From Begonia masoniana (taxonomy: Eukaryota > Streptophyta > Magnoliopsida > Cucurbitales > Begoniaceae), in NCBI GenBank assembly GCA_022432975.1, contig CM039505.1, positions 52,551,749 to 52,615,748 of the forward strand: a stretch of DNA of 64,000 bases, given 5' to 3'. Under the pieces are notes generated by a model. The model ran no database searches. It saw nothing but the letters and a program-made list of their open reading frames with translations, and was not told the origin of the DNA. The position numbers and the translations under genes are program-made. Of this stretch, positions 1-64,000 are shown in pieces. Numbering within the stretch: the first letter of the stretch is position 1; each line of letters begins with the position of its first letter.

Positions 1-3000
1 GCATCTGACTGGTTCATCTGATTCTTTACAAAATTTGTGGCAATGTCCTGGTCGTCAACATATTCAGATTGCTAATGGCAATAATTTTTCAATTACAGCC
101 ATTGGCAATCTTGGACATTCTCTTCAACATATTTTTGTAGCTCCTAAGTTGTCTACTAATTTAATCTCTTGTGGACAACATGTAGAGAACAATTGTGATG
201 TCTATTTTTCTCATGGTTGTTGTCTTGCACAGGATCAGGTGTCAGGGAAGGTGATTGCGAAGGGGCTTAAAGTTGGAAGATTATTTCTGTTGCAATTTAC
301 TACTCCTAAAATCCTATTTTTGGCTCCTATAATTGTTGAAAATAAAGTTAAAGTATGGCATAGACGATTAGGCCATCCAAATAATGTGGTTCTATCTAAT
401 TTAATGAAGAGTGGTTTGATTGGTAACAAAGATCAGTGTTCTGCTAATACATTATTACTTGTTCTACTTGCAAAATAGGAAATAGTAAAACTTTACCTTT
501 TCTTAATTTTGGTGGTCATGCTAATGCATGTATTGAGATCATACACAGTGATATTTGGGGTATTACTCTTGTTATTTCACGTGCTCAGTATAAATATTTT
601 GTGACTTTTATTGATGACTACAATCGTTTCACATGGATATATTTTTTGCGTACCAAAACTTATGTGTTTTCTGTTTTTCAAGCTTTTGTGGCTTATATCG
701 AGATACAATTCCACCTGTATTAAGGTCTTACGATCTGATAATGGCAGAGAATATACGTCATGTGATTTTCAAGACTTCTTGCAACATAAAGGCATTCTAT
801 CACAGCGATCATGTCCTTATACCGCTCAACAGAACGAGGTGGCTGAATGTAAGAATCGTCACTTGTTAGATATAGTTCAAACATTACTTTTACAATCTCC
901 AGTACCTTCTAAATTTTGGGTTAAGGCTTTATCAACTGCAGTATATCTAATTAATCGTCTACCGTCAAAACAATTGAATTTTGATTCTCCTTATTATCGT
1001 CTCTTTGGTGTGCATCCTGATTATCAAATACTTCACACGTGGTTGTGTTTGCTTTGTTCACCTGCCACCTCATGAACACCATAATTTTACAGCCCAATCA
1101 ATACGGTGTGCCTTTATGGGTTGCAACATAACTCAGAAAGGATTTGTATGCTATGACATGGTTGCTAATCATTGGCGTGTTTCTAGAAATGTAATTTTCT
1201 TTGAACAAGAGTACTATTTTCAGCAGCAGATTCCCTCTTCTAACCGTGTTCTTCTTCCTAGTTTTGATGATCTCTCTCCATCAATTGAGCGTCTTAAGCC
1301 AGACATTGTCAACCAACGACGACAGCCTCCTACATCATAAATCCTTCCCGACCCTAATCCAAAGCCTAATCAAGAGATTCTTCGACAATCTTCTCGTATC
1401 ACTCAACCTATCAATAGGTATGGTTTCTCTACAACTTTAACTAATATTGCATTTCCGACCACTTATTCTCAAGCAACTAAACATGGCTATGCAAGAAGAA
1501 CTTCAAGCTATGCAAGAAGAACTTCATGCGATGCAAGAAGAACTTCATGCGATGCAAGAAGAACTTCATGCGATGCAGGAAAATCATATTTGGGACATTG
1601 TTTCTTGTCCTAGTGGTGTTAAGCTCATCGGTTCCAAATAGGTGTATTCCATTAAGCTTCAGTCTGATGGGTCACTTGACAAATATAAAGCACGGTTGGT
1701 GGCACTTGGTAATAAACAGGAATATAACATAAATTATGAGACATTTGCACTTGTAGCAAAAATGACAACAGTGCAACTTGTTTTGGCTATTGTTGCTTCT
1801 AAAGGATGGTCATTACGACATATAGAAGTTAAGAATATCTTCTTATACGGGGATCTTAAAGAAGAAATTTATATGACTCCACCAACGGGATTATTTTCTA
1901 CACCTTCATCTCTTGTTTGCAAACTAAGACGCTCACTTTATGGTTTGAAACAGACACCACATGCTTGGTTTGACAAATTCCGTTCCACACTTATTAGTTT
2001 CTCATTTGTTCAAAGTCAATATGATTTTTCTTTATTTCTTTGCAAGACAACTAAATGAATTGTGATACTTTGGGTCTACGTTGATGACATTGTTATTACA
2101 TGGACTAATTTTGGATTAATTACTCAACTTGAAGACCATCTTCAGAATTTTTTTCATATGAAATATCTTTTGGTTCTTTGCAGCATTTCTTTAGAGTTGG
2201 AAGTCAATTCTACCTCAGCCGACATTTTCCTACACCAACACAAATACATTCAAGACCTAATTGCTTTAGTTGGTCTTCCAAACGGACGTTACGTTGATAC
2301 TCCTTTGGAGATGAATGTCAAATATCATCATGATGAATGCAATCCTCTATCTGATCCCAATCTATATGGACAACTTGTTGGTAGCCTCAACTACCTTACT
2401 ATTACTCGGCTTGATATATCTTTTATTGTCCAACAAGTTAGTCAATTTATGCAAGCGCCTAAACACCTTCACCTCGTAGCTGTTCGACGAATTATTCGCA
2501 ATTTGCGAGGCATTTCAGCCCGGGGCCTCTTCTTTACAGCAATTTCTCCTCTTCATTTATTTGCAGACAACGATGGTGATTGGGCTGAATGTTCTGATAC
2601 TAGACGTTTGGTTACTGGTTGGTGCATGTTTCTTGATTCCTCACTTGTTTCTGGGAAAAGTAAGAAACAAGATCGAGTGTCAAAATCTTCTACTGAATTT
2701 GAGTACCAAGCTATGTCCTCTTCGTGTTTTGAAATTATTTAGCTGCGTGGGTTACTGGGTAAACTTAGGTTCCCACAAACTAAGCCTACTCCACTTCATG
2801 CAGATAACACTAGTGCTATTCGAATTGTCGCTAATACTGTGTTTCATAAGCGTACTAAACACATTGAGGTAGATTGTCATTCTATCTATGATGCATATGA
2901 CACTCATGTTATCTCTCTTCCACATGTCACTACTCTTCTCCAAACAACCGATGTCTTTACGTAGGCGTTTTCTAACAACCGACATCATTTTCTTGAAAAC

Positions 3001-3046
3001 TATTTGATGCTTGTTTACCACCATCCAACATCAATTTGAGGGGATA
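1..3046 (+). pseudogene. Ty1/copia retrotransposon gag-pol remnant
   Basis: Decayed copia polyprotein, 5' end outside the window. In order: a GAG-pre-integrase segment (about 35-480, with the VWHRRLGHPN motif), integrase core (about 540-1000, including RSDNGREYTS), reverse transcriptase (about 1450-2150, with SLYGLKQTPHAWF and the catalytic YVDD at about 2077), and RNase H (about 2560-3000, with an ADN motif and KSKKQDRVSKSSTEFEYQ). The reading frame is broken repeatedly: stops near 478, 1075, 1641 and 2058 and frame changes around 600, so no active protein is expected. A polypurine-like tract TTTGAGGGGA sits just before the LTR start at 3047. The reverse transcriptase start carries an unusual 21-bp repeat, listed separately. 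Family assignment is firm; lineage is not resolved. Confidence 0.93.
1483..1590 (+). repeat. 21-bp tandem repeat inside copia reverse transcriptase start
   Basis: About five copies of a 21-bp unit (core GCAAGAAGAACTTCA) encode repeats of the heptad AMQEELH just before NHIWDIV. Copia elements normally carry a single heptad here, so this is a local in-frame expansion. Confidence 0.85.
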
Positions 3047-3223
3047 TGTCAATGGAAGAAATGGCAAAAATTAGGCCATAGATTATGGCAGAAATTTGTG
3101 TATTAGATGTATATAATTAGTACATTAATTACTGTTATTACCTAATATAGTTTGTACAAAATTTTCTATTTAAGAGAATGAATGAGAAAGGAATAGACAG
3201 TCTATTTTGACGGAATATTTGAG
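3047..3223 (+). mobile_element. Partial 3' LTR of the copia element
   Basis: Begins TGTCAATGG right after the purine tract and has a TATA-like TCTATTTAAGAG near 3165. Similarity to the second gypsy LTR piece starts at about 3220, so the copia LTR is probably interrupted or replaced there. The exact junction cannot be read. Confidence 0.55.
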
Positions 3224-3519
3224 AGTGGGGACAGAGTAGTGCAGCAGAGCTGAGGAGGGATTTAAGGTGGCAGAGGCAAGGAGGAAGTATCTTTTGTGAA
3301 AATGCATTCTCTATCAACTTTTGTGTACAAAGTTGGTGACTTGGGTGTTTCCAGGTCCAAGATCTGTGGTTGCTTGTCTTCTACTGCTGTTTTTCCTGGT
3401 TCTTTTCTTGTTAGTTGTTGTTTACTGTTTGAGTTGTAATCGTTATGTTGGTTATTCGAATGGAGTTATTTGTAGAAGGAAGGTGTTTCGTCTTGATAGG
3501 ATCCTTTAGCATTCATCAC
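3224..3519 (+). mobile_element. 5' LTR (3' portion) of Ty3/gypsy element
   Basis: Matches 7312-7615 in order, including GATTTAAGGTGGCAGAGGCA and the GTGACTTGGGTGTTTCCAGG segment. It ends in GCATTCATCA immediately before a tRNA-iMet-type primer binding site. The upstream LTR edge is not resolved. Confidence 0.75.
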
Positions 3520-3520
3520 T

Positions 3521-3532
3521 AGTATCAGAGCC
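3521..3532 (+). other. Primer binding site of gypsy element
   Basis: AGTATCAGAGCC differs by one base from the usual plant initiator-Met PBS TGGTATCAGAGCC and follows the LTR end directly, fixing the element's orientation as plus. Confidence 0.8.
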
Positions 3533-3536
3533 AACA

Positions 3537-6500
3537 ATGGCAAAACTCATCACTTGTGGCGATCGTTTGGATAACATGGATAAGGATGTAGAGATTCTGA
3601 AGTCAGAGATGGAAAAAATGGTGAACCAGTTCGCCAATCTCCACCAGTACGTCAAGCAACAAAAAGAAATGATGCCAAAAAGTGAAGAAGCGCAGCGTGT
3701 CCTTCCGGTGCTCATGCACACTCCAACAGATTCAAAGGCTCCTCTTGGCTGACAAAAGAGGGCCCCAGTGCTCCGGTAAGGACAGATAAGGGCAAGGAAC
3801 TCATCTCTGTTAGCCCCGACGCAACCCCAGATTCGGCAAACATGTCACCGGAGCGATTTCCTTCGCACTTTTCATCTAGCGGTAGGCGTGTTGTTGTGGC
3901 AAGCCTCACCCTCTGTTTCGTCCTCACCAATGTGGTCCACTCACATAAGGAGAAAGCTCCTTTGCCTAGTGGGATTTTGGCCATCGACAAAAACGTGCTC
4001 CACAAGTTGAATCAGGGCAGCAACGTGAGTTTCTTGATCCTCTTGGGGTCGGCTCAGAAGACCTAGAAGAGGGGAGGTGGCGTGGGACCACCCTTTTGAC
4101 TGAGGGGACATGAGAGTTGACAAGGTTATGCCGCCACAACAAGTGGAGCGAGCAAGCCTAGGGGCAGGGCGTTTCAGACATGGTTGGGAATCTCCTCCCA
4201 AGGTGGACATGTCGATCTTCGATAGTGAAGATTGGGCAATTTGGATAAAAAAAAATGGTACGCTACTTTAGACTACATCGGGTTCCAGCAGATCAATAGG
4301 TATACACGACATCCGATTACTTTGCAAGCAAGACATGAGATTTTTTTCAATGGCTGGTTGAAGATGATCCTCACATGGGCGGTGAAGAATTGAAGTTTGC
4401 CATGGGCCAGCGATTTGGACACAGAGAGTTCAAATTTGTGGCAGAACAATTAATGGGTCTCCGTCAAGTGGGTAGCATAGATGAATATGGAGAGCAATTT
4501 CAAGATTTAGCTACTTGGATTAGAGGAATGGATCGCGAAGCTCTTTTAGGAACCTTCTTAAATGGGCTAACAATCAAACTACAAGATGATGTCGGGATCA
4601 TGCAACTGCAGAATGTATATGAAGCCCTTATGCTAGCCTTAATATATGAAAACAAGTTGAAGGCCCAAACCCGACGATCCAGATATGGGCAAGCACCTGT
4701 CTCCACAATTTGGGCCCAGGTTCAACTGTCTTATGGCAACAACTCCTCACTTCCAGCAACGTCCAAGGAGTGCTCAACTCGAGACATGCCCTAAACCAGG
4801 AAAACGAGGTTGTCAGTGACACTATCTACCAAAAAGCAACAATAACCTAAGCGGAACGACAATGCCAACGTTATGCGAAACTGTGCTTTCGTTGTGGAGT
4901 TAGGTGGGAGGCACGTCACCATTGTGCAAGGCCTTAAGCTGATTAATTTGCTGGATGTGGGAGAGTTGCCCATGGGGGACACAGTGTACCCTATTCCTAA
5001 CAAATCTGAGACATCAGAGGAGATACCGGTTTCGCAACCCTCTCTGTTCTTTTTTTCTTTGGTAGGGATTAATGGAAATCATTCCTTCAAAATGTGGAGC
5101 ATATCAATGATAAGAAAGTACTGATTCTAATAGATTCATGAGCGACTTCCTGATAGGCATTAATTCAAGACCTACGGTTACCAACTCAAACACTTCCAGC
5201 ATTTGGCGTCCAAGTTGGGGAAGGTTTTTAGGTGGGCAACAACACTATTTGTGTGGGGGTTCGCTTAAACCTGCAAGGGATTGTATTCACCATTCTGGCT
5301 CTTCCTTTTGACATTCCTGGGGTAGATTTAATTTTGGAAATGGATTGGTTGCGTATCCTGGGAACTTTTCAAGAAATTTTTTTTCACTATTGGATTTGTT
5401 TTTCCAAGAATGGCACGGAGCATGTTCTACGAGGGGATACAACAATGTCCCTACAACAAGTCTGGAAAAACAATCCTTTCAACCCAGTTGAGGGAACAAT
5501 GTTTCTTCGTGGAACTTCAATCAACAGCGAAAGTGAATGATGCACTGGTGCCCCTTCAAATTGACGAATAATGACAGAACTGAAGTTGAAATTTCGAAAT
5601 GGGTTCTCTGGATCACAGATTTTACCACCTGCCCGCTCCCAAAGTCATTCGCACCACCTCACATACACCCTTACAGATACCCGCATGTGCAGAAAAATGA
5701 ATTGAGAAGCTGGTTAAAGATATGACAGCTTATGGTATCATTCAACCTAGTCAGAGTACCTTTTTGAGCTCAACACTATTGGTGAAGAAGAAGAATGGTG
5801 AATGAAGTTTTTGCGTTGATTACCGAGAGCTTAACAAATTAACGATTCCTGACAAGTTTCTCAGTCCCATCATTGAGGAACTTCTCGACGATTTTTATGG
5901 CGCTACATGTTTCTCTAAAACTAGACTTGAAGAGTGGGTAAAATCAAATTATAATGAATCCGGATGATGTAGAGAAGACGGCATTCCGCACACATAAAGG
6001 ACACCATGAGTTCTTGGTCATGCCATTTGGCCTAACCAACGCGCCAGCAACTTTCCAAGCAATTATGACCGAATTGCTGAAGACATTTTTACGTAAATTT
6101 GTCCTAATTTTTTTGGAAGATATCTTGGTGTCTAGTGCTAACATTGCTAACCATTTTACTCATCTAAATACGGTACTGGCAATTTTACGACGAGAGCAGT
6201 TCATTCTCAATGCAAGAAATCTGTTTTCTTCCAAACAAAAATTCATTATTTGGGGCACCAAATCAGCTCCCAAGGTGTAGAGCCTGAGTTTGAAAAAATT
6301 CACAGCATGATTACTTGCGCGACGCCTACATGTGCAAAAGGAGTGCGAGGTTTTCTTGGCCTTACGATATGATTGCTCAGCCTGTTACAGACTTGCTGAA
6401 AAAGGGCCCTTTCTTTGGGCTAGTGACGCTCATACAACTTTTGATAAGCTCAAATTCCAAATGACTCAGATGCTGGTTCTGGCTTTACCAAATTTTTCCT

Positions 6501-7265
6501 AACTATTTGAATTGGAAGTTGATGCCTCTAGCGAGGGATTAAGGCATGTGCTGATGCAACAGAAATGCCCTATTTCTTGTTTCAGCAAGGGATTATCTGA
6601 GCAAAATAGGAGGAAGTCAATCAATGAAAGGGAACTGATGTCCATGGTGTTGTCTGTTCAAAAATTGCGTTTTTACCTTTTGGGATGCCACTTCACCATA
6701 TATACGGATCAACGCTCTCTTAAGTTTCAGCTCGAACAACGTTTATCTACTCCTGAACAACAACGATGGTTGGTGAAGTTAATTGGTTATGATTTCAATA
6801 TTGTGTACAAGCCAAGCCGAGAAAATAAAGTGGCAGATGCTCTGTTTAGGAGGGGGGCTGGCCGAAATCCGAGCTACTATTATATGTATCAACCCCTTAA
6901 TTTTTGGATTTCGTAACACTGGCAAGGGAAATTGAAGCGGACAACAAGTTTAAAAAAATTAAGGATGCAATTTTGCAAGGCCGGGGAACAGACCCACGAT
7001 ATGAGGTGCTGTTTTTCAAACGCCTTAGCGCTAACCTATATTGGACGGAACTATATAAAGATGTGCAACATGTTTCTACTTGTGAAATTTGTCTACACAA
7101 TAAAATGGAATATACTGGCCCTTTACAACCTCTTCCCGTCACCGAGCATGGTTGGGAAGATATATAGTAGTCGTCGACCTAAATTTGTGGGTTTTGAAGC
7201 CATCCTAGTAGTTGTCGACTAGTTGACTAAATATGGTCATTTTATTCCTCTTAAGCACCCCGAGG
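3537..7265 (+). pseudogene. Ty3/gypsy gag-pol remnant
   Basis: Broken gypsy coding region between the PBS and the second LTR piece. A coiled-coil-like gag start lies at 3537-3750 and the retrotransposon gag domain at 4375-4700 (FGHREFKFVAEQLMGLRQ, then EYGEQFQDLATW). An aspartic-protease-like stretch is at 5140-5480. Reverse transcriptase runs 5700-6300 (FLVMPFGLTNAPATFQ; the catalytic box at 6110-6125 reads FLED rather than YLDD). RNase H is at 6510-6850 (SINERELMSMV, YTDQRSLKF) and the start of integrase, with its zinc-binding CEICLHNK, at 7075-7100. Integrase stops after LTKYGHFIPLKHP and runs into LTR sequence, so its second half is deleted. Frame breaks occur at about 3752, 4794, 5124, 5540, 5804, 6280 and 6916. 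Confidence 0.9.
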
Positions 7266-7623
7266 GAAAGGACATTTTGGGAAGTTCTATAAAAGGAGAG
7301 AATCATGACGTGCTGTGGGGACACAGTAGTGGAGCAAAGCTGAGAATGAGGGATTTAAGGTGGCAGAGGCAAGGAGGAAGCATCTTTTGTGAAAATACAT
7401 TCTCTATTAGCTTTTGTGTATCAAGTCGGTGACTTGGGTGTTTCCAGGTCTAAGACCTAAGGTTGCTTGTCTTCTATCGCTGTTTTTTCTGGTTCTTTCT
7501 CTGTTGGTTGTTGTTTACTGTTTGGGTTGTAAACATTACGTTGGTTATTTTGAATGGAGTAATTTGTAGAAGGAAGGTGTTTTGTCTTGAAGGAACCTGA
7601 ATTTATTTAGCATTCATCCTATT
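7266..7623 (+). mobile_element. 3' LTR piece of the gypsy element
   Basis: Co-linear with the 5' LTR piece and contains a TATA box (TCTATAAAAGG at about 7289). Ends GCATTCATCC. Differences from the 5' copy are scattered substitutions and indels, so the insertion is old. Its distal part lies inside the 359-bp tandem duplication. Confidence 0.75.
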
Positions 7624-8213
7624 AACTTGATCCAAACCCAGAAAAATGACACTATGGCAAACAAATAAATGTAGCGGTGTGACTCACTAAAAAGTGATCG
7701 GTTTCTACAAAACATAAAATGCAGTTCTGTAACAAGCTCTATTAACCGTGTTGACTAACCAACAATGATGCCTGTATCCAAACCCAAGTCTCAGTTTGGC
7801 TATCTCTTCATCCTGTAGTTACTCAATACCATCCCCCCGACCAAACAACATATCTTTCTCTGTTGGTGTTGTTTACTGTTTGGGTTGTAAACATTACGTT
7901 GGTTATTTTGAATGGAGTAATTTGTAGAAGGAAGGTGTTTTGTCTTGAAAGGAACCTGAATTTATTTAGCATTCATCCTATTAACTTGATCCAAACCCAG
8001 AAAAATGACACTATGGCAAACAAATAAATGTAGCGGTGTGACTCACTAAAAAGTGATCGGTTTCTACAAAACATAAAATGCAGTTCTGTAACAAGCTCTA
8101 TTAACCGTGTTGACTAACCAACAATGATGCCTGTATCCAAACCCAAGTCTCAGTTTGGCTATCTCTTCATCCTGTAGTTACTCAATACCATCCCCCCGAC
8201 CAAACAACATATC
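7495..8213. repeat. 359-bp direct tandem duplication
   Basis: Copy 1 is 7495-7853 and copy 2 is 7854-8213. They differ only by one- to three-base indels (for example TTGGTTGTTG against TTGGTGTTG). Each copy holds the LTR end plus about 240 bp of flanking DNA, so this is a recent duplication after the gypsy insertion, not part of the element. Confidence 0.93.
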
Positions 8214-9217
8214 TCCAACTTTTTGCACAACTTCACCGGTCAAATCACCAAAAACTTCTCCAAAAAACTCACCGTTGATGACATTTATCTCTCACTGTAG
8301 TTGTTAGGATTGCATTTACATATTTTGTTTTTGCTGGTAAAAAAGTATTAGCTAACTTACTAACATTTGAAGCTAGGATTCAATATAGGTCATTCAAGAA
8401 TAAATCAAATAATGGCTAACATTTGGTATTGAATACCCAATTGCCTTGGTTGAATTCGTATTAGAGAAAACAACTGCCAAACTTTGTATGACAGTACCAC
8501 TGAATGACATTTTTCTGAGGTGTAGTGAACCCGAAACGAACAACCATGAGTCTAACAACATGCTACGATTTGAAAATTGGCAAAAAACTAACCACAAATC
8601 CAGAACTCCAAATATTTGGAACTCTAAATCTAATCTCTCTAAAAGAAAGCCATTTTCAACAATAATCCCTCCCCTACAAACTCATTTCTCCACCTATTTA
8701 TTGTCTCCCATCTGTAAATAACTTCTAGATAAATTCTCATTCAAATCTGAAATAACTACCTAACACATAAATTATAAAAGTGTCATGCAGCAATTATAAC
8801 GACCCATTAAATGGCAATTTTAACTACTCAATACATAATATTTATAACTACCCAATACCCATTAAATCCACCTTATTGGTGGCTTATCACTCCCAATGAA
8901 ATATGATCTGCCCATGGAATATAAAAAAAAAAAAAAAAACATCTTCCATTAAAGTGATAATCAGTTCTACATATTCCAAAGATTTGACAGCAATGCGTTC
9001 ATTTTAATGAAGAAGTTCCTCCCCCTTGCAAAAACAGAGAAACATCACATCTTCCTTAAACAAGCAAACAATTCTACCATACGGCACTTGTAGAGAGTTA
9101 AGAATTGTTTCTTTAAATAACTAGATTCCAATAATTAAAGCGAAGCAAAGATTTTCTTACGCAAAATTCACAAGCACGTTTAAGAGAAAGAGAAAGAGAT
9201 CAACAAAAAATTGTTAC
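8214..9217. other. Non-coding gap between gypsy remnant and DRB exon
   Basis: AT-rich, with an A homopolymer at about 8922-8939. I see no second DRB exon here, although the splice donor at 9217 points this way on the minus strand. A short minus-strand frame at 8181-8300 (GEFFGEVFGDLTGE) is not recognised. Confidence 0.6.
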
Positions 9218-9749
9218 CTGGAGGAGAGATAATCAAAGGCTGATGAGAAGCCTGTGTGAGCATGGAAGGTTGAGGAAACAAGATGAAAGAAGATGTCTCT
9301 TGTTGTTGCTGCTGCTGCAATGGCAATGATGGCTGCTGTGGCGGCACTGGCATTAATGGCAATGATGGCTGTTGTGGCGGCACTGGCATTAATGGCATTA
9401 ATGGCAATGATGGCTGCTGTGGCGGCACTGGCATTAATGGCAATGATGGCTGCTGTGGCGGCACTGGCATTAATGGCTGAGAAGGGGGCAAAAGTGTTGT
9501 TGCAATTGTTGGTTGAGGAGTTGTCTGTGGAAAAGGCACTGTAGAAAAATAGTCCAAAGCAAGTTTAGCAACGTCGTTCTGAGCCATCTTGGACGACTTC
9601 ACAGGGGCTTGAGTTTGGAAAAGGATGCCATTGACAGTTATAGAAGCTCCAAAGTTTGGGTAGTGGTCGGGGCCATTTTTTGTGATAATGTACTCAGGTA
9701 AGTTCCACGATTTGGAATGACACAGCTCTTGCAATTTTGATTTGTACAT
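9218..9749 (-). CDS. DRB-type dsRNA-binding protein, first exon (dsRBD1 plus Pro-rich repeats)
   Basis: Starts MYKSKLQELCHSKSW, the usual beginning of plant DRB (HYL1-like) proteins that bind dsRNA in small-RNA biogenesis. Residues 1-68 form one dsRBD, ending SSKMAQNDVAKLALDYFS. A low-complexity tail follows with five repeats of the type PPQQPSLPLMPV, then polyQ. The exon ends at PPG with a consensus donor (CCTCCAG then GTAACA at 9217), phase 1. I chose the ATG at 9749 because the dsRBD begins there. The frame stays open to an ATG at 9914, which would add 55 residues with a hydrophobic start (MGFILLIVFIFIL), more likely 5' UTR. No lesion is visible in this exon. No second exon follows on this side; matching exons lie at 15.7-22 kb, in the wrong order. 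Confidence 0.72.
9283..9480 (-). repeat. Pro/Gln-rich coding minisatellite
   Basis: Four to five near-identical copies of a 36-bp unit (plus-strand core GGCTGCTGTGGCGGCACTGG), with an extra 9-bp LPLM insertion in one copy, followed by a CTG-type run coding for Q. It is in frame, so repeat number could vary without breaking the exon. Confidence 0.85.
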
Positions 9750-10646
9750 GATATAGGTTTCTCGACCAAGTTTCTTCTTCAAGTCCTTCAAAAGTATTAA
9801 GTCTTTATCTTCTTCCCAGGTCAGCTTATAGGTCTTCGATGCGCTCCAAACAGTTTCGAAGCTGCTTTTCAGAATGAAGATGAAGACAATTAGTAAAATA
9901 AAACCCATATTCAATTGCTAAACATCACAAATATTAATTTTCCTACGTATTTTGGTCCTCTTAATTTCCAAAACAAGTATCTGAAACTTCAACCATTGAA
10001 ATCAGAAGAATTGCAGAAAAAAAAAGTTTTTTTTTTTATTCTCGAAATATGCTCTAATAGCTTAGTGAGTCCTCCAAAATTATCATTTTAATTTGTGAAG
10101 AAACTGAGCCATTCGAAGCTGGTCGAGGTTATCAATATTTGGGTTCAAATTCTGATTTTGAGTTCAGAATCATGTGCAAAAACTGAAGAAGAATCTCCTT
10201 CTGCAGAAGATCTTTTCTGCAACGGAGTCGTCGTTCCCATTAAATACAGAAACCAAATCAAAATTTCTGAATAACCCAGTAAGAAAAAAAGGGAAGAGGG
10301 GAGTTTCCAAGTACCTGAAACTTTGCAAAAGCTCTTCTTTACTAGTTAGAGGAGGTCCAAATTGAGAGGAAATAAATGGGGCTAGGGTTTGCAGGAGAAG
10401 GGAGAGTGGCTACACTCAACAAGAGCGAATAAAGGTTAGAGAGAATAATAGGTGGCCCGAACTCTGCATTGCGTAAAATGAGAGAGGGATTTAAAAGGAG
10501 AGCCAGCCAAATATATAATGTAATGTAATAAAAATAAGAGGAAATCTTCAACGACGCATATCAACGGATCTTATTTTTATTCAACATAATATGTATATAT
10601 ATAAAAGTGTCAACATTTTAATTTTTTTAAATATTTTTATTTATTT

Positions 10647-11120
10647 GAGAAACTATCGATTTTAACAATGTACTATACTCGTAATTTCAGTTAGCCCCCT
10701 CTACTAAAAAACTGACAAACCGAACCTCGTACTATGATTCCGTAATCGACCTTGACCTTTTTAATCTTTTCGTCAACACTCACGTTAAGTGCACGTAAGA
10801 GTTTCAAATTTTCATCTTGAGAAACTGTCGATTTTAACCATGTACTATACCCGTAATTTCAAGTAGCCCCCTCTACTAAAACAACCAGCAAATCGAATCT
10901 CGTACTATGATTCAGTTATCAGTCTTGACTTTTTTAATCTTTCCGTCAACACCCACATTAAGTGCACGTAGGAGCTTCAAATTTTTACCTAAAATCTGAA
11001 ATTGTAACCCTAAATTGAATTAGGGCTACAATTTCAGACTCCACTACCCGAAGAAGCGCGACTAAGAGGGAAAACGATACACTCACGATGAGTTCTTCAT
11101 TCTGTCAACACCCGAAGGCG

Positions 11121-11204
<84 letters not shown>

Positions 11205-11943
11205 CGCGCTTCAAGCGTTGACAATCAACGGTGGTCTTCTGGTACGGCTTTCCGGTGAGTCATTTACAGAAATATTATTCTTGTAAAAGAAAAATGTAAT
11301 TATATAAATATGTTCGCTTGGTTTCGTTTTATGTATGTTTTTATTCTCTCTACAAATGAGTGATTCAATTACAGTGTTAATCATTTGGTAAATCTCTTCA
11401 TTTATAGAAATGTTTCAGTCAAGTTACGAGACATATTTTTTTTCATTGTTCATTTTAAATTCATCTGCAAGTTCATTGTTTTCTATTGTTTAGTTTGTTT
11501 CTTAAAATGACAACTAGTAATTAAGCTAATAAATTTGTCTGTCCACCAAAGTAAATGTCGGGTGAATTGAGAACCTGTAGAAACAGATGGAATCAGGAGG
11601 ATGAAAATTTGAAACTCCTATGTGCACTTAACGTGGATGTTGACGAAAATATTAAAAATGTCAAGGCCGATAACAGAATCATAGTACGATGTTCGGTTTG
11701 TCGATTTTTTTTAGTAGAGGGGGCTACTTGGAATTACGGGTATAGTACATGGTTAAAATCGATAATTTTCCAAGTGAAAATTTAAAGCTCTCACGTGCAC
11801 TTAACGTGGGTGTTGACGGAAAGATTAAAAAGGTCAAGGCCGATAACGGAATCATAGTACGAGGTTCGGTTGGTCGATTTTTTTTGTAGAGGGGTCTACA
11901 TGAAATTACGGGTATAGTACAAGGTTAAAATCGATAGTTTTCC
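10647..11943. mobile_element. Non-autonomous Mutator-like element with compound TIRs
   Basis: Both ends share an inverted sequence starting AAACTATCGATTTTAAC. Each terminal inverted repeat is about 340 bp and contains two tandem sub-units of about 175 bp: 10647-10985 on the left, 11590-11943 on the right. Sub-unit landmarks are CTCGTACTATGATTC and AAGTGCACGTA. A perfect 9-bp target-site duplication TATTTATTT flanks it (10638-10646 and 11944-11952), as expected of Mutator-like elements. The interior has a GA microsatellite and about 250 bp of less AT-rich DNA, with no recognised transposase or captured gene. The 76-residue frame at 11555-11785 is TIR sequence. Confidence 0.85.
11124..11201. 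repeat. (GA)n microsatellite
   Basis: About 39 uninterrupted GA dinucleotides, inside the Mutator-like element. Confidence 0.97.
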
Positions 11944-12245
11944 TATTTATTTTATTGTTATTTTGTAAACTACTATTTTAACCTTATAATGTAGTGACAT
12001 AATTTTACCATGTTAATGTTTTGATTTTGTTTTAATATTCTGATTTATTTTATTGTTATTTTGTAAATTATTATTTTAACCTTATAATGTAGTGACAAAA
12101 TTTTACCGTGTCAATGTTTTGATTTTGTATTTTATTGTTATTTTCTAAATTATTATTTTAACCTTATAATGTAGTAACAAATTTTTATCGTGTGAATGTT
12201 TTGATTTTATTTTAATATTTTTATTTATTTTATTTTCATTTTGTA
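11944..12245. repeat. Three tandem ~90-bp AT-rich repeats
   Basis: Repeats of a unit with landmarks TTTTAACCTTATAATGTAGT and TTTTATTGTTATTTT, beginning near 11953, 12046 and 12126. They abut the right TSD of the Mutator-like element. Confidence 0.8.
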
Positions 12246-13280
12246 AATTGTTTCTGCCACTCGCAATACGTGTCAAATAGAATGTTAATTGTTTGTACCA
12301 CTTGCAGTACTTGTCATTTGAAAAGTCTCTCCATACAAGTGTAGGCTCCATGACTTTTTTTTTTCATGGAAGATCTCATTAGAGAGCTAATAATATTTTT
12401 GTGCTTGGATTCCGCATGGAATAATAGGCAAGGGTACCAAGGTTTCTGTGGAAAGGTTGTGTTGTGCGATGGATATTGTTGTCGCTTGTTGAGGCGGAGG
12501 AGTTGTTGTAGTTGTCTTTTTATGGGGTGTTGATGGTGGAATTTTATGGGTACTCTGTTTTTTTAGATGCGGTGGTCTTTGCGTAGGGTGTTCATTGCGG
12601 AGTTTATGACTATGTTATTTTTCTATGCTTTATTATCTTCACTTTCATTTGCAAATGCCTTTTGCCTTTTCTTTGTAATTAAAGTTTATTTTTACGATTA
12701 ACACATTTTTTTACAATTTTTTCTTAAACAGCGGCGTTGTAAGGTTTCTGGGCATCATGTAGTTTTTTTTATGGCATCAACTTCGTTCTCGTTTATTGCA
12801 CTGCTAGAATTTGAGGTTCGTTGTCTTTCAACTTTTTCATCCGTCAACACTGTAGTCCATACTTTTACGTATTTTTTGATTAAGTGGTAGTTGTTTTGCA
12901 GGGAGTAACATAAACTGATGGGTGACTTTGGGGGTGTTCTTAGTTTTACAAATATCGCTGCTCCGAAACATGATGTATGTGCTCGCCCGCTGCTTAAGAG
13001 CCACATATGGAGTAAGGTTGGTTGAGGCTTTTGAGGAAGTTTATTTGAGTAATTACGGAGGTGGTGGCGTGCTTCGACCTATGGCAACTTGTGTGGCAAC
13101 ACAAACACTAGTTCCTCTCGGCTTTCCAATTGACAATCACTGAGGTTTCTAAGATTTCAATAGACAACAAGTAAGACAAAATAGGGGCAAATGCTGTGAA
13201 ATTTTAACAGTTGCTTACCTGGCACGTGTGTGAAACACACTTAAAATTTCAATGCAAAACTTGCAGTGGTTGGAAAGTTA
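12246..13280. other. Non-coding gap
   Basis: No recognised gene. A stop-to-stop minus-strand frame at about 12395-12610 encodes a Thr/Pro-rich peptide (KKTTTTTPPPQQATT) without a usable start. A 73-residue plus frame at 12922-13143 has no familiar motif. Confidence 0.5.
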
Positions 13281-13850
13281 TGCACAGACTAATCGGGTTC
13301 GCTCAAACTGTTCGGAAAACTGTTAAGTTGGCCGAGAAAGAGTAAACTTCTGAGCAGCACAACTTTTGTTGTATAACTCCAAATAACTTTAAATTTTAAC
13401 ACGTTCTTACTTGAGTTGTGTATAAAAAGGTCAGTTTGCGGATGGTAAGCCGAAATAAGGTGCAGGTAAGTGCCTACGGCAGTAAATAACGAAGTCCAAA
13501 ACGTAAAAGTAAAGACTCTGTACCTGTCTGAGACAATGCTTTGGGGAAGACCGTGCAAGCGATAAATGTTATCAAAAAATATATTAGCGATGGATGGTGG
13601 GACAGTGCCACAAAATGCCCATATTTTGTGAATCGGTCAACAACGCCATGATACAATTTGCACGAGCTGAGAGCAAAAGACCTTTAATGAAGTCCATAGA
13701 GACGTGCGCGTGTTTTGTATAGGCGAGTAAAATTGGCACTGCGACATTAAGTGTAAACTTGTGCATAAAGAGTTTTTGAAACCAGAATTACTTCAATCTT
13801 GTCACGTTTCCCATGAGCTTCCTGAAGAATGATATATGGTCAATATGAAT
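13281..13850 (-). pseudogene. Ty3/gypsy integrase remnant
   Basis: Minus-strand integrase core spread over three frames: HVSMDFIKGLL near 13700, VDRFTKYGHFVALSHHPS near 13620, then HGLPQSIVSDR and ISAYHPQTD near 13555-13440. The second catalytic Asp lies in the VSDR motif, while frame changes disrupt the rest. Other domains and LTRs are absent, and the orientation is opposite to the gypsy element at 3.2-7.6 kb. Confidence 0.85.
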
Positions 13851-14240
13851 TATAAGTTACATATTTAAAGGTTTTTCACTTGGGAGATGACTTTATGCCA
13901 AAACTTTGCATACGTTATTGCGTTACTTACAAATAAGAATACGTTGGCTCCTTGAGCATAAATAGAAATCTCAATAATTCATGAGCGAGAAAAAGGTAGG
14001 TTTGCATGTAAAAGAGAGGTTGAGTTCATACTCATTGCCTACGAGGATCTCCATGACCCTTTACTACCCAACAAAACAACGTGCCCAAAAAGCATCCAAC
14101 TACATTCTCTTTGGCATCACTTTTTCTGTAAGACTTCCATCATAGACCCGAGTTTCTTCGTAGATCATGCAAAATAATAGGACAGTCACGAAATAGTACA
14201 CGTAAGATATCAAACAATCTTGTTTCTTGCCCACTCACAG

Positions 14241-15369
14241 CACAGACTTGGAAAGCGAATGCAAGCAACTGCGAGAGTTGCCCGGCCGCAGCCTAAACTC
14301 GCTGATCAGAGCCTTGGCTGGTCGGACCCAGCTGGAGAAGCGACAAATGAGAGAGACTTACAAGGCCATGTATGGAGAAGGCCTGACGGATGGACTGGCA
14401 AATGGCGATGGCGGAAGCGTGGTGGAGACATTCTACCTCTGGATGCTGGAGCCTCACGAGAGAGGCGCCATCGTGATCAGGAGTGCTCTCCAACAAGGCC
14501 GTACCGATTACAGGGCCCTCGTGGAGATTTTTGTGGGTAGAAAATCTAGTCAGATCTTCCTCATCACTCAAGCTTACGAAGCCAGGTTCAAAAGCAAATT
14601 GGACCAAGACCTTATCGCCATTGACCCACCTCATTCATACCAGAGAGTGAGTAACCTGAATTTTCAAATTTTGGTTCGATCGAATTATGGCTAACTCAAG
14701 CTTAAGGATGCGGACAGATTCTTGTAGGATTGGCGGCATCACACAAGGCGCACAAGGCAGATGACGTCTATCAGCACACAGCCATGGGTGATGCCAAAAG
14801 ACTTTACGAGAGAGGGGAGGGCAGTATGGGAGGCTTTGACGAAGCTCTCGTTCTTGAGATTCTCAGTAAAAGAAGCATCCAACAGCTGAGGCTCACTTTC
14901 TCATGTTATAATCGCATTTATGGCCATGCCTACGCCAAGGTACGCCAACTTGTGTTTCTGCTAGAAATACTCGAATTACCTCTGATCTCTACTTTGTTTT
15001 GCAGTCGCTAAAGAAAGGAAACTATGGTGAATTTGCAAATGCACTTAGAACTGTGGTGAAATGCATCTGCGACCCACCAAACTATTATGCAAAGGTTAAA
15101 GTTTCCTCTCACCATCCAGGAAATAAGAAAAGACTTTTATTATTATTCTTATTCTTATTATGCAGATATTGAAGACCGATAAGAAGGCAATGGAACGAGT
15201 AATATTGAGCAGGGCGGAGATAGACTTGGCTGAAATAAGAGAGTTGTACCAAAGAAAATATGGGATTGAACTGAAAGAGGCCATCTGTCGCGCTGTATCT
15301 CCTGGAGATTACCGAACTTTCCTGATTGAATTAACATCAAATTCAACCAGTGCTTTAAATTACATGTAA
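14241..15369 (+). CDS. Annexin, 5'-truncated (four exons)
   Basis: Calcium- and phospholipid-binding annexin. Exons by splice consensus: 14241 to about 14646 (acceptor CACTCACAG, donor GTGAGT), 14718-14939 (donor GTACGC), 15005-15092, and 15165-15369 with stop TAA. The four frames join without a stop. Exon 1 gives [18 protein letters not shown] onward, with [22 protein letters not shown] (annexin repeat 1) and [17 protein letters not shown] (repeat 2). Repeat 3 has [20 protein letters not shown] and repeat 4 has [15 protein letters not shown] with [10 protein letters not shown] near the end. The usual first exon is not found upstream. Repeat 4 lacks about eight residues, including the GxGTD calcium loop, and repeat 3 has GSMGGFDE in place of it, so calcium binding is probably weak or lost. 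May be a fragment despite the open frame. Confidence 0.85.
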
Positions 15370-15709
15370 ATCTACAGTTTTCCTTATAAATGTAACAGTA
15401 AATCGTTAAACATATCATTTATACACAGACCAGCTAATAGCAAGCTTTTCTACCACGCATTAAATGACATCCACAAAAAATGGCTAGTCATGCAAAAAGA
15501 GGCTACCATAGATGAGGGTTATCAACAAAACAGTCTGAGACATCATAGGATTTAGAGAAACTAAACCACCTAGGATATAGCTGTTATCTGCGTACCTATT
15601 TTTATAGTCTCTACTGATTATACCACAAAACACACATAATTTGCATACACATATGTCTGCGAGTTCCAGCACAAGTGCCTATATACATCTCAGACATTAG
15701 CAGAGTAGT
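15370..15709. other. Gap between convergent annexin and DRB pseudogene
   Basis: 3' flanks of two convergent genes. A 20-bp direct repeat (CAGACATTAGCAGAGTAGTT) occurs twice at 15691-15730, overlapping the DRB stop. No gene seen. Confidence 0.6.
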
Positions 15710-15959
15710 TCAGACATTAGCAGAGTAGTTCTCATTCCCAGGAAGGCTTAAAGAAACCCACTCATAGGCAACACAACACCGCTTACTGGATATGTCATGT
15801 TCGGCATGCATGGATATATACATATTCGTTTTGAAGGTGTGCCTTCACTAGCAGAAGATAAGCGACATAAAGGCACAGTTGAAGAAGATACAAGAGCATC
15901 TTGTATGCCTCCACAGTTAAAGTTGGAGCTTCCATCACCTGTCGAACCGCAGTCTGATC
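15710..15959 (-). pseudogene. DRB pseudogene, terminal exon
   Basis: C-terminal exon of a DRB protein. It follows an acceptor AATGAGCAG and reads SDCGSTGDGSSNFNCGG, later VPLCRLSSASEGTPSKR and IYPCMPNMTYPV, typical of the conserved C-terminus of plant DRBs. Its first two bases GA complete the split Arg codon from the exon ending at 18050, which links the two. Near 15755 the frame shifts: after VVLPMS the true ending WVSLSLPGNENYSANV continues in another frame to stop TGA at 15710-15712, suggesting a small deletion. Confidence 0.8.
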
Positions 15960-16552
15960 CTGCTCATTCAACAACATGACAATTAGAATACTACCAAAAT
16001 TTGGGAATCCAAACTACCAAGTCTTGGAAAACAAACAAGTAGGACATATGACATTTTATATCGTATCTTATTTTATCCCATTCGCAAATGCTAATGTATC
16101 GTAGAAAATTTAAACGTGACCTCGATAACTCAGTAACTATGCAAACGAATTTCTTTGACAAATTTAACAGGGAAGTTTGAACTCTCACTTAAAAAAATTT
16201 ATGATAGAACAAATATAATCATTGTTATGTTAAATAATTCCCCGCTCAACACCTCCTATACTTTCAATTTAAAACTTCTCTTTGATAAGAACAATGAATT
16301 TTATTAAGAATAGTTCAAACATGTACATTTTTTTAATACGAAACGAAATGTATTAAGAAACGAGAATACAAAGAGACGGAAGGAAAATAGATCATTCCTT
16401 TATCAAAGCTCATAAAGAACTTAACAAAAATTAATTTCTCTCTAATCGAAGATAATTACATTAAACGAATAATTCTTAAGATATTTGAAGTTATAAGCCC
16501 ACTTGGCGTGCAAACATATACATAAGACGCAATCATAAACAATTGTCCCAAA

Positions 16553-17555
16553 ACAGAGATTAACCCTCTTGAGCTCCATATTGTGATAGCTGTAACGCCC
16601 CCGAACCCACCCCGGCTAGGTGCGCTACTTGGCTCACTCTAACCCCGATTAAAACATAATTTAAAATAAGCCTAGACTCGCTAAATTCTCTTAATCCTAA
16701 CCGTTAAGCACCACGGCGTCCTTCCCGAAAATTTCGGCAAAGTAACGCCTGAAAATGGCGCCTCCATAATGCTAGGTACCTGCAATAAATCGATACCCAA
16801 CCAGATCCAGAATATAAAACCAAGGCCTATACATCTCCCAAAACATTAAAACAATTCTCTATACAATAATTTCCCTAAAACACCAAATACACATAACTAT
16901 ACAAACTATCAAAATACAAAGTCCTACATCTTCCGAAGACCATGGTCGAGACGCCCCGACAACTGCCCGCACCGGCATGCCCCGTACATCACCAACTGCG
17001 TCCCAATCCTAGCTTTCCGTAAGGCACTCACCTGTACACCTGTCAATACCTACACCACGGAACACAAAACGTGAGCCTAATACTTAGCAAGTAGGGATAA
17101 TGCATACGAAAACACAATGCACACTACACAACAACCCTCACCACACCCTAATACATGCGGTTTCTAACTCTCGGTTGTGTTCACTCGTTCTCGTTTCATT
17201 ACTCATCACTTTCACTTGTGCGTCAGCGATACCTATCCTAACAGGATGGTCACGCGTTGACCACTCAGAGCCAGATCCGAGGCACACATCGTGTTCACAC
17301 ACGGTGACGCCATACATGATCTTCTCCCACGTCGATCAACGAACCTCGTCATTATCAACTCACTGTAGAGACACCTCCCGAACTGTCATACTTTCAGACA
17401 CTAAATCGCGACGAGGTTACACCACAAGAAACCACACACACCTTTTGTGGAACCCTCCCGAACTGTCATACTTTCAGACACTAAATCGCGACGAGGTTAC
17501 ACCACAAGAAACCACACACACCTTTTGTGGAACCCTCCCGAACTGTCATACTTTC
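16553..17555. mobile_element. Duplicated fragment: DRB exon tail plus start of LTR
   Basis: Nearly identical to 18370 to about 19372. Both copies begin in the same 37-bp DRB exon tail (ACAGAGATTAACC ... TTGTGATAGC), then enter the LTR at TGTAACGCCCCCGAACC (16591 here). Because the exon flank is shared, this copy arose by duplication after the LTR insertion, not by a second insertion. It breaks off inside an 80-bp sub-repeat (third copy from 17534). It now sits in the last intron of the DRB pseudogene. Confidence 0.85.
17374..17555. repeat. 80-bp tandem sub-repeats in LTR copy
   Basis: Units start with CCTCCCGAACTGTCATACTT at 17374, 17454 and 17534 (last one cut). The full LTR has equivalents at 19194, 19275 and 19355. 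Confidence 0.9.
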
Positions 17556-18049
17556 AACCTTGTTTTGGAGTTGCTAAGCAAGAATTTAAGTTTATGGAAG
17601 CATTAGGCTTGACGCTATTTTGTGGTTCATTAGTCATGTTCAACTGCAAGTTTTGCACCGACTCTGTTCGAGAAGAGCTACAATCAAAGAGTCTGAATTG
17701 CCTAAATAATAATATAAAATTTCTAATGGAGATATTTTGCAAACATATTAAAAAAAAGATCTTTCAAAGATCAAATTCAACGCAAATGATCAAACATCTG
17801 TTGCTATGTATATTTTCCTTCATAAATTACTACAAAGTGATTAAAAAGTATAAAAAAGAATCTTGTGATTGATCTTTGAATTTTGTTCTCACTTTTTTGT
17901 ATTCCCTAAAATAGTTAGAACTTTTCTATTATGATTGAGATTTCTCCAAAATAATATCTCGTTAATTCAGTGTTCCTTATAAAAAAAAATTCTGTCATTA
18001 GCTAGAAAACAAAATAATAATAAATTAGTATTTAAGAGAAACGACTTAC

Positions 18050-18276
18050 GTTTTCTCATAGCTTGATAATCAACTTCTGCCGCACTCATCTCCGCTTGTT
18101 TTTTTGTTTTTGATGCTTGTACAGTAAAAATCTCCCCTTCAAACTCAACGGTTGAAATAAATTTTGGAATGTGGGATTCACCAAATTTTTCTGTCTTATA
18201 AATTGGTAAATTTGATTTTTTTTTTTCTGAATTAACTCTTGTAACAGATTTTTGTAGCAACTGTAATCATCTTGAA
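18050..18276 (-). pseudogene. DRB pseudogene, exon with third dsRBD
   Basis: After acceptor TTTTTTAG the exon reads LIQDDYSCYKNLLQELIQKKK, then NLPIYKTEKFGESHIPKF and VQASKTKKQAEMSAAEV, an almost complete dsRBD. It ends at AMRK plus one base before a perfect GTAAGT donor. The two halves lie in different frames: a run of 11 adenines at about 18216-18226 would need 9 or 12 to keep frame. This is a decay lesion or an error in a homopolymer. An intact frame exists only downstream of the run. Confidence 0.85.
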
Positions 18277-18376
18277 TGAGCTAAAAAATGCAAAAAAAAA
18301 AAAAACAAACAAACACAAAGACAAAGTATGAGAGTAATAGAAAGAAAACACCCTGCTTTTTGTCTAGTAACAGAGA

Positions 18377-18406
18377 TTAACCTCTTGAGCTCCATATTGT
18401 GATAGC
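18377..18406 (-). pseudogene. DRB pseudogene, distal part of LTR-split dsRBD exon
   Basis: Tail of the dsRBD2 exon: removing the LTR and one TSD copy joins LASL to SQYGAQE in frame, a typical end of a DRB dsRBD, followed by a GTTAAT donor. Confidence 0.8.
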
Positions 18407-20677
18407 TGTAACGCCCCCGAACCCACCCCGGCTAGGTGCGCTACTTGGCTCACTCTAACCCCGATTAAAACATAATTTAAAATAAGCCTAGACTCGCTAA
18501 ATTCTCTTAATCCTAACCGTTAAGCACCACGGCGTCCTTCCCGAAAATTTCGGCAAAGTAACGCCTGAAAATGGCGCCTCCATAATGCTAGGTACCTGCA
18601 ATAAATCGATACCCAACCAGATCCAGAATATAAAACCAAGGCCTATACATCTCCCAAAACATTAAAACAATTCTCTATACAATAATTTCCCTAAAACACC
18701 AAATACACATAACTATACAAACTATCAAAATACAAAGTCCTACATCTTCCGAAGACCATGGTCGAGACGCCCCGACAACTGCCCGCACCGGCATGCCCCG
18801 TACATCACCAACTGCGTCCCAATCCTAGCTTTCCGTAAGGCACTCACCTGTACACCTGTCAATACCTACACCACGGAACACAAAACGTGAGCCTAATACT
18901 TAGCAAGTAGGGAATAATGCATACGAAAACACAATGCACACTACACAACAACCCTCACCACAACCCTAATACATGCGGTTTCTAACTCTCGGTTGTGTTC
19001 ACTCGTTCTCGTTTCATTACTCATCACTTTCACTTGTGCGTCAAGCGGATACCTATCCTAACAGGATGGTCACGCGTTGACCACTCAGAGCCAGATCCGA
19101 GGCACACATCGTGTTCACACACGGGACGGCCATACATGATCTTCTCCCACGTCGATCAACGAACCTCGTTCATTATCAACTCACTGGTAGACACCTCCCG
19201 AACTGTCATACTTTCAGACACTAAATCGCGACGAGGTGACTCAACCAGACAACACCGTGCATCTTTTGTGTTAACCTCCCGAACTGTCATACTTTCAGAC
19301 ACTAAATCGCGACGAGGTTACACCACAAGAAACCACACACACCTTTTGTGGAACCCTCCCGAACTGTCATACTTTCAGACACTAAATCGCGACGAGGCGA
19401 CTCCACAAAAGGTCACATTGTCTCACATATCTTTTAACTTTACATTTCACTTTCACACATTGCAAACGATGCTCAAAACACGTATTTCGTAGTTTGAAAA
19501 CCATGATGCATGTCACACAAAATACTCAACACGAAACAAAACAAAACAACCAAACAAAGCAAACAAACAATTCCCTACCGTTCCATGGTGTAGGCCCGAA
19601 GGCAAAACACAAGCAGTCCACTACTTACCTGGACTCTTGCACGTGTTCGTATTTGCTCACTCGGTTGGTCCAATCGTTCACTTGTTAACCTAGCATAACA
19701 ATGGGAAAATCGCTTAAAAATCATCAAAGCATAATCTAAAGGATGCCTACTATATTTCTAACACAAACCAACTACTCGACTACTACCCAATTGAATCAAT
19801 CTATTTAACTAATGAAACATCACAGCGGATCAGACTTCCCCAAAAACAGAATCAATTCCCTTTTCAGTTCAAAATCGGTTTTCAACTAAAATCAACCAAA
19901 CTTATAATTATTCTATCTAATCACCCTAAATCATCATATTTTATATCTAAACCACAAAATCTAACTAAACGGGCCACTAATTTGGGTTCGGTAAAAACCG
20001 ACCCGAAACTTCAAACGCGCGTAACTTTTGCGTCGGATATCGGAATCGAACGATTCCAGCGGCCACGTACTCCTCTAATACCCTATTTCAATGTGCCAAA
20101 AGGAATTTCAAAACAACTGACCCTAGCTAGGTCAAAATCCCCAAAACCCGAGCTGCCTAAATCGGGAATTTTTCCCTCTTCAATTTTTTCCTCAATTCTC
20201 ATCAATTTCTTCACCAATTAATCTCCCTCATACCTAATTAACATAAACCAACCAAAATCGAAGCTCCAATTCAGAAAACCAGAATTCCCCAAAATTGAAG
20301 CCCTCGGATTTCAGCTCCTCCCGAGCTGCACACTGCTCAGCAGTGCTTGCCGGCACTGAGCCCGGAAACTTGACGTCGAGAGAAGCCAAAAACGGCCGGC
20401 GATCGGAGCTCTAGCAGCTCGTCGCCGTCGGCCCTAAGCAGAACCGAAACAGGGAGGAGAAACCGAGCTTACCAGGTCGGTTCTGCGCAAAGATGGCTGG
20501 AAACCGCGGCCCTAGCACCGTCGACGCTATCTGGCCAGAAAACGTCGGAATCGCGGCGGTGAACGGCCGTCGATCGTCGCGCGTCCCCCTCCTCTCCCCT
20601 GCTCCTCGCTCGGCGTCGGGCTCGACGAACAACAGAATGCAATTCTGTTGTTCGTTTTGTTTTTTTTTTATTTTATT

Positions 20678-20718
<41 letters not shown>

Positions 20719-20988
20719 TTCTATTAAACATTAACAAAGCATCAAATACCGATTTTCCCTCCCGTAACTTTGGCCTCTTCGAATTTCATGAAATCCCGTC
20801 CTTAAATTATAAATTTTTGTAAATTGACCTTCACCCCGTACCCAGCTTAAGTTCTCCATTTAGAATATCCGAACACCAATTAATTAATCAATTAGTGTAA
20901 CCAAATTTACTCACTTTATTTTCTCTCAAATTCCTCTTCCAAAATTTCATTCTAATTTTACTACTTAAAGAATTTCTCGGGTGTTACA
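18407..20988. mobile_element. 2.58-kb LTR-type insertion (probable solo LTR) in DRB exon
   Basis: Starts TGTAACGCCCCCGA and ends TCGGGTGTTACA, so it has TG...CA ends with an extended terminal inverted repeat. A perfect 5-bp target-site duplication ATAGC flanks it (18402-18406 and 20989-20993). It contains 80-bp sub-repeats at 19194-19400, a GC-rich block at 20280-20640 and a TAA microsatellite. No gag, protease, reverse transcriptase or integrase motif is visible, so a solo LTR of a Ty3-type element is most likely. A non-autonomous (LARD-like) element is possible, but I see no internal repeated LTR. Confidence 0.8.
20676..20719. repeat. (TAA)n microsatellite
   Basis: About 13 AAT/TAA units within the LTR insertion, close to a T-rich run. 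Confidence 0.95.
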
Positions 20989-21195
20989 ATAGCGATGCCA
21001 AAACTATTATGATCACTTCATTTTCCACATCTTTTATCGTGGAGAAAGAATCATCACTCATGTACGTCTTTCCGACAATTGTCACATCACACTTGAAGTG
21101 GCTAGCATGAGAAGGCCCCTCACGCTCACACGAGTACACAGGGAATTTCAAATTTTTCTTTTGAGCATAGTGTTATAGTTGATGCTTGTACATAC
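20989..21195 (-). pseudogene. DRB pseudogene, proximal part of dsRBD2 exon
   Basis: Reads MYKHQL, stop, HYAQKKNLKFPVYSCEREG, then SHASHFKCDVTIVGKTY up to the LTR. The stop TAA stands where related proteins have Gln (CAA), a single C-to-T change. The exon starts after AAAAG with phase GT-ATG, matching the phase of the exon at 21929-22063. Frame continues across the LTR into 18406-18377. Confidence 0.85.
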
Positions 21196-21928
21196 CTTTT
21201 GGTTCTATCAATAACAGAAATATGAATTGTAAAAATAAAGCAAAATAAAGATAAAATGAAGAAAGAACAAACCAGTAAGTCAATAACTTCCTATTCCATG
21301 ACAAACTAAGAACAACTCCAAGAGACAATAAATTCGCAAGAACAATAGAGCATCCATATTAGAAAATACTATGTCGACTTTATTGTTATTTCAAGTGCAT
21401 AAGAAAACTTATGCAACTTTCCTTAAATCTAAAACCATAGTGGCATTTAAGTGTACTTGGAAACAAATTTGTGACCGTCTAAAATCAATTTACCGTTTAT
21501 AAAACATATGAGCAGAAAATAGATCTCTCTTTGCAAGAAACCACACATCTAGAACAACAAAACTCTCGAATATCATCACATTACTAAAGTATGAGAATGC
21601 ATCCTTGTTTATAGTTAAAACTGTTTTCTCTAAACTAAATTAATTGCCCTTGATGTCCCAAACCGAGAACAAATAACACACATTAACCTTAATAACATAA
21701 TTTATATCTCTAATGTCATGTTTGTGATGTTTTACCAAGTAGCAACATTATTGGAGATTTTCTATTTCCCTTGGTCTCAAAAGAAATTTAAAATAACAAA
21801 TGATATTATGAGTAATATACAAAAAAGTAATTTTTTCATATCAGTCGTCTACATAATTATAAGAAAGAGATAAAACTTCTAAAAAAGTGATCATAACCAT
21901 CATTTCTTGCTAAATTAATGATCCTTAC

Positions 21929-22063
21929 CTTTATGAGCATCATCGTCATTGAGAACTGAGCTCATGGCATTAACAACAGTCAACTGAGCTTTATCTTTTA
22001 ATATTTGAGCTAACATTGGCACACCAGAAAGATCGTCATTCACACAAGTGCTTTCAAGAGAAC
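21929..22063 (-). pseudogene. DRB pseudogene, linker exon
   Basis: Open exon between acceptor TTTGTAG and donor GTAAGG. Encodes SLESTCVNDDLSGVP, then MLAQILKDKAQLTVV and SVLNDDDAHK, low in secondary structure. Start and end phases match the end of dsRBD1 exon type (PPG plus GT) and the start of the dsRBD2 exon (G plus GT-ATG), so I read it as the linker between dsRBD1 and dsRBD2. It could also splice in phase from the WD40 exon at 22630-22674. No family motif by itself. Confidence 0.55.
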
Positions 22064-22629
22064 CTACAAATGAGAGAGATCAATATAAAAGCAAAGACAA
22101 ATATTCAAGAATTTGCATAATTATGAGCATACACATTTATGGTAATCCCCCTTCAAAATCGAAAGCAAGGTCAAACACAAATTAATTTACTTTCATTGAA
22201 ATAATGATAATCAAAATATACAAATTTATTTTTACTCCGAGTTCATTTTACCAAGGGAAAGGGACATAATAAGTCTACGTAAATGCTTCTAAAACAAGAA
22301 AAGGGTTGTACCTCATTCAGATCCAAAATTGGCAATCACTATCACAATAAGTTAAATCAGGGGTTAAAATCACATCATACTCAATCCAAAAAAATGAATA
22401 ACACCAAAGAAATAACTTTTAAAATAGAAAAAGTTATATTGATTGTCAAAAGTCTAATTCTTTTACGTGTATCACCACCTATGAAATAGAAACAAAAATT
22501 TAAAGACTAAAATAAAAATAAAACGATCAAGGACTCGTTAACTTGTTGAGTTTGCTTGAACTCGTGTCTGTCCTACATCACAAATATATGAACGCTTGAA
22601 ATCATTCAACTATAAAGAATAAATCTTAC

Positions 22630-22674
22630 CTGTTTGGATAGCCTTTGGTGCCCATGAAATGGCTGTAATATCAC
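22630..22674 (-). pseudogene. WD40 (TBL2-like) pseudogene, exon d
   Basis: 45-bp exon between GTGCAG and GTAAGA, reading GDITAISWAPKAIQT after joining the previous exon's GAT-G. It is the start of a WD repeat (SWAP). The following exon expected in the family (ATASVDKKVKLW type) is not found downstream. Confidence 0.65.
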
Positions 22675-23081
22675 CTGCACAATGAACATAGGTTAATCCT
22701 GCTTTTTTCCCCTTAAAACAAATATTCAATATCAATCCTGCATATGTATATGCTAAGTCAATACCCCATATTCCTTAAAATTGTTCAAAAAAAGACCAAA
22801 CGGTCTAATAATGTAAAAGATCATATCATAGCTTTTAAGCAAAAACAATCTCAACATAAGGTAATCTAGAAAACAAAAAAGTATTAATTTTTTCCTTGTA
22901 TCAACACGCAATTAAGGATAAAAAAATGATCTATTTTGCTACAAGATGGTTTCAAAGTAAACTCTCATACAAGAAAAAATGTACAAGCTGCAAATATATG
23001 CCAAATCGCACCATGTTAAAATCAACTTTAATTCATGAAATTTTTTAATAAGACTTTTATGAAATTTTAAGTTCAAGATAC

Positions 23082-23271
23082 CATCATGGGCTTTTTCAAC
23101 TGTGTCCAAAACCTTTCTCGAGTCCATTGATAACCACTGCAATGTTGAACTATGTGTTGTTGCCAATATTTTACCAAAGACGATCATAATACAGAGTGGC
23201 ACCATTTGAATCATGTAATGGAATTGGAAACACCTTCGTAATCTTTGGGTCTTCATCAAGATGATACCAAA
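23082..23271 (-). pseudogene. WD40 (TBL2-like) pseudogene, exon c
   Basis: Reads WYHLDEDPKITKVFPIPL, then GATLYYDRL, then in another frame KILATTHSSTLQWLSMDSRK and VLDTVEKAHD. Between DRL and GKI about 14 bases are missing relative to the family pattern RLSLSPDGKI, which shifts the frame near 23172. Splice sites (CTTCTAAG, GTATCT) are intact. Confidence 0.75.
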
Positions 23272-24925
23272 CTTAGAAGACAGAAAAAATGGTCATAGGT
23301 CAACAAGTAGAACTGAATGATATCAAACACAGAAAATAAAAATTCATGAAGCATTACCAAATTCTAGCTTCCTATTAATTTAATCATAAAGGTGTCATTT
23401 TAGACTCTAGCATTCTAGGTAGCTCCACTTTTCTATATCAGCAAACTAGAGTTCTTAGCAATCACAACTTAAATTGTTATTTAATAACAGTACACAGAAC
23501 CACGATCTTAATCTTCAGTATGAGTTTCTCATATTTTAGCAATTTCTTTTCACATGAGAGAGCAATAGTTCCACAGTTTCTTAATTATCGATTCTAATCT
23601 AAATCTATTAGGTCATCCTTACTACACCTAAAACGTGTAGTTGTATTTTTGTTTTTCTTGTTTAGATCGTTTGGTGTCTCTGTATAGGGTAATCAATTAT
23701 ATATCAAGATGTCATCGGATAATGGAAATCAATGGTATTAGAGCAAGTTTTGGTTTTTCAATGTTTTTCACATTCCATGCGTAACATTGGATTGGCTTGC
23801 CAATCAAATTGACAATATATAATGTCAGAACTAACACTCAGAAGCAACGGAAAAGGAGCCCAAAAAAGAGGTGATTTCTACTAATAATCTACATATATCA
23901 TTATACATAAGTGAACAGCCTCAATTTTTGTTACCGTTTCAATCAGTCAAGTTATTTTCCTATGGTAAATAAAAAGAGATTTCAAGACGGAGGCAAACCC
24001 AAAACAGCGGGAGCTCAGGGAAGAAACATTTTTGAGCTTAGGATGTTGAAAATTTGATGATGAGGTCATGGTAGTGAACTTTATCAAACTAGAAATTTAT
24101 AAATGACCGTCCATGTTTTTCTTTGACTGCATAATGTATTTAGGGAGCCATAGACTCTGATACCGTGTAAATTTTTGAAGAAGAAATTGTTTCTCTCTTA
24201 TTTTTCATTCAAATCCTAATTAAATAATTGAAACTTGACTGGTACCAAGATTACTAATGACAATATCTTGATTAAACCATCCAAGAAAAAGAAAAGAACC
24301 AATTCCCTCAATGAGAAAAGTTTTTCCTGCAATTAGAAAAGATGAGATGTGGCGTCCATCAGGAATCCACTATTTACTCAATAATTGCAAATCTACACTT
24401 ACAATTTTAACAATTGTCGTAAATAAATTGTAAGGAACTAAAAGGAGAGGAAAAAGACGAAGGCACAACAAAGCTAGAGACAAGAGAAGGGGCAATGACA
24501 AAAAGAAGTTATGTTGTGATCATTATAGTCGTTCACACTAGAGATGTGGGACATGTTCAAGCTGAATGAAAAGCCTCCAAGTTAGAACAAGAACGATGGA
24601 ACAGCTGCATAAGGGAATATCAAACTATTGCAACTCACTCTTCTAAGCTTCCTTTGATATTTCTCTTCTTCTGATCACCACTGAATAATTGAATGGAGCA
24701 ACTTTCTCAAATGGTTCCAAGAAGTTATATCTTCCTCAAAAGTAAAGGTGGATATACTCAAAGAAAAGAGTTAAAGAACTTAAAACATAGATTCTAATTA
24801 TAATTCATGGGAAGTTGAGAATTCGCAGGTCATTTCTTTCGTAAATATTTTTTTTGAACAATGAAGTGGTCAACTTCTGTAAAGAATTATGGGACGTACT
24901 AGAGGATTTAGTTTCTTAAATTTTA
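23272..24925. other. Intron of WD40 pseudogene
   Basis: AT-rich, no exon seen. Two PBS-like motifs in opposite orientation occur (GGTATTAGAGC near 23731 and CTCTGATACC near 24157), suggesting old LTR element scraps. The TSD TAAATTTTA of the next element is at 24917-24925. Confidence 0.5.
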
Positions 24926-26515
24926 GGAAAAAGTTCAATTCAGACCCTAACGTATGGGGTCATTGGTCATTTAGTCCCTAACATTTTTTTTTACCCAATC
25001 AGACCCTAACGTATACGCCGTTTGCAATTTAAACCATTCCATTAAATTTCCTATTAAATTTTGTACGTGTTCTGCACATGCCCTGCTAAAACCCGAAAAT
25101 ACCCCATCTAAAATCTCCAATTTTTTCTCTCTCTCCTCACTTTTCTCTCTGATCGTCTTCTTCGGCTTCTCTTCTTCAGACTTTGAGTTTTTACAAATCT
25201 CGGCCTTCGTCTCATCATTTCCATGGCTTACTCTGTTCATGATCTGATTCTCTAATTTCAATGCGCTGCTATCTGAACTGTTCATGCTTAAAACCCAGAG
25301 ATTTAACAGATTTCCAGGAAAAGAAAACGAGATTTACAGACTTCAAATGGTATTTTGAGGTTAACCAACGACACTGCTCGATTAGTGTCACGTATTTATG
25401 CTTCTCCTTTTCAGTTCAAGAATTCCTCTAATGGCAGAGTTTTCTCTTTCTCTTCTTCGTTTGTTTTTCGTATACTTCGTCAATATCCCGATCCCGGCGG
25501 CAATGGATTTGCTTTCACTGTTGGTCCATCGAAGGATTTTGACGTTGTGCCCAGTCAATATTTGGGTCTCATGAACGATGGCGATTGGGGTAATTCATCC
25601 AAGCACCTCTTCACCGTTGAGTTCGGCGATATCAACAATAATCATGTCAGAATCGACATTAACAATTTGCGTTCGAATGCATCGGCCCCCGCCGGTTATT
25701 TCTCCGAAGATTTTATTAAACGTGATCTGCATCTGCTTAGTGGAACAGCCATTAAAGTTTGGATTGATTACGATTCCGAGACATTTGTTCTAAACGTGAC
25801 GATTTCTCCATCGTCGACAAAACCATCCAGGCCGATTTTATCATTCAAGGTAGATTTATCGCCGACTTTGAAGGATTATATGTATGTTGGATTCTCCACC
25901 GCAACTGGCTTGCTTACTAGCTCTCACTATATTCTAGGGTGGAGCTTCAAGATGAACGGACAAGCCCAGGAGCTCAATTTGTCCTCTCTTCCTCCACTTT
26001 CAGCTTCAGATGAAGAAACCCAGAAAAAGCAGACAGTTTTAATAATTGGAGTTTCATCAGTTTTGGTCATTCTAATCTTTGTTTTTGCAGTGATTATTGT
26101 TGTTTATCTTGTGAGAAAAATCAAGAACGCTGATATAATCGAGCTATGGGAACTTCAAATGGGTCCACATAGATACTCCTACAAAGAGCCATTTCGGCAC
26201 CATTTGAGCTGCAAATTCCTTCCCGAATTTCATTTTTTTTGCAGAACTTAGTCGGAAAAATGGATATTCCTCGGCAGCTCTGCACATTTTTTTTTGCAAA
26301 AGAGAGAAGCGAGGAGAGATAGAGAAAAAATTGGAGATTTTAGAAGGGGTATTTTCGGGTTTTAGTAGGGCATGTGCAGAGCACGTGCAAAATTTAACGG
26401 GAGGGTTTGAATTGCAAACGACGTATGCGTTAGGGTCTGTTTGGGTAAAAAAAAAAACGTTAGGGAGCAAATGACCAATGACCCCATATGTTAGGGACTG
26501 AATTGAACTTTTCTC
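24926..26515. mobile_element. Pack-MULE-like element carrying a lectin receptor kinase fragment
   Basis: Long terminal inverted repeats of about 220 bp (24926-25150 and 26285-26515), sharing AAAAGTTCAATTCAG, GGGGTCATTGGTCATTT and CTAAAACCCGAAAATACCCC. A perfect 9-bp target-site duplication TAAATTTTA flanks the element (24917-24925, 26516-26524). Long TIRs with a 9-bp TSD are the mark of Mutator-like elements, and an interior made of host gene sequence defines a Pack-MULE. It sits in the intron of the WD40 pseudogene between exons b and c. No transposase is present, so movement would depend on an element elsewhere. Confidence 0.88.
25355..26251 (+). pseudogene. L-type lectin receptor kinase fragment captured by MULE
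   Basis: Open for 298 codons. Residues 1-215 are a legume-lectin domain: NDTARL, SSSFVFRI, GGNGFAFTV, HLFTVEFGDINNNHVRIDIN (usual metal-site region) and YMYVGFSTATG. A transmembrane segment follows (LIIGVSSVLVILIFVFAVII, about 229-252), then the juxtamembrane motif ELQMGPHRYSYKE. The protein kinase domain is missing: coding sequence ends in about 15 unrelated residues just before the right TIR. No signal peptide precedes it. In-frame upstream sequence reads KRDLQTSNGILRLTN, so the ATG at 25355 is internal. Lack of lesions suggests recent capture or selection; product, if any, would be a receptor without kinase. Confidence 0.88.
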
Positions 26516-26524
26516 TAAATTTTA

Positions 26525-27687
26525 TTATTTCCATTCATACACTGCACAAGAATACTTTTATTTCATAAACTAGAGAAATTAATATATATATACTTTTTTG
26601 GTATTGGCTAGAACCTGTGCTATAGTACAATAATTTATAAATAGTTTAGGTACATTTATTTTCTTGCTAGTATGGCCATGTGCTTTCTTTTCTAAACTAG
26701 ATCTTTCCAGCTTTATACTACAAAGCGATTTACCTAAGACAAATGAAATCGAGCAACTTTTTCACATGATATCAAAATATCTTTACAATCGATTTTCATA
26801 GCAACCTTCGTTCAACAAATTATTTTAGTCAAATAACTTCCTTAAATACGTTTGACGTAACCTCAAGATCGAGAAAGGTGTTGCAAAAAAAACTGATATC
26901 CTATGATAATCACTCCTTTCTACTAGATAACTTGTTCGTGGAAAGAGGAAGATGGGGTGTTACTTTCATCAATCATGATCATTGATGTCACCAGCAATTG
27001 AACCCACTGCACAAGACGTTGACAAAAATAGGCGTACAACCTTCAACCGATTCAAAATTGCACATTGAACAACTCTGATTTGTGGGACAACATTAATTTT
27101 CGTATTACAAAATATGCGTACAATTCTAAACACTTTAGAAGTAACTCATTCACAATGCTCATTTCTAATTGGATGGACATTATCGCTAGTCCAAAGCTAT
27201 ATTAATAATATTAATTTCTCATAAAAAAAATCTATGCAAAAGTTGCAGCAATTACTCAGCCAAAAGTATCATTCTATATAACTAGCATCTAGTTATAGAA
27301 ACTCAAAGTAAACCATCATTTACATCCCTTAAATCTTCAAAGTTAGATTCTCCTTAATCTCCTATTCTATCAATTCCAAAATCAAGATCTTAGAATGATT
27401 ATAACAATCATTCTCTAATTTCCAAAACATTTTAGTAGTTTTCTATATCAGCTTCATCATGATGTATGAGTTTGATCTCAAATTCTAACAATCATTCTCG
27501 AACTACCAAAACATTTTAATAACTTTATAAATCAATTCAATCATGACATAAGTGTTTGAAAATGCGCCAGGGTCTTTTCTTTCGATTTAACTTCATGAGA
27601 AAGAGACCAATGACTAAAAAGGTTAAAAATAGATAAAAATCATTCCAAATGAATAAATTGAAATAATTATAAAAGAAAATTAGATAC
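26525..27687. other. Intron of WD40 pseudogene (5' side of MULE)
   Basis: AT-rich. Two related stretches with ATTCTCTAATTTCCAAAACATTTTAG and ATTCTCGAACTACCAAAACA near 27408 and 27491 suggest a small local duplication. No exon seen. Confidence 0.5.
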
Positions 27688-27776
27688 CGTTGATATTCCA
27701 AATCCTTATTGAATCATCTCTTGATGTTGTGATGATTGCATCCGAGTTTGAAGTGAAGTACAACCAAGTCACAGCA
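27688..27776 (-). pseudogene. WD40 (TBL2-like) pseudogene, exon b
   Basis: Reads SAVTWLYFTSNSDAIITTSR then DDSIRIWNIN: a whole WD40 blade ending in the IWN variant of WD. With KGH from the exon above it gives the classic GH...WD pattern. Phases on both sides agree (AG plus T; AAC-G plus TT). Confidence 0.8.
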
Positions 27777-28786
27777 CTCTAGACATCAACACAAGACAGA
27801 CATTAGCATGAAAGAAAATGTTTCTGACTGAATAAAAAATTTTCAATTTCTTACAAAAAATTAATTATGTCAATTGTAGTGAGCTAGTTTACTACAAAAT
27901 TCATCAATGATACTTAAAATAATATATTGCATAATAGGTAAAATAATATAGTATATATTTTTATTGTTATTTTAAATAAATAAATAACCCTCTTTGAGAA
28001 AAGGAAGAAGAGATCATATAATTTTAATTCCACTTATTCATCCCTTTTAAAAAAATGTGGAGCTGGACAAACAAAAACTAGAGGAGCGGGAGAGCATGGC
28101 TAACCATTCACCTGTAGAAACCTAACATTTCCTAGTTCATGCTCCTAACACTTGGGAGAATGAAAAGTGGGAAAGAAAAATCAGACAATGATAGAAGTAA
28201 GGGGCAGATAGTACGTAATATGTAGATGTAGGGTTATTATATGATATATATATATATATATTATAATTTTTATTTCCAAAAATGTGGAAGTGAGTAGGAA
28301 TAATCCACCCTTTTAACTGTATGGCAGATATCATATAAGGAATCATAAACAGATATAAATGTGTTGAGGCCAAGTTATCATAAAGTTCAGATAAACAAAC
28401 ATAATTGCTGAATAATTGCAAATATTACCATTATATCCACATGACTGAAATTTTCGACAATTATATAATGCTATTAAAATGACAAATGATTCCAAAGCTT
28501 TAAGTTCTTAAGCCGAAAAGTTAATTCAATCATTTAAATTTTTCTTTCCATGTGATTGTTTTAATTTAATCTGTAAGAAATAATTTACAATAAATTAAGT
28601 TCGTTTAATCATTTCAATAACGATTAATTTACTAAGATTTTTTTTTTCTATCCTTATAACTACTCTAAGATGAGCATTTTTTTCTTGGTTCTTTTCATTC
28701 GAAAAAAAAAAAAAAAGAATAACTTAGTGGCCTCTTAATTTTCTTCAACATCTCAGGTAAGTATTTTAACTGCTAATATTACAAAC

Positions 28787-28860
28787 CTATGCCCTTTCAC
28801 CTGCATAACTTTGGAAATTTCTCTGACGGTGCCATCTTTCGAATATACAATTTCTCAGAC
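28787..28860 (-). pseudogene. WD40 (TBL2-like) pseudogene, exon a
   Basis: Reads stop-EIVYSKDGTVREISKVM then QVKGH. The family has Trp before E-I (VWEI), and here the codon is TGA in place of TGG, a nonsense change. Similarity is to the plant relatives of transducin beta-like protein 2, an ER-associated WD40 protein. I recognise the pattern but cannot confirm the assignment by search. Upstream exons are not found. Confidence 0.65.
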
Positions 28861-30240
28861 CTACCAAGAGAACATAAAATTTTATTGTTTGTAAAATAAA
28901 ATAAACACTGATATAAGAAATTCAATGAATTAAATGGTTATTGTAGAAAACTTCACAGTTTTTTATTTATAGAACATGAGGTATTGTTAAATGTTAATGT
29001 GGAAACCATTATAGCTAACAAGAAATTATCTCAGCTAGAAAATAAGGTTAATGGCACCATTATAAGAAAACAAAATCACAAGGTTATAACTCTAATTTAC
29101 AAGGAAAGATTTTATCTACCATAAAAATAAAAGTAGGATTCTCCCCATTGAAAATCTCTTAGACCAGTCCCCTAACAACTTCATGAAGGCACTCTAAACA
29201 TTTATATAGTATTTAATGATATCTAATTATATAAGTCCTATAAGTTATTGCTTCCATGTACATTATGTATAACGTTCCTCTCCCTCTTTTCTTCCATATT
29301 TTTAAAGAAATGAAAATGAAAATTAAGATGGATTCTCTCGTTTAAAAATCTCATAGACCATTCCCTAAACAACGCTAAACATTTATGTATTATTATTTAA
29401 TAATCTTTTCCCTCCAAATTATTATTCATGTATATCATAAAGTAATATTTTTCTCCCTTGTTTCTTCCATAATTTTTTAAATGAAAATGAAAGTTAAAAT
29501 GGACCCGCCCTGTTGAAAATCTCTTAGACCACTCCCTAAACATTTATATAATAATTAAATATATTTGTCCCCTAAATTATTACTATATCTTAATTTAATA
29601 TTTAGTTTCCAACATTACTACAATATGTAATGATAATTACAATATAACTAAAAATAACAATTATTATAGGCGTAGTAATACTATGTAAAAATAAATATAT
29701 CACTCTTTATTATCTTTCACGTTCTAAGTAATCAAGATTATTCTAGGATACATATATATACACACAAAAGAGGGCATAACAAAGAAGAATAAAAGGAATT
29801 ATTTAAAAATGATAAATAAAAAAGGGGAGGGAAAATGGTAATCAAAATCAGAAGTGTGTGAGCAGCTGTGTATAAGTAGACTGTATGCATCCTTGTGCGC
29901 TGCATAGAAGTCTACTTCAGCCTACATGCATTTTTTCCACTCCCTATTTGTATTTATTTTCTTCAAGCCAGTTGGTAATCTAGACCATTCCCTATTTATA
30001 CTTGTTTTTTCGCTATTCCCTTAGGCCACTGTTTAGGGTTCTCCTTTATGCTCTCTTTGCTCATCACTCCTAACAAATTCTCATCTTACTTTTATAGTTT
30101 CTATAAATTTTGACTCGTAGAAGTAATAATATCATGCTTGAGTAAACTAGGGAGAAATAAACTCAAAAGAGTTGGTCAAGGAGGGAAATGACAATGGAAA
30201 ATAAATCCAAGGGTTTCAATTTATTATGTTTTTTTTTAGG
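28861..30240. other. AT-rich gap 5' of the WD40 pseudogene
   Basis: Apart from the tandem repeats at 29133-29590 I see no exon. Short dispersed copies of TAGACCATTCCCTATTTATA-like sequence occur near 29980. Confidence 0.5.
29133..29590. repeat. Three ~170-195-bp tandem repeats
   Basis: Units start at about 29133, 29330 and 29505, with shared GAAAATCTCTTAGACCA, CCCTAAAC and CTTCCAT segments. The last one is incomplete. Divergence is moderate. Confidence 0.75.
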
Positions 30241-30296
30241 GATTTGGTTTTCGTGTTTTTTTTAGGGTTTATGAGGGTTTAGGTTTTGTTTCCACA

Positions 30297-30640
30297 TCAG
30301 AGACTGTACTCATCCCAAAACCAGATCCACTTCCAAATCCACCACGGGAAATGCTTACGTAACTAAAACTATTTTCATTTCTTACCAAGCCCATTGATGG
30401 TAATGACATTAAACCTCCTTTATTGCTTCTCCCCTTTCAAATCTGCAGAATACATTACAAAATTTTAACATATATAATCCACACTAAATATATCTCACAA
30501 AAGATATGAGAAAAAAATGGCAGAGATGAAAACATATTCCTTTCTTTTGTCAATTTCGTTCTGCATTACAAGCTTGCGCAACTTCTCTTTGTGACTCTCT
30601 ATCTCGTAATACTGCTTCACCTTATCAACAATCACATTTT
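30297..30640 (-). pseudogene. Unit 1 delta-COP (coatomer delta) exon fragments
   Basis: Coatomer delta is a subunit of the COPI vesicle coat. D2 (about 30546-30640) reads VKQYYEIESHKEKLRKLVMQ. D1 (30297-30442) follows TTCTGCAG and reads SNKGGLMSLPSMG, then GGFGSGSGFGMSTVSDV. Both match the linker between the longin-like N-terminus and the mu-homology domain. D1 and D2 are in the correct gene order on this strand, separated by about 100 bp. Confidence 0.8.
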
Positions 30641-30764
30641 TCTTTTAGCCAAGAGAAATGACTTAATCAAAAGCAAAAATCAGCTGAAAAGTTGTCTTGC
30701 AAATCACCTCTTCATCTAGAGAGATTGAATGTTCCAGTACCTTGTGATACTTGATTTACGACTG

Positions 30765-30963
30765 CTAACATTTTCTACACACTCTATCGTGCTATAACAG
30801 CTGTTTTCCTCTTCGTAGTGGATGTGTTTCATGGTTATTTGAAGATCTTTTTCTCTAACCAGCTTGTTAAACGGTCAACAAGTAAAATATGGTTCAGTGT
30901 AAATGTGCAAGCTCTCCCAAAGTAGATCTAGCATGTAAGGGTGAGAGGATAGTAGAGATCTTC
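30765..30963 (-). pseudogene. Unit 1 oxidosqualene cyclase exon fragment
   Basis: Follows acceptor TTCTACAG. Reads EDLYYP, then (after a frameshift) DLLWESLHIYTEP, a TGA where the family has the Trp of TRWPF, and [20 protein letters not shown]. Motifs match beta-amyrin-synthase-type cyclases (triterpene ring formation). Only one exon of the gene is present; active-site DCTAE and QW motifs are absent. Confidence 0.8.
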
Positions 30964-31215
30964 CTGTAGAATGACGTAACCATCTTTCGTAAAAGAGCTA
31001 GTCGCTTGCTATTACAAAGCCAGTATAGATAAGTCAAGTTGCACAGACATGGCGTAATTGCTGCCAGTTAATAAGATGGTAAGACTGAGTGTGTAGCTCC
31101 TCTGTAGTGGTAGGAAATTTATTTAGACCTCCGATTGAAAAAACAAAACAAAATTGTCGTGAATACAGTTCAGAGAAAACCTATCACCCGAAACTAAAGT
31201 TAAAAATACAAATAC

Positions 31216-31281
31216 CTTCCCATCAATATAACTTTGGTGCTCCATAATTGATGCCCTATAAGTTTCAATTCGCATAAGATC
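31216..31281 (-). pseudogene. Unit 1 conserved 66-bp exon of unknown origin ('H')
   Basis: Exactly 22 codons between ATGCAG and GTATTTG, phase 0, reading DLMRIETYRASIMEH then QSYIDGK. The same exon recurs at 33354-33419, 49144-49209 and 62103-62168. I do not recognise the family; it is not part of delta-COP or the cyclase as I know them. Confidence 0.65.
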
Positions 31282-31479
31282 CTGCATTGTTCGCAAAAAA
31301 AAAAAAATGTTACCTTCAAGTGAATAAAAAGAAGAACTAAAATATGTTGTTTTCGACTTTTATTATGCTCATTGAAGTATAAGAAATATAATTTGAATAC
31401 TCTGCTCATAAATTACATAGATATGGTCAGAGAGACTCGTTGAAAGCAACAATCAATATTCACAACACATAATTATATT

Positions 31480-32424
31480 AAAAAAAAACGTAGTTTAGAT
31501 TTTACTTTCTCTAATTTAATATACTACCATGATACATTCTAAAAAAAAACTCAATATAATAACAAAAAATAGATAGAAAATAGATATTACAAGAAGTAGC
31601 ACAATACAAAATTCAAGATCTTTCAATCTACGAAAGCAATCTATTAGAGAACTCCATATTCTAATCCTTATTCTAATAATTTAAAAAAACAAGAAGTATC
31701 CAGTTATGTGAAGAAAAAGAAGAAGAAAGTAAGTATCGAAATTCAACCTTAATCATTTCTTTGAGAATGACAACGTAGGACTATGCAGTTATTGACCAGA
31801 AAACTCAAAGCCAAATTATCCCCATCGCTCAAAAGGAGAGAGCGACTCTCTTCTCTTCCCTTGCACGAGCAAGCTTTTGTGACCAATTATGATTAAGATT
31901 CTCGAATGAGTCGCCGATTTTGAAAATTGCCACTAGAATTACAAATATTGCAATTAGAGAATTTAATGGCTTTCTTGGTTGATGTAAACTATTCTTAATC
32001 TCAGAATGAGTGAGTAGGGTTAGCACAAGTTAATAGACAACGATTTCAGAACATCGGGGATTAGGGTTTGAGTTTTTAGAATACCAGAGGATAAGGATTT
32101 GGAGTTTTGATTTTCTCTTGAACCTTCGAGAAAGATAATTGATTTTCTCTTGAACCTTAAAGAAAATTAGCATTTAGGGTTTTGTATTTTTTTTTACGGC
32201 TTTAGATTTCGTTTTTTTAGGGTTTTGTTTTGGGTTTTTTTTTTTTTTTTGAGTTTTTTGATTTTTGTGTTTTTTTAAGGGTTTCTGTTTTTCATGATTT
32301 TTTTAGGAATTTGGTTTTTGTGTTTTTTTTTTTTTAGGGTTTACGAGAGTTTAGGGTGTATGCATTATGGAGTAAGCATAAGACACAAAAGGTAAAAATC
32401 TTTAGATTTGATATGGTAATTTTC
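31480..32424. repeat. Unit 1/2 junction: one satellite monomer, U block and T-rich spacer
   Basis: One diverged ~400-bp satellite monomer (anchor AGTAGCACAATACAAAATT at about 31592), the U block at 31829-32030, and a T-rich spacer to 32370. Confidence 0.75.
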
Positions 32425-32775
32425 CACATCAGAGGCTGTACTCATCCCAAAACCAGATCCACTTCCAAATCCACCACGGGAAATGCTTACGTAACTAAAA
32501 CTATATTCATTTCTTCCCGAGCCCATTGATGGTAATGACATTAAACCACCTTTATCGCTTCTCCCCTTTCCAATCTGCAGAATACATTGCAAAATTTTAA
32601 CATATATAATCCACACTAAATATATCTCACAAAAGATATGAGAAAAAAATGGCAGAGATGAAAACATATTCCTTTCTTTTGTCAATTTCGTTCTGCATTA
32701 CAAGCTTGCGCAACTTCTCTTTGTGACTCTCTATCTCGTAATACTGCTTCACCTTATCAACAATCACATTTTTCT
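32425..32775 (-). pseudogene. Unit 2 delta-COP exon fragments
   Basis: D1 (32425-32574) has GRSDKGGLMSLPSMGSGRNE and GGFGSGSGFGMSTASDVENY, the least damaged D1 of the array. A single D2 copy lies at about 32671-32775 and reads as in unit 1. Confidence 0.8.
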
Positions 32776-32907
32776 TTTAGCCAAGAGAAATGACTTAATC
32801 AAAAGCAAAAATCAGCTGAAAAGTTGTCTTGCAAATCACCTCTTCATCTAGAGAGATTGAATGTTCCAGTACCTTGTGATACTTGATTTACGACTGCTAA
32901 CATTTTC

Positions 32908-33092
32908 TACACACTCTATCGTGCTATAACAGCTGTTTTCCTCTTAGTGGATGTGTTTCATGGTTATTTGAAGATTTTTTTCTCTAACCAGCTTGTTAAA
33001 CGGTCAACAAGTAAAAAATGGTTCAGTGTAAATGTGCAAGCTATCCCAAAGTAGATCTAGCATGTAAGGGTGAGAGGATAGTAGAGATCTTC
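32908..33092 (-). pseudogene. Unit 2 oxidosqualene cyclase exon fragment
   Basis: Nearly identical to unit 1, sharing the Trp-to-stop change in TRWPF and the frameshift after EDLYYP. It lacks 6 bp near GAGGAAAAC (about 32943). Confidence 0.78.
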
Positions 33093-33353
33093 CTGTAGAA
33101 TGACGTAACCATCTTTCGTAAAAGAGCTAGTCGCTTGCTATTACAAAGCCAGTATAGATAAGTCAAGTTGCACAGACCTTTGCACAGACATGGCGCAATT
33201 GCTGCCAGTTAATAAGATGGTAAGACTGAGTGTGTAGCTCCTCTGTAGTGGTAGGAAATTTATTTAGACCTCCGATTGAAAAAACAAAACAAAACCGTCG
33301 TGAATACAGTTCAGAAACCTATCACCCGAAACTAAAGTTAAAAATACAAGTAC

Positions 33354-33419
33354 CTTCCCATCAATATAACTTTGGTGCTCCATAATTGATGCCCTATAAG
33401 TTTCAATTCGCACAAGATC
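33354..33419 (-). pseudogene. Unit 2 'H' exon
   Basis: Reads DLVRIETYRASIMEH then QSYIDGK, flanked by AATGCAG and GTACTTG. Open, with intact splice signals. Confidence 0.65.
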
Positions 33420-33439
33420 CTGCATTGTTCGCAAAAAAA

Positions 33440-35780
33440 AAAAAAAATGTTACCTTCAAATGTATAAAAAGAAAGAACTAAAATATATTGTTTCCGACTT
33501 TTATTAAGCTCATTGGAGCATAAGAAATAATTTGAAAACTTTGCTCACAAATTACATAGATATGGTCAGAGATACTCGTCGGAAGCAACAATCAATATTT
33601 CAAACACATAATTATCAAAAAAGGAAAAAAAAAACGTAGCTTAGATTTTACTTTCTCTAATTTAATACACAACTATGTTATACTCTAAAAAAAAAAACTC
33701 AATGTAATAACAAAAAATAGATATTAAAAAATATAACACAATACAAAATTACAAGATCTTTCAATCCACGAAAGCAATCTACTAGAGAACTCTGTATTCT
33801 AATCCCTAATCTACTAATTTAAAAAAACAAGAAGTGTGAGGTTATGCGAAGAAGAAAGTAAATATCGAAATTGAACCTTAATCATTTCTTCACGAATGCC
33901 AACGTAGGACTATGCAGTTATTGACCAGAAAACCCAAAGCCAAATTATCCCCATCGCTCAAAAGGAGGGAGCGGCAGTCTTGTCTTCCCTTGCATGAGCG
34001 AGCTTTTGTGACCAATTATGATTAAGATTCTTTGATGAGTCGCCGATGTTGGAAATTGCCAATAGAATTACAAATATTGCAGTTGGAAAACGTAATGGCT
34101 TTCTTGGTTGATGTAAATTGTTCTTAATCTCAGAATGAGTAAGTAGGGTTAGCACAAGTTAATAGACAACAATTTCAGAACATCGGGGATTGGGGTTTGA
34201 GTTTTTAGAATACCATAGGATAAGGATTTGGGGTTTTGATTTACTCTTGAACCCTCGAGAAAGATAATCCATCTTCTCTTGAACCCCAAAGAAAATTAGC
34301 GGAAGAAGAAAGTAAGTAGCGAAATTGAACCTTAATAATTTCCTTGTGAATGCCAACTTAAGACTATGCAGTTGTTGACCAGAAAACCCAAAGCCAAATT
34401 ATCCTTATCGCTCAAAAGGAGAACAATCAATATTTAAAACACAATTATCAAAAAAAGAAAAAAAATGTAGCTTAGATTTTACTCTCTCTAATTTAATAGA
34501 CTACTATGTTACAATCTCAAAAAAAAAAATTCAATGTAATAACAAAAATAAACAGAAAATAGGCATTAAAAGAAGTAGCACAATTCAAAATTACAAGATC
34601 TTTCAATCCACGAAAGCAATTTACTAGAGAACTCTGCATTCTAATCCCTAATCTAATAATTTAGAAAAACAATAAGTATAAGGTAATGCAAACAAAAAGA
34701 AGAAAGTAAGTAGAGAAATTCAACCTTAATCATTTCTTTGTGAATGCCAGCGTAGGACTATACAGTTGTTGACCAAAAATCCCAAAACCAAATTATCCTC
34801 CTCGCTCAAAAGAAGAACAATCAATATTCAAAACACATAATTATCAAAAAAGGGAAAAAACGCAATTTAGATGTTACTTTCTCTAATTTAATGGACTATT
34901 ATGTTACACTCAAAAAAAAAAAAAAAAAAACTCAATGTAATAACCAAAAATGGAGAGAAAATAGACATTAAAAGAAATAGCACAATACAAAATTACAAGA
35001 TCTTCCAATCCACGAAAGCAATCTACTAGAGAACTCCATATTCTAATCTCTATGCTAATAATTTAAAAAAACAAGAAGTGTCAAGTTATGTGAAGAAAAA
35101 GAATAAAAAAATAAGTAGAGAAATTGAACCTTAATCATTTCCTTGTGAATGTCAACGTAGAGCTATGCAGTTGTAGACCAGAAAATCCAAAGTCAAATTA
35201 TCCCCATCGCTCAAAAGGAGGGAGCGACTGTCTTGCCTTCTCCTGCAGAAGCGAGCTTTCATGACCAATTATGATTAAGGTTCTTTGATGAGTCGCCGAT
35301 GTTGGAAACTGCCACTAGAATTACAAATATTGCAGTTGGAGAACATAATGGATTTCTTTGTTGATGTAAATTGTTCACAATTTCAGAATGAATGAGTAGG
35401 GCTGGTACCAGTTAATAGACAACGATTTCGAAACATCGGGAATTAGGAGTTGAGATTTCATAATACAAGAGGATAAGGATTTGAGAGTTTGAGTTTCTTC
35501 TGAACCCTCGAGAAAGATAATTGATTTTCTCCTAAAACCTAAAGAAAATTAGGGGTTTAGGGTTGTGTGTTTTTTTTACGCCTTTGGTTTTTTTTTTTTT
35601 TTTTGTGTTATTTTTAGGTTTAGGCTTTTTTGTGCTTTTTTAATGGTTTCTATTTTTCATGATTTTTTAACTATTCAGTTTTCGTGTTTTTTTTAAGCTT
35701 TACAAGGGTTTAAAGTTTATGCATTGTGAAATAAGCATAAGACACTAAAGGTAGAAACCTTTAGATTTGATAGGGTAATT
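33440..35780. repeat. Unit 2/3 junction: three satellite monomers with two U blocks
   Basis: Satellite anchors at about 33738, 34577 and 34977. Unlike other units the U block occurs twice, at 33958-34155 and 35205-35400, so monomers and U blocks have been shuffled. T-rich spacer at 35400-35720. Confidence 0.8.
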
Positions 35781-36310
35781 TTCCACATCAGAGGCTGTGC
35801 TCATCCCAAAACCAGAACCACTGGAAATGCTCATGTCACTAAAACTACTTTCAATTTTTCCCGAGCCCATTGACAGTAAAGACATAAAACCTCCTTTATT
35901 GCTTCTCCCATTTTGAATCTGCAGAATACATCGCAAAATTTTAACATATGTCATCCACAATAAATATATTTCACAATAGATATGAGAAAAAAATGGCAGA
36001 GATGAAAACATATTGTATTCTTTTGTCAATTTCGTTATGCATTACAAGCTTGTGCAACTTCTTTTTGTGACTCTCCATCTCGCAATACTGTTTAACCTGA
36101 TCAACAGTCACATTTTCCCTTTAGCCAAGAGAAATGACTTCATCAAAAGCAAATATCAATTCAAAAGGTGTTAGATATGAGAAAAAAAATGGCAGAGATG
36201 AAAACATATTCTTTTCTTTTGTCAATTTCGTTCTGCATTACAAGTTTGTGCAACTTCTCTTTGTGACTCGTCATCTCGCAATACTGTTTCACCTGATCAA
36301 CAATCACCTT
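35781..36310 (-). pseudogene. Unit 3 delta-COP exon fragments
   Basis: D1 (35781-35918) reads NKGGFMSLLSMGSGKIESSF and SGSGFGMSTASDVENYPIKS. D2 is present twice (about 36015-36118 and 36208-36310), about 190 bp apart, a local tandem duplication. Confidence 0.8.
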
Positions 36311-36461
36311 TTTCATTTAGCCAAAAGAAATGACTTCTTCAAAAGCAAATATAAGTTTACCAAATATATCAGTTAGCAAATATCAAAAACAAATCACCTC
36401 TTCATCTAGAGAGATTGACTGTTACAATACCTTGTGATACTTGATTTACGATTGCTAACCT

Positions 36462-36648
36462 TTTCTAGACAATCTATCGTGATATAACGGCTATTTTCCT
36501 CTTCGTAGTGGATATGATTCATGGTTACTTGAAGACATTTTTCTTTAACCAGCTTGTTAAATGGCCAACGAGTAAGAAAAGGCTCAGTGTAAATGTACAA
36601 GCTATCCCAAAGTAGATCTTGCATGTAAGGGTGAGGATAGAGGTCTTC
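36462..36648 (-). pseudogene. Unit 3 oxidosqualene cyclase exon fragment
   Basis: Open through [40 protein letters not shown] and [13 protein letters not shown]. The normal IGCVEKV is changed to IDCLEKV. An upstream frameshift separates it from EDLY. Confidence 0.82.
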
Positions 36649-36689
36649 CTCTGGAAAGAGGTAACCATCTTTCGTAAAAGAGTCAGTCG

Positions 36690-38862
36690 TTAGAAATAAA
36701 AAAAGTAGCTTAGATTTTACTTTCTCTAATTTAATAAACTACTACGTTACACTTTAAAAAAAAGACTCAATGTAATAACAAAAAATGAAAAAGAAAATAG
36801 TCATTAAAAGAAGTAGCACAATACAAAAATTACAAGATTTTTCAATCCACGAAAGCAATCTACAAGAGAATTCCGTATTCTAATCTCTAATCTAATAATT
36901 TAAAAAAACAAGAAGAGTCAGCTTATGTGAAGAAAAAGAAGAAGAAAGTAAGTAGAGAAATTGAACTTTAATCATATCCTTGTGAATGCCAACGTAGACC
37001 TATACAGTTGTTGACCAAAACCCCAAAGCCAAATTATCCTCATCGCTCAAAAGGAGAACAATCAATATTCAAGACACATAATTATCAAAAAAGAAAAAAA
37101 AATGTAGTTTAGATTTTACTTTCTCTAATTTAGTAGACTACTATATTACACTCTCAAAAAAAAAAAAAAAACTCAATGTAATAACAAAAAATGGAGAGAA
37201 AATAGACATTAAAAGAAGTAGCACAATACAAAATTACAAGATCTTTCAATTCACGAAAGCAATCTACTAGAGAACTCTGTATTCTAATCTCTAATCTAAT
37301 AATTTAAAAAAACAAGAAGTGTCAAGGTATGCAAAGAAAAAGAAGAAGAAAGTAAGTAGAGAAATTGAACCTTAATAATTTCCTTGTGAATGCCAACGTA
37401 AGACTATTCAGTTGTTGATTAGAAAACCCAAAGTCAAATTATCCTTATTGCTCAAAAGGAGAACAATTAATATTCAAAACACATAATTATCCAAAAATAA
37501 AACATACCATAGATTATGCATTCTCTAATTTAATAGACTACTATATTACACTCTAAAAAAAAAAAAACTCAATGTAATAACAAAAAATGGAAATAAAATT
37601 GTCATTAAAAGAAGTAGCACAATAAAAAATTACAAGATTTTTTAATCCACGAAAGCAATCTACAAGAGAATTCCGTATTCTAATTCCTAATCTAATAATT
37701 TAAAAAAAAAATAAGTGTGAGGTTATGTAAAGATAAAAAAAGAAGAAAGTAAGTAGAGAAATTGAACCTTAATCCTTTCTTTGTAAATGCCAATGTAGGA
37801 CTATACAGTTGTTGACCAAAAAACCCAAAGCCAAATTATCCTCCTCGCTCAAAAGAAGAACAATCAATATTTAAGACACATAATTATCAAAAAAGGAAAA
37901 AAAACGTAGTTTAGATTTTACTTTCTCTAATTTAATAGACTACTATGTTACACTCTAAAAAAAAACTCAATGTAATAAAAAAAATGGACAGAAAATAGAC
38001 ATTAAAAGAAGTAGCACAATACAAAATTACAAGATCTTTCAATCCACGAAAACAATCTACTAGAGAACTCAATATTGTAATCTCTATGCTCACAATTTAA
38101 AAAAACAAGAATTGTCAGGTTATGTGAAGAAAAAGAATAAAAAACAAGTAGAGAAATTGAACCTTAATTATTTCCTTGTGAATGTCAACGTAGGACTACG
38201 CAGTTGTAGACTAGAAAACTCTAAGTCAAATTATCCCCATCGCTCAAAAGGAGGGAGCAACTGTCTTGCCTTACCCTGCAGAAACGAGCATTTGTGACCA
38301 ATTATGATTTAAGGTTCTTTGATGAGTCGCCGATATTGGAATTTGCAACTAGAATTACAAATATTGTAGTTGGAGAACATAATGGATTTCTTTGTTGATG
38401 TAAATTGTTCTCAATCTCATAATGACTGAGTAGGCATAGCACCAGTTAATAGACAACGATTTCGAAACATTGGGGATTAGGGTTAGAAATTTCAGAATAC
38501 CAGTGGATAAGGATTTGAGAGTTTGATTTTCTTCTGAACCCTCGAGAAAGATAATTGAGTTTCTCCTAAACCCTAAAGAAAATTAGGGTTTAGGGTTTGT
38601 GTTTTTTTTTCTGGCTTTAGATTTCGGGTGTTTTTTGGGTTTTGGTTTGTTTTTGTTTTTTTTAGTTTTTATGTTTTTGTGTTATTTTTAGGTTTAGGCT
38701 TTTTTGTGTTTTTTTAAGAGTTTCTATTTTTAATGATTTTTTAGCTATTCAGTTTTCGTGTTTTTTTAACGTTTACGAGGGTTTAGGGTTTAGGGTTTAT
38801 GCATTGTGAAATAAACATAAGACACTAAAAGTAGAAACCTTTAGATTTGATAGGTTAATTTT
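36690..38862. repeat. Unit 3/4 junction: four satellite monomers, U block, T-rich spacer
   Basis: Anchors at about 36813, 37218, 37613 and 38012 (period 395-405 bp). U block 38231-38420. Spacer with three TTTAGGG copies near 38778-38800. Confidence 0.85.
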
Positions 38863-39395
38863 CCACATCAGAGGCTGTGCTCATCCCAAAACCAGAACCA
38901 CTGGAAATACTCATGTCACTAAAACTACTTTCAATTCTTCCCGAGCCCATTGAAAGTAAAGACATGAAACCTCCTTTATCGTTTCTCCCATTTCAAATCT
39001 GCAGAATACATTGCAAAATTTTATCATATATCATCCATACCAAAAATATTTCACAAAAGATATGCGAAAAAAATGATAGAGATGAAAACATATTCCTTTC
39101 TTTTGTCAATTTCATTATGCATTACAAGCTTGTGCAACTTCTCTTTCTAACTCTCCAACTCGCAATACTGTTTCACCTGATCAAAAGTCACATTTTCCAT
39201 TTAGCAAAGAGAAATGACTTCATCAAAAAGCAAATATCAGTTCAAAAGCTATTAGATATGAGAAAAAAATGGCAGAGAGGAAAACATATTCTTTTCTTTT
39301 GTCAATTTCTTCTGCATTACAAGCTTGTGCAACTTCTCTTTGTGACTCGCCATCTCGCAATACTGTTTCACCTGAGCAAAAGTCACATTTTCCAG
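38863..39395 (-). pseudogene. Unit 4 delta-COP exon fragments
   Basis: D1 at 38863-38998, D2 twice at about 39097-39200 and 39290-39395. D1 has a changed EIGNGRNDKGG start and an in-frame deletion of the FGSGG segment, shared with units 3 and 5. Confidence 0.78.
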
Positions 39396-39509
39396 TTAGC
39401 CAAGAGAAATGACTCCTTCAAAAGTAAATATCAAAAACAAATCACCTCTTCATCTCGAGAGATTGACTGTTACAATACCTTGTGATACTTGATTTACGAC
39501 TGCTAATCT

Positions 39510-39694
39510 TTTCTAGACAATTTTGTGATATAACCACTATTTTCCTCTTCGTAGTGGATATGATTCATGGTTACTTGAAGACATTTTTCTCTAACCAACT
39601 TGTTACATGGCCAACGAGTTAGAAAAGGCTCAATGTAAATGTACAAGCTATCCCAAAGTAGATTTTGCATGTAAGGGTGAGGATAGAGGTCTTC
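39510..39694 (-). pseudogene. Unit 4 oxidosqualene cyclase exon fragment
   Basis: Same fragment as unit 3, with a short deletion near the 3' end (CTAGACAATTTTGTGAT in place of CTAGACAATCTATCGTGAT). Confidence 0.78.
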
Positions 39695-39749
39695 CTGTAG
39701 AAGGACGTAACTAACTTTCGTAAAAGAGTCCGTCAGTTGCTAGGAAAAA

Positions 39750-42034
39750 AAAAAGTAGCTTAGATTTTACTATCTCTAATTTAATCAACTACTATGTTAC
39801 ACTTAAAAAAAAACTCAATGTAATAACAAAAAATGGAAAGAAAATAGTCATTAAAAGAAGTAGCACAATACAAAATTACAAGATCTTTCAATTCACAATG
39901 GCAATTTACAAAAGAATTCCGTATTCTAATTCCTAATCTAATAATTTAAAAAAAAAATAAGTGTGAGGTTATGTGAAGATAAAAAAAGAAGAAAGTAAGT
40001 AGAGAAATTGAACCTTAATCATTTCTTTGTAAATGCCAATGTAGAACTATACAGTTGTTGACCAAAAAACCCAAAGCCAAATTATCCTCTTCGCTCAAAA
40101 GAAGAACAATCAATATTTAAGACACATAATTATCAAAAAAGGAAAAAAAACGTAGTTTAGATTTTACTTTCTCTAATTTAATAGACTACTATGTTACACT
40201 CTTAAAAAAAAAACTCAATATAATAAACAAAAATGGATAGAAATTAGACATTAAAAGAAGTAGCACAATACAAAATTACAAGATCTTTCAATCCACGAAA
40301 ACAATCTACTAGAGAACTCAATATTGTAATCTCTATGCTCACAATTTAAAAAAACAAGAATTGTCAGGTTATGTGAAGAAAAAGAATAAAAAACAAGTAG
40401 AGAAATTAAACCTTAATCATTTCCTTGTGAATGCCAACGTAAACCTATACAGTTGTTAACCAAAACCCCAAAGCCAAATTATCCTCATCGGTCAAAAGGA
40501 GAACAATCAATATTCAAAACACATAATTATCAAAACAGGAAAAAAAACGTAGTTTAGAGTTTACTTTCTCTAATTTAATAGACTACTATATGACACTCTA
40601 AAAAAAAAACTCAATGTAATATCAAAAAATGGAGAGAAAATAGACATAAAGAAGTAGCACAATACAAAATTACAAAATTTTTCAATCCACGAAAGCAATC
40701 TACTAGAGAACTCTGTATTCTAATCTCTAATCTAATAATTTAAAAAGAAGAAAGTAAGTAGAGAAATTGAACCTTAAAAATTTTCTTGTGAATGCCAACG
40801 TAAGACTAAGCAGTTGTTGACTAGAAAACCCAAAGCAAAATTATCCTTATCGCTCAAAAGGAGAACAATCAATATTCAAAACACGTGTGAGGTTATGTGA
40901 AAAAAAAAGAAAAAGAAAGTAAGTTGAGAAATTGAACCTTAATCATTTGTTTGTGAATGCCAACGTAGGACTATACAATTGTTGACCAAAAATTATCCAC
41001 CTCGCTCAAAAGAAGAACAATAAATATTTAAAACACATCATTATCAAAAAATGAAAAAAAAAAACGTAGTTTAGATTTTACTTTCTCTAATTTAATAGAC
41101 TACCATGTTAAACTCTCAAAAAAAAAAAAAAAAAAAAACTCAATGTAATAAACAAAAATTGAGAGAAAATAGACATTAAAAGAATTAGCACAATACAAAA
41201 TTACAAGATCTTTCAATCTACGAAAGCAATCTACTAGAGAACTACATATTCTAATCTCTACTCTAATAATTTAAAAAAACAAGAAGTATCAGGATATGTG
41301 AAGAAAAAGAATAAAAAAATAAGTAGAGAAATTGAACCTTAATTATTTCCTTGTCAATATCAACGTAGAACTATGCAGTTGAAGACCAGAAAATCCAAAG
41401 TCAAATTATCCCCATCGCTCAAAAGGATGGAGCGACTATCTTGTCTTCCCCTGCAGAAGCGAGTTTTTGTGACCAATTATGATTAAGGTTCTTTAATGGG
41501 TCGCCGATGTTGGAAATTGCCACTAGAATTACAAATATTGCTGTTGGAGAACATAATGGATTTCTTTGTTGATGTAAATTGTTCTCAATCTCAGAATGAG
41601 TGAGTAGGGCTAGCACCAGTGAATAGACAACGATTTCGAAACATCAGGGATTAGGGTTTGAGATTTCAGAATACTAGGGAATAAGGATTTGAGAGTTTGA
41701 TTTTCTTCTAAACACTCAAGAAAGATAATTGATTTTCTCATAAAACCTAAAGAAAATTAGGATTTAGGATTTAGGGTTTAGGGTTTTGGATTTTTTTTTA
41801 CGACTTTGGATTTCGTGTTTTTTTTTTGGGTTTTGGTTTGTTTTTGTTTTTTGTTTTTCTGTTTTTGTGTTAATTTTAGGTTTAGGCTTTGTTGTTTTTT
41901 TTTTAAGGGTTTCTATTTTTCATCATTTTTTAGCTATTCAATTTTTGTGTTTTTTTTAGGGTTTACGAAGGTTCAGGGTTTATGCAAAGCATAAGACACT
42001 AAAGGTAGAAACCTTTAGATTTGATAGGGTAATT
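39750..42034. repeat. Unit 4/5 junction: four satellite monomers, U block, T-rich spacer
   Basis: Anchors at about 39858, 40258, 40652 and 41183. The last interval (about 531 bp) includes an extra partial monomer. U block 41390-41620. Spacer has TTTAGGG-like repeats near 41758-41795. Confidence 0.85.
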
Positions 42035-42565
42035 TTCCACATTAGAGGCTGTGCTCATCCCAAAACCAGAACCACCGGAAATGCTCATGTCACTAAAACT
42101 TCTTTCAATCCTTCCTGAGCCCATTGACAGTAAAGACATGAAACCTCCTTTATCGATTCTCCCATTTTCAATCTGCAGAATACATTGCAAAATTTTAACA
42201 TATGTCATCCACACCAAATATATTTTACAAAAGATATGAAAAAAAATGGCAGAAATGAAAACATATTCGTTTCTTTTGTCAAGTTCGTTATGCATTACAA
42301 GCTTGTGCAACTTCTCTTTGTGACTCTCCATCTCGCAATACTGTTTCATCTGATCAACAGTCACATTTTTCATTTAGCCAAGAGAAATGACTTCAACAAA
42401 AGCAAATATCAGTTCAAAAGCTATTAGATATGAGAAAAAAATGGTAGAGATGAAAACTTATTCCTTTCTTTTGTCAATTTCGTTCTGCATTACAAGTTTG
42501 TGCAACTTCTCTTTGTGACTCGTCATCTCGCAATACTATTTTACCTAATCAACAGTCACCTTTTC
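42035..42565 (-). pseudogene. Unit 5 delta-COP exon fragments
   Basis: D1 42035-42172 (GGFMSLLSMGSGRIERSFSD). First D2 (about 42268-42372) is open: [20 protein letters not shown] then [14 protein letters not shown]. Second D2 about 42460-42565. Confidence 0.8.
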
Positions 42566-42719
42566 CATTTGGCCATGAGAAATGACTTCTTCAAAAGCAA
42601 ATATCAGTTTACCAAATATATCAGTTCAAAAGCAAATATCAAAAACAAATCACCTCTTCATCTAGAGAGATTGACTGTTACAGTACCTTGTGATACTTGA
42701 TTTACGACTACTAACCTTT

Positions 42720-42904
42720 TATAGACACTCTATCGTGATATAACGGCTATTTTCCTCTTCGTAGTGGATATGATTCATGGTTACTTGAAGACATTTTTCT
42801 TTAACCAGCTTGTTAAATGGCCAACGAATAAGAAAATGTTCAGTGTAAATGTACAAGCTATCCCAAAGTAGATCTTGCATGTAAGGGTGAAGATAAAGGT
42901 CTTC
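42720..42904 (-). pseudogene. Unit 5 oxidosqualene cyclase exon fragment
   Basis: Open from [20 protein letters not shown] through [20 protein letters not shown] to [11 protein letters not shown], so here EDLY and the rest share one frame. TRWPF is changed to IRWPF. Confidence 0.82.
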
Positions 42905-42949
42905 CTGGAGAAGGACGTAACCATCTTTCATAAAAGAGTCAGTCACTAG

Positions 42950-45071
42950 AAAAAAAAAAAGTAGCTTAGATTTTACTTTCTCTAATTTAATAAACTACTA
43001 TGTTACACTTTCAAAAAAAAAACTCAATGTAATAATAAAAAATGGAAAGAAAATAGTCATTAAAAGAAGTAGCACAATATAAAATTACAAGATCTTTCAA
43101 TCTACAAAGGCAATCTACCAAAGAAATCCGTATTCTAATCCCTAATTTAATAATTTAAAAAAAAAAAACAAGAAGTGTCAGGTTATATGAAGAAAAAGAA
43201 GAAATTTAGTAGAGAAATTGAACCTTAATTATTTCCTTGTGAATGCCAACGTAGACCTATACAGTTGTTGACCAAAACCCCAAAGCCAAATTATCCTCAT
43301 CGCTCAAAAGGAGAACAATCAATATTCAAAACACATAATTATCAAAAAAGGAAAAACAAAATGTAGTTTAGATTTTACTTTCTCTAATTTAATAGACCAC
43401 TATATTACACTCTTAAAATATATTACTCTTAAAAAAAGAAAGTCAATGTAATAACAAAAAATGGAGAGAAAATGGTCATTAAAAGAATTAGGATAATACA
43501 AAATTACAAGATCTTTCAATCCACGAAAGCAATCTACTAGAGAACGCTGTATTCTAATCTGTAATTTAATAATTTAAAAAAACAAGAAGTGTCAGGCAAT
43601 GTGAAGAAAAAGAAAAAGAAATTAAATAGAGAAATTGAACTTGAATAATTTTCTTGTGAATGCCAAAGTAAGACTATGCAATTGTTGACCAGAAAACCCA
43701 AAGAAAAATTATCCCTATCGTTCAAAATGAGAACAATCAATATTCAAAACACATAATTATCAAAAAAGGAAAAAAAATGTACCTTAGATTTTACTTTCTA
43801 TAATTTAATAGACTACTATGTTACACACTAAAAAAACAAAAAAAAAAACCTCAATGTAATAACAAAAATGAACAGAAAATAGGCCTTAAAAGAAGTAGTA
43901 CAATACAAAATTACAAGATCTTTTATACCACGAAAGCAATCTACAAGAGAATTCCGTATTTTAATCCATAATCTAATAATTTAAAAAAACAATAAGTGTG
44001 AGGTTATGTGAAGAAAAAGAAAAAGAATGTAAGTAGAGAAATTGAACCTTAATCATTTCTTTGTGAATGCCAACGTAGGACTATACAGTCGTTAACCAAA
44101 AAACCCAAAGCCAAATAATCCTCCTCGGTCAAAAAAAGAACAATTAATATTCAAAACACATAATTATCAAAAAAGAAAAAAAACGTAGTTTAGATTTTGC
44201 TTTCTCTAATTTAATAGACTACTATGTTACCCTCTCAAAAAAAAAAACTCAATGTAATAACCAAAAATGGAGAGAAAATAGACATTAAAAGAAGTAGCAC
44301 AATACAAAATTACAAGATCTTTCAATCTACGAAAGCAATCTACTAGAGAACTCCATATTCTAATATCTAAGCTAATAATTTTAAAAAAAAAAAAAGTGTC
44401 AAGTTATGTGAAGAAAAAGAATAAAAACCCAAGTAGAGAAATTAAACCTTAATCATTTCCTTGTGAATGTCAAAGTAGGACTATGCAGTTGTTGAACAGA
44501 AGCGAGCTTTTGTGACCAATTATGATTAAGGTTCTTTAATGAGTCGCCGATGTTGGAAATTGCCACTAGAATTACAAATATTGCAGTTGGAGAACATAAT
44601 GGATTTCTTTGTTAATAAATTGTTCTCAATCTCAAAATGAGTGAGTAAGGTTAGTACCAGTTAATAGACAACGATTTCGAAACATCGCGGATTAGGCTTT
44701 GAGATTTCAAAATACAAGAAGATAAGGATTTGAGAGTTTGACTTTCTTCTGAACCCTCGAGAAAGATAATTGATTTTCTCCTAAAGCTTAAAGAAAATTA
44801 GAGTTTAGGGTTTTGTGTTTTTTTTTTACGGCTTTAGATTTTTTTTTGTTTATTTTGGGTTTTGGTTTTTTTTCGTTTTTTCTATTTTTGTGTTATTTTT
44901 AGGTTTAGGCTTTTTTGTGTTTTTTTAAAAGTTTCTATTTTTCATGATTTTTTTACGAATTCAATTTTTGGGGATTTTTTTTAGTGTTTACGAGGGTTTA
45001 GGGTTTATCCATTATGAAATAAGTATAAGACACTAAAGGTAGAAATTTTTAGATTTGATAGGGTAATTTTC
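42950..45071. repeat. Unit 5/6 junction: four satellite monomers, U block, T-rich spacer
   Basis: Anchors at about 43068, 43487, 43891 and 44294 (period 403-419 bp). U block (44500-44640) lacks its first part. Confidence 0.85.
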
Positions 45072-45805
45072 CACATGATAGGTTGTGCTCATCCCAAAAT
45101 CAGAACCACTTCCAAATCCATCACTGGAAATGATCATGTCACTAAAACTACTTTCAATTATTCCCGAGCCCATTGACAGTAAAGACATGAAACCTCTTTT
45201 ATCGCTACTCCCATTTTCAATCTGCAGAATACATTGCAAAATTTTATCATATGTCATCCATACCAAAAATATTTAACAAAAGATATGCGAAAAAAATGAC
45301 AGAGATGAAAACATATTCCTTTCTTTTGTCAATTTCGTTATGCATTACAAGCTTGTGCAACTTCTCTTTGTGACTCTCCATCTCGCAATACTGTTTCACC
45401 TGATCAAAAGTCACATTTTCCATTTAGCCAAGAGAAATGACTTCATCAAAAGCAAATATCAGTTCAAAAGCTATTAGATAAGAGAAAAAAATGCTAGAGA
45501 TGAAAACATATTCTTTTCTTTTGTCAATTTCGTTCTGCATTACAAGCTTGTGCAACTTCTCTTTGTGACTCGCCATCTCACAGTACTGTTTCACCTGATT
45601 AACAGTCACATTTTCCATTTAGCCAAGAGAAATGACTTCATCAAATGCACATATCAGTTCAAAAGCTATTAGATATGAGAAAAAAATGGCAGAGATGAAA
45701 ACATATTCTTTTCTTTTGTCAATTTTGTTCTGCATTGCAAGCTTGTGCAACTTCTCTTTGTGACTCGCCATCTCAATACTGTTTCACCTGATCAATAGTC
45801 ACATT
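45072..45805 (-). pseudogene. Unit 6 delta-COP exon fragments (three D2 copies)
   Basis: D1 45072-45221. D2 occurs three times (about 45317, 45512 and 45697). The repeated segment includes the motif [14 protein letters not shown] (about 45425-45470), which in delta-COP directly precedes the D2 peptide [14 protein letters not shown], although a stop now separates them. Confidence 0.82.
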
Positions 45806-45954
45806 TTCCATTTAGCCAAGAGAAATAACTTCTTCAAAAGCAAATATCAATTTACCAAATATATCAGTTCAAAAGGAAATATCAAAAACAAATAACCTCT
45901 TCATCTATAGAGATTGTTACAATACCTTGTGATACTTGATTTACGATTGCTAAC

Positions 45955-46143
45955 CTTTTCTAGACAATCTATCGTGATATAAAGGCTATTTTCCTTTTCG
46001 AAGTGGATATGATTCATGGTTACTTGAAGACATTTTTCTCTAACCAGCTTGTTAAATGGCCAACGAGTAAGAAAAGGCTCAGTGTAAATGTACAAGCTAT
46101 CCCAAAGTAGATCTTGCATGTAAGGGTGAGGATAGAGGTCTTC
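45955..46143 (-). pseudogene. Unit 6 oxidosqualene cyclase exon fragment
   Basis: Open: [40 protein letters not shown] and IDCLEKV. NKLVREK here is the family-like form. Confidence 0.82.
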
Positions 46144-46199
46144 TTGTAGAATGATGTAACCATCTTTCGTAAAAGAGTCAGTCGCTGGGAAAAAAAAGT

Positions 46200-48271
46200 A
46201 GCGTAGATTTTACTTTCTTTAATTTAATAAACTACTATGTTACACTCAAAAAAAAAAACTCAATGTAATAACAAAAAATGAAAAAAAAATAGTTATTAAA
46301 AGAAGTAGCACAATACAAAATTACAAGATCTTTCAATCTACAAAGGCAATCTACCAGAGAACTCCGTATTCTAATCTCTAATTTAATAATTTAAAAAAAC
46401 AAAAAATGTAAGGTTATGTGAAGAAAAAAAAAGAAGAAAATAAGTAGAGAAATTTAACCTTAATCATTTCTTTGTGAATGCCAACGTAGACCTATACAGT
46501 TGTTGACCAAAACCCCAAAGCCAAATTATCCTCATCGCTCAAAAGAAGAACAATTAATATTCAAAACACATAATTATCAAAAAAGAAAAAAAAAACGTAG
46601 TTTAGATTTCACTTTCTCTAATTTAATAGAATACTATATTACACTTTCAAAAAAAAAAAAAACTCAATGTAATAACAAAAAATGGAGAGAAAATAGACAT
46701 TAAAAGAAGTATCACAATACAAAATTACAAGATCTTTCAATCCACGAAAGCAATCTACTAGAGAACTCTGTATTCTAATCTCTAATCTATAAATTAAAAA
46801 AAAAAAAAGTGTCAGGTTATGTGAAGAAAAAGAAACAGAACAAGAAAGTGAGTAGAGAAATTGAACCTTAATAATTTCCTTGTGAATGCCAATGTAGGAC
46901 TATGCAATTGTTGAACAGAAAACACAAAGACAAATTATCTTCATCGCTCAAAAGAAGAACAATCAATATTCAAAACACATAATTATCAAAAAAAAAAAAA
47001 ACGTACCGTAGATTATGCTTTCTCTAATTTAATAGACTACTATATTACACTCTAAAAAAAAAAACTCAATGTAATAAGAAAAAATAGAAATAAAATAGAC
47101 ATTAAAAGAAGTAGCACAATAAAAAATTACAAGATCTTTCAATCCACGAAAGCAATCTATCAGAGAATTCCGTATTCTAATATCTAATCTAACAATTTAA
47201 AAAAAAATAAATGTGAAGTTATGTGACGAAAAAGACGAAGAAAGTAAGTAGAGAAATTGAACCTTAATCATTGTTTTGTGAATGCCAACGTAGAACTATA
47301 CAGTTGTTGACCAAAAAACCCAAAGCCAAATTATCCTCCTCACTCAAAAGAAGAACAATCAATATTCAAAACACATAATTATCAAAAAATGAAAAAAAAA
47401 AACGTAGTCTAGATTTTACTTTTTCTAATTTAATAGACTACTATGTTACACTCTAAAAAAAAAAAAACTCAATGTAATAACAAAAAATGGAGAGAAAATA
47501 GACATTAAAAGAAGTAGCACAATACAAAATTACAAGATCTTTCAATCCACAAAAGCAACCTACTAGAGAACTCTATATTCTAATATCTAAACTAATAATT
47601 TAAAAAAACAAGAAGTGTCAGGTTATGTGAAGAAAAAGAATAAAAAAATAAGTAGAGAAATTGAACCTTAATCATTTTCTTGTAAATGTCAACGTAGGAC
47701 TATGCAGTTGTAGACCAGAAAATCCAAAGTCAAATTATCCTCATCGCTCAAAAGGAGGGAGCGACTGTCTTGCCTTCCCCTGCAGAAGCGAGCTTTTGTG
47801 ACCAATTATGATTAAGGTTCTTTGATGAGTCGCCGATGTTGGAAATTGCCACTAGAATTACAAATATTGCAGTTGGAGAACGTAATGGATTTCTTTGTTG
47901 ATGTAAATTGTTCTCAATTTTAGAATGAGTGAGTAGGGTTAGCACCAGTTAATAGACAACGATTTCGAAACATCGAGGAATAGGGTTTGAGATTTCAAAA
48001 TACAAGGGGATAAGGATTTGAGATTTTGATTTTTTTCAGAACCCTTGAGAAAGATAATTGATTTTCTCCTAAACCCTAAAGAAAATTGGGGTTTAGGGTT
48101 TAGGGTTTTGTGTTTTTTTTACGGCTATGTATTTCTTGTTTTTTTTTCTTTAGGATTTTAGGTTTTGTGTTTTAGTTTTTCGATTTTTTTGTTTTTTTTA
48201 GAGTTCGGCTATTTTTTAGGGATTCGGTTTTCGTGTTTTTTTAGGGTTTATGAGGGTTTAGGGTATGTTTC
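46200..48271. repeat. Unit 6/7 junction: four satellite monomers, U block, T-rich spacer
   Basis: Anchors at about 46304, 46706, 47113 and 47515 (period 402-407 bp). U block 47741-47950. TTTAGGGTTTAGGG near 48090. Confidence 0.85.
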
Positions 48272-48555
48272 TACATCAGAGGCTATGCTCATCCCAAAAC
48301 CATAATCACTTCCAATCGAGACATGAAACCTCCTTTATCGCTTCTCCTCTTTTGAATCTACAAAATACATTGCAAAAATTTAACATATGTCATCCACAAC
48401 AAAATATATCTCACAAAAAATATGAAAAAAAAATGACAGAGATGAGAATATATACCTTGCTTTTGTCAATTTCACTTTGCATTACAAGCTTGTGCAACTT
48501 CTTTTTGTGACTCTCCATCTCGCAATACTACTTCACCTGAGCAACAGTCACATTT
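48272..48555 (-). pseudogene. Unit 7 delta-COP exon fragments
   Basis: D1 (48272-48358) has lost its middle and its CTGCAG acceptor reads TTTGTAG. A single D2 is at about 48452-48555. This is the most diverged unit. Confidence 0.7.
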
Positions 48556-48689
48556 TCCTTTTAGCGAAGAGAAATGATTTCATCAAAAGCAAAAATCAGC
48601 TTAAAAATTGTCTTGCAAAATCCCCTCTTCATCTAGAGAGATGGAATGTTCCAGTACCTTTTGATACTTGAGTTACAACTGCTAATCTT

Positions 48690-48878
48690 TTCTACACAGT
48701 CTATCGTGATATAATCACTATTTTCATCTTCGTAGTGAATATGCTTCATGGTTACTTGAAGAGATTTTTCTCTAATCAGCTTGTTAAACGGCCAACAAGT
48801 AAGAAAATGCTCGATGTAAATGTACAAGTTATCCCAAAGTAGATCTTGCATGTAAGGGTGGGAATAGTAGAGATCTTC
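48690..48878 (-). pseudogene. Unit 7 oxidosqualene cyclase exon fragment
   Basis: Reads [40 protein letters not shown] and [16 protein letters not shown] is closer to genuine cyclases than the central units' [10 protein letters not shown]. Confidence 0.8.
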
Positions 48879-49143
48879 CTGTAGAATGACATACCATCTT
48901 TTGTAAAAGAGTCAGTCACTTGTTATTACAAAACTAGAGATAGATAGGTCAAGTTGCACAAACCTATGCACAGAGATGACACATTTGCTTGCAGTTAATA
49001 AGATGGCAAGATTGAATGTGTAGCTCCTCCCGTAGTTGTAGGAAATTTATTTAGACCTCATATTCAAAAAACCCAGCAAAACCATCGTGAATACAATTCA
49101 GACAAAACCTATCATCCGAAATTAAAGTTAAAAATAAAAATAC

Positions 49144-49209
49144 CTTCCCATCAATATAACTTTGGTGCTCCATAATTGATGCCCTATAAGTTTCAATTCG
49201 CTTGATCGA
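49144..49209 (-). pseudogene. Unit 7 'H' exon
   Basis: RIETYRASIMEH then QSYIDGK followed by GTATTTT. The 5' codons and acceptor differ from units 1 and 2, so this copy's upstream edge is a breakpoint. Confidence 0.6.
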
Positions 49210-49219
49210 TTGAGTTAGG

Positions 49220-49417
49220 ACCACCATACAAAGGCTTTGTGAAAGTTTACTAGCTTCAACATTCCCCATCAGTAGTTAGATTTTTTTTATTTTAAAATTG
49301 ACCGAGCATAAGTTTGGAGTACCATACAAAGGCTTTCATGAAAGTTTACTAGCTTCGACATTCTCAATTAGTAGTTAGATTTTTTATTTTAGAATTGACA
49401 GAGCATAAGTTTGGTTT
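49220..49417. repeat. Two ~98-bp tandem repeats at array edge
   Basis: Copies 49220-49318 and 49319-49417 share CCATACAAAGGCTTT, GAAAGTTTACTAGCTTC and GAGCATAAGTTTGG. Confidence 0.85.
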
Positions 49418-51589
49418 GAATTTTTTGACAAAAATGAAAATACATAGCCAAAGCAATGAGTTTGTTCTGGAAATGCTATTTGAGGTGCGATTGCATTAGG
49501 ATATGTCAAACCAAAATCTTAAGTTTAGGACAAGTGAAACAACTCTTCATACGAAGAGATCGAAAAAAAAAACAGTATAGACAATAATGATGTCATCAAG
49601 AAAGACATGAAAAAATGTATTCAAGTTGAAAAATCTAGAAGACAATAAATTTCATTTTTTTTTTCTAAGGAGTCCTAATTGTATATTCCAAGATATCTTT
49701 GCAGTCAACTTTAAATTAATGGTTTCCAAAAACTCTTGCTAATTTGCCTTTCACATGGATGAAAGCTTTTAATTTATTTGAATTCTTCTTTCCACGTATG
49801 AATACAGGTTAAATCAACTATAATGTCCATGTCAATCATGGTCCCTACAATTAATTCTTATCCACAATTATTCATTCTTATTTAATCTTAACAACTTTAC
49901 AACTTCTTCTATGACATACACATTTAACCCAAATTGATTGCAACAAACTTCGAATTTGAATTTTATCGCCTACTATTCTTAATCTTTCAACTTTATATAT
50001 AACATGATGAAATTCTAAGTTTTTCTTACATTGATCTCTTTATCTTTGAATTCTCTTTCCATCGAATATCAAATTTCCATTCTTCCTAATTACTAAACTT
50101 CTACCTTCGAGATAATAAGGTCAATGTGAATTAGGATATGCATTCATAACTCTTAGAAAAAATTAAATTTATTTTGTCTACTAGATTTACAAACTCGATT
50201 ATAGATGTTCAAATCAATCGTGACGAATTTGTAAAGACATCAAAACTCTAGGGCAAGTAAAACAACCTCCCATGGAAGAGATCGCAAAAAAACTTGCACA
50301 CTAAAGCATTGACAGTAATGATGTAACCATGGAAAGCCATGAAAAAATGTATTCAAGTGTAAAAACATGGTAGACAAAATAAATTTCATTTTTTTGAAGA
50401 GTTATGAGTACATATATCTTAAGAGATATTCTTGTAAAAAAATTGTAAAATTATTATCATCGGGATGTCTCGTTAGTTTCTTTCCACATGCATGAAAACT
50501 TAAAATTTTATTGAATTCTTCCTAACATATATCAATTTGTAGCTTTTGAATGCAATTATAAATGTTTTATGACAATCATGGTAAGTATTTTATTTCACAC
50601 ATGTAAATGCCTATGTTGCATCTATTAACAGAGATAAGAACGAAATGAGTATTTAGGTAAGATTGAAAACATCAGGGTTGATGTCTAGCTTAAACAATTT
50701 TTTCCCCTATTTCTCTCCTCACCCATCTTTCTTCTCTTTATTTGTTTCCCTACTCTATTATGTTTCTCCAAATTTCAATGCGTAATTTTCCCGCCCATCA
50801 TTAGTAGTACAATTCTATAAAAATCTAATTTCTACCATTACCAACATTTGTCTCTCTCACACAATACCTAATTTAGTTTATCTTCAACTTTTTTGCATAA
50901 ACCTATTTATGAATTTGTAAATAATTGAGCTCTCTCTCTCTCTCTTATAATCTTTCTCCCACCGTCACCACTAATTCTTACTCTATGGATTCGTCATTGA
51001 TTTATTAGAGGTGACAATCATGTTTCTCCCCCCACTATCATTTTTCAAACTTCCAAAATCTGCCCACTCTTTTCTTTTAAAAAAATAAATAAATAATAAT
51101 TTATCATATTCAAAATTTGCCCTTCCTTTGTTAGTTCCACTCCCACCTATTTGGGTCCGTGAAAAAAACTCTAATCTTAGCCTTGCTTCTAATACCTCTT
51201 CTTCAAAGATGCAATACAAAGGAACAACACCATACTGTTAAAGTCCTTTGAGATTTGAAAAAAAACTAAACACCTTAATAATGGGATAGACTAATGTCAG
51301 TTTACTAGGATCGGAAACAGGCTTTTCTCCCGGTAGACCAACGTTCTACTTTAGGTCTCCATTCATTCAAGCAAACTCCTCAGAATAGGGATAGATCAAC
51401 AGAAATTAAAGGCAAAGAGACTTCTTCTAGTAGGGATAAACCAACGGATATTAAAAAGAAATAATAAAATTTTCGCACTTCATCCAGAGGTTGTGAATTT
51501 TATTGGCCAGAATTCACAAAAAAAAAAGTTAAGTAAAGAGAAGGCATTTTAAAATACTAAAAATATATTGATAATAATAAATGCTAGCT
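49418..51589. other. AT-rich gap with a dispersed duplicate
   Basis: No gene recognised. About 150 bp at 49520-49680 (ATGAAAAAATGTATTCAAGT) is repeated, diverged, at 50255-50405. The 78-residue minus frame at 50983-51219 has no familiar motif. Confidence 0.5.
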
Positions 51590-51810
51590 CAAAATTTTGA
51601 CGATGACAACGAATGAATCACGAATCAATGTAGTAAAGAATAGTTCCAAATAATAAAATTATAAATATAATAAAATTATAAATAATAAATTAAATTATAA
51701 ATAATAAATAATAAATTAATTTATAAATTATAAATTACAAATTATATTATTTGGAACTATGCTTCACTCCGATATTTTATAACTCATCCATTGTCATCGC
51801 CAAATTTTGG
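51590..51810. mobile_element. MITE-like hairpin element
   Basis: Inverted arms of about 66 bp: 51590-51655 and 51745-51810, sharing ATAGTTCCAAATAATA and GATGACAA segments, around an AT-only centre. Arms are imperfect. A TSD is not clear. Confidence 0.6.
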
Positions 51811-52659
51811 AACTAGACTTCACTTTAAAAAAAAACAATCAGAATTTTTAAATGCTCTCTACTCAATTAATTTTTTTGTAAATGTTAATAAACTTTACAA
51901 CTTATGCATGAAGTACGAAAATAACCATACACTAGAACTATCTACTTATTATAAAACAATTTGATTTTTGCTATTTATTTCGCTCACCACCTTACTTCCT
52001 CCTAGAAGTAATATGATTATATAATAAAAAAGATCAAACACTATCTTTTCTCTTTATATTTCACACCAATATCAACACGACAAACTTTTAATGAGGTTTA
52101 CTTATGCGAAAAGACAGAAGCAGTTTGGAAGAAAAAAGTAGTTGTTGTTAGTTAGTTTTAATAAATTGTATCGGGTAGTTATCTGATCAACTATAAAGAA
52201 ATTAAGAGTAAAAGGGGAGAGGTTGGAAAGAGAGAAAGGTGTGAAAGTTGTAAGGGGAGTTGAGTGTAATATTTCGGTACACTATCTAGAAAGTGAGTTT
52301 GTAAGGGAAAATAGTTAATTTTCCTCGTGTAGAAATTGATTTGTTGTATCAGAGATTTCTTCAATGATATTTCTGATTTTTCCCTCTGTGTGTGCCTATA
52401 TTGTGTTGTAAATTTCTTAAAATTTATCACACCACTATATATAATGAGGAAAAGCAATGAAAACTGTAGTGGATCATGAAAATTTCTTCAGGAAGGAACG
52501 AAGCATACCAACCCTTTCAATGCAATATTGAATTTTAAAACATACTCTCTCATAAAATTACACTCTCTCAAAATTGGGAATTTGAGACCCACTGCATCAG
52601 CGGATCAAGATTTGGAATTCAGGGTTCAGAGAACGGATTCTTTTAAATCCTTTCTACGA
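51811..52659. other. AT-rich gap
   Basis: Nothing recognised beyond simple AT-rich DNA. The 88-residue minus frame at 52191-52457 is not supported. Confidence 0.5.
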
Positions 52660-52990
52660 ATATTCCTATTTAATACTGCGTTCGTTAACCCTAGTAATCT
52701 GAAAAGAAAAAAAAAAGGACCAAGAGATAGAATTTGAGGAAAGCATTACCTGGAAAAGCAAGATTCGAAGTCGCGTCATTCTCCCTCCCTCTCCCCTTAG
52801 GGCAGTGGTTGCTCCCGGAGAGGAGATCCACATAGTTCAGCGATCCGGCAGAGATTGATCCAAATATCCGATCGGAGATGATCACGGAGTCAACGGATTT
52901 GGAACATTCGCCAACAGGAAAGTGTTACGCTTCGATTCTCTTCGGAGGGACTTATGCTCTCTATCAAAATTTTCAATCTTACTTAAAGAG
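52660..52990 (-). other. Candidate 5' exon/promoter block, copy 1
   Basis: About 330 bp repeated at 54338-54660. GC is higher than its surroundings. On the minus strand an ATG frame (MWISSPGATTALRGEGG) runs to a good donor, TTTTCCAG then GTAATG (52749). This looks like a gene's first exon with leader. The protein is not recognised and the next exon is not identified. Confidence 0.4.
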
Positions 52991-53144
52991 TCTAAATTTT
53001 ACTTAAAGTCTCTTTAAGTAATCAGCGATGAGTTCATTCAATCTCTAACTTAGGCACTTGCGTTTGCTGGCTGCTCACTAACTTACAACACCTGAAAAAT
53101 TGAACATATGAACCCTCTGTTTGAGCATAAAATTGGCAATAACT

Positions 53145-53178
<34 letters not shown>

Positions 53179-54337
53179 CAATGTTAATGAATCTAAAAAC
53201 ACCTAATAAGAAAGATCAAAATAATGCAAAGTGCAACAGACTACAAGAAAAGTACAGCTCTCTGCAAAGTATGTCATTTCATTCCTTTGTGATCTTCAAT
53301 GGCATACGATGATCCGAACCAATTGAGGTTGTTAATTACATGTTCATGGCATGATAAATCTTATTTTTCACGTCACAACTATTTCTCAACAACTTGCATA
53401 TGTAAAGAAGATAGTTCTTACCAAAAATACAGCACAACAAAACATCAAGCTGCTTGCTTAAAAAGAAGATAATTCAATTATCTTAAACTAACAAAGAATA
53501 TAATTCTTACAAAAAATACAATACAACAAAACAAAACATCAAGCTACTTGCTTTCATTAGTTCAGATAATGGGCATGCTCCACTAGAATGCATAACCTAA
53601 ACATGCCTAGCAATGCCAATTATCAAATGTCAAAGGACTCCCAATAAAAGAAAGGACCATGGGTCATTGAACTTTAACTAATTCAATTTCGGATATCAAC
53701 CATGATTTTGGGGACACTTTACCTCCATTCCTTCTTGCACAAAAGGCACAAAGGAAACAACCAAGAGAAATGATTGGAACAACAAAATTGAAAAATAAAA
53801 GAAATGTGGGAAGTTTGATTTATGACCACATCGAGAGTGGGATGGTAATTCTTTTTCTCTTGCAAATAGGGATAACATTGATTAAGACTTGTAACTTTTT
53901 TCTGAAAAAAAAAAATTAGAATGACAACGAAATACCACACAGCAAAAAAATAAAAATAAAAAGACGTAAAAGTGTTTGCCAATATTAGTGCCGAAACCTG
54001 TGGAGTTATAATCAAGACGGGAAAGAAAATACTCCAAACAAGAAAGATAAATTAATTGACATGTCTTGACCACTAAAAGGAATAGATAGGAGAGGAAGCA
54101 TATTGAAAAGTAAATCTCATGGTATCAAACATTAAGCAAAGTCCAACCTACGAGAATTTCAACTTCACAAAACCTGGTAGGGATTGTTCTTGTTAAGCAT
54201 TTGCTCAGACTGAACCCCCCCCCCCCCCCCCCCCCCCCCCAAGTGACCTTCCAAATACGAGTACTCTAGATGTGTCGATATCAGTCCTTCGAGAATGATG
54301 ATGAAGTACAGTCTAATCAACGGATTTGGAACATTCG
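52991..54337. other. Gap with A and C homopolymers
   Basis: No gene seen. A run of about 30 A near 53147-53176 and a run of 26 C at 54215-54240. A small duplication: CAAAACATCAAGCT(G/A)CTTGCTT near 53437 and 53527. Confidence 0.55.
54215..54240. repeat. 26-base cytosine homopolymer
   Basis: Uninterrupted C run flanked by TGAA and AAGTGACC. Very unusual in AT-rich plant DNA. Confidence 0.95.
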
Positions 54338-54660
54338 CCATTCCTATTTAATATTGTGTTCATTAAACCTAGTAATCTGAAAAAAAAAAAGTACCAAGAG
54401 AGAGAATTTGAGGAAAGCATTACCTGAAAAAGCAATATTCGAAGTCGCCCTCCCTCTCCCCTTAGGGCAGTGGTTGCTCCCGGAGAAGAGATCCACATAG
54501 TTCAGCGATCCAGCAGAGATTGATTCAAATATACGATCGGAGATGATCGCAGAGTTTGCGGATTTGGAACATTCGCCGAAGGGAAAGTGGTACGCTCCGA
54601 TTCTCTTCGGAGGGACTTCTGCTCTCTTTCTAAATTTTCAGCGACAGAGTGAAAGTGGCG
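54338..54660 (-). other. Candidate 5' exon/promoter block, copy 2
   Basis: Direct repeat of 52660-52990 with scattered differences. It lacks about 10 bp (GTCATTCTCC in copy 1) and therefore gives GGRLRILLFQ before the donor TTTTTCAG then GTAATG, while copy 1 gives GGRMTRLRILLFQ. Confidence 0.4.
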
Positions 54661-56785
54661 GGATAAGTTGTCTGCTCTCTTTCTATATTTTAAGCGATGA
54701 GTGAGAGTGGCTCTATAAATTTACCCGTTAATTCGTTCTACTTCTATTTTTATAATAATTTATTAAGGGGGCTTTATGCAGGATTCTTTCGTTCACAATT
54801 TTAATTTTAAATTTAATTTTTAATCATCTATTCTCTTTATTTTTCTGGTGCTAAGATCATAAACTCTGAAAATGAAAATACTAAATTAAAAAAAATTATA
54901 AAAGAATTTTCAAATTGCATTTACAATTTTTTTTTTCTTTCCCTTGTGCAATGAATATAAATATTAATATTTAATATAGTCATGTTTATCTTTAAACAAA
55001 TTATTAAAAGGTTAGTTAAATATTTACTCGTCAAAGTTTACTTGACGTGTCATACCATACTAGTTATTCTTTATTTATAAAATATTAATACATGCAAAAC
55101 ACTTAATTTAAATTGTCTAATTTATTGTCATAAAATATTCACTGTAATTAATAAATAAATTAATATAAAAAGAAAACTATAGATTTAATGTTACTAAACA
55201 ATCAAGTTATGAAATATATTTATCAACAGACCAATGATATTGAATATCCTCACATCTCAAAGTGAGAATTTACCTATTGTTGATGATGTATATCACAGTT
55301 GTGGCTTAAGCCAATGTCCGTGATATTTTAACATTTGCAATCTTTTTTATATTTTATCATATCTATTATTTTTCATATTTGATTTTATTTGTTTTAACTT
55401 CTTAAATTTATTTTATTATATATTTATTCTGAATTTTAAACAATAAAATAAATTCTATTTAAATGTTTGTGATGAACATTAATTTTGAATTTTTACTTTG
55501 AAATTAAATCACTTTATTTATTTTCAAATAGTTTATTTTCTAGATTTTCCACCTTATTTTCTGTTTTGTATCAAAATGACTATTTTACAACATCATACTG
55601 GTATACGAGCAAGGATTTTCACCACAACTCAATGGCCGACAAATATTATGGGGGATAGTTCAATGAAATTCACGAAACTTTCGACAATCTTATGCGTATA
55701 AAGTATACGATAACTATCAAGCGATGACATAAGCCGATAAAGCAAAAAATTCAATTATAACTAATCATACGAAAATAGAGAGCACAAATAACGTGGAAAG
55801 CGAATTGCATAGTAAGCAACATAAATAATCTATTTTATTTCTTAATGAAGCGTATTTATTATATTCTTTATATACGAGAGTTTTGTTTTTATAATATAAG
55901 CATTTTCATTAAGCTTTAAAGATAAAAAACTGAATTTTCAAGGACAAAATCAATTTTTTTCACTCGTTGGATTTTTTGTGATTGTCATTCAAAAAAATTT
56001 ATTGTTTCCAAAAACAATTCCAGCAAGAGCATTTCAAGTCTATCTATTGTTTTCATTTTTACCATAAATGAAACTTGTTTACAGACTTGAGCACCAATTG
56101 GGGTACTGAGAAAAATTGAAATCGCTTAATTATTAGATGATGCATGGTGTCAACCACTATCTTTATGTCCTTGGGAGCAGAAATGTTGCTCATTTTTTCT
56201 CGTCTTTTGGTTTTCTTTGGATACTGAAGTATGAATAAAACTGTTACTTCATTGTATCCTTAATCCCTTCCATTTTAGAGCTTCTTGAATTCTTCGTACT
56301 AGAGCAACACTCTTTTTTGAAATTTGGCTTTTTTATGAAATGGTGTCCTTTGTTAAGTTGATAAGATTTGTTTATTGCTTTAACATTGATATGATGAAAC
56401 CAAAATCTTACTAAATGCCCCGTTTGAAGATAAATAGTTTTATGTTGTTTTATTGTGATGTCTTGTATGTTGAATAAGATTGTAATCACTCTTTCAAATA
56501 TATAAGATTATACTTATCAAACATATATCTTAGGTTTTATAATGATATTATACGTGGTTGGCAGGCCAGTGAAACATGGTTTTCAGATGCGAATGTCTTG
56601 GTTCATTTTGAATCACTCAAGTTAAAAAATACTGAAAATGTATGGTTTGCTTGCTGGAGATGCCCGTTCTTTTATTAAAGTTATGTATAAGACATTCAGA
56701 AAAAAGACTTATACATATAGGATATTTTTCAGGGTTGTTATACTTAGTACTTCATTTTTCTTATCCTTTTCGTTTCTCTCGTTAG
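54661..56785. other. AT-rich gap
   Basis: No exon recognised. The 61-81 residue frames here (for example 55498-55701) have no family features. A possible upstream exon for the PDS5-like gene after TTGGCAG at 56565 is not convincing. Confidence 0.5.
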
Positions 56786-59154
56786 ATTTCTGCAAAGTTA
56801 CTAAGGACGAGGGGCTGAAGGATGGGGAAAGAGACAGGAATGAAGTGCTTTTAGAAAAAATGATGAAAATCTTAAAATTTCAAGGAAGCAAATCTAAGAA
56901 GGCGATAAAGAACATAAATTTACCATCTGAATATCATGACAATAAAGAACACGCTGGTAATGATGTCGATGTCATGACGATGGTGAGGGATATCAATTTG
57001 AATCATTTAGAAACACCTAGTAAAGTTGAAACAAGCAATGGTAATGGACATTTCCCAGCGAGAAAAAAACAAGCGGATTTAAAGCATCTAGTAAGCAAAA
57101 AAAAGAAAGGATAGTGGAGCATCTGTGTCAGTGTCTAAGAGGAAGAAACTGGAAACTAGTGCCAGTAAATTTCGAACAACTTCAAAAGGATATTTACCAG
57201 TTTCTTCGTCCGAATCAATGGAAATGGATGTGGAAAATAGTCCTGATTCAAAAGTCAAAAATGTCAAAAGAGAAAATAATGGTTGTAAAATCTAAGTCAG
57301 ATTTGTTGGCATCAAGTTTGCGAAAATCTGCAAGTTTCTTGTCCAAACACAAAGGCAAAAGAACAGAACTTGGATATGACGATGAAAGTGACATTGAAGT
57401 CAGTGACGAGCTTGATGTGAAGGTTTCTTCTAGATACTTGATTTCGCCTAGTGTTTTGATTTCACTCCATAAATGCAACTAATATCTCAATGTCACGTGA
57501 TACGTTTTCTTCTTTCTCACTGCAGAAGCATAAGGTGACTACCGAAACTTCCTCAAAAAACTTGAGTAATTTGAAATCCTCCACTTGGCATGTCAAGAAA
57601 CCAAAGAAAAAAAGCATTGCTGGATTGTCAAAGGTAATTTAAATAAAATTTCATTGTCTAATTAATCTGCTTTAGCATTTTGAATATGTTTTTCTTTAGC
57701 ATCTCCAATGGAAATGTCAAAAGTTAACTAGAAGTTCGAAATGTGCAATTAAGTAAAAAAATAACATAAATTTGTTACATTGCCTTTGTTTGATTGTCAT
57801 CAATTCCTGAAGGATTTGATTTAAGGATAAATGAGCTAGTTATTAAAAAAAAAATTTACCTAGTAATCTTATTTTTTACTATTTTCATTTTTAAAGATTA
57901 TCTCTTATCATGAACTGAGCGCCTGTACATGTGCAAGCAAATGTACCAAGATCTTGTATTTGATGATACACTGTGTTTTCAGATGAGTTTTTCATGGTAA
58001 GAATTATGCTGGCAAACAAACAAGCATTGTGTCTCCCACTTGTAGACCTCCGTGTGATTATCTATTTTTATCAAATGTTTATTGCTTCATTATTCTGTTT
58101 GTTGATTATTTGTTAAATCTTGTATTGGAGACCGGAAAAATTGTTTAGTCATGAGATAGTGAAACACGCTGTTCTTCTTTTGCCGTGCACTTCGAAGGAT
58201 GGTGAAATTGAGGTTGAAGACTTGATCGGTTGTAGAATTAAAGTTTGGTGGCCTATGGATAAACGGTGAGTATTTACGCCATCTTTCATGTGCTTAGCTA
58301 CTTTTTCTATGGTCGATAAAACAGTTTGACCTTTACATGGACATTGCTAAATTGAAGCTTATGAATAATCCAACAGTAATTTTTTGTTCGGTAAAATTGT
58401 AGTTACAATCGTAGTTACTTGTTTATATTTTGTAATCAACAGATTCTATGAAGGCACTGTCAAGTCACATGATCCCATTAAAAGGAAACATGCCATGAGT
58501 AACACATTCTTTCATATTTTTTCTCTTAAACTTGGCATTTCATACTCGGCATACTATTTTATGCAGTTTTTTAATATGGTTTAGGAAGTGTTTACTAAAA
58601 TAGAGTGTGGATTTTGTTTGAGAGATTCTGTATGATGATGGACCGTTTGGAGAGGGAACGCTGGGAGCTTGTTGACAGAGGTTGCAAGCAATCAAAGGTT
58701 CAAATTGTCGTTATTATTCCTCTTTCTTTTGTTTGAGAACTGCTCACTTATTGTTTACTCAATTCTGATCCTTTTTCCCTTTTTTTTTTTTACAAAAGTT
58801 AAAATTATCAAAGAGTTCCTCATCAACTGAAGTATATGTTTGTGTTTGTTTTTGCCATGCAATATTCTGAACATACTCTAATTTTTCTATCTTGATCGGC
58901 ATTTAGACATTGCTTGAACTAGCTAGTAAAAGTTACCACTTTGGTTTATATGTTTAGTTGTTATTTTGCAGGTCACCTGGCCAGAATAATAAAAAATTAG
59001 GGGGCTCATCTTTGAGTAACACACTAAGTAAAATGTGAGTAATTCTATCTACTCACTTCTGCGTAATAAATATGTCAACTGTAGGCTTTCTCATGAAGTT
59101 GTTTATATTTTCAGAACTAAAGGAAAGCGAACTCCAAAGAAACCTTCAAAATAA
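56786..59154 (+). pseudogene. PDS5-like Tudor-domain gene, 5'-truncated pseudogene
   Basis: C-terminal part of a plant PDS5-type cohesion factor. Exons: 56786-57422 (Lys-rich linker, EVLLEKMMKILKFQGSKSKK), 57526-57633 (KKPKKKSIAGLSK), 58131-58265 (PEKLFSHEIVKHAVLLLPCT, EDLIGCRIKVWWPMDKR), 58443-58497 (FYEGTVKSHDPIKRKHA), 58625-58697 (ILYDDG, ERWELVDRGCKQSK), 58972-59034 and 59115-59154, ending KRTPKKPSK-stop. The IGCRIKVWWP...FYEG...YDDG core is the Tudor domain. Lesions: an extra base after KKKK (about 57107), another near 57288 (CK/SKSDLL), loss of the donor at 58497 (ATGAGTAAC), and a frameshift between YDDG and ERWEL. The N-terminal HEAT repeats are absent. Confidence 0.82.
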
Positions 59155-60429
59155 AAACAAAATGGTATGTCAAAAACCGAATTTGTGGAAGCTGGTGAGA
59201 GAGGGAGTTTCAACGTTTCAAATCCAGACATTACCATGTCTGAAGATGAAATCCACTGGATGCTTGGACATGAGGTTTTTGTTAAAAGTCATGACCGTGT
59301 AATCTCATCATTTCCAGTGGAAAACATCACTGACACTACACTAAACCAAACTAAATCTGACATAATCAAATCAGATCCGGTTTGGTTTGTCCAAAAACCG
59401 GACAATATCAGACTGCCCCACCACCTCTATGCCATTGAAGTCTAATACCAGTCTGGTCCAGAGCAGAATTCATCTATGGAGAAAAATGAACGGTTAATAG
59501 ATTATTGGCAAATAAGTAAATAGACTGTTGTGTGCTTCCGGACCATTAAAATCGGATTGAGACAGGACTGTCATATGAAGAGATGTACACATTTCTTGAA
59601 GGGCTGCAAACGTTTTTGAGATCATCTTCCTTCGCGTACCAGCTTAGAATTATCTTGGACACATGAGGATAGAGATCTTTATAAGAGTTCCTTATGGTTC
59701 CTTCAGCAACCCCAGTAGCTACTGAAATATCTCCACCAATTTTAAAACTTTTATCGCATCAATCCAACCAACCATTAACTTAAGTAGAAGAGTGTCAGCC
59801 AAAAAACAACATTCTAGGCAATAGAAGAGTATTACCAAAAAACTTCACCTTGCCTTCTATTTTATAATAAGTAAAATTATATACAATATCATATTTCAGA
59901 ATTTTTTTTTTCTGATAATTTTAATATTATCTAAATCCAACTACAATAGTTCCAACTTCCTCAAATGCCCAAGTTAAAACACTATTGTTACCCTTTATCT
60001 TTGAGTTTTACAACAAATATTTTATATTAGTTGGATGTGAGATTTTACATTTGAACTATTACTTTGTATCTTTTTCCAATCGATATGTCTTATACAGTTC
60101 ACTCACAATTAATTACTCCTGGGCCTCTTGCTCTCAAATGAATCATTGTATGTTATTAGACTACTTGTTATCACATGATTTAATTTTCAATTATAAATAT
60201 AAAGAGGTAATTATGACATAACGATAGAATAAGAACAGATTAAAAAAAAAAGACAAAGAAAAAATAAATACTTGGTTGACATTGTGCTGATATTACAAAA
60301 GGAAAATTTACAATAAAAAAAAACTAACGTAGAAATGGAAAATGACATTGTGTTAGTGGTCGATGATAAAAAATATGAAATACACTTCGATTCTCAAAGT
60401 TAGCTTTTATCTTTCTCTTTTTGTTCAAA
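59155..60429. other. Gap 3' of PDS5-like pseudogene
   Basis: A 93-codon plus frame at 59167-59445 (MSKTEFVEAGERGSFNVSNP) overlaps the expected 3' UTR and has no recognised motif. The rest is AT-rich with no gene seen. Confidence 0.5.
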
Positions 60430-61070
60430 CTTAGTGTTCCATTTTAAGAAATAAAATCCCATAATATATAATTGTACTCTCCTGTCTTTACACATTGGGT
60501 AGAGGTCGAGTCCACTACCACGGCAACTTCTGCTGAGTAGATAATTATTCAATACCTTACCACGTAGGTCATTCTCGTTTGAAAGCATTGCTAAATTAGC
60601 AAAATTAATCGGTCCTTCCTGTCATTTCAAAAAAACTATTGTCATTATCATTTCTATCAACAAGGTAATCACTCACATGACAAAAAAAAACTTCACTTAA
60701 CTAAATTTCAGATTAAATAAATCAACTTACCATTATATGTTAATTAATACGTCTGCTCTCGAATAGAAACATATAGATTCATTTGGAAAAAGTAAACATA
60801 GTGGCAAAGTACAATTACTACTAGAATAGTCATCATTTCTAAAAGTAAAATATCCAAGATCAAATGACATGGACGTTTGGAAAGAAATGGAGAATTTTCT
60901 ATCCTCCTTTGTGCACTTGAGATTCTTATTAGAAAACATAAATAATGCCAAAAAGCTCTTGGTATGAAACTGTTTGAGAGAGAGACGCTTTTTACAACAA
61001 TGATGACAGTTAACTCTTCCACTTCCACGGCAAACCACACAAGAGGAATCTGGCTTCCTTCTCTTTTCTC
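60430..61070 (-). pseudogene. Cysteine-rich DnaJ-like zinc-finger gene remnant
   Basis: Upper block (about 60960-61065): CVVCRGSGRVNCHHC, two CxxC-type knuckles with the GSG spacer typical of plant DnaJ-type (Hsp40) cysteine-rich proteins. Lower block (about 60430-60640): NLAMLSNEN, then after an AG (CTCAGCAG) CRGSGLDLYPMCK and, after a frame change, IMGFYFLK, resembling the end of that family. Some Cys are lost (YPMC for CSRC) and frames shift, so no active product is expected. The plant family has chloroplast members; I cannot place this one further. Confidence 0.5.
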
Positions 61071-62092
61071 TCCAAAGATTTGACTACAACAAATGATAAG
61101 TGTCATGACATAAGAAACAAGAACTATAAACACAAACCAAATTAATGTCATATCATTAACGCTTCACACACATCGTGATATACAAACATTAAAGAAACAC
61201 AGATGCAAAAGTTGAAGCCCGAATTCCAAATGATTCAAAACGTAAGGTTGGTCACGGAAGCAAACAACCTCGAACGTAGGTTCTTGAAGTTAGTTTTTTT
61301 AGGATTGTTTCCCTTATCATTCAAGTGTGGTTAGTTTTACTAGAAACTTATTTTAGGTTCTAATTTGAGAAAGTTAGAAGATCCTATTCAAGTTCACCAC
61401 ATTTGAATGATAAGACAAACAATTCTCAAGAAGCTAACTTCAAGAGTCCACTAGAGAGAAATCATTATTTCTTTTATTCAATATGCAAAAACTCAATCAA
61501 ACTACCTAAAAAATTCCAAGTGAGCTTAAATAGTCCACAGCTAGGGTACCCAACTTAAGACGATTAAGGTTAGCGGAAATATATTTATAATGATTGCAAA
61601 ATAAGACACAAGGAAGTTATTAATTCAACAACCAAACACATTAATGCTGCAGTTTCCCAATACCGGCAAACTTTTGGATTGGAAGCCATCAAGAGCCTTC
61701 CTTTAAACTTGAGAGTTAGTCACTAGGTTCTGTAATAAAAAAATCCTTATAAAAAAAAATCTTGTCTAGTCTTTTCAAGAATATTTCTCCCTTAAGAGCT
61801 GATTTGAATGATAATAGTTTATAAATGGGGAGATTATTGTGCACAACATGAATATGAGTAAGTTGGCTCCTTAGAGAAACAACCTTATTTCACCCATCTG
61901 TCTTCCAAACAAATGTGTTCAAAATAAGTAGGGAGAAAAAAAAAAGATAGATGAAATTGAACGATACAGTCTAGTTTTGATTACACTCATGAATATAATA
62001 TGTTGAGCACGAAAAATAATTAACTAAAACCAAATAAATAATTTCAATAAAACATGAATGCAGACTACTTAACAACAAAAACTAAAGTTAAA
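61071..62092. other. Gap with one hairpin
   Basis: Apart from the hairpin at 61282-61446, AT-rich DNA without a recognised gene. Confidence 0.5.
61282..61446. mobile_element. Hairpin (MITE-like or foldback)
   Basis: Arms of about 64 bp (61282-61345 and 61383-61446) share TCTTGAAGTTAG, GATTGTTT and CTTATCATTCAA, with a loop of about 37 bp. Pairing is imperfect but long. Confidence 0.6.
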
Positions 62093-62102
62093 AATAAAAT
62101 GT

Positions 62103-62400
62103 CTTCCCATCAATATAACTTTAGTGCTCCATAATTGATGCCCTATAAATTTTAATTCGTACAAGTTCCTGCATTGTTCACAGAAAAATCCAAAGCCAAA
62201 ATTTATCCATCGCTCAGAACGACTGTCTTGCCTTCCCCTGTAAGAGCAAGCTCAAAAGGAGAGAGCGCCTGTCTTGCTTTCCCTTGTAAGAGCAAGCTTT
62301 TATGACCAATTACGATTAAGATTCTATGATGAGTCTCCGATGTTGGAAATTGTCCCTAGAATTACAAATATTGTAGTTGAAGAACATAATGACTTTCTCT
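62103..62400 (-). pseudogene. Isolated relic of the tandem unit: H exon plus U block
   Basis: H exon at 62103-62168 reads ELVRIKIYRASIMEH, stop, SYIDGK, and its GT donor is changed to AC. Directly next to it lies the U block (62215-62400), with a small duplication of GACTGTCTTGCCTTCCC. No satellite monomer, T-rich spacer, cyclase or delta-COP exon is present. Confidence 0.75.
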
Positions 62401-63928
62401 GCCGACCACCAATTAGCCTCCGAATTTCATGTTTCTCAATCAAAAGTTCTCTTAAAATTCACGCAAGCAGGAAATTTTTTTTTTTCACAGAAGGAACTTA
62501 AAAATCAAGTAATTTCAATTTTATTGAAAATCGAGGCTCAATCAGACTAAAACATCAAAATCTACCAGCATCAGCCTGTGAAGGAAAACAAATCCCAAAG
62601 TCAGACTCGCTACCCTCATCCAGAAATTTAACAAATCCGAAACTAACATAGATGGAAAATATCTTCTACCCAAACATGAAATCAAATTTTGACAAGTAAA
62701 GTTCAAACCTCAAAGCATCATACCCAAAAGTTCAAACTAGTGAAGTCTATATGGCAAGCTGAATTAAAGGAAAACCGAATCTAAAGAACTTGAGAAAATA
62801 AGTAGAAACAGATAAATAATTCATGCTTAGACAGTGAATTCCCAAGTGGGTCACCTGACGAAAGAACCACAGGATCAAAACCCAGAAAGAAAAACCTCAC
62901 ATGCCTTCGTGCGAAAGCTCCGAGAACCCGACCCAAGTTTCAATTTGGAGAAACAGGGAAGGCCCTACGTTGATTAAAAGGAGGGTTAGAGCACTTTCGG
63001 TGACCCTTCTGGATTTTTTTTGGCTACAGAAAACAGAGCTTTCTAGTATAACAAAAGAGTTTCGAAAATGATGAACTCCTGCATGAAGATTGAGAAAATC
63101 AAAAGGGAATCTGCAAAGAAAGCGAAGACACAAGCGTTTGGTTTCCTACAAAAGTTTAGACAACACACGTCGTCGCCTCCATTTGTTCATCCGAGCTCAC
63201 TGTTCCACGTAGGAATTCTGGAAATCAATTTTTTTTTTAATTTATATATTAAATGCAAAATTTGATATTACTGAGCTCTGGACCCTTAAAAAAACTACAA
63301 TATTTATTTTAAAAAAATTATTTAATTATATTTTTAATAATTAAAATGGGAAAAAGTTAAAAAATTAGAAGGAAGTTTATTGTAATTTAACTATTTCTTT
63401 ATATTTATAATAGATGACGTTGACCAGCCTGCAGTTTTTAGAACTAAATGCAGCACTAACTTGTATTAGAGTATTAGTTAATATTAAATAAGGACTGTAT
63501 TAAGCGGGGGATTAGGTCTCAGATAAACCTAAAAATTATAATTAAAATAATTATTGAATATATTCAACATGCATGTTGATGTGGATTTGAAAAAATATCC
63601 ATATATTTAAGTCGAGGATAATGTTACGATTTGGGTGCCAAATATGAATTTTTTTGTTAGCTTAACTCAATCAATTGAAGTTGCGTTTTGGCTTGGTGGA
63701 TAGGATTGTTTCATTAAATTGCTTGTTAATCGTGCGGATAATTAACATTGATAGTATGAAATGGTGCGAGATGATAGTTTCACATTGACACTGACTTGCT
63801 ATGAACTATGGATTGAACATTTGATAGCAATATGATTAGAGCAGTCGTGATAGATTATGAGTAGAGGTAAGCAAAATTAGCCAAAAAATGCTAGTTTAAC
63901 TTACTCGTGCAGTTCGATCTAGTGTTTT
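62401..63928. other. Gap at the right end
   Basis: No gene recognised. A 78-residue minus frame at 62897-63133 lies in somewhat less AT-rich DNA but shows no family motif. Confidence 0.5.
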
Positions 63929-64000
63929 CACTACAAGAATCGATCTCGGTTCCACGATTTTAAGAACTGTGGGTAATAGCTTGGTTCATAGTTTTGGGGG
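63929..64000. mobile_element. Possible CACTA transposon terminus
   Basis: CACTACAAGAA at 63929 is the consensus end of plant CACTA (En/Spm) elements, followed by moderately GC-rich DNA with short repeats (ATCGATCTCGGTTCC). The rest lies beyond the window. Confidence 0.4.

Follow-up and report, generated by a model that had tools for sequence, protein, structure and literature searches.

A tandem array of intron-bearing fragments of three genes in Begonia masoniana, probably a decayed subtelomeric macrosatellite of genic origin

The window analysed here, a stretch of 64,000 nucleotides of the Begonia masoniana genome, carries a mosaic array of seven direct units arranged head-to-tail (positions 30,240-49,201); this array and all other window features given below lie on the minus strand. 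Comparison of the window with itself gave matches of up to 3.6 kb at 87-89% identity, far above chance, and the array contains seven oxidosqualene-cyclase (OSC) pieces, seven copies of delta-COP exon b, 12 of delta-COP exon a, 20 monomers of about 395 bp (partial ones included) and seven CCCTAAA-rich blocks. The tandem array is therefore real, and these self-matches and counts confirmed the sequence-only reading of seven direct OSC/delta-COP units in the same orientation with monomers of about 400 bp between them. Within the unit, a CCCTAAA-rich block is followed by exon 1, intron 1 and exon 2 of the PRMT6-like gene, then by an exon-intron-exon piece of OSC and one of delta-COP, all in a single orientation, and 14,440 of the 18,915 bp of the array (76%) were tiled by three candidate parent genes. 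The same reading had assumed two source genes plus satellite DNA, which did not hold, since three parent genes were found and the monomer corresponds to exon 1 and intron 1 of the third.

Units 1 (30,240-32,420) and 2 (32,421-34,300) are direct copies of about 2.1 kb, each consisting of a CCCTAAA-rich block, a PRMT6-like 5' piece with one monomer, exon 2, an OSC piece and a delta-COP piece. Units 3-6 (34,302-48,264), which form the higher-order part, have lost exon 2 of the PRMT6-like gene as well as the first OSC exon, and their 395-bp monomers are multiplied; four unit-long stretches of these middle units were 90.4-92.5% alike. Unit 7 (48,260-49,201) is truncated at nucleotide 14 of PRMT6-like exon 2, where it is joined to an upstream block (49,202-54,671) common to the copies on scaffolds C4, C6, C12 and C13. 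A higher-order unit of 3.1 kb, as had been proposed, thus describes the middle units (3.05-3.2 kb, about four monomers) but neither units 1 and 2 nor the truncated unit 7. The CCCTAAA-rich blocks are located at 32,167-32,386, 35,545-35,745, 38,583-38,825, 41,757-41,999, 44,800-45,033 and 48,085-48,262, with a truncated one at 30,209-30,290; the six blocks tested contain 10-28 telomere heptamers each versus shuffle means of 0.25-0.48.

The OSC peptide matched residues 312-375 of PDB 8j5z_A (E 2.1e-23), and a protein-database search with the OSC open reading frame returned 14 short, unnamed OSC-like proteins. The candidate parent is gene L052 on scaffold C9, at 49.636 Mb of a 49.79-Mb scaffold and hence 155 kb from its end. 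The captured segment comprises 379 bp including an 86-bp intron, and the copies are 85-92% identical to the C9 gene, intron included; two further OSC paralogues on C9 gave blastn matches around the exon only, at 70-72%. Breakpoints fell at parent positions 0-378 in seven of the nine copies compared, and at 1-378 and 0-370 in the remaining two. In unit 1 (30,750-31,113, 86% to L052) the piece covers part of an exon, the 86-bp intron, the next exon and the start of the following intron, and OSC-gene pieces are also found in unit 2 (32,882-33,254, 88%) and unit 7 (48,664-49,041, 90% over 379 bp). The piece of unit 3 begins within the intron (36,440-36,690, 90%), and the OSC exon is likewise present in units 4 (39,488-39,742, 85%), 5 (42,696-42,947, 87%) and 6 (45,935-46,186, 90%).

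The delta-COP peptide, a composite of several copies, matched residues 107-200 of 5a1u_H (E 1.6e-11). With these structural matches, and with matching genes on C9 and C7, the identities first assigned to both the cyclase and the delta-COP pieces stood. The candidate delta-COP parent is gene L060 on C7, about 5 Mb from the scaffold end, with 75-80% identity versus 70-74% for C11; neither candidate lies in the terminal 2 Mb of its scaffold, the distances to the ends being 3-5 Mb. The pieces, which retain the delta-COP intron (101 bp in the parent) between exon a (VKQYC) and exon b (GGFMSL), lie at 30,287-30,752 in unit 1 (78% to L060), 32,359-32,884 in unit 2 (79%) and 48,319-48,672 in unit 7 (79%). 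Exon a is doubled in units 3 (35,714-36,442), 4 (38,798-39,490) and 5 (41,987-42,698) and tripled in unit 6 (45,006-45,852), and its copies outnumber those of exon b because units 3-6 hold two to three of them as a 195-bp tandem.

The monomer of about 395 bp, whose presence had been noted but whose origin had been taken for satellite DNA, tracks exon 1 and a shortened intron 1 of a PRMT6-like gene. The candidate parent on C8, 0.9 Mb from the scaffold end, is collinear with the array from exon 1 to exon 2, intron 1 included, with about 71% identity over long stretches and 85% in exon 2. Given this likeness, its seventh place among 17 matches to the protein query and the possibility that it is itself decayed, the C8 gene may be a cousin instead of the direct parent. 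Other methyltransferase loci (L061, L062 and L066) had no DNA match. PDB searches with the short PRMT exon (one query mixed two frames), a protein-database search with its 54-residue open reading frame and a Pfam scan of three short pieces yielded no match. The piece of unit 1 (31,190-31,988), collinear with the C8 gene at about 71%, comprises exon 1, the shortened intron 1 (one monomer), exon 2 (31,220-31,286) and the start of intron 2. Exon 2 is also kept in unit 2 (33,358-33,424, within a piece at 33,328-34,120) and, partly, in unit 7 (49,148-49,201). Monomers with an exon-1 part occupy 34,303-35,373, 36,694-38,407, 39,746-41,581, 42,952-44,622 and 46,188-47,910, the second, fourth and fifth of these stretches with four monomers each. 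In other copies in the genome the monomer sequence is interrupted by about 290 bp, as in an unshortened intron. A lone exon 1/exon 2 piece lacking the monomer (62,026-62,401) is probably an older unit type.

The array is no local oddity but one among many copies: pieces occur close to the ends of eight scaffolds, tandem or fragmentary, and certain blocks of several units have counterparts on other scaffolds. A genome search with delta-COP gave 106 matches, four of which were taken as genes, and 101 of the other 102 lay less than 2 Mb from a scaffold end; the OSC search gave 76, with eight taken as genuine genes and all 68 others within the same distance. The chance of finding eight of eight clusters near ends is roughly 1e-9, a figure obtained with a cut-off chosen after the data were seen, with the C9 stray excluded and for clusters that are not independent. 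On C9 an isolated unit was located 3.47 Mb inside the scaffold, and the orientation is reversed on C6 and in distal C4 (30 of 102 delta-COP matches). No telomere repeats were detected at the nine scaffold ends examined, so that "subtelomeric" here rests on scaffold coordinates and the ends are not proven chromosome ends; one end was poly-T. Among the 100 listed of 141 perfect telomere 42-mers, 99 lay inside C13 and one inside C1.

In a tree of 28 units, separate groupings joined C4 with C7, C4 with C13 and C4 with C6, and the C4 and C6 flanks are 98.6-98.8% alike. The homogenisation that had been suggested is visible in the four middle units of the window, which form one clade, but it is only part of the picture: units 1 and 2 pair with C6, and other units group across scaffolds. 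Units are shared over eight scaffolds, assumed to be non-homologous chromosomes, and the groupings point to exchange between them. Since OSC is absent upstream of 49 of the 102 delta-COP matches, it probably joined after the PRMT6-like and delta-COP pieces. Intron divergence is lower for OSC (0.07-0.13) than for delta-COP (0.14-0.29), and exons give no such separation (0.06-0.11 and 0.08-0.16, respectively).

We consider it likely, from sequence comparison, that the array is a decayed subtelomeric macrosatellite that arose from genes, has no coding function and was shaped by patchwork joining of DNA, by unequal crossing-over and by exchanges among chromosome ends. The retained introns (86 bp in OSC, that of delta-COP and PRMT6-like intron 1) indicate that genomic DNA was captured; they also led us to reject a retroposed-gene origin. 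Exon capture, as previously suggested, is accordingly right in that gene pieces were captured, but what was taken up is DNA with introns, broken inside both exons and introns. Amplification of a chimeric gene fragment in tandem is borne out by the array units and the matching genes in the same genome. Break-repair or template switching at a chromosome end would have joined telomere-like DNA to fragments of two genes, one from the 5' part of the PRMT6-like gene and one from delta-COP, and unequal crossing-over would have produced arrays. One lineage would have gained the OSC segment, and each gene piece would have entered once, as the OSC breakpoints common to the copies suggest. Ectopic exchange between chromosome ends would account for the spread, and a deletion of about 290 bp in the intron would have given the 395-bp monomer, multiplied on C2, C4, C12 and C13 and entering the higher-order array of the window. 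The present role of the array would be that of passive, recombining chromosome-end DNA with decayed gene pieces. Several observations speak against this reading: the scaffold ends without telomere repeats, the isolated unit inside C9, the reversed orientation on C6 and in distal C4, the distance of the delta-COP candidates from scaffold ends, the exon divergence that does not set OSC apart from delta-COP, the low OSC pN/pS given below, the doubtful parentage of the C8 gene, and the roughly 24% of the array left without an assigned parent.

Helitrons typically carry intron-bearing fragments of several genes in one orientation, and capture by a Helitron, Pack-MULE or other transposon followed by tandem growth would explain this same feature of the array as well as the 5.5-kb upstream block shared by several copies. 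We nevertheless regard such an origin as improbable, as the array is tandem, lacked transposon termini in the tests run and is nearly confined to scaffold ends (169 of 170 non-gene matches within 2 Mb). A CTRR plus hairpin end, perfect stems only, occurred once in 28 kb, in the upstream block, versus a shuffled mean of 1.1; no pair flanking the array was present among the 25 longest of 653 inverted-repeat pairs; and a recurrent border, at nucleotide 14 of PRMT6-like exon 2, falls inside the mosaic.

A functional chimeric gene, or a source of small RNAs regulating OSC, delta-COP or PRMT6 genes, would be in line with the OSC frame, open in many copies, with the OSC pN/pS of 0.49, below controls (0.69-0.97), and with the presence in the array of 5' sequence from genes and of some splice sites. 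It appears very unlikely, however, as a TAA stands at the identical place of exon a in 11 of 12 delta-COP copies, the twelfth having other stops, and the delta-COP splice donor is gone in 11 of 12, which argues against normal chimeric splicing; delta-COP pN/pS (0.65-0.74) is near the controls, and the selection test on the gene pieces indicated no clear constraint. Long repeats are prone to misassembly, and telomere repeats do occur in the interior of scaffold C13, at 25.3 Mb, but an assembly artefact is scarcely credible: the middle units differ by 8-10%, which makes reads placeable (units 1 and 2 share 92% identity), the window contains no N, and identical junctions recur on several scaffolds.

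The probable macrosatellite shares with khipu of common bean, as presented in passages of PMC3797529 and PMC6102362, tandem blocks at many ends (scaffold ends in our case), kinship across ends taken here as non-homologous, local duplication and interspersed genes. Khipu units, however, measure 528 bp, whereas ours span 1.75-3.2 kb and combine pieces of three genes for which there are candidate parents; those passages mention no descent from genes, and neither main text contains the term "gene fragment". D4Z4/DUX4 and other human macrosatellites (PMC3616921 and others) have kilobase-sized tandem units with gene sequence near a chromosome end. Units above 1 kb with gene sequence are present in our array too, but the intact, expressible gene per unit of the D4Z4 type is absent: D4Z4 carries an expressible retrogene, whereas the array holds only decayed, intron-bearing fragments of three genes. 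In titles and abstract openings of the open-licence papers listed we recognised no precedent for a gene-fragment satellite, which is not to claim its absence from print.

More tentatively, chromosome ends might act as workshops that make satellites from neighbouring genes: a break healed with telomere-like DNA would have fused the PRMT6-like and delta-COP pieces, end exchange would have multiplied them, OSC would have been added from another end, and the intron would have been pared to the 395-bp monomer. The sources of satellites are often lost and their origin is then unreadable; here candidate parents remain, and the birth can be traced stepwise. Because one genome preserves candidate genes, breakpoints, intermediate units (with or without OSC, with long or short intron) and a higher-order array side by side, it allows direct tests of models for how satellites arise and how chromosome ends exchange DNA. 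Array pieces may inflate counts of OSC or delta-COP genes near chromosome ends, an annotation as "satellite" may conceal gene introns, and an origin from genes may likewise lie hidden behind other plant satellites.

Self-comparison and a tandem-repeat scan of the window delimited a direct array between about 30,240 and 49,201, whose minus strand carries seven oxidosqualene cyclase (OSC) exons, seven copies of delta-COP exon b and 12 of delta-COP exon a, which forms a 195-bp tandem in units 3-6. The array also holds 20 monomers of ~395 bp, counting partial ones, and seven CCCTAAA-rich blocks, one of them truncated. The OSC exon matched a solved OSC at residues 312-375 (E 2.1e-23), and a composite query of the delta-COP pieces matched coatomer delta (E 1.6e-11). 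Thus, the repeats and structure matches uphold the tandem array of OSC and delta-COP exons described in the sequence-only reading, with peptides that match both families assigned there, and candidate parent genes were found for OSC on scaffold C9 and for delta-COP on C7. Two as the total of contributing genes was too few, since an exon of a third, PRMT6-like gene is present.

This extra exon, with splice sites, lies between monomer and OSC exon in units 1, 2 (DLVRIETYRASIMEHQSYIDGK) and in part 7, and we take it to be PRMT6-like, a putative subfamily label. Searching the genome with part of a PRMT6 protein gave 17 matches, of which C8:50,899,776 ranked seventh (74% over 27 residues), behind loci on C6 and C1 with at most 65% over longer stretches. 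The C8 gene, a predicted arginine methyltransferase, reads AYFHSYAHVGIHEEMIK, an intron and then DRVRTETYRAAIMQHRSYISGK, and its joined 49-aa peptide matched solved arginine methyltransferases 3, 1, 6 and others (54 sequences, best E 4e-15). Among the methyltransferase loci compared, it alone matched the array at the DNA level, no DNA match being obtained with loci L061, L062 and L066. The exon-1 block, the 395-bp monomer and the exon of the array are collinear with exon 1, intron 1 and exon 2 of the C8 gene, with ~71% identity across long stretches and 85% within exon 2. The monomer, previously described as satellite DNA, is thus a gene piece with a shortened intron. In other genome copies the monomer is interrupted near position 184 by ~290 bp, as expected for the unshortened intron.

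Eight OSC exon matches were taken as genuine genes by position and domain search, and the one at C9:49.636 Mb, which lies 155 kb from the end of its scaffold, was by far the closest of them to the array (85-92% identity). The captured stretch of 379 bp comprises an exon end, an 86-bp intron, a 192-bp exon and ~22 bp of the following intron; of nine copies compared, seven span parent positions 0-378 and the remaining two 1-378 and 0-370, and the middle units of the window (3-6) lack the first OSC exon and part of the intron. Two other C9 paralogues aligned by blastn only around the exon (70-72%). An OSC gene cluster, with the likely parent among its members, lies near the scaffold end at C9:49.61-49.74 Mb. 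An intact delta-COP exon was found at four loci, 98-100% identical to the query piece, and the array is closer to the C7 pair at 5.0 Mb (75-80%) than to the C11 pair (70-74%). Of the 18,915 bp of the array, 14,440 are covered by the three parents together. Because introns are retained, reverse transcription of spliced mRNA is excluded as the source.

No OSC was found upstream of 49 of the 102 delta-COP matches, a count that overlooked weak OSC pieces may inflate. A single OSC-less stretch was read (C7 locus L038, 6.2-8 kb); there, delta-COP sequence comes after PRMT6-like exon 2 and reaches parent position 1277-1291, further upstream than 1441 in OSC-bearing units. Introns diverged from the parents by 0.07-0.13 in seven OSC copies and by 0.14-0.29 in ten delta-COP copies; exon divergence, less telling, was 0.06-0.11 and 0.08-0.16, respectively. 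OSC-less units, longer delta-COP reach and lower OSC intron divergence together suggest that OSC joined later, its piece being added to a unit that would already have held the PRMT6-like and delta-COP pieces. A lone PRMT6-like piece without monomer at 62,026-62,401 resembles the older type; it sits inside a possible decayed gene of DnaJ-type cysteine-rich class on the minus strand (60600-63200), suggested by a motif spotted by eye.

In delta-COP exon a, 11 of the 12 copies have a TAA at one common place, the twelfth having other stops, and the splice donor is lost in 11 of 12. Ratios of pN/pS among copies were 0.49 (OSC), 0.65 (exon a) and 0.74 (exon b), compared to 0.69-0.97 in the monomer and exon-1 blocks used as controls and 0.53-1.09 when the same exons were read in shifted frames. 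Both delta-COP exons look neutral, the OSC ratio is low but based on few changes, and we take the array to be non-coding.

Successive units are joined through the CCCTAAA-rich block, with the delta-COP end of one unit on one side of it and the PRMT6-like start of the following unit on the other. Six blocks tested held 10-28 telomere heptamers each, against means of 0.25-0.48 and never more than 8 in the 500 composition-preserving shuffles made per block. Block strand polarity agreed with the nearest scaffold end in seven of nine array groups (72 of 102 delta-COP matches) and was inverted on C6 and the distal part of C4. None of nine scaffold ends read carried telomere repeats, two being withheld and one poly-T, and among 100 listed of 141 perfect telomere 42-mers, 99 lie inside C13 and one inside C1; therefore, we infer a subtelomeric location of the family from scaffold coordinates only. 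A long perfect telomere-repeat run at C13:25.3168-25.3175 Mb is either an interstitial telomere array or a scaffold misjoin.

Scaffolds C1-C15 sum to 790 of 795 Mb. With genes left out, all 68 OSC match rows and 101 of 102 delta-COP rows lie <2 Mb from a scaffold end, some copies giving two rows; every first-look candidate was scored in these searches (80/80 and 114/114), while three genome DNA searches, with 40/138, 40/100 and 40/75 candidates scored, give lower bounds. The exception, C9:3.467-3.469 Mb, is an isolated piece that combines delta-COP with PRMT6-like sequence whose intron is unshortened, and it may be a relic. The family occupies C2, C4, C5, C6, C7, C8, C12 and C13, C4 holding 62 of the 102 delta-COP rows, and the plain tandem unit in other arrays is ~1.75-2.1 kb. 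In a tree of 28 units, with weak support for 10 of its 25 inner branches, C4:52.971 Mb paired with C7:1.031 Mb, C4:52.973 with C7:1.033 and C4:52.687 with C13:45.848 (91/88); units 1 and 2 of the window grouped with C6, and four of its middle units formed one clade. The window site is duplicated at C6 1.858-1.866 Mb (98.6% and 98.8% identity in the flanks and 95.7% in the units, ignoring gaps), where only ~2.3 units are left, ending at an ATGGT microhomology. Divergence among the middle units (8-10%) exceeds that between the two sites, so that units were probably lost from C6, or else C4 got them from elsewhere.

That a transposon, a Helitron or another element with ends, produced the array seems improbable: of 653 inverted-repeat pairs, the 25 longest include none that flanks it, no excess of Helitron-like 3' ends was found, and all but one of the 170 non-gene match rows are close to scaffold ends. 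Among the matches listed, the 5.5-kb upstream block (49,202-54,671) is common to copies on C4, C6, C12 and C13. It holds pieces of another tandem repeat, spaced ~0.5 kb on C9 and C11, which occurs near the ends of C2, C5, C8, C9, C11 and C12 among the matches listed, with further occurrences at C9:46.65 Mb and C14:43.6 Mb. The block resembles duplicated end segments patched together more than it does an element with ends. A ~300-bp direct repeat (52662-52975 and 54340-54640, 88% alike) resembles, by eye, a 5' UTR exon with splice donor. Elsewhere in the window, a 1-kb direct duplicate (16552-17556 and 18369-19377, 97.5% alike) contains 80-bp tandem units and has a distant relative near the array on C2 (locus L036, 5798-6045, 72%), and Copia-like (448-2742) and Gypsy-like (4339-6916) retrotransposon remains were judged by eye from the ORF list.

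The array family behaves as does khipu of common bean, which shows tandem blocks at many chromosome ends, non-homologous end exchange and local expansion (PMC3797529, PMC6102362). It also resembles human D4Z4, where gene sequence forms a macrosatellite unit near a chromosome end. Tandem blocks and exchange between ends are already known from khipu, and a gene-bearing macrosatellite unit from D4Z4; what is new in Begonia masoniana is the mosaic of three genes and a monomer made from an intron.
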